64,000 bases of DNA from assembly GCA_026874595.1 (NCBI GenBank), contig CM049317.1:73848618-73912617 (forward strand), read 5' to 3'. The notes under the pieces are model-generated. The model saw only the letters and a program-made list of their open reading frames with translations. It made no database searches and was not told the origin of the DNA. The DNA is from Sipunculus nudus. Its lineage: Eukaryota; Annelida; Sipuncula; Golfingiida; Sipunculidae. Position numbers and translations under genes: made by a program. Shown here piece after piece: positions 1 to 64,000 of the stretch (position 1 is its first letter; each line of letters starts with the position of its first letter).

Positions 1-345
1 GTTATTTCTGGGGGGTGCAAACACACCCCATAACTTCGAGAATATAGGTCGCAGTGACCTATTTTCAGGTTTGCAAGGAGATCTTTTCATAACCTCTAAG
101 ACTGCATAGGGTTCATGGCCCTAGCCCCTACGGTTATGATTTGTGCCCTGCTAACGGCCGGACGGCCGGCCGGACAGCCGGCCGGACGGACAGATGGAAG
201 GACGCCGGACAAAGACCCATCGCTATAGCCCAGCATGACTGAAAGTCAGCTGAGCTAAAAAATTGAGTTGATTCCCCTACATTTAAGAATTCTTTTGAGG
301 TACTGAGGCAAAAGCACAAATGAGCAACATTACTGAGGGCCATGT
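1..345. repeat. End of a transposed repeat with GC-rich GACGGACAG tract
   Basis: A dense run of GGCCGGACGG-type motifs at about 157-215 is followed by sequence resembling the internal part of the elements at 7310-7425 and 36680-36785 (GACGGACAGATGG, then a conserved stretch ending GAGCTGA..CTAAAA). It is probably the edge of another member of that non-autonomous family, diverged. No gene is recognised. Confidence 0.45.
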
Positions 346-2463
346 CCTCATTTGCTTTGAAAAATTAAAAGATCAAAGAAAAAGGTCTGTGAAACATATT
401 TTTTTGGTGTTCTTATGGTATACTGGTAGGATATGGTATGAATACTGTACATAATATATTATCATACAGCCATGCATTATGGCATCTCAGAATACAATCA
501 TGGTATAATACAATTATAAACTGAGAACAGATTATGACCCCTAAAAGGCTCATTATAGTATACCACTTAAAGCTCTCAAGAGATGAAATGACCTAAGTTA
601 TATAAACTGCTGTTTGCATCTAACCTATATAATATATACCAGATGAGTTACATGGAAATGAGTTAAAACATTCAATCTATGTGTGAAGTTTTTTTTTATA
701 AAGTTAATATCTTCTTACAGTACTAAAAGATCAAAGGATTACAGTCTATCTGAGGCATACTATAGATTAAAATCACTTTTAAATGTTTAATAATTTTATA
801 ATCTTATTTCATTACAAGTTTAAATTTCATTGATAATCACATCAAATTTATACAATTTCATTCAGTGAAGACCTCATTCTAAAAAGATGAATACATATCT
901 CAGGGGCGGATCCAGGATTTAGGGAAAGGGGGGTCCAACCCAGGAGAACTAATGAAAAGCCTAATAAAAGTCCCAAGGTCCGGCAAAGGGGGTGCAGGCT
1001 GCAAAAGTTTGTCTGAAACCCTTAAAAAAGGTTGCTTCAAATAATAAAGGGGAGTCCAGACACCCCCCCCCCCCCCCCACTCCCACCACCTGCTGCATCT
1101 GATAAATCAGGAGAGGCAAATCAGTCAAGCTTTATACAGACTTCAGATCTTGTCTGAAAACTTATCAAGCACTAACAGGCTGCACGAATAGCAGCCTCTA
1201 ACCCTCAAAAACATTTATTTAAATATACAACATTGGTATGTGGTCTATATGCAATATTTATAATCGTATACATGTATATAATCTCTTGATGGCAATCTGG
1301 TCATTCTGTGCCTGTCGAAACAGGATTCCCATAAACATTCTGTTGGTTTTCAATTCTTCTGAGACAAGCTGGTATCTTACTTTAAATAATTCCCTAAATT
1401 TTAAATTTCAGACTATTTCCTTCAGCATATGGAAATGCATAAGTTTCTGTCATTTTGGACATTAAATAAGTTCTGTGATTTTCTTAGTCAAATCAAAGAA
1501 TTTTAAATGTCATATTGACCTTGAAACCAATCTATGCCCATATGAATAACATTTTAATCTGTGAAGTGTCTATCATATAGGATAAAACTAATACATGCCC
1601 TTTTTAATGACATTTCATACATTTTGTGACTACCATATTTACATTAAGTCAAATCTATTTTGTGTATGTGTTTTGACATTAAATCAATTCTGTACAAACT
1701 TAATGACATTTGATTAATGTTTCTGTATATCCTTTTGTCATAAAATCCTTTCTATTCCAGTCTTTTGTGTTTAACTGATAGTAAATACCATTGAATGTAA
1801 ATCCATTTATGCCAATCTTAATGAGATTCTGTATCTATCATATTAAAATTAAACCCAGTCTATGGCCATGTTTCTGACACTTTATCTATTCTGGGTCTGT
1901 TTTATTGATATCAAATCCATTGACACTGAATCCATACTGAGCCCATGTCAGTATCACATTGAATTTATGCCGTGTCTGACTTTTACTGACACTTAACTAG
2001 TTTTGGGATTGTCTATTTTAAATGAACATCTTTCTGTTCTACCTTAATTACAATAAAACAGTCCCTAATCTTGTACTGTTTGGGAGGTTCTTCTATGCCT
2101 GGATGGGCCTGACAAGTCAACTCCAGACACACAAACCTAGATCAACCACAAAACCTTCAACGCCAAGGTCATCTTCTCTAAGAGACGGACAAACATCACT
2201 GGTCCATCTTACAATCATACTAAAATGGAAAAAATTAACTTCTGTTCTATAGAGAATATACATAAAATAAAGTTCTTCATGCCCAAAAAGTGTATGTTCT
2301 TGAGGTATATATTTAAAACACATGAGTTTTGAACATATTACCTTGTTCAGAGATTTAAGTCAATAAACAACACATACCAAGCAAAGTCCTACCTGTACAT
2401 ACCACAGGAACTAATTTACTGCAATAATTGTATTTCAACATAAGCATGCATGTACATACAGAG
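346..2463. other. Downstream flank of NHEJ1, no gene recognised
   Basis: AT-rich sequence with no recognisable coding exon. It contains one CAGGGGCGG element (901-1083, listed separately). The 1480-2000 stretch has recurring TGACA and AAATCAATTCTG-like phrases that suggest an old degenerate repeat, too diverged to define. Confidence 0.4.
901..1083 (+). mobile_element. CAGGGGCGGATCCAGGATTT-type MITE
   Basis: Starts CAGGGGCGGATCCAGGATTT and ends in a C run (1063-1078). Other copies are at 5147-5347, 40530-41216 (interrupted), 56719-56911 (inverted) and 57944-58085. In the best copies the end is the inverted complement of the start (CTGGATCC..). No coding capacity. Confidence 0.65.
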
Positions 2464-2637
2464 TACAGTGAAATCCTGCTGAACGACCACCCTGCTATCA
2501 TGACCACCCTGCTAAGATGACCACTTTTTTGGTCCCAGCCTAAAATAAATGATCATAAAACCTCCCCCTAACACCCCATTAAACAAAACGACTTTGGCTG
2601 GTTCTGCCGGTAGTCATGTTAGCAAGATTTAACTGTA
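2464..2637. mobile_element. Tigger/pogo-like MITE with CAGT termini
   Basis: Imperfect terminal inverted repeats: left TACAGTGAAATCCTGCT, right AGCAAGATTTAACTGTA, whose complement is TACAGTTAAATCTTGCT. TA at both ends fits a TA target duplication. It is 174 bp with no ORF; CAGT..AAA ends are typical of pogo/Tigger derivatives. Confidence 0.6.
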
Positions 2638-3056
2638 TCTGATAATCAATCAAAAAGCAACAAAGGGAAAAACATATAAATGTTAAGAAAAAAGACAAAT
2701 TGTCCACTAACATGTCACTCTTTCTGATTTCTTTGTATTATTTTCATGATACCACATTCTCTCGCTCTACGCACACATTTCCCATTTCATACAAAAAGAT
2801 ATATACACAGAAATATATATATATACATATGTATACACAGAGTGTAGAAAGATAAAGGTTTCTTGGTTATATGTACCCATTTTCACTTACATAGCATACA
2901 TTAAAGTACTACAAAACTGTAAGTTATGTCAATTTTCAAGAATATGCACCAAAGATATCAACCTTCTTTTCAAGGGATGGTACAGCTTGCCAAGAGGTAT
3001 GCCAGATAAGGTATGTTGTATACCACATAAGGATTTTGAGTAGGCCACATCAGGAC

Positions 3057-3062
3057 TTTATT
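3057..3062 (-). promoter_or_regulatory. Candidate NHEJ1 polyadenylation signal (AATAAA)
   Basis: AATAAA on the minus strand about 320 bp past the NHEJ1 stop codon. It is the first canonical hexamer I noticed downstream, and a (GT)n tract at 3178-3192 falls within the predicted 3'UTR. No transcript evidence is available. Confidence 0.4.
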
Positions 3063-3383
3063 AAGCCATATAAGGACTTCTAGTAAGTCACATCAGGACA
3101 CAAAAGGTACTCGTACATACAAACACACCAGAGTAGAAGAAAACATTGGAGCCTCACTGTAAAAAGCTCCACATGTATGTGTGTGTGTGTTTCAGTCCTA
3201 GGGAACTTTTTTACATAAAGAGTAGAGAAAGTTGTACACATATTCACATCTTTGATTAATGCATGTGTGAGAGATACAGTATATATACTATCATACAGCA
3301 ATCTGTGTGTTTATAAACACACATGCACACAACACTAGAGATGGATGGAGGAACACTGGGGCAGATGGATGGAATGTGACGCA

Positions 3384-3488
3384 TCAGAATTTCATCTTCT
3401 TCTTCTTCTTCATCACCTTCTGTTCCTGTTTATCCTCCTCATCGGCCAGTCGTCTCTCTAGCGCCTGCCTCCGCAGCAGTTCTGTGTC
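3384..3488 (-). CDS. NHEJ1: NHEJ1 exon 7 (residues 313-346), Ku-binding-type C-terminus
   Basis: The acceptor is TTTTGTTTGTAG and the stop TGA is at 3384-3386. It encodes a charged helix (ELLRRQALERRLADEEDKQE) and ends KVMKKKKKMKF. Human XLF likewise ends with a basic cluster followed by Phe near the C-terminus, the Ku80-contacting X-KBM. The poly-Lys run is encoded by an (AAG)n tract, which could vary in length. Confidence 0.92.
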   Translation of the reverse strand, partial: DTELLRRQALERRLADEEDKQEQKVMKKKKKMKF

Positions 3489-5868
3489 CTACAAACAAAA
3501 GTAAGGTTACAGTAATGTAGTCGAGTTCACAACCTACGACTCTGAGTGCATGTCTGAGTCTGAGCCAATCGAGTCAGAGTCCAAATCCAAGTCCTTGAGG
3601 TTCAAGTAAAAGTACACCTTCATTGAGTCTGAGTCAATTGGAACCCAAGTCCAAGTCCGAGTCCAATACAAATAGATTTAACAAGCAACTTTAATATTTA
3701 AATATCAGATTATTATGTACCTATTTAAGTTTGTTTATACATGCTTTTACTATAATGGTTATTTACATTAATAGCTCTCAAAAGCTTGGTATATATAATG
3801 TCATTATTTTGTAATACCCTGTTGGTAGTTCGCACATGTATATCAGCTTTTATAATATATGACAGAGTGTTTTTTTTTTTCTACTGGACTTGAGATAGAC
3901 TCGGCCTGATTTCTCAAGTCCTTACCTCTGAAAACATGTCTGAGTCCATGATCATCAAGTCCAAGTCCCTAAAAGAGTGGACTGGAGTCAAGACTAGAGT
4001 CCAAGTTCTGACTCGAGTCCTACATGATTGTAAGGTTATATATTTAAGGGGTCTATTCTGATATCTGATGTCTAATAACTAACGATAATCCCTTTAACCT
4101 CTTAATAAAATAAGCCAGAAAAGGATGACCCCACCGCAAACAGGCTGTTTCTTTTGTTTATATCCACAAGTTTATAACATGTGGGGGCCGCCAAAATAAT
4201 CGAAAACCAATTCAACACAGATAGCTAGTGGCAAGTCAGAGGAACCAAATGACAGTTTGCAACTAATGACCTTTCAACTTCTGCATATACACAACTAACC
4301 ACCTTCAGTTACATGGTTTTCTCTATCTATCAACATGGGAGTATATAGCATACTTACCTACTGCTTGCAGCATGATGTTACAATTACTAGCTGTAGACAG
4401 TTACTTTTTGGTGACAGCATCAATGGCTTGTAGTGGTGATATCAGTATTATCAAGGTAGTACTCAACATCAGACATACCTTGACAGGTGAGTTGTCAGGC
4501 TCTGCAGCCTTTGCAGGGGATTTTGTCGGACTCTTGGTGGGACTTTTCTGTGGAGACATTGTGGGGGTGCCTGCCGTCCCTCCACATAATGATGGAGGCA
4601 GGCGATTAGACCATGATGCACCTGTCTGACCTGGTACACTCGGGTCTGGTGTCCCGTCCTCAGGTAAACTGTCACCTTCCTCATCTGAAATGTTACATAC
4701 ACAGTGATTAACACCTTTAAATATCCTCAGGTAAAATGTCCCTCTGAACATGTAAATATCATACATAGTGATAAAACACCTTTAAATATCCTCAGGTAAA
4801 ATGTCACTCTGAACATGTAAATGTCATACATGGTGATAAAACACCTTTAAATATCCTCAGGTAAAATGTCACTCTGAACATGTAAATATCATACACAGTG
4901 ACAGCCTGTCATCCTCCTCATTTAAATGTTACTTATGAATAATACCCATTCATTATTTTGCAACTGAAGACCTGTTTAGCCAAAGGAAATTAATTGTGAT
5001 CAGACAACCAAGTATCTAATGGTAATTCAGTATGTTTGTAGAGCCTTAATGTACTCACAAATTAGCTCTAAATTGGTTTTTGTGATGCGATTATCAAATC
5101 ATGTTATAGAGTCTGGGAATATGACTTGCATGCAGGTTATCTATAACAGGGGCGGATCCAGGATTTAGGAAAAGGGGGGGGGGGGTTCCAACCCAGGAGG
5201 ACAAACAAAAACCCTAAAAAAAAGTCCTCAGGTCTGAAAAAAGGGGGTCCAGACAGCAAAATTTTGTCTGAAGCCCTTAACAAAACGTTGTTTCTGATGA
5301 AAAAGAGGGGGTCCGGACCCCCTGGACCCCCCCTGGATCCACTTCTGTATAACTGGATGTATGTCAGGTTAGACTTGGGATTTTCCAGAATACTTTCATC
5401 TAATAAAATCAGATGAAACTTTTAAAGTACACTTACAACTCTAATGTAATTGTGACCTACTTTGGGTCATCAAATACGGTTTAGCTTTAATGACAAAATG
5501 CAGAAATGTGGATATGTATGTCTCATATGTCATGTTACAGCTCTGTTACAAAACTATCTGTAGTCATATCTGTAGTAAGGGCTTTGAGGAGAGACTGGGC
5601 AGTTCTATCAGAGAGAGTCTGTACCAAAACTCTTGGATCGTGCATGCCCACAGACCTAGACTGCGCGGTTCTGTCAGAGAGAGGCGCAAACTGCACAGAG
5701 ACTACCCTTCTGCTGTATAACATGTCAACTGATCTGGAATAAAGTCAAGTATCTACATTCTTAGTCTTGTGTCTCTCTCTCCCACCTTGTGATACACATT
5801 GTAACAAAATGACAGCCCTTCAGTATAATGAAGCTTCAAGCCTGGCAAAACTATTTTAATATTAAAAG

Positions 5869-5947
<79 letters not shown>

Positions 5948-8900
5948 ATATATATATTGTCCTGAGTAGGTTCCAGTGCTTGTATTATACTGCTTGATAC
6001 AGCTTAGGTAGAGCAGTTTGCCTAAATGTCAATCATGTTGGATCATCATTTTCCTGCTCTGACTTTCATGCTGGTGTCTTGTATGGTATCACCCTCCTGG
6101 CGATCATCAAATAACTGACGCTCGAGTTGGTATTTTCTCTTTGCACGGTTTGGTAGTTTTAAGTGTCAGCATTTGGAAACTAATTAGCTATGTCTGTTTA
6201 ATAGGATTATTGACTTGTTGCTGCTGTGTATCACTGTGTTGCGAATTATTTTAGAATTAGAATTATATATATATATATATATATAGAAGGTAGTGTTACC
6301 CTCCGATGTAAAGTACTCTATGGCCTACAGACTAGGCAAGAGCGGTATAACTCTGAAGACTATAGATGTGTCGGTACGACACGAATGCCCCCGCCTGGGG
6401 CAAATTAGAAACATTTGTTAAATTTTGTAAAATTTTTTTGAGTTCAGGAGGTGTTGTATGGTCAAAAGTAGGTCAAGAAGGGCAAAATGCAAACTCGATC
6501 TGTAACGGGTCATTATCAAGGAACACACTAAAAATCAGGCCGGTATGCAGGCACTGTGAAAAAAAGTCCATACATATGCATTTTTCATAACAATTTCTGT
6601 CTTTCATGAAATTTTATATGTTCAGGATCTGTCATATGGTCAAAAATAGGTTAACTGGGACGAAACGCGAACTAGACCTGTAAGTGGTCATTATGCGCCC
6701 ACAGACCAAACATTGGGCCAGTATCCTGTAAGCTTTGAATTGCGAAACTAGAATATTAGCAAAAGCTGGTAATCATTTATAAATTTAAATTGGAGAGGTA
6801 TGTACCATGTTTTATAACAATCCACCAAATGCTTCCTGAGAAATAAGCTCCTAAGTTTTTTTCTATACTGAGCTCTGTGACCTTGAAAAGTAGGTCAAAA
6901 CCACCCATCTTTGAACCTGACCAAGATTTTGTAAATATGATGCAAAAGCACTGAAGTAATGAAGTTCCTTAGTTGAATTCCTTTGGAGATATCCTGCACA
7001 AAGGCCAAAATTGAAAAATCAGATAAAATTTTATTAAAAATTCAGAAATTGCAGGTGACGCCAAAATTGTGCAGAACGTACAGACCATCAGTCCCAATGA
7101 TCATAGTAAGTTTTGTGAAAATCCACACAATGGTTCCTGAGATATAAGCTTCTGAGTGTTTTTGTATAATCAGCTCTAAAATGTAGAAAAATGGGTCAAG
7201 GTCACCCATCTTCGAACTTGACCCAGATTTTATCGATATACATCTTCTTTGACGAAATAAAATTCCAACGGTGAATCCTTTTAGAGATATCCCACTGACA
7301 AGGTAAAAGTTAACAGACGCAGAACAGACGGACGGATGGACACCCGACAGACAGATGGACGGATAGAAGGACAGCTTGGGTGAAGACAATAGCCCATCAG
7401 CCTATGAGCTGAAAGCTAAAAACGGCTGTACATGTACATTTGTCATGAAATTTATATTTTTCATGAAATTTTCTATGTTTAGGAGCCGTAAAACAATCAA
7501 AAGTAGGTCAACCAGGACAAAACGCGAACTCGAAATGTAACTGGTCATTATCTGAATACACATAAAAAATCAGGCCAATATCTGCAGGCATTGCGAAAAA
7601 AAGTCCGTACATGTGTTTTTGTCATGAAAATTTCTATTTTTCATGAAATTTTCTAAGTTAAGGAGCTGTAAAACGGTCAAAAGTAGGTCAAACGGGAGGA
7701 AATGCATACACAATCTGTAACTGGTCAATATCTGCATACACACCAAAAATCAGGCCAATATCTGCAAGCATTGCAAAAAAAGGTGGGAACATGTGTATTT
7801 GTCATGAAAATTTCTATTTTTCATGAAATTTTCTAAGTTAAGGAGCAGTAAAACGGTCAAAAGTAGGTCAACCGGTATGAAACGCGAACTCAATCTGTAA
7901 CTGGTCATTATCTGCCACCACACCAAAAATCAGGCAAATATCTGCAAGCATTGCGAAAAAAAGTCCGTACATGTGTATTTGTCATGAAAATTTCTATTTT
8001 TCATGAAATTTTCTAAGTTAAGGAGCAGTAAAACGGTCAAAAGTAGGGCCAACCAGTATGAAATGTGAACTCAATCTGTAACTGGTCATTATCTGCCACC
8101 ACACCAAAATCAGGCCAATATCTGCAGGCATTGCGAAAAAAAGTGCGTACATGTGTATTTGTCATGAAAATTTCTATTTTTCATGAAATTTTCTAAGTTT
8201 AGGAGCCGTAAAACGGTCAAAAGTAGGTCAACTGGGACGAAACGCAAACTCGATCTGTAACTGGTCATTATCTGCCCACACACCAAAAATCAGGCCAATA
8301 TCTGCAAGCATTGCAAAAAAAAAGTCCATACATGTGTATTTGTCATGAACATTTCTATTTTTCATGAAATTTTCTAAGTTAAGGAGCCGTAAAACGGTCA
8401 AAAGACGGTCAACCAGGACGAAAGGAGAACTCGATCTGTAACTGGTCATTATCTGCATACACACCAAAAATCAGGCCAATATCTGCGAAAAAAGTCCGTA
8501 CATGTGTATTTGTCAAGAAAATTTCTAATTTTCATAAAATTTTCTAAGTTAAGGAGCCGTTAAACGGTCAAAAGACGGTCAACCAGGATGAAAAGCAAAA
8601 TCAATCTGCAACTGGTCATTATCTGCATATACACCAAAAATCAGGCCAATATCTGCAAGCATTGCGAAAAAAAGTCCGTACAAAAGAGGGTCAACCAGGA
8701 CGAAAATCGATCTGCAACTGGTCATTATCAGCATACACAACAAAATTCAGGCCAATATCTGCAAGCATTGCGAAAAAAAGTCCGTACATGTGTATTTGTC
8801 ATGAAAATTTCTATTTTTCATGAAATTTTCTAAGTTTAGGAGCCGTAAAACGGTCAAAAGTAGGTCAACAGGGACAAAACGCGAACTCGATCTGTAACTG

Positions 8901-11900
8901 GTCATTATCTGCCCACACACCAAAAATCAGGCCAATATCTGCAGGCATTGCGAAAAAAAGTCCGTACATGTGTATTTGTCATGAAAATTTCTATTTTTCA
9001 TGAAATTTTCTAAGTTTAGGAGCTGTAAAACGGTTAAAAGTAGGTCAACAGGGACAAAACGCGAACTCGATCTGTAACTGGTCATTATCTGCCCATACAC
9101 CAAAAATCAGGCCAATATCTGCAGGCATTGCGAAATAAAGTCCGTACATGTGTATTTGTCATGAAAATTTCTATTTTTCATGAAATTTTCCAAGTTTAGG
9201 AGCCGTAAAACGGTCAAAAGACGGTCAACCAGGACGAAACGAGAACTCGATCTGTAACTGGTCATTATATCTGCATACACACCAAAAATCAGGCCAATAT
9301 CTGCAAGCATTGCGAAAAAAGTCCGTACATGTGTATTTGGCATGAAAATTTCTATTTTTCATGAAATTTTCTAAGTTAAGGAGCCGTAAAATGGTCAAAA
9401 GTAGGTCAACCGGGGCGAAACGCGAACTCGATCTGTAACTGGTCATTATCTGCCCACACACCAAAAATCAGGCCAATATCTGCAGGCATTGCGAAATAAA
9501 GTCCGTACATGTGTATTTGTCATGATAATTTCTATTTTTCATGAAATTTTCTAAGTTTAGGAGCCGTAAAATGGTCAAAAGTAGGTCAACTGGGACGAAA
9601 CACGAACTCGATCTGTAACTGGTCATTATCTGCCCACACACCAAAAATCAGGCCAATATCTGCAAGCATTGCGAATAAAAGTCCGTACATGTGTATTTGT
9701 CATGAAAATTTCTATTTTTCATGAAATTTTCTAAGTTAAGGAGCAGTAAAACGGTCAAAAGTAGGGCCAACCGGTATGAAACGCGAACTCAATCTGTAAC
9801 TGGTCATTATCTGCCACCACACCAAAATCAGGCCAATATCTGCAGGCATTGCGAAAAAAAGTCCGTACATGTGTATTTGTCATGAAAATTTCTATTTTTC
9901 ATGAAATTTTCTAAGTTTAGGAGCTGTAAAACGGTCAAAAGAGGGTCAACCAGGACGAAAAGCGAACATCCGTCTGCAACTGGTCATTATCTGCATACAC
10001 AACAAAATTCAGGCCAATATCTGCAAGCATTGCAAAAAAAAGTCCGTACATGTGTATTTGTCATGAAAATTTCTATTTTTCATGAAATTTTCTAAGTTAA
10101 GGAGCCGTAAAACGGTCAAAATAGGTCAAACTGGACGAAACGCAAACTCGATCTGTAACTGGTCATTATCTGCCCACACACCAAAAATCAGGCCAATATC
10201 TGCAGGCATTGCGAAAAAAAGTCCGTACATGTGTATTTGTCATGAAAATTTCTATTTTTCATGAAATTTTCTAAGTTTAGGAGCTGTAAAACGGTCAAAA
10301 GTAGGTCAACAGGGACAAAACGCGAACTCGATCTGTAACTGGTCATTATCTGCCCATACACCAAAAATCAGGCCAATATCTGCAGGCATTGCGAAATAAA
10401 GTCCGTACATGTGTATTTGTCATGAAAATTTCTATTTTTCATGAAATTTTCTAAGTTAAGGAGCCGTAAATCGGTCAAAAGTAGGTCAACTGGTATGAAA
10501 CGCGAACTCAATCTGTAACTGGTCATTATCTGCCCACACACCAAAAATCAGGCCAATATCTGCAGGCATTGCAAAATAAAGTCCGTACATGTGTATTTGT
10601 CATGAAAATTTCTATTTTTCATGAAATTTTCTAAGTTTAGGAGTCGTAAAACAGTCAAACAGTCAACTGGGACGAAACGCGAACTCGATCTGCAACTGGT
10701 CATTATCTGCATACACAACAAAAATCAGGCAAATATCTGCAAGCATTGCGAAAAAAAGTCTGTACATGTGTATTTGTCATGAAAATTTCTATTTTTCATG
10801 AAATTTTCTAAGTTAAGGAGCCGTAAAACGATCAAAAGTAGGTCAACCGGTACGAAACGCGAACTCGATCTGTAACTGGTCATTATCAGCATACAAACCA
10901 AAAATCAGGCCAATATCTGCAAGCTTTGCAAAAAAAAAGTCTGTACATGTGTTTTTGTCATGAAAATTTCTATTTTTCATGAAATTTTCTAAGTTAAGGA
11001 GCCATAAATTGGTCAAAAGTAGGTCAACAGGGACAAAACGCGAACTCGATCTGTAACTGGTCATTATCTGCCCACACACCAAAAATCAGGCCAATATCTG
11101 CAGGCATTGCGAAATAAAGTCCGTACATGTGTATTTGTCATGATAATTTCTATTTTTCATGAAATTTTCTAAGTTTAGGAGCCGTAAAATGGTCAAAAGT
11201 AGGTCAACTGGGACGAAACACGAACTCGATCTGTAACTGGTCATTATCTGCCCACACACCAAAAATCAGGCCAATATCTGCAAGCATTGCGAATAAAAGT
11301 CCGTACATGTGTATTTGTCATGAAAATTTCTATTTTTCATGAAATTTTCTAAGTTAAGGAGCAGTAAAACGGTCAAAAGTAGGGCCAACCGGTATGAAAC
11401 GCGAACTCAATCTGTAACTGGTCATTATCTGCCACCACACCAAAATCAGGCCAATATCTGCAGGCATTGCGAAAAAAAGTCCGTACATGTGTATTTGTCA
11501 TGAAAATTTCTATTTTTCATGAAATTTTCTAAGTTTAGGAGCTGTAAAACGGTCAAAAGAGGGTCAACCAGGACGAAAAGCGAACATCCGTCTGCAACTG
11601 GTCATTATCTGCATACACAACAAAATTCAGGCCAATATCTGCAAGCATTGCAAAAAAAAGTCCGTACATGTGTATTTGTCATGAAAATTTCTATTTTTCA
11701 TGAAATTTTCTAAGTTAAGGAGCCGTAAAACGGTCAAAATAGGTCAACCTGGACGAAACGCAAACTCGATCTGTAACTGGTCATTATCTGCCCACACACC
11801 AAAAATCAGGCCAATATCTGCAGGCATTGCGAAAAAAAGTCCGTACATGTGTATTTGTCATGAAAATTTCTATTTTTCATGAAATTTTCTAAGTTTAGGA

Positions 11901-14900
11901 GCTGTAAAACGGTCAAAAGTAGGTCAACAGGGACAAAACGCGAACTCGATCTGTAACTGGTCATTATCTGCCCATACACCAAAAATCAGGCCAATATCTG
12001 CAGGCATTGCGAAATAAAGTCCGTACATGTGTATTTGTCATGAAAATTTCTATTTTTCATGAAATTTTCTAAGTTAAGGAGCCGTAAATCGGTCAAAAGT
12101 AGGTCAACTGGTATGAAACGCGAACTCAATCTGTAACTGGTCATTATCTGCCCACACACCAAAAATCAGGCCAATATCTGCAGGCATTGCAAAATAAAGT
12201 CCGTACATGTGTATTTGTCATGAAAATTTCTATTTTTCATGAAATTTTCTAAGTTTAGGAGTCGTAAAACAGTCAAACGGTCAACTGGGACGAAACGCGA
12301 ACTCGATCTGCAACTGGTCATTATCTGCATACACAACAAAAATCAGGCAAATATCTGCAAGCATTGCGAAAAAAAGTCTGTACATGTGTATTTGTCATGA
12401 AAATTTCTATTTTTCATGAAATTTTCTAAGTTAAGGAGCCGTAAAACGATCAAAAGTAGGTCAACCGGTACGAAACGCGAACTCGATCTGTAACTGGTCA
12501 TTATCAGCATACAAACCAAAAATCAGGCCAATATCTGCAAGCTTTGCAAAAAAAAAGTCTGTACATGTGTTTTTGTCATGAAAATTTCTATTTTTCATGA
12601 AATTTTCTAAGTTAAGGAGCCATAAATTGGTCAAAATAGGTCAACCCGGAGGAAACGCAAACTCGATCTGTAACTGGTCATTATCTGCCCACACACCAAA
12701 AATCAGGCCAATATCTGCAGGCATTGCGAAAAAAAGTCCGTACATGTGTATTTGTCATGAAAATTTCTATTTTTCATGAAATTTTCTAAGTTTAGGAGCT
12801 GTAAAACGGTCAAAAGTAGGTCAACAGGGACAAAACGCGAACTCGATCTGTAACTGGTCATTATCTGCCCATACACCAAAAATCAGGCCAATATCTGCAG
12901 GCATTGCGAAATAAATTCCGTACATGTGTATTTGTCATGAAAATTTCTATTTTTCATGAAATTTTCTAAGTTAAGGAGCCGTAAATCGGTCAAAAGTAGG
13001 TCAACTGGTATGAAACGCGAACTCAATCTGTAACTGGTCATTATCTGCCCACACACCAAAAATCAGGCCAATATCTGCAGGCATTGTAAAATAAAGTCCG
13101 TACATGTGTATTTGTCATGAAAATTTCTATTTTTCATGAAATTTTCTAAGTTTAGGAGTCGTAAAACAGTCAAACGGTCAACTGGGACGAAACGCGAACT
13201 CGATCTGCAACTGGTCATTATCTGCATACACAACAAAAATCAGGCAAATATCTGCAAGCATTGCGAAAAAAAGTCTGTACATGTGTATTTGTCATGAAAA
13301 TTTCTATTTTTCATGAAATTTTCTAAGTTAAGGAGCCGTAAAACGATCAAAAGTAGGTCAACCGGTACGAAACGCGAACTCGATCTGTAACTGGTCATTA
13401 TCTGCATACAAACCAAATTCAGGCCAATATCTGCAAGCTTTGCAAAAAAAAAGTCTGTACATGTGTTTATGTCATGAAAATTTCTATTTTTCATGAAATT
13501 TTCTAAGTTAAGGAGCCGTAAAACGGTCAAAAGTAGGTCAACCTGTACGAAACGCGAACTCGATCTGTAACTGGTCATTATCTGCCCACACACCAAAAAT
13601 CAGGCCAATATCTGCAGGCATTTCGAAAAAAAATCTGTACATGTGTATTTGTCATGAAAATTTCTATTTTTCATGAAATTTTCTAAGTTTAGGAGCCGTA
13701 AAACGGTCAAAAGACGGTCAACCGGGACGAAACGAGAACTCAATCTGTAACTGGTCATTATCTGCACACACACCAAAATTCAGGCCAATATATCCAGGCA
13801 TTGCGAAAAAAAATCCGTACATGTGTATTTGTCATGAAAATTTCTATTTTTCATGAAATTTTCTAAGTTTAGGAGCTGTAAAACGGTTAAAAGTAGGTCA
13901 ACAGGGACAAAACGCAAACTCGATCTGTAACTGGTCATTATCTGCCCATACACCAAAAATCAGGCCAATATCTGCAGGCATTGCGAAAAAAAGTCCGTAC
14001 ATGTGTATTTGTCATGAAAATTTCTATTTTTCATGAAATTTTCTAAGTTAAGGAGCCGTAAAACGGTCAAAAGACGGTCAACCAGGACGAAACGAGAACT
14101 CGATCTGTAACTGGTCATTATCTGCATACACACCAAAAATCAGGCCAATATCTGCAAGCATTGCAAAAAAAGTCCGTACATGTGTATTTGTCATGAAAAT
14201 TTCTATTTTTCATGAAATTTTCTAAGTTAAGGAGCTGTAAAATGGTCAAAAGTAGGTCAACAGGGACAAAACGCGAACTCGATCTGTAACTGGTCATTAT
14301 CTGCCCACACACCAAAAATCAGGCCAATATCTGCAGGCATTGCGAAAAAAAGTCCGTACATGTGTATTTGTCATGAAAATTTCTATTTTCATGAAATTTT
14401 CTAAGTTTAGGAGCCGTAAAACGGTCAAAAGTAGGTCAACTGGGACGAAACACAAACTCGATCTGTAACTGGTCATTATCTGCCCACACACCAAAAATCA
14501 GGCCAATATCTGCAAGCATTGCGAAAAAAAGTCCGTACATGTGTATTTGTCATGAAAATTTCTATTTTTCATGAAATTTTCTAAGTTAAGGAGCCGTAAA
14601 ACGGTCAAAAGTAGGGCCAACCGGTATGAAATGCGAACTCAATCTGTAACTGGTCATTATTTGCCACCACACCAAAATCAGGCCAATATCTGCAGGCATT
14701 GCGAAAAAAAAGTCCGTACATGTGTATTTGTCATGAAAATTTCTATTTTTCATGAAATTTTCTAAGTTTAGGAGCCGTAAAACGGTCAAAAGAGGGTCAA
14801 CCAAGACGAAAAGCGAACTCGATCTGCAACTGGTCATTATCAGCATACACAACAAAATTCAGGCCAATATCTGCAAGCATTGCGAAAAAAAGTCCGTACA

Positions 14901-17900
14901 TGTGTATTTGTCATGAAAATTTCTTTTTTTCATGAAATTTTCTAAGTTTAGGAGCCGTAAAATGGTCAAAAGTAGGTCAACAGGGACAAAACGCGAACTC
15001 GATCTGTAACTGGTCATTATCTGCCCATACACCAAAAATCAGGCCAATATCTGCAGGCATTGCGAAATAAAGTCCGTACATGTGTATTTGTCATGAAAAT
15101 TTCTATTTTTCATGAAATTTTCTAAGTTTAGGAGCCGTAAAACGGTCAAAAGACGGTCAACTGGGACGAAACAAGAACTCGATCTGTAACTGGTCATTAT
15201 CTGCCCACACACCAAAAATCAGGCCAATATCTGCAAGCATTGCGAAAAAAAGTCTGTACATGTGTATTTGTCATGAAAATTTCTATTTTTCATGAAATTT
15301 TCTAAGTTAAGGAGCAGTAAAACGGTCAAAAGTAGGGCCAACCGGTATGAAACGCGAACTCAATCTGTAACTGGTCATTATCTGCCACCACACCAAAATC
15401 AGGCCAATATCTGCAGGCATTGCGAAAAAAAGTCCGTACATGTGTATTTGTCATGAAAATTTCTATTTTTCATGAAATTTTTCTAAGTTTAGGAGCTGTA
15501 AAACGGTCAAAAGAGGGTCAACCAGGACGAAAAGCGAACTCGATCTGCAACTGGTCATTATTTGCATACACAACAAAATTCAGGCCAATATCTGCAAGAA
15601 TTGCAAAAAAAAAGTCCGTACATGTGTATTTGTCATGAAAATTTCTATTTTTCATGAAATTTTCTAAGTTAAGGAGCCGTAAATCGGTCAAAAGGAGGTC
15701 AACTGGTATGAAACGCGAACTCAATCTGTAACTGGTCATTATCTGCCCACACACCAAAAATCAGGCCAATATCTGCAGGCATTGCGAAATAAAGTCCATA
15801 CATGTGTATTTGTCATGAAAATTTCTATTTTTCATGAAATTTTCTAAGTTTAGGAGTCGTAAAACAGTCAAAAGACGGTCAACTGGGACGAAACGTGAAC
15901 TCGATCTGCAACTGGTCATTATCTGCATACACAACAAAAATCAGGCCAATATCTGCAAGCATTGCGAAAAAAAGTCTGTACATGTGTATTTGTCATGAAA
16001 ATTTCTATTTTTCATGAAATTTTCTAAGTTAAGGAGCCGTAAAACGATCAAAAGTAGGTCAACCGGTACGAAACGCGAACTCGATCTGTAACTGGTCATT
16101 ATCTGCATACAAACCAAAAATCAGGCCAATATCTGCAAGCTTTGCAAAAAAAAAGTCTGTACATGTGTATTTGTCATGAAAATTTCTATTTTTCATGAAA
16201 TTTTCTAAGTTAAGGAGCCGTAAAATGGTCAAAGTAGGTCAACCGGGACAAAACGCAAACTCGATCTGTAACTGGTCATTATCTGCCAACACACCAAAAA
16301 TCAGGCCAATATCTGCAGGCACTGCGAAATAAAGTCCGTACATGTGTATTTGTCATGAAAATTTCTATTTTTCATGAAATTTTCTAAGTTTAGGAGCCGT
16401 AAAACGGTCAAAAGACGGTCAACCAGGACGAAACGAGAACTCGATCTGTAACTGGTCATTATCTGCATACACACCAAAAATCAGGCCAATATCTGCAAGC
16501 ATTGCAAAAAAAGTCCGTACATGTGTATTTGTCATGAAAATTTCTATTTTTCATGAAATTTTCTAAGTTAAGGAGCTGTAAAATGGTCAAAAGTAGGTCA
16601 ACAGGGACAAAACGCGAACTCGATCTGTAACTGGTCATTATCTGCCCACACACCAAAAATCAGGCCAATTTCTGCAGGCATTGCGAAAAAAAGTCCGTAC
16701 ATGTGTATTTGTCATGAAAATTTCTATTTTCATGAAATTTTCTAAGTTTAGGAGCCGTAAAACGGTCAAAAGTAGGTCAACTGGGACGAAACACAAACTC
16801 TATCTGTAACTGGTCATTATCTGCCCACACACCAAAAATCAGGCCAATATCTGCAAGCATTGCGAAAAAAAAGTCCGTACATGTGTATTTGTCATGAAAA
16901 TTTCTATTTTTCATGAAATTTTCTAAGTTAAGGAGCAGTAAAACGGTCAAAAGTAGGGCCAACCGGTATGAAATGCGAACTCAATCTGTAACTGGTCATT
17001 ATCTGCCACCACACCAAAATCAGGCCAATATCTGCAGGCATTGCGAAAAAAAGTCCGTACATGTGTATTTGTCATGAAAATTTCTATTTTTCATGAAATT
17101 TTCTAAGTTTAGGAGCCGTAAAACGGTCAAAAGAGGGTCAACCAGGACGAAAAGCGAACTCGATCTGCAACTGGTCATTATCAGCATACACAACAATATT
17201 CAGGCCAATATCTGCAAGCATTGCGAAAAAAAGTCCGTACATGTGTATTTGTCATGAAAATTTCTATTTTTCATGAAATTTTCTAAGTTTAGGAGCCGTA
17301 AAATGGTCAAAAGTAGGTCAACAGGGACAAAACGCGAACTCGATCTGTAACTGGTCATTATCTGCCCACACACCAAAAATCAGGCCAATATCTGCAAGCA
17401 TTGCGAAAAAAAGTCCGTACATGTGTATTTGTCATGAAAATTTCTATTTTTCATGAAATTTTCTAAGTTAAGGAGCAGTAAAACGGTCAAAAGTAGGGCC
17501 AACCGGTATGAAACGCGAACTCAATCTGTAACTGGTCATTATCTGCCACCACACCAAAATCAGGCCAATATCTGCAGGCATTGCGAAAAAAAGTCCGTAC
17601 ATGTGTATTTGTCATGAAAATTTCTATTTTTCATGAAATTTTCTAAGTTTAGGAGCTGTAAAACGGTCAAAAGAGGGTCAACCAGGACGAAAAGCGAACT
17701 CGATCTGCAACTGGTCATTATTTGCATACACAACAAAATTCAGGCCAATATCTGCAAGCATTGCAAAAAAAAGTCCGTACATGTGTATTTGTCATGAAAA
17801 TTTCTATTTTTCATGAAATTTTCTAAGTTAAGGAGCCGTAAAACGGTCAAAATAGGTCAACCTGGACAAAACTCGAACTCGATCTGTAACTGGTCATTAT

Positions 17901-20900
17901 CTGCCCACACACCAAAAATCAGGCCAATATCTGCAGGCATTGCGCAAAAAAGTCCGTACATGTGTATTTGTCATGAAAATTTCTATTTTTCATGAAATTT
18001 TCTAAGTTAAGGAGCCGTAAATCGGTCAAAAGGAGGTCAACTGGTATGAAACGCGAACTCAATCTGTAACTGGTCATTATCTGCCCACACACCAAAAATC
18101 AGGCCAATATCTGCAGGCATTGCGAAATAAAGTCCATACATGTGTATTTGTCATGAAAATTTCTATTTTTCATGAAATTTTCTAAGTTTAGGAGTCGTAA
18201 AACAGTCAAAAGACGGTCAACTGGGACGAAACGTGAACTCGATCTGCAACTGGTCATTATCTGCATACACAACAAAAATCAGGCCAATATCTGCAAGCAT
18301 TGCGAAAAAAAGTCTGTACATGTGTATTTGTCATGAAAATTTCTATTTTTCATGAAATTTTCTAAGTTAAGGAGCCGTAAAACGATCAAAAGTAGGTCAA
18401 CCGGTACGAAACGCGAACTCGATCTGTAACTGGTCATTATCTGCATACAAACCAAAAATCAGGCCAATATCTGCAAGCTTTGCAAAAAAAAAGTCTGTAC
18501 ATGTGTATTTGTCATGAAAATTTCTATTTTTCATGAAATTTTCTAAGTTAAGGAGCCGTAAAATGGTCAAAGTAGGTCAACCGGGACAAAACGCAAACTC
18601 GATCTGTAACTGGTCATTATCTGCCCACACACCAAAAATCAGGCCAATATCTGCAGGCACTGCGAAATAAAGTCCGTACATGTGTATTTGTCATGAAAAT
18701 TTCTATTATTCATGAAATTTTCTAAGTTTAGGAGCCGTAAAACGGTCAAAAGACGGTCAACCAAGACGAAAAGCGAAATCAATCTGCAACCGGTCATTAT
18801 CTGCATACACACCAAAAATCAGGCCAATATCTGCAAGCATTGCGAAAAAAAATCTGTACATGTGTATTTGTCATGAAAATTTCTATTTTTCATGAAATTT
18901 TCTAAGTTAAGGAGCCGTAAAACGGTCAAAAGTAGGTCAACCGGTACGAAACGTGAACTCGATCTGTAACTGGTCATTATCTGCCCACACACCAAAAATC
19001 AGGCCAATATCTGCAGGCATTTCGAAAAAAAATCTGTACATGTGTATTTGTCATGAAAATTTCTATTTTTCATGAAATTTTCTAAGTTAAGGAGCCGTAA
19101 AACGGTCAAAAGACGGTCAACCAAGACGAAAAGCGAAATCAATCTGCAACCGGTCATTATCTGCATACACACCAAAAATCAGGCCAATATCTGCAAGCAT
19201 TGCGAAAAAAAAATCTGTACATGTGTATTTGTCATGAAAATTTCTATTTTTCATGAAATTTTCTAAGTTAAGGAGCCGTAAAACGGTCAAAAGTAGGTCA
19301 ACCGGTACGAAACGCGAACTCGATCTGTAACTGGTCATTATCTGCCCACACACCAAAAATCAGGCCAATATCTGCAGGCATTTCGAAAAAAAATCTGTAC
19401 ATGTGTATTTGTCATGAAAATTTCTATTTTTCATGAAATTTTCTAAGTTTAGGAGCCGTAAAACGGTCAAAAGACGGTCAACCAAGACGAAAAGCGAAAT
19501 CAATCTGCAACCGGTCATTATCTGCATACACACCAAAAATCAGGCCAATATCTGCAAGCATTGCGAAAAAAAATCTGTACATGTGTATTTGTCATGAAAA
19601 TTTCTATTTTTCATGAAATTTTCTAAGTTAAGGAGCAGTAAAACGGTCAAAAGTAGGTCAACCGGTACGAAACGCGAACTCGATCTGTAACTGGTCATTA
19701 TCTGCCCACACACCAAAAATCAGGCCAATATCTGCAGGCATTTCGAAAAAAAAAATCTGTACATGTGTATTTGTCATGAAAATTTCTATTTTTCATGAAA
19801 TTTTCTAAGTTTAGGAGCCGTAAAACGGTCAAAAGACGGTCAACCGGGACGAAACGAGAAACTCGATCGGTAACTGGTCATTATCTGCCCACACACCAAA
19901 ATTCAGGCCAATATCTGCAGGCATTGCGAAAAAAAATCCGTACATGTGTATTTGTCATGAAAATTTCTATTTTTCATGAAATTTTCTAAGTTTAGGAGCT
20001 GTAAAACGGTCAAAAGTAGGTCAACAGGGACAAAACGCGAACTCGATCTGTAACTGGTCATTATCTGCCCATACACCAAAAATCAGGCCAATATCTGCAG
20101 GCATTGCAAAATAAAGTCCGTACATGTGTATTTGTCATGAAAATTTCTATTTTTCATGAAATTTTCTAAGTTTAGGAGCCGTAAAACGGTCAAAAGACGG
20201 TCAACCAGGACGAAACGAGAACTCGATCTGTAACTGGTCATTATCTGCATACACACCAAAAATCAGGCCAATATCTGCAAGCATTGCGAAAAAAGTCCGT
20301 ACATGTGTATTTGTCATGAAAATTTCTATTTTTCATGAAATTTTCTAAGTTTAGGAGCTGTAAAACGGTCAAAAATAGGTCAACCGGGACGAAACACGAA
20401 CTCGATCTGTAACTGGTCATTATCTGCCCACACACCAAAAATCAGACCAAAATCTGCAGGCATTGCGAAAAAAAGTCTGTACATGTGTATTTGTCATGAA
20501 AATTTCTATTTTTCATGAAATTTTCTAAGTTAAGGAGCCGTAAAATGGTCAAAAGTAGGTCAACTGGTACGAAACGCGAACTCGATCTGTAACTGGTCAT
20601 TATCTGCATACACACCAAAAATCAGGCCAATATCTGCAGGCATTGCGAAAAAAAGTCCGTACAACTGTTTGATTTCAGAAGGATGGAAGGAGGGAAGGAC
20701 GGAATGACGGACATGGGTAAAACTATATGCCCCTGCAACTTTGTGGCGGGGGGCATAAAAAACAACACTGTTATTTCACAACAGTCTGTTTCACGGGATG
20801 CGACCCGATCATCAGGTGAATGTGGTTAGAATGAAGCTAATGGCGTTGTTTGAAAAGCCGAGACTTTACGAGATTATGCTTAGTGCGATTGGGATGTGGG

Positions 20901-22327
20901 GGGGGGGGGGGTGCATTTGAAAGACTGACACTGATCCTATTGTCCTCGGGTGCACAATAGGATTGGTCAGGGTACACGTGCGATACTGGAACATAACAGG
21001 GCGGGGCAAAGAGGCTATTTATTGTTGTAAATTTTATATATAATATAAATATATATACCAGGATGCTAAATTAGCATATTGAACTGATTTCTAATAGGGT
21101 CTTGGAAGCAGTGAACATATCAGTAGTATACATATGATAAAAATACACATATACTATGAAAATACACAATATACAAGGCAAATATACAATATAAAAGGCA
21201 AATACATTACTATACTCATACCAAATTCAATCCACTTGGTAAACTCACCATGATGTAGTGGTAATGCCATGTCCCTCATCACTGCAAAGCAGTGAGAGAA
21301 CAACTACCTGAACAGGTAAGTCTGCCCAGCAGATCCTCGTTGGGGGGGGGGGGGGTTTAATGGGGGGGCACGCTGAAAATTAGTACGAATGCTAGGTTTT
21401 AAAATATTTCAGGGTGAATTTGTTTTGATGGCGGCACTTGGAGAGAATTTCAGCTCTTGAGTTCAACAATGATCCAGGGGGGCCGTTGCAAAAAGTAGCT
21501 TTTCAGACAAGCAGAGATCACACTTCCTAGTCCTACAGAAGTAAGGTGCTGCCTTGGTAGATGTTTCCCAGGAGAGCTTGTAATGGATATTGTTGTCTTT
21601 TAGTGACCAAATGTGTTTAGACAGTTCAGTATTTTTAGCGTGGGATCTGTTCAGAAAGGATTGCTTGTGGTTATTGTATCTTGTCTTGAAATCACCTTCA
21701 GTACACCCTATGTAGTGTTTAACATCATTGTCTGTTCTAACTGTTGCCTTATAGACAATGCATTTCAGCTGACATTGACCATTCATAGGACATTCGTCTT
21801 TTTTTACGGCAGTTACATTGTTTTTGAGGTACATTCACAGCATTTTCAGTATTTAAAACCATCATATTATGTTTGCTGATCAGGTTAGACATGTTGGGTA
21901 GACAGCTATAGCTAATTTTCAAATTGTTCCTGTTGAATAACCTGTGGTACCTGTGATGTTGAGGGAAGTGTTTTTCAACTAGTTTCTTGAATTGTCTGCC
22001 AATGTTGGTTTTTACATGACGGCTGTAGGGTGGATTAAACCATATTATTTTCCTTTTCCTGTTTTTTTTTTTGCTTTTCACTGTGGGTTCAACAAATTTT
22101 AAGCTTTCTGAGAACCCGCTTTTCGCTAAAGCTTTGTCATACATGGGTTTGGCTTTCATAAATAGCTCTTTATTGCAGGAGTTGTCAGATGCATAATCTC
22201 GTAATCTCGTAAAGTCTTGGCTTTTCAAACCACGCCGTTAGCTTCATTCTAACCACATTCACCTGATGATCGGGTCGCATCCCGTGAAACAGACTGTTGT
22301 GAATTAACAGTGTTGTTTTTTTTCAGA

Positions 22328-22413
<86 letters not shown>

Positions 22414-25400
22414 GTGTTTTTTTCCTATGCCCACATATTTGGTGCATACAACACAACATTCAAAATGTATTAATGTGTTTCATGAGCAAACAGCAGTTCT
22501 ACCGTCATGTATCAAACACTTTGATCTGGGAATAGCATCAAAACCACTCCCATACATTCAGTTTCCACTCCCTTATATATGTTCTGATTTCTTGTCAGAT
22601 ACTACTGGTCCTCACAAAATTGCAGTGAATATTTGTACACTTGAAGTGTCATGATTTCATGGTAAAGCCTTGCTGTGCTTGATGATGCTTCGTGTACATT
22701 ATTTGTAAACAGATGATGATGTAGCCATGTTGTTTTTTGTTAAAGACATATTAATATTCAAATTCTATTTGGAGTGAACTAAACTTCTCTGTATATTTCT
22801 TTCCAATCATTACATATTCAATATAACAATGTTATAATGTTATATATACAAGGAATAAAACATCCAGCAGGGCTCCACTATAGTTATGTTAATCTATACA
22901 AACACTATACACAGTGACCTCACAGCTGACATCAGACCTACAAGACACACTACAAAGTAAACTTCACATGACTTCCTGATGAAATTACTACTATTAACAA
23001 AAAGAGATTGTGTATGTATGTTTTTGGTTCCATGTCCATCATGGACAGGGAAGACTGAAGCTCTATACAGATGAAAGGTAAAAAAGACTATACAGTGGTT
23101 TCTTGCCAATTATCCTAAGAAATATAAAATTCCTGTCAATACAGAACACAGAATATCTCCACAGGGATATCCTGTTGTATAAAGCAGTACTACCTTGATC
23201 GTATAACATGTATAGCCACACCCTGTATACCTGTTGTCTATTGTGATGCTATCTACCTCAGGTGCCCTGCAATAACCAGGCATGTGGTACCTTGATGACT
23301 TCTCTGTATGTAAGAGATACATCTATTGTCTATAACAGTCCAGACATCCCACTTTTCCTACTGTTTCTTATATTTTTGCTCTCAGTCCTACTTTTCCTAC
23401 TTTTTCTTCAAAATACCTACTCTTTCCACATTTTGTTTGCTATGTGACATGAAATTTCAAAATGCTGTGAAGTTGTCCTTGTCGACTTTTAAGAAAACAA
23501 TTATGGGAATTTGGAGCACTATGTGATAAAAAAATTCAGGTTAGAAATGTTGCACCATACAAAAATTGTTTAATTATATTTTCAATAATATCACTTTTTT
23601 ATTTCATAAAGATTTATTAAGAATGACCATGAATTAATTTGTTAAGTGTGTAGTTTCTGTCCCACTTTTGTTCTACTTTTTCCTTCAGTTTTCCCACTGT
23701 GTTTTTTCTACTTTTTTTCTGTATTTTCAATCCTATTTTTGCCCTAATCATTAATAAGGGTTTGCTTGACATCCTTGTATAAAATTACTTTGAGTAGAGG
23801 TTCTGTGTAACCAGGCTTGTTTCACCATGATTTCTCTGTATATAAGAGATACACCTGTTGTCTGTAATGATATTACCTTGAGCAGGGGTTCTGTGTAACC
23901 AGGCATGTTTCACCATGATTTCTCTGTATATAAGAGATACACCTGTTGTCTATAATGATATTACCTTGAGCAGGGGTTCTGTGTAACCAGGCATGTTTCA
24001 CCATGATTTCTCTGTATATAAGAGATACACCTGTTGTCTATAATGATATAACCTTGAGCAGGGGTCCTGTGTAACCAGGCATGTTTCACTATGATTTCTC
24101 TGTATATAAGAGATACACCTGTTGTCTATAATGATATAACCTTGAGCAGGGGTTCTGTGTAACCAGGCATGTTTCACTATGATTTCTCTGTATATAAGAG
24201 ATACACCTGTTGTCTATAATGATATTACCTTGAGCAGGGGTTCTGTGTAACCAGGCATGTTTCACCATGATTTCTCTGTATATAAGAGATACACCTGTTG
24301 TCTATAATGATATAACCTTGAGCAGGGGTTCTGTGTAACCAGGCATGTTTCACCATGATTTCTCTGTATATAAGAGATACACCTGTTGTCTATAATGATA
24401 TAACCTTGAGCAGGGGTCCTGTGTAACCAGGCATGTTTAATCATGATTTCTCTGTATATAAGAGATACACCTGTTGTCTATAATGATATTACCTTGAGCA
24501 GGGGTTCTGTGTAACCAGGCATGTTTCACCATGATTTCTCTGTATATAAGAGATACACCTGTTGTCTATAATGATATAACCTTGAGCAGGGGTCCTGTGT
24601 AACCAGGCATGTTTAATCATGATTTCTCTGTATATAAGAGATACACCTGTTGTCTATAATGATATAACCTTGAGCAGGGGTTCTGTGTAACCAGGCATGT
24701 TTCACTATGATTTCTCTGTATATAAGAGATACACCTGTTGTCTATAATGATATTACCTTGAGCAGGGGTTCTGTGTAACCAGGCATGTTTCACTATGGTT
24801 TCTCTGTATATAAGAGATACACCTGTTGTCTATAATGATATTACCTTGAGCAGGGGTTCTGTGTAACCAGGCATGTTTCACATTGATTTCTCTGTATATA
24901 AGAGATACACCTGTTGTCTATAATGATATAACCTTGAGCAGGGGTTCTGTGTAACCAGGCATGTTTCACTATGATTTCTCTGTATATAAGAGATACACCT
25001 GTTGTCTATAATGATATTACCTTGAGCAGAGGTTCTGTGTAACCAGGCATGTTTCACTATGATTTCTCTGTATATAAGAGATACACCTGTTGTCTATAAT
25101 GATATTACCTTGAGCAGGGGTTCTGTGTAACCAGGCATGTTTCACATTGATTTCTCTGTATATAAGAGATACACCTGTTGTCTATAATGATATAACCTTG
25201 AGCAGGGGTTCTGTGTAACCAGGCATGTTTCACCATGATTTCTCTGTATATAAGAGATACACCTGTTGTCTATAATGATATAACCTTGAGCAGGGGTCCT
25301 GTGTAACCAGGCATGTTTAATCATGATTTCTCTGTATATAAGAGATACACCTGTTGTCTATAATGATATTACCTTGAGCAGGGGTTCTGTGTAACCAGGC

Positions 25401-28400
25401 ATGTTTCACCATGATTTCTCTGTATATAAGAGATACACCTGTTGTCTATAATGATATAACCTTGAGCAGGGGTCCTGTGTAACCAGGCATGTTTAATCAT
25501 GATTTCTCTGTATATAAGAGATACACCTGTTGTCTATAATGATATTACCTTGAGCAGGGGTTCTGTGTAACCAGGCATGTTTCACCATGATTTCTCTGTA
25601 TATAAGAGATACACCTGTTGTCTATAATGATATAACCTTGAGCAGGGGTCCTGTGTAACCAGGCATGTTTCACCATGATTTCTCTGTATATAAGAGATAC
25701 ACCTGTTGTCTATAATGATATTACCTTGAGCAGGGGTTCTGTGTAACCAGGCATGTTTCACTATGATTTCTCTGTATATAAGAGATACACCTGTTGTCTA
25801 TAATGATATTACCTTGAGCAGGGGTTCTGTGTAACCAGGCATGTTTCACTATGATTTCTCTGTATATAAGAGATACACCTGTTGTCTGTAATGATATTAC
25901 CTTGAGCAGGGGTTCTGTGTAACCAGGCATGTTTCACTATGATTTCTCTGTATATAAGAGATACACCTGTTGTCTATAATGATATTACCTTGAGCAGGGG
26001 TTCTGTGTAACCAGGCATGTTTCACTATGGTTTCTCTGTATATAAGAGATACACCTGTTGTCTATAATGATATTACCTTGAGCAGGGGTTCTGTGTAACC
26101 AGGCATGTTTCACCATGATTTCTCTGTATATAAGAGATACACCTGTTGTCTATAATGATATTACCTTGAGCAGGGGTTCTGTGTAACCAGGCATGTTTCA
26201 CTATGATTTCTCTGTATATAAGAGATACACCTGTTGTCTATAATGATATTACCTTGAGCAGGGGTTCTGTGTAACCAGGCATGTTTCACTATGGTTTCTC
26301 TGTATATAAGAGATACACCTGTTGTCTGTAATGATATTACCTTGAGCAGGGGTTCTGTGTAACCAGGCATGTTTCACCATGATTTCTCTGTATATAAGAG
26401 ATACACCTGTTGTCTATAATGATATTACCTTGAGCAGGGGTTCTGTGTAACCAGGCATGTTTCACTATGGTTTCTCTGTATATAAGAGATACACCTGTTG
26501 TCTATAATGATATTACCTTGAGCAGGGGTTCTGTGTAACCAGGCATGTTTCACTATGATTTCTCTGTATATAAGAGATACACCTGTTGTCTATAATGATA
26601 TTACCTTGAGCAGGGGTTCTGTGTAACCAGGCATGTTTCACTATGATTTCTCTGTATATAAGAGATACACCTGTTGTCTATAATGATATTACCTTGAGCA
26701 GGGGTTCTGTGTAACCAGGCATGTTTCACTATGGTTTCTCTGTATATAAGAGATACACCTGTTGTCTATAATGATATTACCTTGAGCAGGGGTTCTGTGT
26801 AACCAGGCATGTTTCACTATGGTTTCTCTGTATATAAGAGATACACCTGTTGTCTATAATGATATTACCTTGAGCAGGGGTTCTGTGTAACCAGGCATGT
26901 TTCACTATGATTTCTCTGTATATAAGAGATACACCTGTTGTCTATAATGATATTACCTTGAGCAGGGGTTCTGTGTAACCAGGCATGTTTCACTATGATT
27001 TCTCTGTATATAAGAGATACACCTGTTGTCTATAATGATATAACCTTGAGCAGGGGTTCTGTGTAACCAGGCATGTTTCACATTGATTTCTCTGTATATA
27101 AGAGATACACCTGTTGTCTATAATGATATTACCTTGAGCAGGGGTCCTGTGTAACCAGGCATCTTTCACATTGATTTCTCTGTATATAAGAGATACACCT
27201 GTTGTCTGTAATGATATTACCTTGAGCAGGGGTTCTGTGTAACCAGGCATGTTTCACATTGATTTCTCTGTATATAAGAGATACACCTGTTGTCTATAAT
27301 GATATAACCTTGAGCAGGGGTCCTGTGTAACCAGGCATCTTTCACATTGATTTCTCTGTATATAAGAGATACACCTGTTGTCTATAATGATATTACCTTG
27401 AGCAGGGGTCCTGTGTAACCAGGCATCTTTCACATTGATTTCTCTGTATATAAGAGATACACCTGTTGTCTATAATGATATTACCTTGAGCAGGGGTCCT
27501 GTGTAACCAGGCATCTTTCACATTGATTTCTCTGTATATAAGAGATACACCTGTTGTCTATAATGATATTACCTTGAGCAGAGGTTCTGTGTAACCAGGC
27601 ATGTTTCATCATGATTTCTCTGTATATAAGAGATACACCTGTTGTCTGTAATGATATAACCTTGAGCAGGGGTCCTGTGTAACCAGGCATCTTTCACATT
27701 GATTTCTCTGTATATAAGAGATACACCTGTTGTCTATAATGATATTACCTTGAGCAGGGGTCCTGTGTAACCAGGCATCTTTCACATTGATTTCTCTGTA
27801 TATAAGAGATACACCTGTTGTCTATAATGATATTACCTTGAGCAGGGGTCCTGTGTAACCAGGCATCTTTCACATTGATTTCTCTGTATATAAGAGATAC
27901 ACCTGTTGTCTATAATGATATTACCTTGAGCAGGGGTCCTGTGTAACCAGGCATCTTTCACATTGATTTCTCTGTATATAAGAGATACACCTGTTGTCTA
28001 TAATGATATAACCTTGAGCAGGGGTCCTGTGTAACCAGGCATGTTTCACCATGATTTCTCTGTATATAAGAGATACACCTGTTGTCTATAATGATATAAC
28101 CTTGAGCAGAGGTTCTGTGTAACCAGGCATGTTTCACCATGATTTCTCTGTATATAAGAGATACACCTGTTGTCTATAATGATATAACCTTGAGCAGGGG
28201 TCCTGTGTAACCAGGCATGTTTCACCATGATTTCTCTGTATATAAGAGATACACCTGTTGTCTATAATGATATAACCTTGAGCAGGGGTCCTGTGTAACC
28301 AGGCATGTTTCACTATGATTTCTCTGTATATAAGAGATACACCTGTTGTCTATAATGATATTACCTTGAGCAGAGGTTCTGTGTAACCAGGCATGTTTCA

Positions 28401-31400
28401 CATTGATTTCTCTGTATATAAGAGATACACCTGTTGTCTATAATGATATTACCTTGAGCAGGGGTTCTGTGTAACCAGGCATGTTTCACCATGATTTCTC
28501 TGTATATAAGAGATACACTTGTTGTCTATAATGATATAACCTTGAGCAGGGGTCCTGTGTAACCAGGCATGTTTCACTATGATTTCTCTGTATATAAGAG
28601 ATACACCTGTTGTCTATAATGATATTACCTTGAGCAGAGGTTCTGTGTAACCAGGCATGTTTCACATTGATTTCTCTGTATATAAGAGATACACCTGTTG
28701 TCTATAATGATATTACCTTGAGCAGGGGTTCTGTGTAACCAGGCATGTTTCACTATGATTTCTCTGTATATAAGAGATACACCTGTTGTCTGTAATGATA
28801 TTACCTTGAGCAGGGGTTCTGTGTAACCAGGCATGTTTCACTATGATTTCTCTGTATATAAGAGATACACCTGTTGTCTATAATGATATTACCTTGAGCA
28901 GGGGTTCTGTGTAACCAGGCATGTTTCACTATGATTTCTCTGTATATAAGAGATACACCTGTTGTCTGTAATGATATTACCTTGAGCAGGGGTTCTGTGT
29001 AACCAGGCATGTTTCACTATGATTTCTCTGTATATAAGAGATACACCTGTTGTCTATAATGATATTACCTTGAGCAGAGGTTCTGTGTAACCAGGCATGT
29101 TTCACATTGATTTCTCTGTATATAAGAGATACACCTGTTGTCTATAATGATATTACCTTGAGCAGGGGTCCTGTGTAACCAGGCATCTTTCACATTGATT
29201 TCTCTGTATATAAGAGATACACCTGTTGTCTGTAATGATATTACCTTGAGCAGGGGTTCTGTGTAACCAGGCATGTTTCACTATGATTTCTCTGTATATA
29301 AGAGATACACCTGTTGTCTATAATGATATTACCTTGAGCAGGGGTTCTGTGTAACCAGGCATGTTTCACTATGATTTCTCTGTATATAAGAGATACACCT
29401 GTTGTCTATAATGATATTACCTTGAGCAGGGGTTCTGTGTAACCAGGCATGTTTCACCATGATTTCTCTGTATATAAGAGATACACCTGTTGTCTATAAT
29501 GATATAACCTTGAGCAGGGGTCCTGTGTAACCAGGCATGTTTCACTATGATTTCTCTGTATATAAGAGATACACCTGTTGTCTATAATGATATTACCTTG
29601 AGCAGAGGTTCTGTGTAACCAGGCATGTTTCACATTGATTTCTCTGTATATAAGAGATACACCTGTTGTCTATAATGATATTACCTTGAGCAGGGGTTCT
29701 GTGTAACCAGGCATGTTTCACTATGATTTCTCTGTATATAAGAGATACACCTGTTGTCTATAATGATATAACCTTGAGCAGAGGTTCTGTGTAACCAGGC
29801 ATGTTTCACTATGATTTCTCTGTATATAAGAGATACACCTGTTGTCTATAATGATATAACCTTGAGCAGGGGTCCTGTGTAACCAGGCATGTTTCACTAT
29901 GATTTCTCTGTATATAAGAGATACACCTGTTGTCTGTAATGATATTACCTTGAGCAGGGGTTCTGTGTAACCAGGCATGTTTCATCATGATTTCTCTGTA
30001 TATAAGAGATACACCTGTTGTCTATAATGATATAACCTTGAGCAGGGGTTCTGTGTAACCAGGCATGTTTCACTATGATTTCTCTGTATATAAGAGATAC
30101 ACCTGTTGTCTATAATGATATTACCTTGAGCAGGGGTTCTGTGTAACCAGGCATGTTTCACCATGATTTCTCTGTATATAAGAGATACACCTGTTGTCTA
30201 TAATGATATTACCTTGAGCAGGGGTTCTGTGTAACCAGGCATGTTTCACTATGATTTCTCTGTATATAAGAGATACACCTGTTGTCTATAATGATATAAC
30301 CTTGAGCAGGGGTCCTGTGTAACCAGGCATGTTTCACCATGATTTCTCTGTATATAAGAGATACACCTGTTGTCTATAATGATATAACCTTGAGCAGAGG
30401 TTCTGTGTAACCAGGCATGTTTCACCATGATTTCTCTGTATATAAGAGATACACCTGTTGTCTGTAATGATATTACCTTGAGCAGGGGTTCTGTGTAACC
30501 AGGCATGTTTCATCATGATTTCTCTGTATATAAGAGATACACCTGTTGTCTATAATGATATAACCTTGAGCAGGGGTTCTGTGTAACCAGGCATGTTTCA
30601 CTATGATTTCTCTGTATATAAGAGATACACCTGTTGTCTATAATGATATTACCTTGAGCAGGGGTTCTGTGTAACCAGGCATGTTTCACCATGATTTCTC
30701 TGTATATAAGAGATACACCTGTTGTCTATAATGATATAACCTTGAGCAGGGGTTCTGTGTAACCAGGCATGTTTCACTATGATTTCTCTGTATATAAGAG
30801 ATACACCTGTTGTCTATAATGATATAACCTTGAGCAGGGGTCCTGTGTAACCAGGCATGTTTCACCATGATTTCTCTGTATATAAGAGATACACCTGTTG
30901 TCTATAATGATATAACCTTGAGCAGAGGTTCTGTGTAACCAGGCATGTTTCACCATGATTTCTCTGTATATAAGAGATACACCTGTTGTCTGTAATGATA
31001 TAACCTTGAGCAGAGGTTCTGTGTAACCAGGCATGTTTCACTATGATTTCTCTGTATATAAGAGATACACCTGTTGTCTATAATGATATAACCTTGAGCA
31101 GAGGTTCTGTGTAACCAGGCATGTTTCATCATGATTTCTCTATATATAAGAGATACACCTGTTGTCTATAATGATATAACCTTGAGCAGGGGTTCTGTGT
31201 AACCAGGCATGTTTCACCATGATTTCTCTGTATATAAGAGATACACCTGTTGTCTATAATGATATAACCTTGAGCAGGGGTCCTGTGTAACCAGGCATGT
31301 TTCACTATGATTTCTCTGTATATAAGAGATACACCTGTTGTCTATAATGATATAACCTTGAGCAGGGGTTCTGTGTAACCAGGCATGTTTCACCATGATT

Positions 31401-34400
31401 TCTCTGTATATAAGAGATACACCTGTTGTCTATAATGATATAACCTTGAGCAGGGGTCCTGTGTAACCAGGCATGTTTCACCATGATTTCTCTGTATATA
31501 AGAGATACACCTGTTGTCTGTAATGATATAACCTTGAGCAGAGGTTCTGTGTTACCAGGCATGTTTCACTATGATTTCTCTGTATATAAGAGATACACCT
31601 GTTGTCTGTAATGATATAACCTTGAGCAGAGGTTCTGTGTAACCAGGCATGTTTCACTATGATTTCTCTGTATATAAGAGATACACCTGTTGTCTATAAT
31701 GATATAACCTTGAGCAGGGGTCCTGTGTAACCAGGCATCTTTCACATTGATTTCTCTGTATATAAGAGATACACCTGTTGTCTGTAATGATATTACCTTG
31801 AGCAGGGGTTCTGTGTAACCAGGCATGTTTCACTATGATTTCTCTGTATATAAGAGATACACCTGTTGTCTATAATGATATAACCTTGAGCAGGGGTCCT
31901 GTGTAACCAGGCATCTTTCACATTGATTTCTCTGTATATAAGAGATACACCTGTTGTCTGTAATGATATTACCTTGAGCAGAGGTTCTGTGTAACCAGGC
32001 ATGTTTCACTATGATTTCTCTGTATATAAGAGATACACCTGTTGTCTATAATGATATAACCTTGAGCAGGGGTCCTGTGTAACCAGGCATCTTTCACATT
32101 GATTTCTCTGTATATAAGAGATACACCTGTTGTCTGTAATGATATAACCTTGAGCAGGGGTCCTGTGTAACCAGGCATGTTTCACCATAATTTCTCTGTA
32201 TATAAGAGATACACCTGTTGTCTGTAATGATATTACCTTGAGCAGGGGTTCTGTGTAACCAGGCATGTTTCACCATGATTTCTCTGTATATAAGAGATAC
32301 ACCTGTTGTCTATAATGATATAACCTTGAGCAGGGGTTCTGTGTAACCAGGCATGTTTCACCATAATTTCTCTGTATATAAGAGATACACCTGTTGTCTA
32401 TAATGATATTACCTTGAGCAGGGGTCCTGTGTAACCAGGCATGTTTCACTATGGTTTCTCTGTATATAAGAGATACACCTGTTGTCTATAATGATATAAC
32501 CTTGAGCAGGGGTTCTGTGTAACCAGGCATGTTTCACTATGATTTCTCTGTATATAAGAGATACACCTGTTGTCTATAATGATATTACCTTGAGCAGGGG
32601 TTCTGTGTAACCAGGCATGTTTCACTATGATTTCTCTGTATATAAGAGATACACCTGTTGTCTATAATGATATTACCTTGAGCAGAGGTTCTGTGTAACC
32701 AGGCATGTTTCACTATGATTTCTCTGTATATAAGAGATACACCTGTTGTCTATAATGATATTACCTTGAGCAGGGGTTCTGTGTAACCAGGCATGTTTCA
32801 CTATGATTTCTCTGTATATAAGAGATACACCTGTTGTCTGTAATGATATTACCTTGAGCAGGGGTTCTGTGTAACCAGGCATCTTTCACATTGATTTCTC
32901 TGTATATAAGAGATACACCTGTTGTCTATAATGATATTACCTTGAGCAGGGGTCCTGTGTAACCAGGCATGTTTCACCATGATTTCTCTGTATATAAGAG
33001 ATACACCTGTTGTCTATAATGATATTACCTTGAGCAGGGGTTCTGTGTAACCAGGCATGTTTCACTATGATTTCTCTGTATATAAGAGATACACCTGTTG
33101 TCTATAATGATATTACCTTGAGCAGGGGTTCTGTGTAACCAGGCATGTTTCACATTGATTTCTCTGTATATAAGAGATACACCTGTTGTCTATAATGATA
33201 TAACCTTGAGCAGAGGTTCTGTGTAACCAGGCATGTTTCACCATGATTTCTCTGTATATAAGAGATACACCTGTTGTCTATAATGATATTACCTTGAGCA
33301 GGGGTTCTGTGTAACCAGGCATGTTTCACTATGATTTCTCTGTATATAAGAGATACACCTGTTGTCTATAATGATATTACCTTGAGCAGGGGTTCTGTGT
33401 AACCAGGCATGTTTCACATTGATTTCTCTGTATATAAGAGATACACCTGTTGTCTATAATGATATTACCTTGAGCAGGGGTTCTGTGTAACCAGGCATGT
33501 TTCACATTGATTTCTCTGTATATAAGAGATACACCTGTTGTCTATAATGATATAACCTTGAGCAGGGGTTCTGTGTAACCAGGCATGTTTCACCATGATT
33601 TCTCTGTATATAAGAGATACACCTGTTGTCTGTAATGATATTACCTTGAGCAGGGGTCCTGTGTAACCAGGCATGTTTCACCATGATTTCTCTGTATATA
33701 AGAGATACACCTGTTGTCTATTATGATATTACCTTGAGCAGAGGTTCTGTGTAACCAGGCATGTTTCACCATAATTTCTCTGTATATAAGAGATACACCT
33801 GTTGTCTATAATGATATAACCTTGAGCAGAGGTTCTGTGTAACCAGGCATGTTTCACTATGATTTCTCTGTATATAAGAGATACACCTGTTGTCTATAAT
33901 GATATTACCTTGAGCAGGGGTCCTGTGTAACCAGGCATCTTTCACATTGATTTCTCTGTATATAAGAGATACACCTGTTGTCTATAATGATATTACCTTG
34001 AGCAGGGGTCCTGTGTAACCAGGCATGTTTCACCATGATTTCTCTGTATATAAGAGATACACCTGTTGTCTATAATGATATAACCTTGAGCAGGGGTCCT
34101 GTGTAACCAGGCATGTTTCACCATGATTTCTCTGTATATAAGAGATACACCTGTTGTCTATAATGATATTACCTTGAGCAGGGGTTCTGTGTAACCAGGC
34201 ATCTTTCACATTGATTTCTCTGTATATAAGAGATACACCTGTTGTCTATAATGATATTACCTTGAGCAGGGGTCCTGTGTAACCAGGCATGTTTCACCAT
34301 GATTTCTCTGTATATAAGAGATACACCTGTTCTCTATAATGATATTACCTTGAGCAGGGGTCCTGTGTAACCAGGCATCTTTCACATTGATTTCTCTGTA

Positions 34401-37400
34401 TATAAGAGATACACCTGTTGTCTATAATGATATAACCTTGAGCAGGGGTTCTGTGTAACCAGGCATGTTTCACTATGGTTTCTCTGTATATAAGAGATAC
34501 ACCTGTTGTCTATAATGATATTACCTTGAGCAGGGGTTCTGTGTAACCAGGCATGTTTCACTATGATTTCTCTGTATATAAGAGATACACCTGTTCTCTA
34601 TAATGATATTACCTTGAGCAGGGGTTCTGTGTAACCAGGCATGTTTCACTATGATTTCTCTGTATATAAGAGATACACCTGTTGTCTATAATGATATTAC
34701 CTTGAGCAGGGGTTCTGTGTAACCAGGCATGTTTCACATTGATTTCTCTGTATATAAGAGATACACCTGTTGTCTATAATGATATTACCTTGAGCAGGGG
34801 TTCTGTGTAACCAGGCATGTTTCACTATGATTTCTCTGTATATAAGAGATACACCTGTTCTCTATAATGATATTACCTTGAGCAGGGGTTCTGTGTAACC
34901 AGGCATGTTTCACCATAATTTCTCGGTACAGTTCCTGTCCTTGGTTCTGGAAGGCACTAAACCCTGGCACCTCAACTTGCTGCTCAAAACCCTGAAACAC
35001 AAGCAAATCAGAGTGTAAATTAACATATATATATATACTATATCATACATATATGAATACATATATAGCAAATTCCTGAAATAACTGGATACCACCATTC
35101 ATTCAGTACGGTAAAGCTCTCCCAGATTTATTTAGATGCACAGATTCTTACCAATACATAAACTATTCCTGAGATAATTGTGATTTCTATCCAAAACAGA
35201 CACATGAAATGATGCAACACAAAAATGATTGCTGGTGATGCCACTGTTTTGGGTACAAAATAAATATATGGAAAAGCAAAATTTCAGAAGGATGCATCAA
35301 ACCACTCCTGATATATGTGTTTTTCACCTAAAAAGATGTACAGGCTGATGACACACAGAGGAAATAACTGGATGCCACCATTCATTCAGTAAGGTAAAGC
35401 TCTCCCAGATTTATTTAGATGCACAGATTCTTACCAATTCAAAAACCATTCCTGAGATTATTGTGATTTTTATCCAAAACAGACACATGAATTGACGCAA
35501 CGCAAAAATGACTGCTGGTGGTGCCACTGTTTTGGGTACAAAATAAATCTACGGAAAAGCAAAATTTCAGAAGGATGCATCAAACCACTCCTGATATATG
35601 TGTTTTTCACCTAAAACATATGCACAGGCTGATGCCACACAGAGAAAAGGTTAGAGGTCAATGTAAAACAATACTGCACCAGTAAAAATTTGACCTCATA
35701 ATAATGTGAAGTTAAAACTAGATGTATCGGAACGACACGAATGCCCCCGCCTGGGGCAAATTAGAAACATTTGTTAAATTTTGTAAAATTTTTTAAGTTC
35801 AGGAAGTGTTGTATGGTCAAAAGTAGGTCAACAAGGGCAAAATGCAAACTCGATCTGTAAAGGGTCATTATCAAGCAACACACCAAAAATCAGGCCAGTA
35901 TCTGCAGGCATTGTGAAAAAAGTCCATATATGTGCATTTTTCATAAAAATTTCTGTCTTTCATGAAATTTTCTATGTTCAGGATCTGTCATATGGTGAAA
36001 AATAGGTTGACTGGGACCAAACGCGGACTCGATCTGTAAGTGGTCATTATGCGCCCACAGACCAAACATTAGGCCAGTATCTGTAAGCATTGCATTGGGA
36101 AACTAGAATATTAGCAAAAGTTTATAATCATTTATAAATTTAAATTGGAGAGGTATATACCATGTTTCATAACAATCCACCAAATGCTTCCTGAGAAATA
36201 AGCTCCGAAGTTTTTTTCTATACTAAGCTCTCTGACCTTGAAAAGTAGGTCAAGATCACCCATCTTTGAACTTGACCAAGATTTTGTAAATATAATGCAA
36301 TAGCACTGAAGAAATGAAGTTCCTGTGTTGAATACCTTTGGAGATATCCTGAACAAAAGGCCAAAATTGAAAAAATCCGATAAAATTTTATTAAAAAATC
36401 AGAAATTGCAGGTGGCGCCACCAAAATTGTGCAGCACATACAGACCATCAGTCCCAATGATCATAATAAGTTTTGTGAAAATCCACATGATGGTTCCTGA
36501 GATATAAACTTCTGGGTGTTTTTCTATAATCAGCTCTAAAATGTAGAAAAACGGGTCAAGGTCACCCATCTTTGAATTTGACCGAGATTTTATCGATATT
36601 CATCTTCACTGATGAAATAAAATTCCAACGGTGAATCCTTTTAGAGATATCCCGCTCACAAGGTAAAAGTTAACAGACACGGAACGGATGGACGGACGGA
36701 CAGACACCGGACAGACAGATGGACAGACGGACAGCTTGGGTGAGACAATAGCCCATCAGCCTATGAGCTGAGGGCTAAAAACGGCTGTACATGTGTATTT
36801 GTCATGAAAATTTCTATTTTTCATGAATTTTTCTAAGTTAAGGAGCCGTAAAACGGTCATAAGTAGGTCAACCGGGACGAAACGCGAACTCGATCTGTAA
36901 CTGGTCATTATCTGCCAACACACCAAAAATCAGGCCAATATCTGCAGGCATTGCAAAAAAAAGTCTGTACATGTGTATTTGTCATGAAAATTTCTATTTT
37001 TCATGAAATTTTCTAAGTTTAGGAGCCTTAAAACAGTCAAAAGTAGGTCTACCGGGACAAAACACGAACTCGATCTGTAACCAGTCATTATCTGCCAACA
37101 CACCAAAAATCAGGCCAATATCTGCAGGCATTGCAAAAAAAAGTCCGTACATGTGTATTTGTCATGAAAATTTCTATTTTTCATGAATTTTTCTAAGTTT
37201 AGGAGACGTAAAGCGGTCAAAAGTAGGTCAACCGGGACGAAACGCGAACTGGATCTGTAACTGGTCATTATCTGCCCACACACCAAAAATCAGGCCAATA
37301 TCTGCAGGCATTGCGAAAAAAAGTCCGTACAACTGTTTGATTTCGGAATGACCGAGGGTCAGAAGGACGGACATGGGTAAAACTATATGCCCCGGCCACT

Positions 37401-40400
37401 TTGTGGCGGGGGCATTTTTTAAGTTCAGGAAGTGTTGTATGGTCAAAAGTAGGTCAACAAGGGCAAAATGCAAACTCGATCTGTAAAGGGTCATTATCAA
37501 GCAACACACCAAAAATCAGGCCAGTATCTGCAGGCATTGTGAAAAAATGTCCATATATGTGCATTTTTCATGAAAATTTCTGTCTTTCATGAAATTTTCT
37601 ATGTTCAGGATCTGTCATATGGTAAAAAAAAGGTTAACTGGGATGAAACGCGGACTCGATCTGTAAGTGGTCATTATGCGCCCACAGACCAAACATTAGG
37701 CCAGTATCTGTAAGCATTGCATTGGGAAACTAGAATATTAGCAAAAGTTTATAATCATTTATAAATTTAAATTGGAGAGGTATATACCATGTTTCATAAC
37801 AATCCACCAAATGCTTCCTGAGAAATAAGCTCCGAAGTTTTTTTCTATACTAAGCTCTCTGACCTTGAAAAGTAGGTCAAGATCACCCATCTTTGAACTT
37901 GACCAAGATTTTGTAAATATAATGCAATAGCACTGAAGAAATGAAGTTCCTGTGTTGAATACCTTTGGAGATATCCTGCACAAAAGGCCAAAATTGAAAA
38001 AATCCGATAAAATTTCATTAAAAAATCAGAAATTGCAGGTGGCGCCACCAAAATTGTGCAGCACATACAGACCATCAGTACCAATGATCATAGTAAGTTT
38101 TGTGAAAATCCACACGATGGTTCCTGAGATATAAACTTCTGGGTGTTTTTCTATAATCAGCTCTAAAATGTAGAAAAACGGGTCAAGGTCACCCATCTTT
38201 GAACTTGACCGAGATTTTATCGATATACATCTTCACTGATGAAATAAAATTCCAACGGTGAATCCTTTTAGAGATATCCCGCTCACAAGGTAAAAGTTAA
38301 CAGACACGGAACGGACGGACAGAAGGACAGACACCGTACAAACAGATGGACAGACGGACAGCTTGGTTGACGACAATAGCCTGTCAGCCTATGAGCTGAG
38401 GGCTAAAAACGGCTGTACATGTGTATTTGTCATGAAAATTTCTATTTTTCATGAATCTTTCTAAGTTAAGGAGCCGTAAAACGGTGAAAATAGGTCAACC
38501 GGGACGAAACGCGAACTCGATCTGTAACTGGTCATTATCTGCCCACACACCAAAATTCAGGCCAATATCTGCAGGCATTGAGAAAAAAAGTCCGTACATG
38601 TGTATTTGTCATGAAAATTTCTATTTTTCATGAATTTTTCTAAGTTTAGGAGACGTTTGATTTCGGAATGACGGAAGGATGGACATGGGTAAAACTATAT
38701 GCCCCGGCCACTTTGTGGCGGGGGCATAAAAATTTCCATCTTGAGGGTTTCAAAGATTTCTAAAGAAACAAAATACAGCAGGGGCAGAACCCAGCTAAAA
38801 CATAGTACTTAATTATCAATATTTTCACTCATGATAATCAATCTGAAACAGCCGTTCCACTTTTGGTTTAACCATCCAGTGATTAGCCAAACATGTGCTG
38901 GTCAACTTCTTTCTGAAAAATAAATTTAACATAGCCAGTCTTTTACCAAGATGCTGTTATTGATTTTCACTGCATTATCAGATCTTGTCAAATTGTTGAG
39001 ATATCAACATATGTGAATGTTGATATATAAAAATCCTATATTTAATTTTTATAAACATCTTACCTTACTTGTGGCCATGTTGTCTGTGAATGTTTTGTCA
39101 TCAAATATATGAGTCTCCAAATTTTCTAAAAAAAAAGAAAAAGAAAACAAATGGGTATAAAACTTAACCATTTAATCATTATTTTTAAATAACAGTTTTC
39201 ATTTAACTTAATTTAAGAAGTAAAATATTAATCACTTATTTGTCTTTTACTGATTGGTACCTTATTTTGTGCCAAAAGTACTAGAAATAGAACCATTTAA
39301 ATGATAATGCACATATTTTTTTTTAATTATGAACTTAGTTGTAATGAAAATATTAGCTAATGATAATACATTAACAAGGGACCCATGGGTCACGGGGCTC
39401 AGGTGAAGTTTAAAAAATTTTAGCAAATGCAAAATATGCTTAATTCCACTGTAATTGTTTTTCTTATGTATCAGCAAATGAAAGCTATGAGGAAATGGCC
39501 TTCATCCTTGGTTAGTAAAGTTCTAAACATATGATTGCAAAACTTCTACTCTGACAAGACTGGCATAAAAAATAGTTACAGTTTTGAGATCAGTCTCATC
39601 CCCCTTTTACACTTTTACTTTCTGTTCTTCTTGGAAGTTATTTCTACTCATAATAATGACCAAAATAATTTTACATATTTACCAAAACCCATTTATTCTT
39701 TGGTGAAGAGTGAAAACCTTGACCATGGGAATTAGCTTGGAGAACAGGCTAAAAGAAACTTGAACCAACTAACTTGTTGCCACAAGTCTCATATGTAAAT
39801 CATTACACCACCATACCCAAATGTATCATGCACCAATATATACTCTAAATTATACCTTCTTTTTCTTTTAAAAGTTAGGTAGGTTAGCTAAAGGTGGTAC
39901 TGTCTATTGAATGAAAATGAAGGTAACCGGACAATGAGAATGACATTAATGAGTAATCAGTAAGACTTTTGGACTTCAGGTTTTCAATGCAAAGAGCTCA
40001 GAACAATCCATAACCTATCATTAAGGCATAAATAAATCTCAGAGGTTCTATAAAGATTCCGCCTGTGCCTCTGAGTCACTGACATTTCTTCTGACCCTTT
40101 CTCCAAGATTTTAACCACCTGTCTATATTCTACACCAACCTTACTCTATATAGTAGTTAACCTTACTTCTTGAGACCTTGGCACCCTGTGTCTTGTAATC
40201 ATCTATTTGTTTGTCTTTGGCAGCTACAATTTTCATCAGTTCTTGTTGCCTCCGTAACAGTTCACCAACCATGACCAGTAAAGGCATTGTCATATTCTCT
40301 GCTAGCTAAAATGGAGTAAAAATTTAGCAAAATAATTATATGTTCAACAAAAAATAACAATCAAGCTAATCCATAAAGTGGAACCTATTGGGAAGCATGA

Positions 40401-43400
40401 TTTTAATATTTTGTGGCAGTGACGCGTAAACTGATTTGATTTCAAATTTAGTTTTATTTATTGCTTGGATAAAATGCTTAGAGGACTCATGGCAATTTTA
40501 GGCAAACATTCAAGTTTTGCAGCTATCACCAAGGGCAGATCCAGGATTTTGGAAAGGGAAGGGTCCGACCTTGGAAGCTGTAATAAATTTTAACATATGC
40601 ACCACAAATATGCATAATACACCCATCCTGTATCTGGTGACCTCTGACCTCATTAAATATAAATGAATTTTGGTGAGAAAGTAATTCAGGTGAGAAACTC
40701 TATTGGTAAATATGTATAATGAGTTTCGTGAAAATCCATAGGATTTTTGTCAAGTCACCCCAGTGCCTAAAAAGTCTGATGACCTCTGACCTCATTAAAT
40801 TTGCGTGGATTTCGCTGGAAAATGAACTTAGGTGAGATATTTTTATCAATATCCTTCATATTCTTCATTAGTTATCACAGCGACAGCACAAGTAGCCTAG
40901 TTACCTGTGAATGTGGATTTTGCTGACAATTGAACTCAGGTGAGATAATATGGTGGTAAGTAGTTATGGCAAGTAATCCATCAAAGCCCCAGAAAGTTTT
41001 TGTGGTGACACTAAAAGTTAAAGGACGGACATACGGACAGATGGTGGGCATACTATAATATTCTTGTCATATGATGGGCGTATAAAAAAAATTACCAGAT
41101 CCAGAAAGGCAGGGATTCAGAATGGAAAAATTGTTTAAATCCCTGAAAAAAAGGTTTTTTGCAGCTCAAAAGGAGGGGATATGGACCCCCTGCACCCCCC
41201 TCTGGATCTTCTACTGATAACATAAAACACAAAATGAGTGTTAATAAAGAACACCATTAAACTGGAAGAAAGGATGCGCACATATGAATTTACTGATAAC
41301 TGTTATGGTGTATCTTATATAAGATATCAGATGTAAAGAATGCGTATTTATTTTATCATTTTTGCATTTCAAATATTCCCATACAACTGTGCACATTATG
41401 TAAAACAATCGACATATGATACATGTTTTTTATAAAAGTGAATGACTCTAGTTAGTAGATATGACTCTAGTTAGGAGTAGATATGACTCTAGTTAGGAGT
41501 AGATATGACTCGTGTGAAGAGTAGGTACATGTAATTGCTCTAACTTTTTTTATTAAACTTCAAACTTGCTACAAACCTATACAAGTCATTTATGTAGCAT
41601 TATCTTGTACATGATACAATAATATAAACACACCATAAAGCTGTCAGCCTCCTGGCCGCTGAACTTCCACATGAACGGTAACCCAGCCAACTTGGTCTTC
41701 ATGGTCAACAGGACTTTCTGACTCTCACTTTCATCAATTAATTTTTTTATGAATGAGATGGTGAAGGTTGTGTTCTTTGAAGATTCCTCCAGATTCTCAC
41801 GGAGATGATCCAAGATTTTGCTGACAGGGGCCTCCACACTGGGGTTCAGCTTCTGTAACAAAAAGTAGCACATAAAAACACAAATTGAAACAAAATTTTG
41901 CTTTATATCAATTTTTTTTAGTAGATTTGATGATAGAAACCTTATTTTAATATTTTGAATATGTCAGCAATACTTGTGTTTAATTATTAGATGAACAAAT
42001 GGAGCATTTTAGAATCCTGTCTAAATGAGAGAAGGTGAAATATTAATAATGTTTTCTTGGATCACTGCCTATGAGTTCTGTGTTACTTTCTATGTTCTGT
42101 TGTTTCCTCTGTTGTTTCTGCAATGTGAAACATGAGAGAAATGCGTTAAGTATCAGTACAATGAGATTAACATGCAAAGGTGTGATAACAGAACTGGATT
42201 TGAACCACCAACCCCATGCTCAGAAGCCGTCTATATGAAACTAACTGTGCAACACAGGCAAGCTGCAAGCAAGAGAAAAGCTGGGATATTTTAAGTTTAT
42301 TTAAACTATTGTGACTGAATAATTATGTCACTGTCCAGTCTCCACCAGAGGTCACTGTGCTGCAGGGGTGGATTCTCCCATGTAAATAATGGAACATATA
42401 ATAACTTACATTTATCTGTTGGGGGCTGCTGTCACCAAACCCCCTTTAGCATTGGGAAATGGTACCAGAAAATGAGAATGTGAAGCAAAATAAGAAGCAG
42501 AATGCGTAGTAAAACACAATAGGAATAAATCCATCCCCTTTGAAATGTGTATGAAGTCACCATTATTTATGCACAAGGGAACACAACACAGTGAGACATA
42601 AACAGTGATGGATGGATACGTTGGTTATGGTTGAGACACACAATAAACAGCAAGTATATTAAGTCCCCATATTAATGACATGACATGAATAACTCTTATT
42701 AAATAACTGGTCGAATTTTGCTCCCATTTTGTTCCCACTCCATCAACTTCTTATGACATAAAGACAATTTTATCGTAGCAATGTATCCGTTGCCAGAAAA
42801 ATGGGTACGAGGCCAGCCAAGAGTGCACAGGGCTGTAGACCCAGTTGTTGCTCTGTTGTAAAAACAGAGCCACAGGCCCCTGCCTTCATTTACCTAGCGA
42901 ATGAGAATGCATGCATCTGTTAGATGATGTACCCAGTTTGAGTGCATCTGATCTTGAGTGTGGTGAGCTTGGGTGATTGTTTCAGCCAGTGCTGTGCAGT
43001 GCATATTACATCATTACTGCTTACTTCCTGACCCACCCAGCTGAAATGTGATACATGCACCTGGCAGGCCGAAACAATCCAGTGTTTAACCCTGGTAACT
43101 ACCTGTGTAGCCAGCGGTCATGTGTAGTCAGGGGTCCAGTTACAAGGACACACAGCAGTGATGATGTAACACTTTCATGTACAAAACTGGCTGAAACAAT
43201 CACCTCAGCTCACCGATTCAAGATCAGATGTACCCAAACTGGGTGCATCATCTAATAGATGCATTAGTTCCCTTCCACTAGATAAATGAAGGCACTCAAC
43301 TTCAAAGCAATGGCCTGTGGCTCTGTGTTTACAACAGAGCCACAACTGGGTCTAACAGGGCTAATGTTTTTACATTTTGTTTTGAGTGACAGCTCGCCTG

Positions 43401-46400
43401 CCAAGCAACCTGCATGCATAGACCGCAGCTCGCCAGCCATGCAACTTGCGTGGCCCATACACTAGGGATATTTGGCCGGTGAAGTTTGTCAATCAAACCA
43501 AATGTAACTACATTGGCTCAGGACACTCCTTGATGGGCTGGTGTCCATTTTACTTGAAATGCATACATGGCTATGATAAAACAGTCTTAATGCCATAAGA
43601 TATTAAGAGGTCGATGGAGCGGGAACAAGGGCTCAAAGTGGAAGTGGAATTACCATATTTAATAAGAGTAGACGTGAATATATTTCAGCTTTAGTTACTG
43701 AATAGATTTTCATGGCATAAATAAATTATTAGACAGTTTCATCCAGTTTAGAATCTTGACCAGATGGAAATGTAGACTGGATTCTATACACGCGCCAAAC
43801 AGTTTATTTCCTTCAGACATCTTCTTTTTTCAATTTGAATTTTCATTTGATTAGAATAAAAAAAATAAATGTGGTCCCGGTTGATTCAAATTCTCCTGAT
43901 ATCAGTTAATGTAGTAAAATAACAATAAGACTGCTCCACGTTTAAATGTTGCCATGCCAAGCATTGGTAGTACCTTTCAGGTGGACACTAGTTTAGCGGC
44001 TTATTTCTGTATTTGACTTGTAGCGACTCATTTTATCACTATTTAAAGGAGGTAGAAAAGGCTGGTTACAATGTACTTCCGGATACAAGCTCTTGACAAC
44101 ATACGCCAAGTGGACCTTGCTTAACTGATTCACATGTTGTGGCTCAACTTTACATATGTTTCAGTTTGCTGCCACATAAAACAGTTATAACGCAAGCCTG
44201 AGGCCCTGAGCATATAATATATATATTTTTTTATCAAACTTGATTGTACTTTTGCATTAGTTTGATTCCAGTGATTCAAACTCTTGTATGACGTATTGAT
44301 ATGCTCTTTACACAAAGTGCACAGTACCTGGATACCACCACCGTCACAACAATAAGTTCTTTTAAATGTATATGCTGGATGAAAAGTCCCCACAAATAAC
44401 AGTCCAATGTAAAGCTCATGTAACAATCCAGAAAGTAAACTTGAGGCAGGTAGCATTAAATTGTATAGAGTTAGTAATAGTAAATCCCTGAAATTACTGG
44501 ATAATCGGACAGGTCCCACAAACTGACATACACCAGTGTTTCATTTACCCCCGCGTCCTGTGTCCTTTCACGCATAATATTTCCAAAGGACGCATTAAAA
44601 TTTGTAACATGCGTCCCAAGGGATGCAAAATAATTTTCTGTCCGATACATAATATTATGACAGCAAACTTTCAATCCAATTTATTGATGAGCGTAGGGTT
44701 GTGTAAACAATTTGCAGAGATATGTCTTTCATAGTGTTCGGGAATTTCCCTCTCTTGCATTTGCAAAACGCTGTAGTGAACATAGTGAATGGCCGAACAT
44801 AGTGAATGCAAAGCGGCTTCTGTAAAGAGGTTTTGTGATTGGGTGAGCCCGGCCACAAATTACTTATTTTCTTACAGCTATCAGTCTGTTGAAAGTGCAG
44901 GTGAACAATTTAAATTACGTATAATACAAACCCGTTAGTATTATAGTCAGTATAATCAAAGTAATTTAAAAGTCAGAGTGGAAGTGAAGGCTGTAATTGC
45001 GTTAAAAATAAATATGCGTCTTAACTTTTAAATCAGGAACGGATGGAGAACAGGTTCGGAACTTCAGACATACAAGTTCCGTTTCCCTCGACAGAGTTTT
45101 ATTTGGGTGACGGAAGTCTTGATTCCCTGAGAATTGTTTTACCGTTTGCCATGTGTCAAGAATATGCAGAAGCAAGATATTCAAAGAAATCTGTTAATTA
45201 TCATTTACTCATGATTAATTTTGCAACGCTTTATTTTGCAACGTGTATGCCTAGCTGCCAACGGGCCAGGTGTGCAAGTGGAAAGTGTCTGGGGTCCTCC
45301 CGACCTTGAAATGGGATTGCCCTTACCGTGAAAAGCGGCCCGATTTTTGAGAACATTCAAGCCAGTTCATTCAAAGTAGGGATGGTGGGTTAGCAGCCAA
45401 TGCCAGGTCATAGTTTCATTCAATGACTGAACACTCACATAGAAGTATGTAAACTCTTTTGTGAATAGTGTATTCTGCATTTAAATTTCACTGGTATATT
45501 AGAATTTGAGGTGTTTTTTTTTTTTTTTTTGTGAATTGCGGATACAAGCACAGCGCTTTAAGGCTAATCAGTACGTCATCCATTTCTGTCCGATGATAAG
45601 CGTGCACGTTTGATCCAGCTAGATTTTTCAAATGTACCTTTGTATTTCTGACCGCTTAGACTCGTCTTGCCTCTCCTGTCTGCCCAGTTAATCAGTGGCC
45701 TTTAATCTCTCAGGGGACCCCTTAATATCCCCACGAAAGGATTTATCCAGGCGGACAAGAATTATGCAAGCAGTAATCATGCAGATCGCAAAATAAAAAA
45801 CTTGTGGTATACCACGGAAATGCATGATAAACCCCGTGTTAATGGCCCTTTTCTTACACAAGAGTTGCAAAAGTCAATAAATTAAATGTCCGAGGGTACC
45901 CACTGAGATTTTTGTTTGGCCGGCAGGATCAACCCTGTTTTCGCGGGAACTAGAAAATCGGCATGTGACAGGCCAGCCCCAGCGAACGCGGCGATAACTC
46001 TGACAGGTTGAAGATATTTTCCATGGAAAGTCACCATGGAACTATATGACGCATTTGTAGATTACCGGTATTAAGTTATTATCTTTGCATGTGTTCCGGA
46101 AATGAACACCAATATTAAGTTGGAAATAACGCCACTATGGCCATACGGAAACCCTTGGTGAATTTCGTTGACCTACTGATTAGTGAATAAATTTTTATCC
46201 CACTCGCATTTTCGTTATTTTCATGTAACGTTTTCGTGTTTTTAAATTCACCAGCACAATTTGGTGTCCATCACGGAAGGATGACAGTTTTAAGATCTGA
46301 CAAATTCAAAAAAAAAAAAAAATTGTAAATAATAGGTAACCCTGTCATTGTTTGTTATTTTTAACGCCACATGGTTAAGTGAAGAATATAGAATTAAAAT

Positions 46401-49400
46401 GTCTTGAAGCGATTATAACAGATGCAGAATACGAAAGCAGTATACATCGCAATATAACCTGGAGAAGCGGTTTAACATGATTTTATTCTGTTCTTCTGGT
46501 CAGGGAAATCAGTTTCTGACCAATCACCGTTTAATTTACATCCCTGTACTTATTAAATAGTGTAAAAGTTCCTGGCCTGTGCTTAAACTTTTTAAATTTA
46601 AACGTGGGATGGGACATGTTGAAAAGTGTATGAAAAAAGATTATTTAAAACTTTTTTTTTGTTACTGACTCACTGAAAAGCGTATGTACATATGAACAAA
46701 AACATTAACACAAAATAAACAAATTTATTGGGATTCACGAGCCATCAAATTTATTGGAACTCATCATCTCACCAGGAAGACGCAATGATATTGTCTGTTG
46801 CGAGTCCTGGGACTCGGTCAAGCAAAGTTGTAAATGAAACACTGATACACACGTCTGTGTCCGCTGGAATATTCTCTCACCTCTCCCTCGGCTCTTAAAC
46901 ACAGCCCCCTATTTATAACTTTTCGCCCCAAGCCAAGAACTTTCCACTTCTCGAACAGTCAAAAGAATCTAACACAACACACAGTAAACACACGTTACAG
47001 GAATTATCTAGAAAAACGATAGCCGTGTCTCAACATATCAGGGTCCACACGTGAGCTCGCCCCGGCTCAGCCAGGCGAGAAAGCCCCAAGCTAGCATGAC
47101 AATGAGAGTTCAACCAGTACGCATTAAACTGAGAATGCAATACGCAGCCAGACACAGGCGCAACAACACAAGTTACACCCTTGTCACACAACAAAAAAGA
47201 CATCTGTAAGACCTGTGCACACAATAAAAAGGGCACCTGTAACACAGCGCTTTACCAATAGGCCTACTACCTATACCGTGATATGAACTCATATCCTGAA
47301 TTGCTACACCAGAGGGGAGCACTGTATTTTTGTCCAATCAGATGTGACGTTGTGCTGGAACACACAGCCAAGCAAGGAATACACAGAGCCAATGTTGTTC
47401 ATTTCGTTTTGAGTGACAGCTCATCGCCGTGGTAACCATCTGAATAGGCCACAGACTCAGAGAGAATGGCCCCAGACATGGTTTTCTAAGGGCCTTAGGC
47501 ACATAGGATGCCCGGCCGGTGAGCTGTTATTAAAACGAAACATTACAACAAATGCTGCGTGCACACCTCGCTGGCTGGTTTCAGTTCCGCAGACAACAGA
47601 TACATGGCTACGCTAACAGTCATAATGTCATAATCTAATTGGTCGATGATGCGAAAACGCAGAGGGAGCAATTGAAATTCGACCATAAACTGTCATCAAG
47701 TGGCGCCTGAAGTGCAGCTATGGGCAGAGCCAGGATGCCTGTCGAGTGTTTGTTAATTGGCATATCTGGTTGGCTGCTTGTCACATCATATGCACGCTTT
47801 TTTTTAAAGCAGACGACGAACTGCCATCTGTCATCTAAATGTATCATAAACGGTCAAAGCAGGCAGCAGAAAAATTAGTTGTTTCTTTAGAAGCGCAAGA
47901 TTTCCTCTTTTACGTATTGGTAAAACTACAAATTTGGCAATAAACAAGCTGTGTCATCCTTGGATCCTGGAGGACGCGACACTGTATGTTTACATTACTT
48001 TTAAGTGTCTTAAGACTCGCGGTGGTGCCACCTCAAATATATGGTGGGATACCAGTCTATACGCAAACGGAGTGCTTATTGACACACGGTCCGAAAGTCT
48101 CGGTTACCTCGATTTGGAAGTCTCGGTTACCGTGTATTGCAGTCTCGGGTACTGAGAATTGGGAGTCTCGGTTACCGTGTGTCCCCAGTGGTCAGTCAAG
48201 CGTATCGCAATTAAGCTCGCGCAGCGTTGCCCCAATTAATCACTTTGATCACTGGTGTCCTAGATCAAAGGGCCAGGTAACTTCAAAGGCTACCAGGGAA
48301 ATTGGGCGTCGTGAAATACGTTTTTTTTTTTTTTTTTATCATTGCGAAGACGTTTCTTTTGCCTTATTGTAACAGCTAGGGGTTTTCCAGGGTAATTGTG
48401 TATTTAAATTTTTTTTCAATGGCCTATTTTCCATCTTTAACGCATATTATAAACTAAGTAATATTCTGAAATGTATAGGAGATGTATAATTTTACCAAAA
48501 TAATTAGCATTTTATGAAAGGCGGTGTTGTTTGAGAGTCATTGTGTATCCTAAGTCGAATTTATCGGCTCAAACTTTGATCTACCACCATAACGTTATGC
48601 ATGATGTTGATATTGATAAAGTCGCTAAGAAAACGTTGCATTGCATTGTACAAGGTATATTTGAATCATTTGAGCACATTTGGTCATTACATATCAAATA
48701 TGGTAGTTATTTTTATATAGATATCCATTTCTTATTATTATAGAATAATAAAAATTTGAAAATAATGCGTCAAAGATAATAAATGAAACAAGCCTTTAAA
48801 AATTCTCTAGTTGCATATTTACCTCATCCAGGGCCCCTGGCATGACAGGGCGTGCAGACGATTAGGAAACATTGTTCAGAGGTCCAGAAGGATGATACTG
48901 AAGAAGACTGTTTTGGAGTATTTAATTTTATATGGAACTTGATTGAATATTTATGTACGGTATATTTTCTATATTATAAAAATATGTATGCATGTTTGTG
49001 TCCGTATCTTAACATGTTTATATTGTGTATATTTTATATACCATGATGAATTGTTTGCATTTTCTTTCTTCTTTTTATTACACAAAGGTAGTACATGCAC
49101 ATGGAACAATACATACATACAAACATACATTTATAGTTCGATAACAATTTACATTAAATCGTGAAGATTATTCATGTAGAGGAGAGCAGGTAGGTAAGGT
49201 TTTCCCATTTTGAATAATGTTGGGTTAATTTACCTCCTTTCTTAGCGATTACATCTTCTGTTGAATAAATCTGCTTAACATAGCTTATACATCCATGATA
49301 GTTCGGTAACATTTTGAGACATCTGCAATTATAAACATACTTTTTTACAACCAGTGTTAGCATATTTAACCATCTATGTTCGCTTTAACCTAACAGAACT

Positions 49401-52400
49401 TCAGATACTGAAAACTTAACAGAGGAGTTTAATGACGAACTATTCAAAACCTCTTGTATTATTAACCACAAGTTAGTGACAAAAGAACAATTCTAAAAAT
49501 ATGTGATAAAGTTTCTCTTTCTAATTTACAAAGGGTACAAGTAGGAGAATCTATTACATTCAGTCTATGAAGAAATGGGTTTAACGTCACCCAACGTTGT
49601 AGTACATACAAATGAAAATTTCTAAGTGGTACGAAAATTGTTGTGTCATAAATCTTGGAGAATCCCATATAAACAGTCTCCTATGATATATCAATTAAAT
49701 CTTGTTTCCATTTCTTAACTGCTAAGTCTGGAATGACTAAATGTTTCTCTTGTTTTCCCTTGTTTGGATTTTCTTTTCAGGTTTTATTAGTAGTTTATTT
49801 ATAATGGTATGTTTATTATATAGTCCCCTTTGGGCTCATAAATGTCACCTCAAATATAAATACAGTAAATAAATAGTGGTAGTTATTGAACATGATAAAC
49901 ATCATTAGAATGTACGAGTTGTGCTTTTTTCTAACGGCGTAAAAGTAAATTTTTACACTTTTTCCAACAGTGGACCAGGTATTCTACCAAAGTCTTGCCG
50001 TCGTAATTTATGAATTAAATCAATTGAATTGTTTTATCAAATATAGGACACTGCGTAATTGTGTAAGATGTATTATCATACAGAATCGTTACGGGTTCGT
50101 AATATAGGCAAAACATTCAAAACCATTGTGCCTCTCATCTTCGACGTCACCGTTTCTACATATGGGACATGCAGCCTCTTGCTTCAATTTTTAAGGTATG
50201 TATTTATTTGGTGGTATCAGCCTATACATGGTGTCTGAAATCTGTCAGTTTCACTTCTCAGCGCAAGTATCCCACACCAAAGCCGAGCAAGTATACTGAA
50301 CTTTCCTGTCATCGATTGGGCCATATACTTTTTCACGTATATACTTAATTATGTGCCGTGCACTGAATGCTTATAAAACTGATAAAAAATCTTAATTTCG
50401 GAACTGATCGGCATTGTTCAAGCCATTTATGTTTATTATCAGAACGTAACTTCTGTGTCAGATCACATTGGCAATGCGGCGCTATTTCATTATATGTGTG
50501 TATTAATATACATCAATGGATTCGAGTATCTTACTTCTTTGCATCTGAGCACTGCAGTTAACGTTATCCGCGACTTGCAAGGTTATAATCCAATATAAAT
50601 ACTTTCTTGGTTAGACTTGTGTAATCCATAGAGATTCCAAAACCATAACACCTCAATCAAATGATATCTACATGTTAAACAACCAATGTCTCTTTTAGAG
50701 CAGCATTTACACATGCAGAACCTGTGGACACTAAAAAAGGTAACAGAGAGCTCTGTTTTGAATTTTATCACATGACGGGGTTTATGCATATCCCCATAAC
50801 CCAGACACATAATCTATAGGACTGTTACTACCATCATAGTATATAAGTTTGTAAAGGAGTCCTATAAGTATAGTATCCTTAAAATTCTTAAACTTGCTCA
50901 ATACCAGACCAAGAGCTTAAAATCCAGCAGGCGCTAGGAAATCAGAACTTTTAGGCTATAAAAAAAAAGGATTTTATACCGACATAAGGCTTTTTATTTT
51001 TTTCTGCTAAGCCGTTAATACATATATATTAAACAGCGTGACGGATTATATCGCCTTGTACCTCACATAGTACCCCAAACCAATTTGTGAAAATATTATT
51101 ACTTAATCATACATAAGCTTAATAACTACTATATAAACTTTTTATGGTGTTTTAGATTTTGTAATCAATTTTTAGTCTAAACAGCCGCGAGTGAAGAGTA
51201 GTTTCCTATATTTACCCATCAACAGCTTTTTTTCCAGCATGCTTGCCCACTTACTAGGGCTACGTGTTTCTATTCCTTGAGGCAAACGATTACTTAATAA
51301 TGAAGTAACTAAAAATATGATCAGTACAGGAGCGTCCTTTTCGAACCCCATTCTGATCTTTGGCTACAAGGTTAAGTTTGTTAAAGTAAGACGCGTTATT
51401 CTATAATCGATCAGGCCACGATGATGAGTTGTTGATAAAGATATGACCATTCCATGGTTAGTAGTACCTTAGCCAATTTCATTTTCGGTTTGTTCCTCTG
51501 ATTTTGAACATGTCCACTTTACATCGTGAAAATCTGGAAAAGTATACATTTCATAGAGAAGAATGTGACAAAATTCCAAGTAATCACGTCTGTATTATAA
51601 TAAGAGTAATAAAGTATCCACATCTCCAGGCTAATAGCAATTACTTAATTATTCAGTATCGATGTGCTTATAAAGTTTGTGTATTTAGTCATAAGAAACT
51701 ATGATTAACTTTATTAAATTTCAATAAAGCTTATTTGTTCCTATTATCCTTGTTTATTATTTTCTGATTAGAAAAATGAAATTGAATAAAACAAGAGATA
51801 TATGTATGTAAATTATATTTATTTTTAAATTGTTGAATATATTTAAAATTTTGAAATGAGATAAATAATTTTAATCAGGGATGTAATTTTCATCCCCGAA
51901 ATTAGTAGTACCTCGCCTGATGAAAATAGGTTTTAAACTAATTAATATACCTAGGCGATGAAAGTAATAAACTATTATAAATGTTAAACATATGTGTCAG
52001 AGATCAAAGGACCTGATTAGTCCAGCCACCGCTTCTCCTACACGGCCCGGTAATTAAGACCTGCTATAGTAACAACAACTCGCGTTATTGACACACGGTT
52101 GCGGGTTTCACGACGGGGGTGTAAGTGACACACGGTGAACGCCCTGCCATTTGGCGGGAGTGTGACAGATTTGACGCATGCGCAGTTAAACCATGTGTCA
52201 ATAAGCTGGACCTTATTGACACACCCCGTGTGTCAATAAGGGCGGCCATACGCAAATTCACACAAGTAAGCCGCTAAACTTGTGCCCACCTACCTTTCCC
52301 CTCTTTTCAACTTCATGTCCCTCCAGCGTTTCGTACCACACTCGCGTCAGATCGCTGATAAGCAGTTCATAGCTTCCTGACGAGAAGTGACTCTTGATCA

Positions 52401-52488
52401 GAAAGAAGGAGTCGTCTATCTGTAAAGGCCGCCATGACTTCGCTAAAAGATTTGGCTTCCATCGTCTCCGCCACTCGATTTCTGTCAT
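3384..52488 (-). CDS. NHEJ1: NHEJ1 / XLF (Cernunnos), complete 7-exon gene, 346 aa
   Basis: XLF bridges DNA ends with XRCC4, ligase IV and Ku in nuclear non-homologous end joining. The coding join is 52294-52488, 41634-41852, 40167-40305, 39064-39125, 34877-34991, 4479-4684 and 3384-3488 (1,041 nt, 346 aa; human XLF is 299 aa). Family signatures seen: LISDLTRVW at residues 43-51, GLPFMWKF at 122-129 (Leu123 matches human XLF Leu115, which contacts XRCC4), a predicted coiled coil at about 139-185 containing ELLRRQQELMKIVAAKDKQI, a disordered SPxK tail at 287-312, and a basic C-terminus ending in Phe346 resembling the XLF Ku-binding motif. Introns are 10.4, 1.3, 1.0, 4.1, 30.2 and 1.0 kb, all GT-AG, and phases match at every junction (0,0,1,0,1,0). 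Exons 3 and 4 are too short to stand out as ORFs and were found by matching the family order. The oddity is the repeat-packed intron 5. Identity is secure; the exon 5 end is the least certain boundary. Confidence 0.93.
3525..4025. repeat. Degenerate GAGTCC/AAGTCC hexamer repeats in NHEJ1 intron 6
   Basis: Two clusters (about 3525-3665 and 3885-4025) of imperfect six-base repeats such as GAGTCTGAGTC and AAGTCCAAGTCC, separated by AT-rich sequence. It sits inside the 990-bp intron 6. Confidence 0.6.
4479..4684 (-). CDS. NHEJ1: NHEJ1 exon 6 (residues 244-312), disordered SPxK tail
   Basis: The acceptor is TAACATTTCAG and the donor GTCAAG|GTATGT; 206 nt, entering phase 1 and leaving phase 0. It is acidic at first (DEEGDSLPEDG), then Pro/Ser/Gly-rich, then has four consecutive S-P-x-K units at 287-302 and SPVK at 309-312. 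SPxK is a typical proline-directed kinase site; the C-terminal tail of XLF is known to be unstructured and phosphorylated. The 5' end of this exon is duplicated in the adjacent 65-bp repeat. Confidence 0.88.
4660..4935. repeat. 65-bp tandem repeat spanning the exon 6 acceptor
   Basis: Three near-identical 65-bp units start at 4711, 4776 and 4841, each beginning ACACCTTTAAATATCCTCAG. The functional exon boundary (4660-4710) is itself a diverged unit: CCTCAGGTAAACTGTCACC and the CAGTGATTA that follows correspond to CCTCAGGTAAAATGTC and AGTGATAAA in the units. A further relic at about 4901-4935 resembles the exon 5' end and its acceptor, with the acceptor AG lost. The array therefore arose by tandem duplication across the intron 5/exon 6 boundary. 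Confidence 0.8.
5147..5347 (+). mobile_element. CAGGGGCGGATCCAGG MITE copy
   Basis: Starts CAGGGGCGGATCCAGGATTT and ends CCTGGATCCACTTCTG, an imperfect inverted copy of the start. It contains G runs and GTCCGGACCCC. Same family as 901-1083. Confidence 0.7.
5870..5957. repeat. (AT)n microsatellite
   Basis: About 88 bp of alternating A and T with one interruption (TATTTATA) near 5931. Confidence 0.95.
6365..20760 (+). mobile_element. 14.4-kb hairpin-ended non-autonomous element carrying a satellite (copy A)
   Basis: The left end has TGTCGGTACGACA (a perfect small palindrome) followed by TGCCCCCGCCTGGGGCA, able to form a hairpin. The right end is another TGCCCC..GGGGCA hairpin at about 20737-20757. 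Inside, 6440-6720 has two diverged satellite-like units, 6720-7420 is a non-tandem segment ending in a GACGGACGGATGG tract, and 7425-20660 is the 180-bp array. The same order recurs at 35721-38728. Terminal hairpins plus internal tandem repeats recall Helentron-associated (HINE) or pearl-type elements described in bivalves; I infer that class but see no Rep/helicase gene. Confidence 0.7.
7425..20660. repeat. 180-bp satellite array, about 73 units, with higher-order structure
   Basis: Head-to-tail units of about 180 bp. Each contains TTTGTCATGAAAATTTC, TTTTTCATGAAATTTTC, GGAGCCGTAAAACGGTC (a small hairpin CCGT-AAA-ACGG), GAACTCGATCTGTAACTGG and AATCAGGCCAATATCTGC. The first few units (7425-7900) are the most diverged, and later ones differ by few substitutions. 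Multi-unit blocks repeat at 1618 bp (9 units), 2341 bp (13 units) and 360 bp (2 units). Short ORFs recur on both strands only because the unit is 180 bp, a multiple of three; they have no start or family support. Confidence 0.95.
20773..20821 (-). ncRNA. Hammerhead ribozyme-like motif, copy 1
   Basis: Minus strand, sense to the Penelope-like ORF and downstream of it. Stem I strands are ATTCAC and GTGAAAT (five pairs, one mismatch), then core CTGATGA, stem II CGGG/CCCG with a six-base loop, core GAA, a three-pair stem III, and a UU cleavage position. U-U replaces the usual G-C pair next to the core, which may weaken activity. Confidence 0.6.
21463..22228 (-). pseudogene. Penelope-like RT C-terminus plus GIY-YIG endonuclease, frameshifted
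   Basis: The 5' segment (22228 down to about 21795) has IIWFNPPYSRHVKTNIG, KHFPQHHRYHRLFNRN and KISYSCLPNMS, hallmarks of the region after the RT in animal Penelope-like ORFs. The 3' segment (about 21830 to 21463) has CPMNGQCQLKCIVYKA, HYIGCTEGDFKTRYNNH (GIY-YIG core), TELSKHIWSLK and a C..C-type CDLCLSEK. The two lie in different frames, shifting at an A7 run near 21800 after CNCR. No RT catalytic motif remains. The endonuclease would nick DNA at the insertion site in a complete element. Confidence 0.85.
22257..22304 (+). ncRNA. Hammerhead ribozyme-like motif, copy 2
   Basis: Plus strand, antisense to the ORF. Stem I is ATTCAC (22257-22262) with GTGAAT (22299-22304), six perfect pairs. Core CTGATGA is at 22263-22269, stem II CGGG/CCCG at 22271-22274 and 22281-22284, GAA at 22286-22288, stem III ACA/TGT around a three-base loop, and cleavage predicted after T22298. 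Short stem III is typical of Penelope-type hammerheads. Confidence 0.65.
22331..22412. repeat. (AT)n microsatellite
   Basis: About 80 bp of uninterrupted TA dinucleotides directly beside the right arm of the Penelope-like fragment. Confidence 0.95.
22413..23224. other. Intron 5 segment, no feature recognised
   Basis: Ordinary AT-rich intronic sequence between the microsatellite and the first recognisable relics of the 88-bp repeat. No coding exon or clear repeat found. Confidence 0.5.
23225..23335. repeat. Diverged relic units of the 88-bp repeat
   Basis: Contains ATACCTGTTGTCTATTGTGA, ACCTCAGGTGCCCTG, AACCAGGCATGTGGTACC and TTCTCTGTATGTAAGAGATAC, all recognisable 88-bp unit blocks in the right order but heavily substituted. 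An even more diverged unit may precede it (about 23160-23210). It lies some 450 bp beyond the end of the homogeneous array. Confidence 0.7.
23783..34928. repeat. 88-bp minisatellite of about 126 units derived from the exon 5 donor region
   Basis: Head-to-tail 88-bp units with blocks GATTTCTCTGTATATAAGAG, ATACACCTGTTGTCTATAAT, ACCTTGAGCAGGGG and TGTGTAACCAGGCATGTTTC. Read on the minus strand each unit has ACAGAGAAATCATGGTG, TGGTTACACAGAACCCC and TGCTCAAG|GTAATATCA: the 3' end of NHEJ1 exon 5, its donor, then 41 bp of intron. Variants are donor GTAATA or GTTATA; GGGGTTC, GGGGTCC or GAGGTTC; and CACCATGA, CACTATGA, CACTATGG or CACATTGA. The last unit (34877-34928) is part of the coding exon. No spacers, so not CRISPR. 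Confidence 0.97.
34877..34991 (-). CDS. NHEJ1: NHEJ1 exon 5 (residues 206-243), ends inside the first 88-bp repeat unit
   Basis: The acceptor is TTGTGTTTCAG, then GFEQQVEVPGFSAFQNQGQE, matching human XLF around KPFVMNLQDLYMAV. The coding sequence then runs into the terminal unit of the 88-bp array, encoding YREIMVKHAWLHRTPAQ, and ends at CTCAAG|GTAATATC. The 115-nt length leaves phase 1, exactly what exon 6 needs. The residues after LYRE have no clear XLF counterpart, so this end is inferred from the donor and the phase. An alternative donor ATG|GTGAAA (phase 0) would not fit exon 6. Confidence 0.78.
35000..35077. repeat. AT-rich microsatellite tract
   Basis: Short runs of ATATAT and CATACATATATG just inside intron 4, after the exon 5 acceptor. 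Confidence 0.6.
35078..35643. repeat. 283-bp tandem duplication in intron 4
   Basis: Two consecutive copies, 35078-35360 and 35361-35643, both starting GAAATAACTGGAT and sharing CACCATTCATTCAGTA, GATGCACAGATTCTTACC and GAAGGATGCATCAAACC. They differ by scattered substitutions. No ORF. Confidence 0.85.
35721..38728 (+). mobile_element. Hairpin-ended satellite-carrying element, head-to-tail dimer (copy B)
   Basis: The first unit (35721-37413) starts GATGTATCGGAACGACACG and TGCCCCCGCCTGGGGCA, has the same internal segment as copy A, three 180-bp satellite units (about 36780-37330) and ends in the TGCCCC..GGGGCA hairpin. The second unit follows at once, lacking roughly its first 75 bp (joined at TTTTTTAAGTTCAGG). 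It repeats the internal segment with about one and a half satellite units (38413-38645) and the terminal hairpin (38699-38728). The two internal segments are almost identical. It lies in NHEJ1 intron 4. Confidence 0.8.
38729..39060. other. Intron 4 tail, no feature recognised
   Basis: AT-rich sequence between copy B and exon 4. No coding or repeat signal beyond a GATATCAACATATGTGAATG phrase containing a short inverted repeat. Confidence 0.5.
39064..39125 (-). CDS. NHEJ1: NHEJ1 exon 4 (residues 185-205), end of stalk
   Basis: A 62-nt exon preceded by a long T tract ending TTTAG, with donor AGTAAG|GTAAGA. The frame inherited from exon 3 gives KNLETHIFDDKTFTDNMATS, corresponding to human KTEPFEENSFLEQFM. 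A competing donor five bases upstream (CAA|GTAAGG) would break the phase with exon 5. Confidence 0.85.
39126..40166. other. NHEJ1 intron 3, possible degenerate tRNA-like SINE inside
   Basis: Intron of 1,041 bp. On the minus strand about 39760-39830 reads GGTGGTGTAATGATTTACA, then GTTGGTTCAAGTTTC, resembling degenerate A and B boxes of a tRNA-derived SINE. The rest is AT-rich with no other recognisable element. Confidence 0.35.
40167..40305 (-). CDS. NHEJ1: NHEJ1 exon 3 (residues 139-184), coiled-coil stalk
   Basis: The acceptor is CCATTTTAG and the donor TCAAGAA|GTAAGG; 139 nt, entering phase 0 and leaving phase 1. It encodes MTMPLLVMVGELLRRQQEL followed by MKIVAAKDKQIDDYKTQGA, matching human RPLMGMSLALQCQVREL and MKDLEIQDYQESGA. 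The leucine/glutamine-rich heptads fit the homodimer stalk. A second AG four bases into the exon would shift the frame and is not used in this model. Confidence 0.92.
40530..41216 (+). mobile_element. CAGGGGCGG-type MITE interrupted by another repeat
   Basis: The left part (GGGCAGATCCAGGATTTTGG, about 40533) and the right part (CCCCCTCTGGATCTTCTACTG, ending about 41216) match the two ends of the CAGGGGCGG family. Between them are three diverged repeats sharing TGACCTCTGACCTCATTAAA or TTTTGCTGACAATTGAACT and CAGGTGAGA, plus a GGACGGACATACGGACAGATGG tract typical of the other element family. It looks like a nested insertion. Confidence 0.55.
41441..41520. repeat. 22-bp minisatellite (ATATGACTCTAGTTAGGAGTAG)n in intron 2
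   Basis: Four units or part units of a 22-bp repeat whose core is GACTCTAGTTAGGAGTAG, the last diverging to GACTCGTGTGAAGAGTAGG. Confidence 0.85.
41634..41852 (-). CDS. NHEJ1: NHEJ1 exon 2 (residues 66-138), rest of head domain
   Basis: The acceptor is TTTTTGTTACAG and the donor ATG|GTGTGT; the exon is 219 nt, phase 0 at both ends. It encodes a helix (SKILDHLRENLEE), beta strands and the diagnostic KLAGLPFMWKF, equivalent to human SELSGLPFYWNF. The Leu of GLPF is the conserved XRCC4-contact leucine. Confidence 0.95.
42180..42260 (-). repeat. Possible degenerate tRNA-like sequence
   Basis: On the minus strand GGTGGTTCAAATCCAGTTC resembles a tRNA B box, with an upstream A-box-like stretch too diverged to fold as a tRNA. 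Probably a SINE relic; weak call. Confidence 0.3.
42838..43352. mobile_element. Foldback element with roughly 200-bp inverted arms
   Basis: The left arm (42838-43020) and right arm (about 43140-43352) are inverted copies: CCCAGTTG.TGCTCTGTTGT, TTAGATGATG.ACCCAGTTTG, ACATCTGATCTTGA (left GCATCTGATCTTGA) and GTGATTGTTTCAGCCAGT occur on the left in forward and on the right in reverse orientation. The loop is about 120 bp. No ORF of note; a long-arm MITE. Confidence 0.75.
43370..43660. repeat. Interspersed repeat, copy 1 (partner at 47395-47700)
   Basis: Shares with 47395-47700 the ordered phrases TTTTGAGTGACAGCTC, GGCCGGTGA, ATACATGGCTA and AGGTCGATG (there TTGGTCGATG), with diverged sequence between. 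Identity unknown; no coding signal. Confidence 0.5.
43661..47394. other. Intron 1 segment, no gene recognised
   Basis: AT-rich intronic sequence with short homopolymers (a T16 run near 45511-45530, A runs near 46308). Small open frames here show no recognisable motif. Nothing else supported. Confidence 0.45.
47395..47700. repeat. Interspersed repeat, copy 2 (partner at 43370-43660)
   Basis: Begins TTTTGAGTGACAGCTCATCG and ends near GGTCGATGATGCG; the same ordered blocks as the copy at 43370, both in intron 1. Confidence 0.5.
48076..48186. repeat. TTATTGACACACGG motif plus 22-23-bp repeats of AGTCTCGGTTACC
   Basis: TTATTGACACACGG at 48076-48089 is followed by four copies of AGTCTCGGTTACC-like sequence at 48096, 48119, 48141 (as AGTCTCGGGTAC) and 48164. 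The first motif recurs near NHEJ1 exon 1 (52085). Short tandem repeat in a CG-containing island of intron 1. Confidence 0.75.
49462..50190 (-). pseudogene. Decayed LINE ORF2 C-terminal fragments
   Basis: The minus strand 49462-49668 encodes FHLYVLQRWVTLNPFLHRL and SPTCTLCKLERETLSHIF, and 50090-50180 encodes CPICRNGDVEDERHNGFEC. Both match the C-x2-C..H-x4-C zinc-knuckle region that follows the reverse transcriptase in animal LINEs. Frames are broken and the RT core is not visible. Two different degraded copies may be involved. Confidence 0.55.
50191..52080. other. Intron 1 segment, possible further LINE debris
   Basis: AT-rich sequence. The minus strand near 50690-50740 encodes a Cys-rich stretch (CSKRDIGCLTCRYHLIEVLW) that could be more LINE zinc-knuckle debris. 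Otherwise no gene or structured repeat recognised. Confidence 0.35.
52085..52239. repeat. Inverted TTATTGACACA motif cluster beside NHEJ1 exon 1
   Basis: Four copies of the 11-mer TTATTGACACA in alternating orientation: 52085-52095 (+), 52194-52204 (-), 52213-52223 (+), 52229-52239 (-). The outer pair extends to TTATTGACACACGG and forms 14-bp terminal inverted repeats of a 155-bp MITE-like unit. The inner pair makes a perfect 11-bp stem with an 8-base loop. It lies about 55 bp inside intron 1. Confidence 0.75.
52294..52488 (-). CDS. NHEJ1: NHEJ1 exon 1 (residues 1-65), start of XLF head domain
   Basis: The start is the ATG at 52488-52486, with A at -3. It is the first ATG after an in-frame TAA at 52549-52551; the reading frame is open upstream to that stop without another ATG. 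The exon carries WRPLQIDDSFFLIKSHF and LISDLTRVWYETLEG, which align with the beta-sandwich N-terminus of XLF (human LLVSDLQQVWHE). The donor is GGAAAG|GTAGGT, phase 0. Confidence 0.93.
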
Positions 52489-52620
52489 TTTGGTGGAGAG
52501 GGAAGAAGTTGTCAATATCTTGAGCGATAATGAAGTGTAAACTACCGTTTAACAGCTATCCCATCATGCAACTGTTGTCTTATCAAGATAGAGACGGAAA
52601 TCGGAGGCTCGGAGAAATAC
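52489..52620 (-). promoter_or_regulatory. Presumed NHEJ1 5'UTR and promoter region
   Basis: Sequence directly upstream of the start codon, with an in-frame stop at 52549-52551 and no upstream ATG in frame. No TATA box seen. The transcription start is not identifiable from sequence alone. Confidence 0.35.
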
Positions 52621-52889
52621 GTATGAATTCCTGGATGATTTCCTAAAATAAACGGAGATTTTATGCAAAGGTTCCTGCTTGTTAAAACAAACTCGAGAAA
52701 ATGCCAACCACAATATGTACAACGATGTCACACACTCTTTGACACAACATCCAGCTCACTTTGGTAAGATAAACGTAAAAGAACTCTTTTGATACTTCTT
52801 TTAATATATTTTATGTTTTTCTTTAAACGTTTGAACATGTTAATTATGCCTTGAATTAAAGCTATACTATATAAGTAGTATATTTTAAT

Positions 52890-53225
52890 ACGCATACGTG
52901 ATCTGTTTATATTAGGTTCCGTATTAACAGGGTATATTTAATACGGATTGAAACCGGCCGATACCGACGTCTGGTCCGGGAGGATCGAGTATATCTCTCG
53001 TGTAATTCCGGTCAGGTAGAAACGGTGGGACACTTATACTTTCTCTTCTATTGTAGTAAAAACAGATTAATTAGAAAGGAATTCGAGGAACAAGCCAGTC
53101 GTGTACTAAATATTGATTTCAGTAATATGACATGTAAAGATAAATTGGTGTTTTCTTTGTCAAACGGCGACGTTGTCAACTTAACTGCAAGATTTGCATC
53201 AGAAGCATTTTGTAACCGACTATGA
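52890..53225 (+). pseudogene. LINE ORF2 3'-terminal fragment
   Basis: The plus strand reads RIETGRYRRLVREDRVYLSC, NSGQVETVGHLYFLFYC and RLIRKEFEEQASRVL, then a stop at 53223. This is the terminal zinc-knuckle module (C..C/H..C) that ends many LINE ORF2 proteins, usually preceded by IETGRY or similar. The RT and endonuclease are absent, so this is a 5'-truncated insertion. Downstream, 53225-53400 has a duplicated stretch (CATGATGTATAT, TGTTAAT.TCATTCACAA, GGACCTTAATATTTA), likely the element's 3' tail. Confidence 0.75.
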
Positions 53226-53823
53226 AGTATCATGATGTATATTCATTGTATGTTAATATCATTCACAATTGGACCTTAATATTTAAGTTCTGTTATTTAA
53301 TTGATATAACATGATGTATATTTATTTCATGTTAATCTCATTCACAACCGGACCTTAATATTTATTTTTTTTTAATTGTTTTCAAAGTATAGTGCTTCAT
53401 AAGCCCTAGAGGCTGGATGTGCTATTATGTATGTTTAAATCGGAAAGACATGTACATGTTGCACTTTAATAATACTACTATACTACTATGTTTTAATTAG
53501 GGGATTCAGTACGTATAGTCAGGCAATCAATTAGTAATAAACGCACAAATCCATAGCACATGCAAGTAGTTCAACTTCACTTCGTAACCGTTTTAGGAAA
53601 AACCTCTTTGGATGAAGTCACTGTGACCTACATTTTCTGAGTAACCTGGCTAAAAAAACTGAGTAAACCTTGGAAGTTAGATATAATTCTCATGAAAACT
53701 CTTAAGGAATGCATTGAACGGATTTTTTGGACGTCGAACGCTCCACAGAAATAGTAGGACATTCTAAAATATCTTAAACGCTAAGTTCTGTATGAATAGA
53801 AGGCATATGTCGCCACCTCCCGG

Positions 53824-54265
53824 CTCTTGCGGTCTAGGGGTAGCACAGAGGATTAAAAGCCGGGGATCGTGAGTTCAAATCTCCCCCGAGGAGCAGTAAG
53901 ATTTTCCGTTGTTGGCCCCATCTCAGGGTGAGCGCTCTGCAGAGTCCATCTGAAGGCAGTTGCATTGCCGCAAGGCTGTGTTTCAATCATAAACGAGTGC
54001 GCCTTTCGGGGGTTAATTTTCTTCTGTAATTTATGACTCATGGAGCAAAGGGGACGATTACTGACCGAGGGCCAACAGGTGCAGTAGTCACCGGGCCTGG
54101 TCAACACACGGCTATAAAATGAGAGGAAGCGTGTGCTATGTACAGCCCTGTCATGTAGTCCGAACGTGGAATTCTACAGATCTATAAATAGTAAGATGAG
54201 CTAGCATATAAAAAATGGAGGCTGTTACCTCCTACAATTATTAAAAAACAAAATAAAATAATATG
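53824..54265 (+). mobile_element. tRNA-derived SINE
   Basis: The head GCTCTTGCGGTCTAGGGGTA (A box) and GTGAGTTCAAATCTCCCC (B box), with a 3' GAGGAGC pairing with the first bases, folds as a tRNA-like unit of about 72 bp. An unrelated body follows, then an A/T-rich tail (AACAAAATAAAATAATA) ending about 54265. It lies between the LINE fragment and the GGACT gene. Confidence 0.75.
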
Positions 54266-56160
54266 TAGTACAGCTTCGCTTGCTAATTCTGGGAACTGCT
54301 TGATAACCTCATACAGGCACTGTATAGGCCTGCTCCTTATTATCTGAAGTAGAGAGGGAATTTTACAGTTTTAATATAAATGTATACTAAAGGCAAATTT
54401 CTCAGGAGAGGGCGGAAACACGAGGTCTGATGAAATGTGATGTGTTTAATTTGTCTATTATAATGGTGCTATCCATGTTACATTTAACTCAAGCGTGATT
54501 GTTCGACCGACCATGAAGGTTAACTATGGTCCGGCCTTTGAAAGGTATTTTCTCTGTGTTAAACGCTGCTGAATTAACTAGGTGTCCTGAATCCTGAAAA
54601 TGCAGAAGACACGAAAAATCTATATCATAACTGACGGTGGTCACACGAGACATGTCATGCAACTCCTCCGTGGCCATGCCTCGGATATATATACGTTATG
54701 CACGGGGGATTACAGCGCCATCTATCAGAACCTACAATGTGTTAATCCATGAAGTAAACTCGGTCCATGGTTAACCCGTCCCCCTGCGTGTGGACCTGTC
54801 TCGCCTATCCCAGCACAGGAACGAGTATTATTTTCAAGTATAAATAATGATTTGGATCAATAAGTCCGAATCATGAATTCATAAACATATTATCATGTCA
54901 TATCGCAGGTGGATTTTGACTTCAAATACCGTGTCTTATTATATTCAGATGGATGCAGGATTTAGGAATGGGGGGGGGGGGGGGGGGGGGGCTCAGAGGG
55001 GGCAGGTGAGAGATGGTGTTAGGCTTACCAGCATAATATAAATGCCCACTGAGTCGTGTAATCTCGGGTCACTCTCTCTGTATGAAAGTTTCTTTTCTGC
55101 GAAAGACCGACATTTATCAGTTATTAATTTAAATGTTTGCCGCCACCCCATCCCCTCCCCTGGAGTGATACTTAGCGCCAACATGATTGCATACATCTAG
55201 TTTTTGTCTGCAGCTAAGGTCACAGGCAAAACCTGATGCAGATCTGTATGTCTGTTCTTCCCAATACTGAATAACCTGCATGAACACGTACGTGTGCATG
55301 CATATGTATGAACCAGCATTGTCTCATTTTAATCCCAAATGAGAAGCAGTTGAATATACGACAAAAATACTTATGTTGCAGGCCTTTGCCCTTTACTTTG
55401 AAAAATGTAACTCGGTTAACTGGGCAGCCCTGAATACAAGATGCAGTAGACTTGTATAACGGACTGGTATAAGGCTAACCTATTTAAATGTAAACTGTAT
55501 TTATTTTACATAGATTGTACAACTATTCATGACAATTAATACGGTACACTCTCCATGGCTAGAATGGTGCCGTTCGGTATAGTCCATCTGCGCAGCTGAC
55601 GCTGATGTCAGAGGGCAAAAATGGCGCTATTTACTAGGTTGAAAAATAACTAGGTTATCTACCTTTATATTTGAAGGCGATAAAGGAAATATGTATAACT
55701 GAATATAAGTTTATAACAATTCAGTTGGAAAATGGCTAACATTGATCAATATAGTGCCAAAATTAATGTTTTCGTGCTCAGCGGCTGATATTACCTAATT
55801 ATTCATTTAGGACCACATAACTTAAGTGATGTTAAGGTGTTCTAACAGATACAAGAAAATAGGACGCGCAGGTTATATTTTACATATTTGATTCATTCAA
55901 GGTTGATCGAGTACGTACGTCCTTATGGGATGACATATACCTACGTTGGAGTGTAGATACATTGTGGTTATATTTACAACTTGAAAAATAAAGAAGAATC
56001 GGGCGTTTTCTGTGGCAATGTAAAAATAATGTTACACATTGCAACTTATAGGCAACATAAAGAAATGAATTATTATCAGGCTTAGCCTTACCTATTTTGC
56101 ATGTGTTTTTCTATCAATTTTAAAATAATTGATGTATTCATTTATTTACATATTTTTTTT
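54266..56160. other. Intergenic sequence, no gene recognised
   Basis: Contains a partial CAGGGGCGG-family piece with a 20-base G run (about 54946-54992). Small open frames here lack recognisable domains. The 55560-55640 stretch is locally CG-richer (CTGCGCAGCTGACGCTGATG) but has no supporting exon. Confidence 0.4.
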
Positions 56161-56316
56161 TTTTTTTGCCAATGAGAAACAGGTCCTCATTTTGCAAACT
56201 TGTGTCCTTGCCTCGATTCCTAGAAAAAAAAAATTTGAAAGGAATGGACCACGGGCTAATATTGTTTCAAAATAATTATAAATGTATCATTTAAAAAAAT
56301 CCTGGAAGCTTGTAAA

Positions 56317-56613
56317 ATGTCACGCGTTCGACGAATCAAACTAAATAAAAGTGAACAAAATGCGCTTGCTGGCATTAAATTTTCGGTTGTAAGAATCCAT
56401 AGAACAATTATTTGTTGGTGTGTCCTTCGTATGCAGTTAGATCACAAATTTCACTACCAGGAAAACGCCCTTAAGGAATTTTACAGCTACAGGCTTGTGC
56501 TGGAATTCCAGCCGGTTGTTTGCTGGTCTCGCAGGCTTTCAGTCCAATGCGCATGTCGGAAATCTGACCTTTTGGCATTTGTTTGTAAATACCCGCCTTC
56601 GGGAAATCCCTAA
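56317..56613 (+). CDS. Unrecognised 98-codon open frame
   Basis: ATG to TAA, 98 codons, beginning MSRVRRIKLNKSEQNAL, basic at the N-terminus with several Cys in the second half. I recognise no family or splice context. It is probably chance or repeat-derived sequence; listed because it is one of the longer non-repetitive frames here. Confidence 0.12.
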   Translation: MSRVRRIKLNKSEQNALAGIKFSVVRIHRTIICWCVLRMQLDHKFHYQENALKEFYSYRLVLEFQPVVCWSRRLSVQCACRKSDLLAFVCKYPPSGNP

Positions 56614-56718
56614 ACGCGGATCCGCACGCGGATCTCTAAATTAGATTTCTTTCCAAGTTCATAGTCTTATATATTTTACGTAAACATTTTGTTAGTGACA
56701 GTTATTTAGATTATATGC

Positions 56719-56911
56719 AGAAGCGCATCCAGGGGTAAGGTCCAAGGGGTCCGGATCCCTCCCTTTTTTCAGCCGCCGCAGCATTTTTTAAGGGGTTAAG
56801 ACCAGTTTTTGCAGCCTGGAACCCCCCCCCCTTCGGACCTAGGGAACTTTTTCACACTTTGTCATTGGATTCTCCTGGGTTGGACCCCTAAATCATGGAT
56901 CCGCCCCTGAA
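56719..56911 (-). mobile_element. CAGGGGCGGATCC MITE copy, inverted
   Basis: The right end ATCATGGATCCGCCCCTG is the reverse complement of the family's start, and the left end CGCATCCAGGGG is its other terminus. Internal C run at 56823-56831. Confidence 0.7.
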
Positions 56912-57943
56912 ACGGCAAAAGAATTGGTCATTAATCTAGCTGTGAAATATACAACGGGGAATTAAGGGAGTTCTTCCCTGGCCATAACACTGTCACACGG
57001 CGCGTCAGGTGAATAACTGAGACAGTCCAAGTTGGATATTGTGCTGCATTTATTACCAGTTGTCTTGGTTTACATGATGATGATGGCGTGGGTCTGTCTG
57101 CCAGTTCTCAGTCCGAACACAGGTTATTGTATCAGTATTACTACGTCACAAATCTTTAAAACATCTTACACTTTTTCTATTAGATATTGGATGGGTGTCA
57201 TTATGACATACCTGAATGTTTAGATAACCATATATGGTTTCGGCTTTCGCCTACGCACAAACTTTTTCCCTGTTTTACCTAAAGCTCATGTAATATAATT
57301 ATATTCCTGTCACTAATATATTCAGGATATATATTTGTCTCTTGAACAATTAATTCTGTGTGACCCAGCTACTTACTGACTCACTTTTGATACTGTTTTC
57401 CTGTCCTAAATTACTGCCTGATGCGTAGGCCGGTATTCACCGTACTTCTGACTTTAATATCATTTTACACTGACATCCAGATCTAAACCTGGCTTCTGCT
57501 GGTGCCTATGATAACAGAAGCTATTTTGCCTACTTGATTAAGTTTACGTTCACATGGCTATAACAATTATACCAGTCAATAGTAATCACTGGTTGTCTGC
57601 ATTCAGAATTTATGTCCATTAAAATACTCATTTATAAATCAGCTTCTTTTCCAAACCTATATGCTAACTGACGTAATGAGTTCGGAATCTAAACACCTGT
57701 CTTACAATAGTAGACGATGCGCTGGTTCACCATTTTAGGCTATAATCATTTTTCACTGTCGCTCTATCTGTCTTTCCATCTGCTAAACTGGTAACTGATC
57801 TCATGTGTACCAAAATATTGCGTTAAAATCAATAATTATATATAATAAATATTAACACCTCTTACCACATAACAATATCAATAAGTCCGCGTTATTGACA
57901 TTGGTCCATTTTTTCACCGAAAGCAATTCGGCCGAAGGCTATG

Positions 57944-58085
57944 CCAGGGGCGGGTCCAGAATTTGTACCGAGGGTGGTCTAACCCTCTATAAGATTAAGG
58001 TGAGAACCTGAATAAGGTCCTCGGGGCTTGAAAAGGGGAGGCCCAGAATAGAAAAAAAAATGGATTGAAGTCCTTGAAAATGTTG
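57944..58085 (+). mobile_element. CAGGGGCGG MITE copy, truncated
   Basis: Starts CCAGGGGCGGGTCCAGAATTTG, with the family's internal AAGTCCTTGAAAA phrase near the end; the right terminus is missing. A partial TTATTGACA motif lies just upstream at 57892-57900. Confidence 0.6.
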
Positions 58086-58474
58086 CGGGTGTTGAAACAC
58101 AGGTGAATCCATGCAGAGCCCGGGTCCCCGTCCCCCCGGTACGCTGGTGTGTACGGACCAGCAGCTATACCTTTGTAATTCAAACAAGGACGACATAGTG
58201 TCAAATCGAATTTTTAATAGTAATTTATCCGCTCGTCAGATGAAAGTTTGAAAATAACTGCATTTATTATATAACTTCATGCTTCCGCCTCTCGCTGCAA
58301 ACAGACACTTCTTCATATACAAGAACTCGCTCTTGAACGCCCTAAATTATTAACATAATTCTAAATTAGATAACATGTTATTAATAATGACAGGGAAAGA
58401 ATAGCAATTGCACTTAACAAGTTTAAAGATTACACAAAACTTATTTGTATACAGATTAATCTAAGGTGTCCGCA

Positions 58475-58800
58475 CCCTATACAATCTACTGCCATATACA
58501 AACTACTACCTTCTACAAACTACTACCTTATACAAACTACTACCTTATACAAACTACTACCTTATACAAACTACTACCTTATACAAACTACTACCTTATA
58601 CAAACTACTACCTTATACAAACTACTACCTTATACAACTTGCTACCTTTCAGAACCTACTACCTTATACAAAACATACATACCTGATGCATCAGCAGTTA
58701 CAGACCGTCATTAAAATCAAATTAAAATTAATACATACATAATATCACATTTTCGAGCGGCAACCTACTACATTATACAACCTACTACCTTATACAAAAC
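58475..58800. repeat. 17-bp minisatellite (ACAAACTACTACCTTAT)n
   Basis: About ten tandem copies at 58475-58650, becoming degenerate (ACTTGCTACC, GAACCTACTACC). A short second cluster lies at 58762-58800, followed by a duplicated stretch (TGCATCAGCAGTTACAGACC at about 58686 and GCATCAGCATTTAAAGGCAG at 58814). The whole block therefore appears duplicated once. Confidence 0.9.
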
Positions 58801-58924
58801 GTGGTTACCTGAAGCATCAGCATTTAAAGGCAGTCATTAAAATAAAATTACAATTTAATGCATGCATAATATCACATTCTTAACTGGCATTGTTAATTCA
58901 TACATATCATAACACATGCATGGG

Positions 58925-58929
<5 letters not shown>

Positions 58930-58992
<63 letters not shown>
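58930..58992. repeat. (AT)n microsatellite
   Basis: About 62 bp of uninterrupted alternating A and T. Confidence 0.95.
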
Positions 58993-58995
<3 letters not shown>

Positions 58996-59058
58996 AATAA
59001 ACATATAATATGTAGGATTAATTTAAAAAAGCAAGGCGGATGACCTTTACATATCCTT

Positions 59059-59205
59059 GACAACCCATGGGTTGTCACGAAAAACATTTGACAACCGTTT
59101 TGACAGCCCAGGGTTATCAAATAGATATTTTTACAACCTGGGTTGTTGTTTTGGGTACACCTATTTGACAAACCCAGAGTTGTCGATTTGACAACCCTAT
59201 GTTTC
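59059..59205. repeat. Cluster of GACAACCC half-sites in both orientations
   Basis: GACAACCCATGGGTTGTC at 59059-59076 is a perfect 18-bp palindrome. It is followed by GACAACCG, GACAGCCCAGGGTTATC, ACAACCTGGGTTGT, GACAAACCCAGAGTTGTC and GACAACCC over about 130 bp. Confidence 0.7.
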
Positions 59206-59792
59206 CAGTGTTTATAAATGGAACAGGAATACACAGAAAAGTCGGTTAACTGAAGATGGTTATCGAACCACCAAACCCTAATGGGGCAATGGCACACGAG
59301 GTTGTGTTTAGAGGTACATTTTTAGAGACCCCTATTTAGACCTCTTCCTTTCAGCTTGTGTTCTGGCGAAAGGTGAAAGGGTACTTCTGGACAAAAATTT
59401 TATATGTATCATAACCAGAAGCAATCTCTGCACAAAACTCTGCATATTGGCCGTTTTCTTTTGTTGGTTATATTTAAAGGATGTAGATTGTAGTAAGGTT
59501 GAACATTAAAACTCTGTAACTTACATCAAATAAACAATGCACTGCCTTCCGTAAATTCTCTCTCACAAAGCGTGTGTAGTTGCAGGCCACTGTGGCGGTT
59601 TATTTTAGACGACAACAATTGTATGTCTCATTTTCTGGCAAGTTCGTGTATATTTCAGGTTCTATAGTGATGATAAATTCAAAGAGAATGCCTGATTAAC
59701 ATGGTGAAAGACATCAAATGTGTGTCATTCTTCTTTTTAATGACAACCTTTATGCATGATGGTTGGATCCACATGTATATGCATAATTTAAT

Positions 59793-59834
59793 CCACACAC
59801 ACACACACACACACACATACATATATATATATAT
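59793..59834. repeat. (CA)n/(TA)n microsatellite
   Basis: About 12 CA dinucleotides followed by a short TA run. Confidence 0.95.
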
Positions 59835-60066
59835 GACTTTTAATATTATTTAAGAAATACCTTTTTAGTATTTCTTCTATGGTTAAGAAAAACAAAGGCA
59901 AATTTTATTTTGTAATAAAGATTATACTGTTAAATTTTCATTGTCAATTATAATACAAATGTAGTTTAAACAGCATTACTACAAAAGAACTGGATTTATT
60001 TATTAATTAACAAGCAGGACACAATATGGAATTACTAGGGCAAAATAAATTAAAGGTATATATATA

Positions 60067-60364
60067 TATGGTTCTCAGGCACCGCCCGCATCAATTTTAA
60101 ACCCCCGTATAAAAAAATTTTAGTTTGATTTTCAAAAAAACTTTCCAATTTTGAGCTGCTGCCGCACCGACATTTCTTACAAGAAGATAAAACCATACAA
60201 TTTCCTTTGTTTTGTAGTGCTTATACTTATTTAGCAAAATAAAACTGTTATTTTCGTGATTTTCCCTTATCATTTGACATTTTTATCGAAACATACCAAA
60301 AAATTTAAAATAAAAAAGCGCCCGCCCGCATTGATTTCTGAAAAAAAGTGCCTAAGAACCATAC
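60067..60364. mobile_element. 298-bp MITE with TATGGTTCTYAGGCAC termini
   Basis: The left end is TATGGTTCTCAGGCACCGCC; the right end reads GTGCCTAAGAACCATA, its inverse. CGCCCGCAT(C/T) with ATT/GATTT occurs inside both ends as part of a longer imperfect stem. No ORF. Confidence 0.65.
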
Positions 60365-60781
60365 TTTTTTTTTTATTTTGGCCCTACAAGTACTACTGAA
60401 AGAAATCTGAGAGATTTAATAACTGTTGCGTGGCGTGCGGATCTGCGTTTTGGGAGTTCCCGGTTTCTTGTGCTAACCGTACACACAGGAGCACGGTCAA
60501 AACATCACATGACCACCGCAACCCCTCCCCTTCTGTTACCCGCCAGCGGCATTGAGTGGTTTGTGAAATCTCCTTAGCGTCATCTTGTGGCTTTTATGTG
60601 TGACATTACTTTTACATTTACATGCGTAGTATATTGTGTATCACTTGTGTATGCACGGAGAGAAGGGATCGTCCAAACCGTGTTGGGATATGTACACGTT
60701 CACAAGGCTAGCCTGAGCATATATTGAACTAAACATAACAGAATCGATTCATCCAGTCTGGTTGATGCACATCCTTCGCGA

Positions 60782-61000
60782 ATGTCACATACAATCCGCC
60801 GAGCCCTCAGCGCCATGAAGAACTACGTATTTGTTTACGGAACCTTGAAGACCGGACAACCCAACCATGGGGTGATGATTGACAGGTCAGGGGGCGTGGC
60901 TACCATGGTCGGCATAGGGAGAACGTCGGACAAATATCCTCTGATAATAACGACTCGCTATAACGTACCCTTCATGTTGAACAAACCAGGCCTTGGCGAG
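60782..61000 (+). CDS. GGACT: Gamma-glutamylaminecyclotransferase-like, first coding exon
   Basis: Encodes YVFVYGTLKTGQPNHGVM, the YGTL substrate-loop signature and downstream QPNH typical of GGACT/AIG2-like cyclotransferases, then ATMVGIGRTSDKYPLIITTR and VPFMLNKPGLGE, aligning with human GGACT up to GEVYAVD. The donor GGCGAG|GTGAGTG ends the exon at phase 0. The enzyme releases 5-oxoproline from gamma-glutamylamines such as transglutaminase crosslink fragments. Two possible starts: ATG at 60782, or ATG at 60815 (MKNYVFVYGT) with a better GCGCCATG context and a length closer to the human protein. The catalytic Glu lies in a later exon, which I did not find before the window ends. It points away from NHEJ1, about 8.3 kb upstream of it. 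Confidence 0.82.
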
Positions 61001-61675
61001 GTGAGTGCATAGACACGCGGTTGGGGTATGAAGTAGATAGCGGAGGCCAAATTGTTTTTAACCCCCCCCCCCGAAAGAACCTACCCCTTCAAAAACATTC
61101 TCCACACAGATGATCATCTATGAGCGTCAAGGACAGCTCTCCAGCCATAACATATACACACGGCTCGCTTTTACGCTAAATCCAGCTATTTCGCCGGGGA
61201 ATTATAAGTTATAATTATCAAGTAAATGTAGCAATTATAGAGCTTTTGTAGACAACATACATCTCCAAATATTACCAACATAATGTATATGCCAGTTATC
61301 ATATTATATATTCTTCCAAACCTGTGGTTCTATTTTTCCGTCGCTTCATTCAGGTCAAGCACGCTTAAATCCATTATAAACTGCGGGACCGAATATTCAT
61401 ATTACATAATAGAGATTGATCCTGCGTGTGAGATTGCCAGACTGTGTGTATGTATAGGGGCGTATCATTTGCTTCAATTAATCCTTCCCTTATGTGGAGC
61501 TTGCACCAAACAGTGTGTAGCAAAGCAGAACGGATCCGAGTCATAAAGGCCTCATGATACGAGACCATTAATTTTAATTCATATATTTTTGTCAGCGTGT
61601 AAATGATCAGCATATGGAACATCAGATAGTATATCCCAATAATGATGTACGTAATACACTATCTTAAAAAGTAAC
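61001..61675. other. GGACT intron or flank, no feature recognised
   Basis: Starts with the GGACT donor. Contains a C run near 61061-61070. No second GGACT exon seen. Confidence 0.45.
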
Positions 61676-61679
61676 AAGT

Positions 61680-61795
61680 ATGGGAATCGAACCCATGACC
61701 CTACCTTAAGTAAAGGACAACCCTTAGCTCAGTGGTAAGCACACGACCGGCAATCGGAGGGTCATGGTTCGACTCCCATACGGGGTTATCCGACT
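61680..61795 (+). repeat. tRNA-like sequence with inverted T-arm copy
   Basis: AACCCTTAGCTCAGTGGTAA (acceptor and A box) and GGTTCGACTCCC (B box), closed by GGGGTT, form a tRNA-like unit at about 61720-61790, but the anticodon arm is irregular. The left edge (61682-61703) carries an inverted copy of the T-arm (GGGAATCGAACCCATGACCCT). Probably a SINE head or tRNA pseudogene rather than a working tRNA. Confidence 0.5.
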
Positions 61796-62019
61796 TTTTC
61801 TGTATATTATCTTTTTCTTTATGACAGGACCAGCATGGCCATTCAAACACCTCTCTATATAATATGTAGCATGGCAATACCAATAATATGATTATCATTA
61901 CTAACAAACCTACATGCATGTTACTGGTGTAAGTTGCAGAACGGGTATTAACTTCCCCAGTCAGTTCATTTTGGTTGAATACAAAATGTTCCTACATGCA
62001 GGGGCCTCAATTTATCTTC

Positions 62020-62390
62020 AAGGATGGCGGACTGACTCGCAGGCATTCGAGGGTAACCTAAGTTGGAACTTCTTTTTGTTAAAACATTTTTTTGAGTGTT
62101 TTACATGTTCGTCCTACTATTTTGCGTGTATTAGTACGTCGTCTATGAAGCAGATCACGTTCGGAATGTCGATGAACGATTTCAGCATCATGCGGGTAAA
62201 TACTACCCCTTCCATCACTAATCCGAATGGCATTACCCTGAACAGGTAATGTCCGTCAGGCGTTACGAATGCCGTTTTGTCTGTCTACAGATTCCTCCGA
62301 CATCAGAATCTGCCAGTAGCTTTTCGTTCGATTGATCTTTGTAAAATATCGGCTTTTGGCTACTTCCGTGAAGTGTTTCAACATGTTCCG
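62020..62390 (-). pseudogene. Ty3/gypsy-type reverse transcriptase fragment, minus strand
   Basis: Retains in order RYFTKI and KSYWQI, KTAFVTPDG, VMPFGL, FIDDVLIH (a FIDD catalytic box) and a following DEHVKHSKK-like helix. At least one frameshift lies before KTAF and two stop codons follow the FIDD box. The protein order matches the palm of Ty3/gypsy polymerases common in invertebrates. It is dead and truncated at both ends. Confidence 0.75.
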
Positions 62391-62515
62391 TTTGAGTTGA
62401 TAGAGACGATGCAATCAGAAGTCAACGAGATGTTAGATTTCGGCATAATCGAGAAGCCTGGGTCGAATTTTGCGTCACCTTGTATTATGCTGCGTAAACC
62501 AGACGGAATCACAGT
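62385..62515 (+). pseudogene. Ty3/gypsy-type RT N-terminal fragment, plus strand
   Basis: Encodes VNEMLDFGIIEKPGSNFASP and MLRKPDGI, the segment that normally lies just upstream of the palm block found on the opposite strand at 62020-62390. The two pieces meet head to head at about 62385-62390, so the copy has been internally inverted and lost the intervening residues. Confidence 0.75.
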
Positions 62516-62898
62516 CTTTCACAACTGATGTCTCCTGGAATCATCCAGATGTAGGTTTCAGAATAAGCTTCCACACAGCAATATCTACAGTTAAGCGTGT
62601 AAATAAAGTCCTCGGTCTGGTCCTGGAAGCGCTCGCAACAGGTTATAAAACGCCAGATTTATAAGTTCGTTAACTAATCTTTAACCAACGACCTCACGCT
62701 AATATCTAAGGGTATTTCTACAGAAAACGTCGCATTTCAAGGGTTTTCTTGGGTGATTTTTTTAAATCTTGATTTTGATATAACAAAACTTAATTTGTAG
62801 AAAAATATCGTTAGAATTGTAAAGTAATGCAAGTAGTCCACTTTTCAGTTTCCTTTTTTTATAAATAGTCCAGGTAAGGGGAAAATATGAACCTTTTT

Positions 62899-63891
62899 CT
62901 CGACACCGTGACACGCAGTTAAATCTCACTTGCACATTTCAGAAATTGTTTTGATTAGATTTTTTTGTGCTTTTCGATAAAATTAAAATAAATAGCCTTT
63001 GATAAAATCAAAACATAAATTTCAGTTATGAATTTAACAAAAAAGTGTGTAAAAAAGAACATATTTTCTTCTTTTAATTAACTTTGAAAACAAAAATTGT
63101 CTCTATTCCTACTTTTGCCTCCAAAGGGGTGCATTTGCAGGAGTTTACCGGACAAAGTACTTTGGTACATCTACCTTAAGAATTTGAGTCGAAATACCTT
63201 GTTAATATTTTTGAATGCACAGAAAATAAAATTTAAATATGGTTTAAATCCTCTAGGAAACGGTGTTGAGCATAGATAACGGTGTTGAGCATAGGTAACG
63301 GAGTCGAGCTTCTGAAGTAAAAATAACCGTAGTGACTACTTGAATACCAGTATTATGTATTAAAACAAGCAAATGCCTGTTTGAATAGAAGAAACGCAAA
63401 TGTTTAAAATATTCAGCCCAAAATATGTTTCAAATTCTATTTCAATAATTTGGATTTAATTCCAAATTCTCGACACCGTTACCTTGCTCTCGACACCGTT
63501 ACTTTTCATGCAGGTAACGGTTTCGAGTGGTAGCGGTGCTGAGATTTTTTCATCTATTTGTCAGATGCAGGACAAAAAAAATACTTCCATACCGTCCCTA
63601 AGAGGGCAGCACGTGTTTTCACTACATGAACAACAAGAGGAAGCCATTTTCGAAGTGTTATATGTGACGGTTAATTTTTCGCAGGTGAAACGGTGTCGAG
63701 TCCAAATAAACATACGGTGATTTTTTAATCCTTTAATGATTAACAGAGAACACTGATATGACTGTTACTAAATTTAATTGTGGATTATGTGTACAAAATT
63801 TACTGAACTCTAATAAACGCTGCTCCCTGCACCAGCAAAGTGGTTTCTGTTCACGCGCTGCAAGGTCAAAAGGTCAGGTAACGGTGCCGAG
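62899..63891. repeat. Ten dispersed copies of GGTAACGGTGTCGAG
   Basis: Plus orientation at 63257, 63275, 63294, 63512, 63530, 63686 and 63877; minus orientation (CTCGACACCGTTACC) at 62899, 63469 and 63489. Each differs from consensus by zero to three bases. They are not evenly spaced, except for the trio at 63257-63308, and the sequence between them is unrelated AT-rich DNA. No gene is recognised around them. Confidence 0.8.
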
Positions 63892-64000
63892 TATATTTTG
63901 GGAGACATACTTTTTATATCCAAATTTTTGTATTAAAAACAAAACGGTCAGGAAAAATCAAGCAAAAATATCATCTTAACAAAACTTTCACCGCTGTGAC

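What the first reader, a model, noticed from the sequence alone, without database searches (positions are those of the whole stretch)
23783..34991. An 11-kb satellite made from an NHEJ1 splice donor
Each 88-bp unit contains, on the gene's strand, the last roughly 50 bp of NHEJ1 exon 5, its donor (CTCAAG|GTAATATC) and 41 bp of intron. The unit nearest the gene is the real exon end, shown by the phase-1 fit with exon 6. So a coding exon edge plus its donor has been amplified about 126-fold inside its own gene. The intron then begins with more than a hundred decoy donors, which could compete for U1, alter exon 5 length or slow splicing. I know of no described satellite of this origin; novelty is inference.
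Basis: partly seen in the sequence, partly recalled or inferred. Interest (0 to 1): 0.88.

Follow-up and report, generated by a model that had tools for sequence, protein, structure and literature searches.

The report
Exon-edge minisatellite in NHEJ1 gene

Summary
An 88-bp repeat fills 23784-34928: 126 full units, no indels, one strand. Each unit holds 47 nt of an NHEJ1/XLF coding exon end, its donor and 41 nt of intron; unit 1 is the real exon end (34877). The gene reads as six coding exons, 327 aa, with the only XLF-domain matches in the 1.43-Gb assembly. Each half of the unit has 126 matches in that genome, the number the window alone holds, so this is a single-locus minisatellite. It is old: a dispersed element interrupts its far edge within a unit and decayed units (79% identity) resume beyond. 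Twelve shared variant sites form 40 unit types, the mark of exchange. By prediction each of the 125 further donors stops or shifts the frame. Not in the finding given: the acceptor edge of the next exon, at the other end of the same intron, is also tandemly copied (three 65-bp units). Novelty is limited by the human IFI6 (6-16) minisatellite, which supplies several donors. Donor use, and whether exon or array came first, could not be tested.

The parts
52294..52488 (-). NHEJ1 coding exon 1 (from ATG)
   Evidence: PF09302
41634..41852 (-). NHEJ1 coding exon 2
   Evidence: PF09302
40162..40305 (-). NHEJ1 coding exon 3 (coiled coil, PF21928)
34877..34991 (-).
23784..34928 (-). 88-bp minisatellite, 126 full units plus a truncated one; each unit = exon end + donor + rest of 41 nt of intron
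23338..23783 (-). dispersed element (43 matches including itself, on 14 contigs, the others 65-82% identical) that interrupts a unit at the far edge; insertion inferred
23163..23337 (-). decayed array units beyond the element (84 of 106 ungapped columns identical for 23226-23337; a further, much weaker stretch to 23163)
7428..20663 (.). second array in the same intron: 180-bp repeat that occurs genome-wide (15,519 matches of a 32-bp piece)
4723..4917 (-). three 65-bp tandem copies of the acceptor edge of the next exon (alignments reach up to 28 nt into the exon, with gaps)
4479..4684 (-).
3384..3488 (-). NHEJ1 last coding exon, ends KKKKKMKF and stop

Best explanation
This is a locus-specific minisatellite born inside NHEJ1 when a segment spanning the end of a coding exon, its donor and 41 nt of intron was tandemly duplicated, probably at the short similarity TAC[C/A]GAGAAAT at both ends of the segment (inferred). 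Unequal exchange and conversion then expanded and shuffled it to 126 units (shuffling shown, mechanism inferred). The real exon end is unit 1 and shares variants with the array, so a coding exon edge sits inside a recombining array. The gene most likely tolerates it because the first donor, the one nearest the exon's own acceptor, is used by exon definition; the other 125 donors are unproductive and seldom used (inferred, no RNA data). No function of the array is shown.
For: Intact 327-aa frame over six exons with matching phases and GT-AG sites; Pfam XLF 1.1e-25 and XLF_CC 3.1e-09; human XLF 2e-19; no other XLF-domain match in the genome. Exon end and units differ only at shared variant sites. 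Unit confined to this locus: 126 genome matches = 126 window matches for each half. Old: the array stops at unit position 52, a dispersed element follows, and decayed units resume at unit position 57. Exchange: 40 unit types from 12 shared sites, 31 of 66 site pairs with all four combinations, 4 columns varying in one unit only; units up to 6 apart are alike beyond chance (0 of 1000 permutations). Copies look unconstrained: Tajima's D -0.03; 8 of 11 changes alter the protein against 109 of 135 possible ones.
Against: No transcript shows which donor is used. The age of the exon end relative to the array is not shown. Distance to the exon unit shows no trend along the array (Spearman -0.04, p 0.67), which weakens exchange with the exon; that claim rests on two rare variants clustered near it, noticed after the fact. 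The third decayed unit is weak on its own (nhmmer E 1.6; 1 of 500 shuffles as good).
Confidence: 0.72

Rival explanations
1. Array first: an intronic minisatellite that happened to carry a donor-like site recombined into the exon and replaced its original end, so the coding end is derived from the repeat.
For: The part of the exon that is repeat is not matched to human XLF (one search is a weak test); exon and unit resemble each other only from TAC onward; decayed units show that the repeat is old.
Against: It needs a chance fit of frame and phase; the only other phase-1 GT in the exon is very weak; no other copy of the unit was found in the genome; tandem copying of an exon edge is seen a second time at the other end of the intron.
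Confidence: 0.13
2. The array regulates NHEJ1: extra donors bind U1 and divert some transcripts into unproductive splicing, tuning the amount of XLF.
For: Donor-like sites are 18.2 per kb in the array against 0.5 per kb in the rest of the intron; 124 of 125 extra donors put a stop inside the lengthened exon and the other shifts the frame; in human IFI6 two downstream repeat units are said to serve as donors (PMC4526556 passage).
Against: Donors are not kept alike: 48 of 126 carry +3 T, which weakens the U1 fit from -6.6 to -4.1 kcal/mol; variation in the array looks neutral; the RNA fold at the exon end is ordinary (z -0.75, 48 of 200 shuffles as good).
Confidence: 0.1
3. Assembly artefact: a short repeat blown up by the assembler.
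For: No reads could be inspected; unit length is perfectly constant.
Against: 40 unit types, and only one run of 4 consecutive units that recurs; decay at the far edge with an interposed element; long arrays occur elsewhere in the assembly (1 of 20 sampled 10-kb stretches).
Confidence: 0.03

Closest known systems
Human 6-16/IFI6 minisatellite (Turri, Cuin and Porter 1995, NAR 23:1854; paper not held; title seen as a citation)
   Same: [quoted passage not shown] a passage of PMC4526556 says two downstream repeat units serve as donors and three mRNA species result.
   Different: Here 88-bp units, 126 copies and 11 kb; each unit holds coding exon, donor and intron; all extra donors are predicted to break the frame; use unknown. 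(From recall, not from a call: the IFI6 unit is 12 bp with some 26 copies.)
Single-locus minisatellites with interspersed variant units (PMC2363947, listing and start of abstract)
   Same: One locus, variant units interspersed along the array.
   Different: Here one end of the array is a coding exon end with its donor.
Human TERT intron 6 VNTR6-1 (PMC11830802, listing and start of abstract)
   Same: Long intronic tandem repeat in a gene whose splicing is under genetic study.
   Different: What I saw does not say that the unit derives from an exon edge; here no splicing data exist.
Intron gain by tandem genomic duplication (PMC4974935, listing and start of abstract)
   Same: Tandem duplication inside a gene bearing on splice sites.
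   Different: Here an existing intron edge was multiplied; no new intron is shown.

Membership tests
NHEJ1/XLF gene | XLF N-terminal domain and coiled coil | tested here: met
   PF09302 1.1e-25 and PF21928 3.1e-09, both over the curated cut-off
NHEJ1/XLF gene | Intact frame with canonical splice sites | tested here: met
   328 codons with stop, GT-AG at all five introns
NHEJ1/XLF gene | Expressed and functional | not testable with these tools
   no RNA or protein data
Single-locus minisatellite | Tandem units of 15-100 bp (range as in the abstract of PMC3618361) at one locus | tested here: met
   88 bp, 126 units; no further match within 3 mismatches per 33-35 bp
Single-locus minisatellite | Copy-number variation between individuals | not testable with these tools
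   one assembly only
Genome-wide satellite DNA | Arrays at many loci | tested here: not met
   126 genome matches, as many as in the window, against 15,519 for the neighbouring 180-bp repeat
IFI6-type minisatellite providing splice donors | Donor-like site in each unit, contiguous with the real donor | tested here: met
   126 of 126 full units carry AAG|GT[A/T]ATATC
IFI6-type minisatellite providing splice donors | Several units used as donors in mRNA | not testable with these tools
   needs RNA; predicted products are out of frame or stopped in 125 of 125 cases

The most novel reading that the evidence does not exclude
A coding exon edge and its splice donor live as the terminal unit of a recombining array, so exchange with the array can rewrite the end of an exon of a DNA end-joining gene (126 of 126 units keep frame length, 125 of 126 have no stop in the exon frame) while the array stays tied to the exon; and such exon-edge arrays are a recurrent, overlooked class, since both edges of this one intron show it.
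Probability: 0.33. Interest if true: 0.78.

Novelty: new variant of a known kind. Interest (0 to 1): 0.62.

Why it matters
It is a natural test of how the splicing machinery picks one donor among 126 near-identical ones spaced 88 nt apart, with only the first predicted to be productive. It puts a coding sequence at the edge of an exchanging array, so concerted evolution of a coding exon can be followed. And it suggests a class that repeat masking would hide: arrays whose unit spans an exon edge.

Tried and rejected
Rejected: insertion of a satellite present elsewhere (no further matches); a known RNA family in the window (0 matches at gathering threshold); an unusual RNA fold at the exon end; another phase-1 donor of comparable strength in the exon; higher-order blocks (one run of 4 recurring units, at lag 10). 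Clustering of variable columns (7 of 16 in 12 bp, p 0.03 in 20,000 simulations) is weak, since neighbouring columns may be one event.

Led nowhere: a direct match of the exon region to human XLF (none up to E 10; weak, as it also missed the coiled coil aligned). Paper searches, seen as listings: (25 of 56 papers listed; 10 of 10; 20 of 50; 20 of 44; 12 of 39): I saw no title or abstract start with an exon-edge unit of this kind; unlisted papers were not seen. The IFI6 precedent came from recall and was then looked up (20 of 266 listed). Searches (10 of 44; 8 of 17) were seen as listings. PMC12783039, PMC3549977, PMC5628181, PMC3618361 and PMC2915984 were seen as passages.

Full report
What is there. 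TRF gives one array, 23784-34928, period 88, 126.6 copies, 96% matches, no indels. A wraparound alignment on the gene strand cuts it into 126 full units, a truncated unit at the far edge and 5 further nt at the exon side. Written from the exon side, a unit is 47 nt of exon (AGAAAT...CTCAAG) and 41 nt of intron that begin GTAATATC or GTTATATC and end TATATACAG. The units point the same way. The unit nearest the gene is the end of a 115-nt exon, 34877-34991.

The gene. Joining six exons gives one frame of 327 aa with GT-AG sites at all five introns (boundaries chosen by eye). It scores 1.1e-25 with the Pfam XLF domain and 3.1e-09 with the XLF coiled coil, and matches human XLF structures at 2e-19 over residues 12-186. 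The two matches of the XLF domain found in the 1.43-Gb assembly are two exons of this gene. The array exon encodes residues after 186 and is not matched to human XLF (a weak test, gave nothing up to E 10). The intron with the array is 30,192 bp; 11,093 bp are this array and 13,236 bp a 180-bp repeat.

One locus. A 33-bp piece of the exon half and a 35-bp piece of the intron half each have 126 matches in the genome at up to 3 mismatches, none on the other strand. The listings are cut short, and the places listed are here; the window alone holds 126 of each, so by count none is left over. The tool warns that counts of repeats can be lower bounds, though it calls these counts whole. By contrast a 32-bp piece of the neighbouring 180-bp repeat has 15,519 matches at up to 2 mismatches. 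The decayed edge units match only themselves. More diverged copies elsewhere could be missed.

Age and far edge. The array breaks off at unit position 52. Then come 446 bp that resemble sequences on 14 contigs (43 matches including itself, some of them two pieces of one copy; the others 65-82% identical): a dispersed element. Then the repeat resumes at unit position 57, decayed: 84 of 106 ungapped columns identical, nhmmer E 1.5e-12. One alignment of score 57 runs on into a further unit, against a best of 16.3 in 300 shuffles; taken alone that further unit is weak (nhmmer E 1.6; 1 of 500 shuffles as good). I infer that the element landed inside a unit of an array that already had several, and that the units cut off stopped being homogenised. 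No clock was applied.

Turnover. The 126 units fall in 40 types built from 16 variable columns, 12 of them with a second letter in three or more units; 31 of 66 pairs of those show all four combinations; four columns vary in one unit only. Units up to 6 apart are more alike than in permuted order (mean 2.77 against 3.11 differences, 0 of 1000 as low). Tajima's D is -0.03. This is what exchange among unconstrained units would give. Ten variable columns lie in the exon half and six in the intron half; 8 of 11 changes in the exon half alter the protein against 109 of 135 possible single changes. One of 126 units has a stop in the exon frame.

The exon as unit 1. The exon unit carries T7, G10 and G64. 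G64 is in units 1, 4 and 7 only; T7 in units 1, 14, 30 and 32 only. Leaving the exon itself out, chance gives 0.002 for the two other G64 units being among the first seven and 0.014 for the three other T7 units being among the first 32 (my arithmetic; one search gives 0.0001 and 0.0036 with the exon counted; both were noticed after the fact). Against this, distance to the exon unit does not change along the array (Spearman -0.04, p 0.67). I read it as probable local exchange, not proof.

Splicing. A second donor-like site, CAG|GTGTATC, is in 125 of 126 units and scores -6.7. Sites within two mismatches of the recalled donor consensus number 202 in the array, 18.2 per kb, against 0.5 per kb in the rest of the intron and 2.1 per kb in 34992-52293. 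If the exon were lengthened to any of the 125 further donors and joined to the next exon, 124 give a stop within the lengthened exon and the first gives a frameshift with a stop right after. So only the first donor is predicted to be productive. That it is chosen because it lies nearest the exon's acceptor is inference from exon definition. The fold of the exon end is ordinary (z -0.75, 48 of 200 shuffles as good).

Birth. Exon and unit are alike from TACCGAGAAAT/TACAGAGAAAT onward and not before. Such a short similarity at both ends of the unit is what a duplication by misalignment would leave; this is inference. The opposite order, array first, is not excluded because no relatives could be searched, but it needs a chance fit of phase, and the only other phase-1 GT in the exon is very weak.

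A second case at the other end of the intron. Upstream of the next exon, 4723-4917, lie three 65-bp units that resemble the intron end plus the start of that exon, with gaps and up to 28 nt into it (local scores 27.5, 24.5 and 27.0 against best values of 15.0, 13.5 and 13.5 in 300 shuffles each; a stretch further out scored 20.5 against 21.0 and is not counted). A 38-bp piece of this unit has three matches in the genome, all here. An ungapped scan of the 12 ends of the six exons found copies of the array donor only; it also missed the 65-bp units, so it is not exhaustive.

How unusual. One of 20 sampled 10-kb stretches lay wholly in a 52-bp array, so long minisatellites are not rare in this genome. 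With very many exon edges some arrays should fall on one by chance; how many do is unknown. The precedent is human 6-16/IFI6, whose minisatellite provides several splice donors (title; use of two downstream units and three mRNAs in a passage of PMC4526556; the 1995 paper itself is not held). Our case is larger, spans coding exon, donor and intron, and has one donor that is predicted to be productive. I call it a new variant of a known kind.

Noticed in passing
4657-4917: Acceptor edge of the next NHEJ1 exon is tandemly copied in 65-bp units, the mirror image of the donor-edge array at the other end of the same intron.
   Followed up: yes
7428-20663 and 36787-38642: 180-bp repeat, 13.2 kb in the same intron and in smaller pieces in the previous intron; a 32-bp piece of it has 15,519 matches across the genome.
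   Followed up: partly
23338-23783: Dispersed element interposed in the far edge of the array; family not classified.
   Followed up: partly
35078-35648: Two tandem 283-bp copies just upstream of the array exon, in the previous intron.
   Followed up: no
36135-36555 and 37762-38182: Two very similar stretches in the previous intron (the same reading frames recur), perhaps a duplicated mobile element.
   Followed up: no
L007 1-10000: A sampled 10-kb stretch of another contig (C3) lies wholly in a 52-bp minisatellite, 193 copies at 91%.
   Followed up: no
array unit positions 6-17 (23784-34928): 7 of 16 variable columns fall in 12 bp near the exon-side junction (p 0.03), unexplained.
   Followed up: partly
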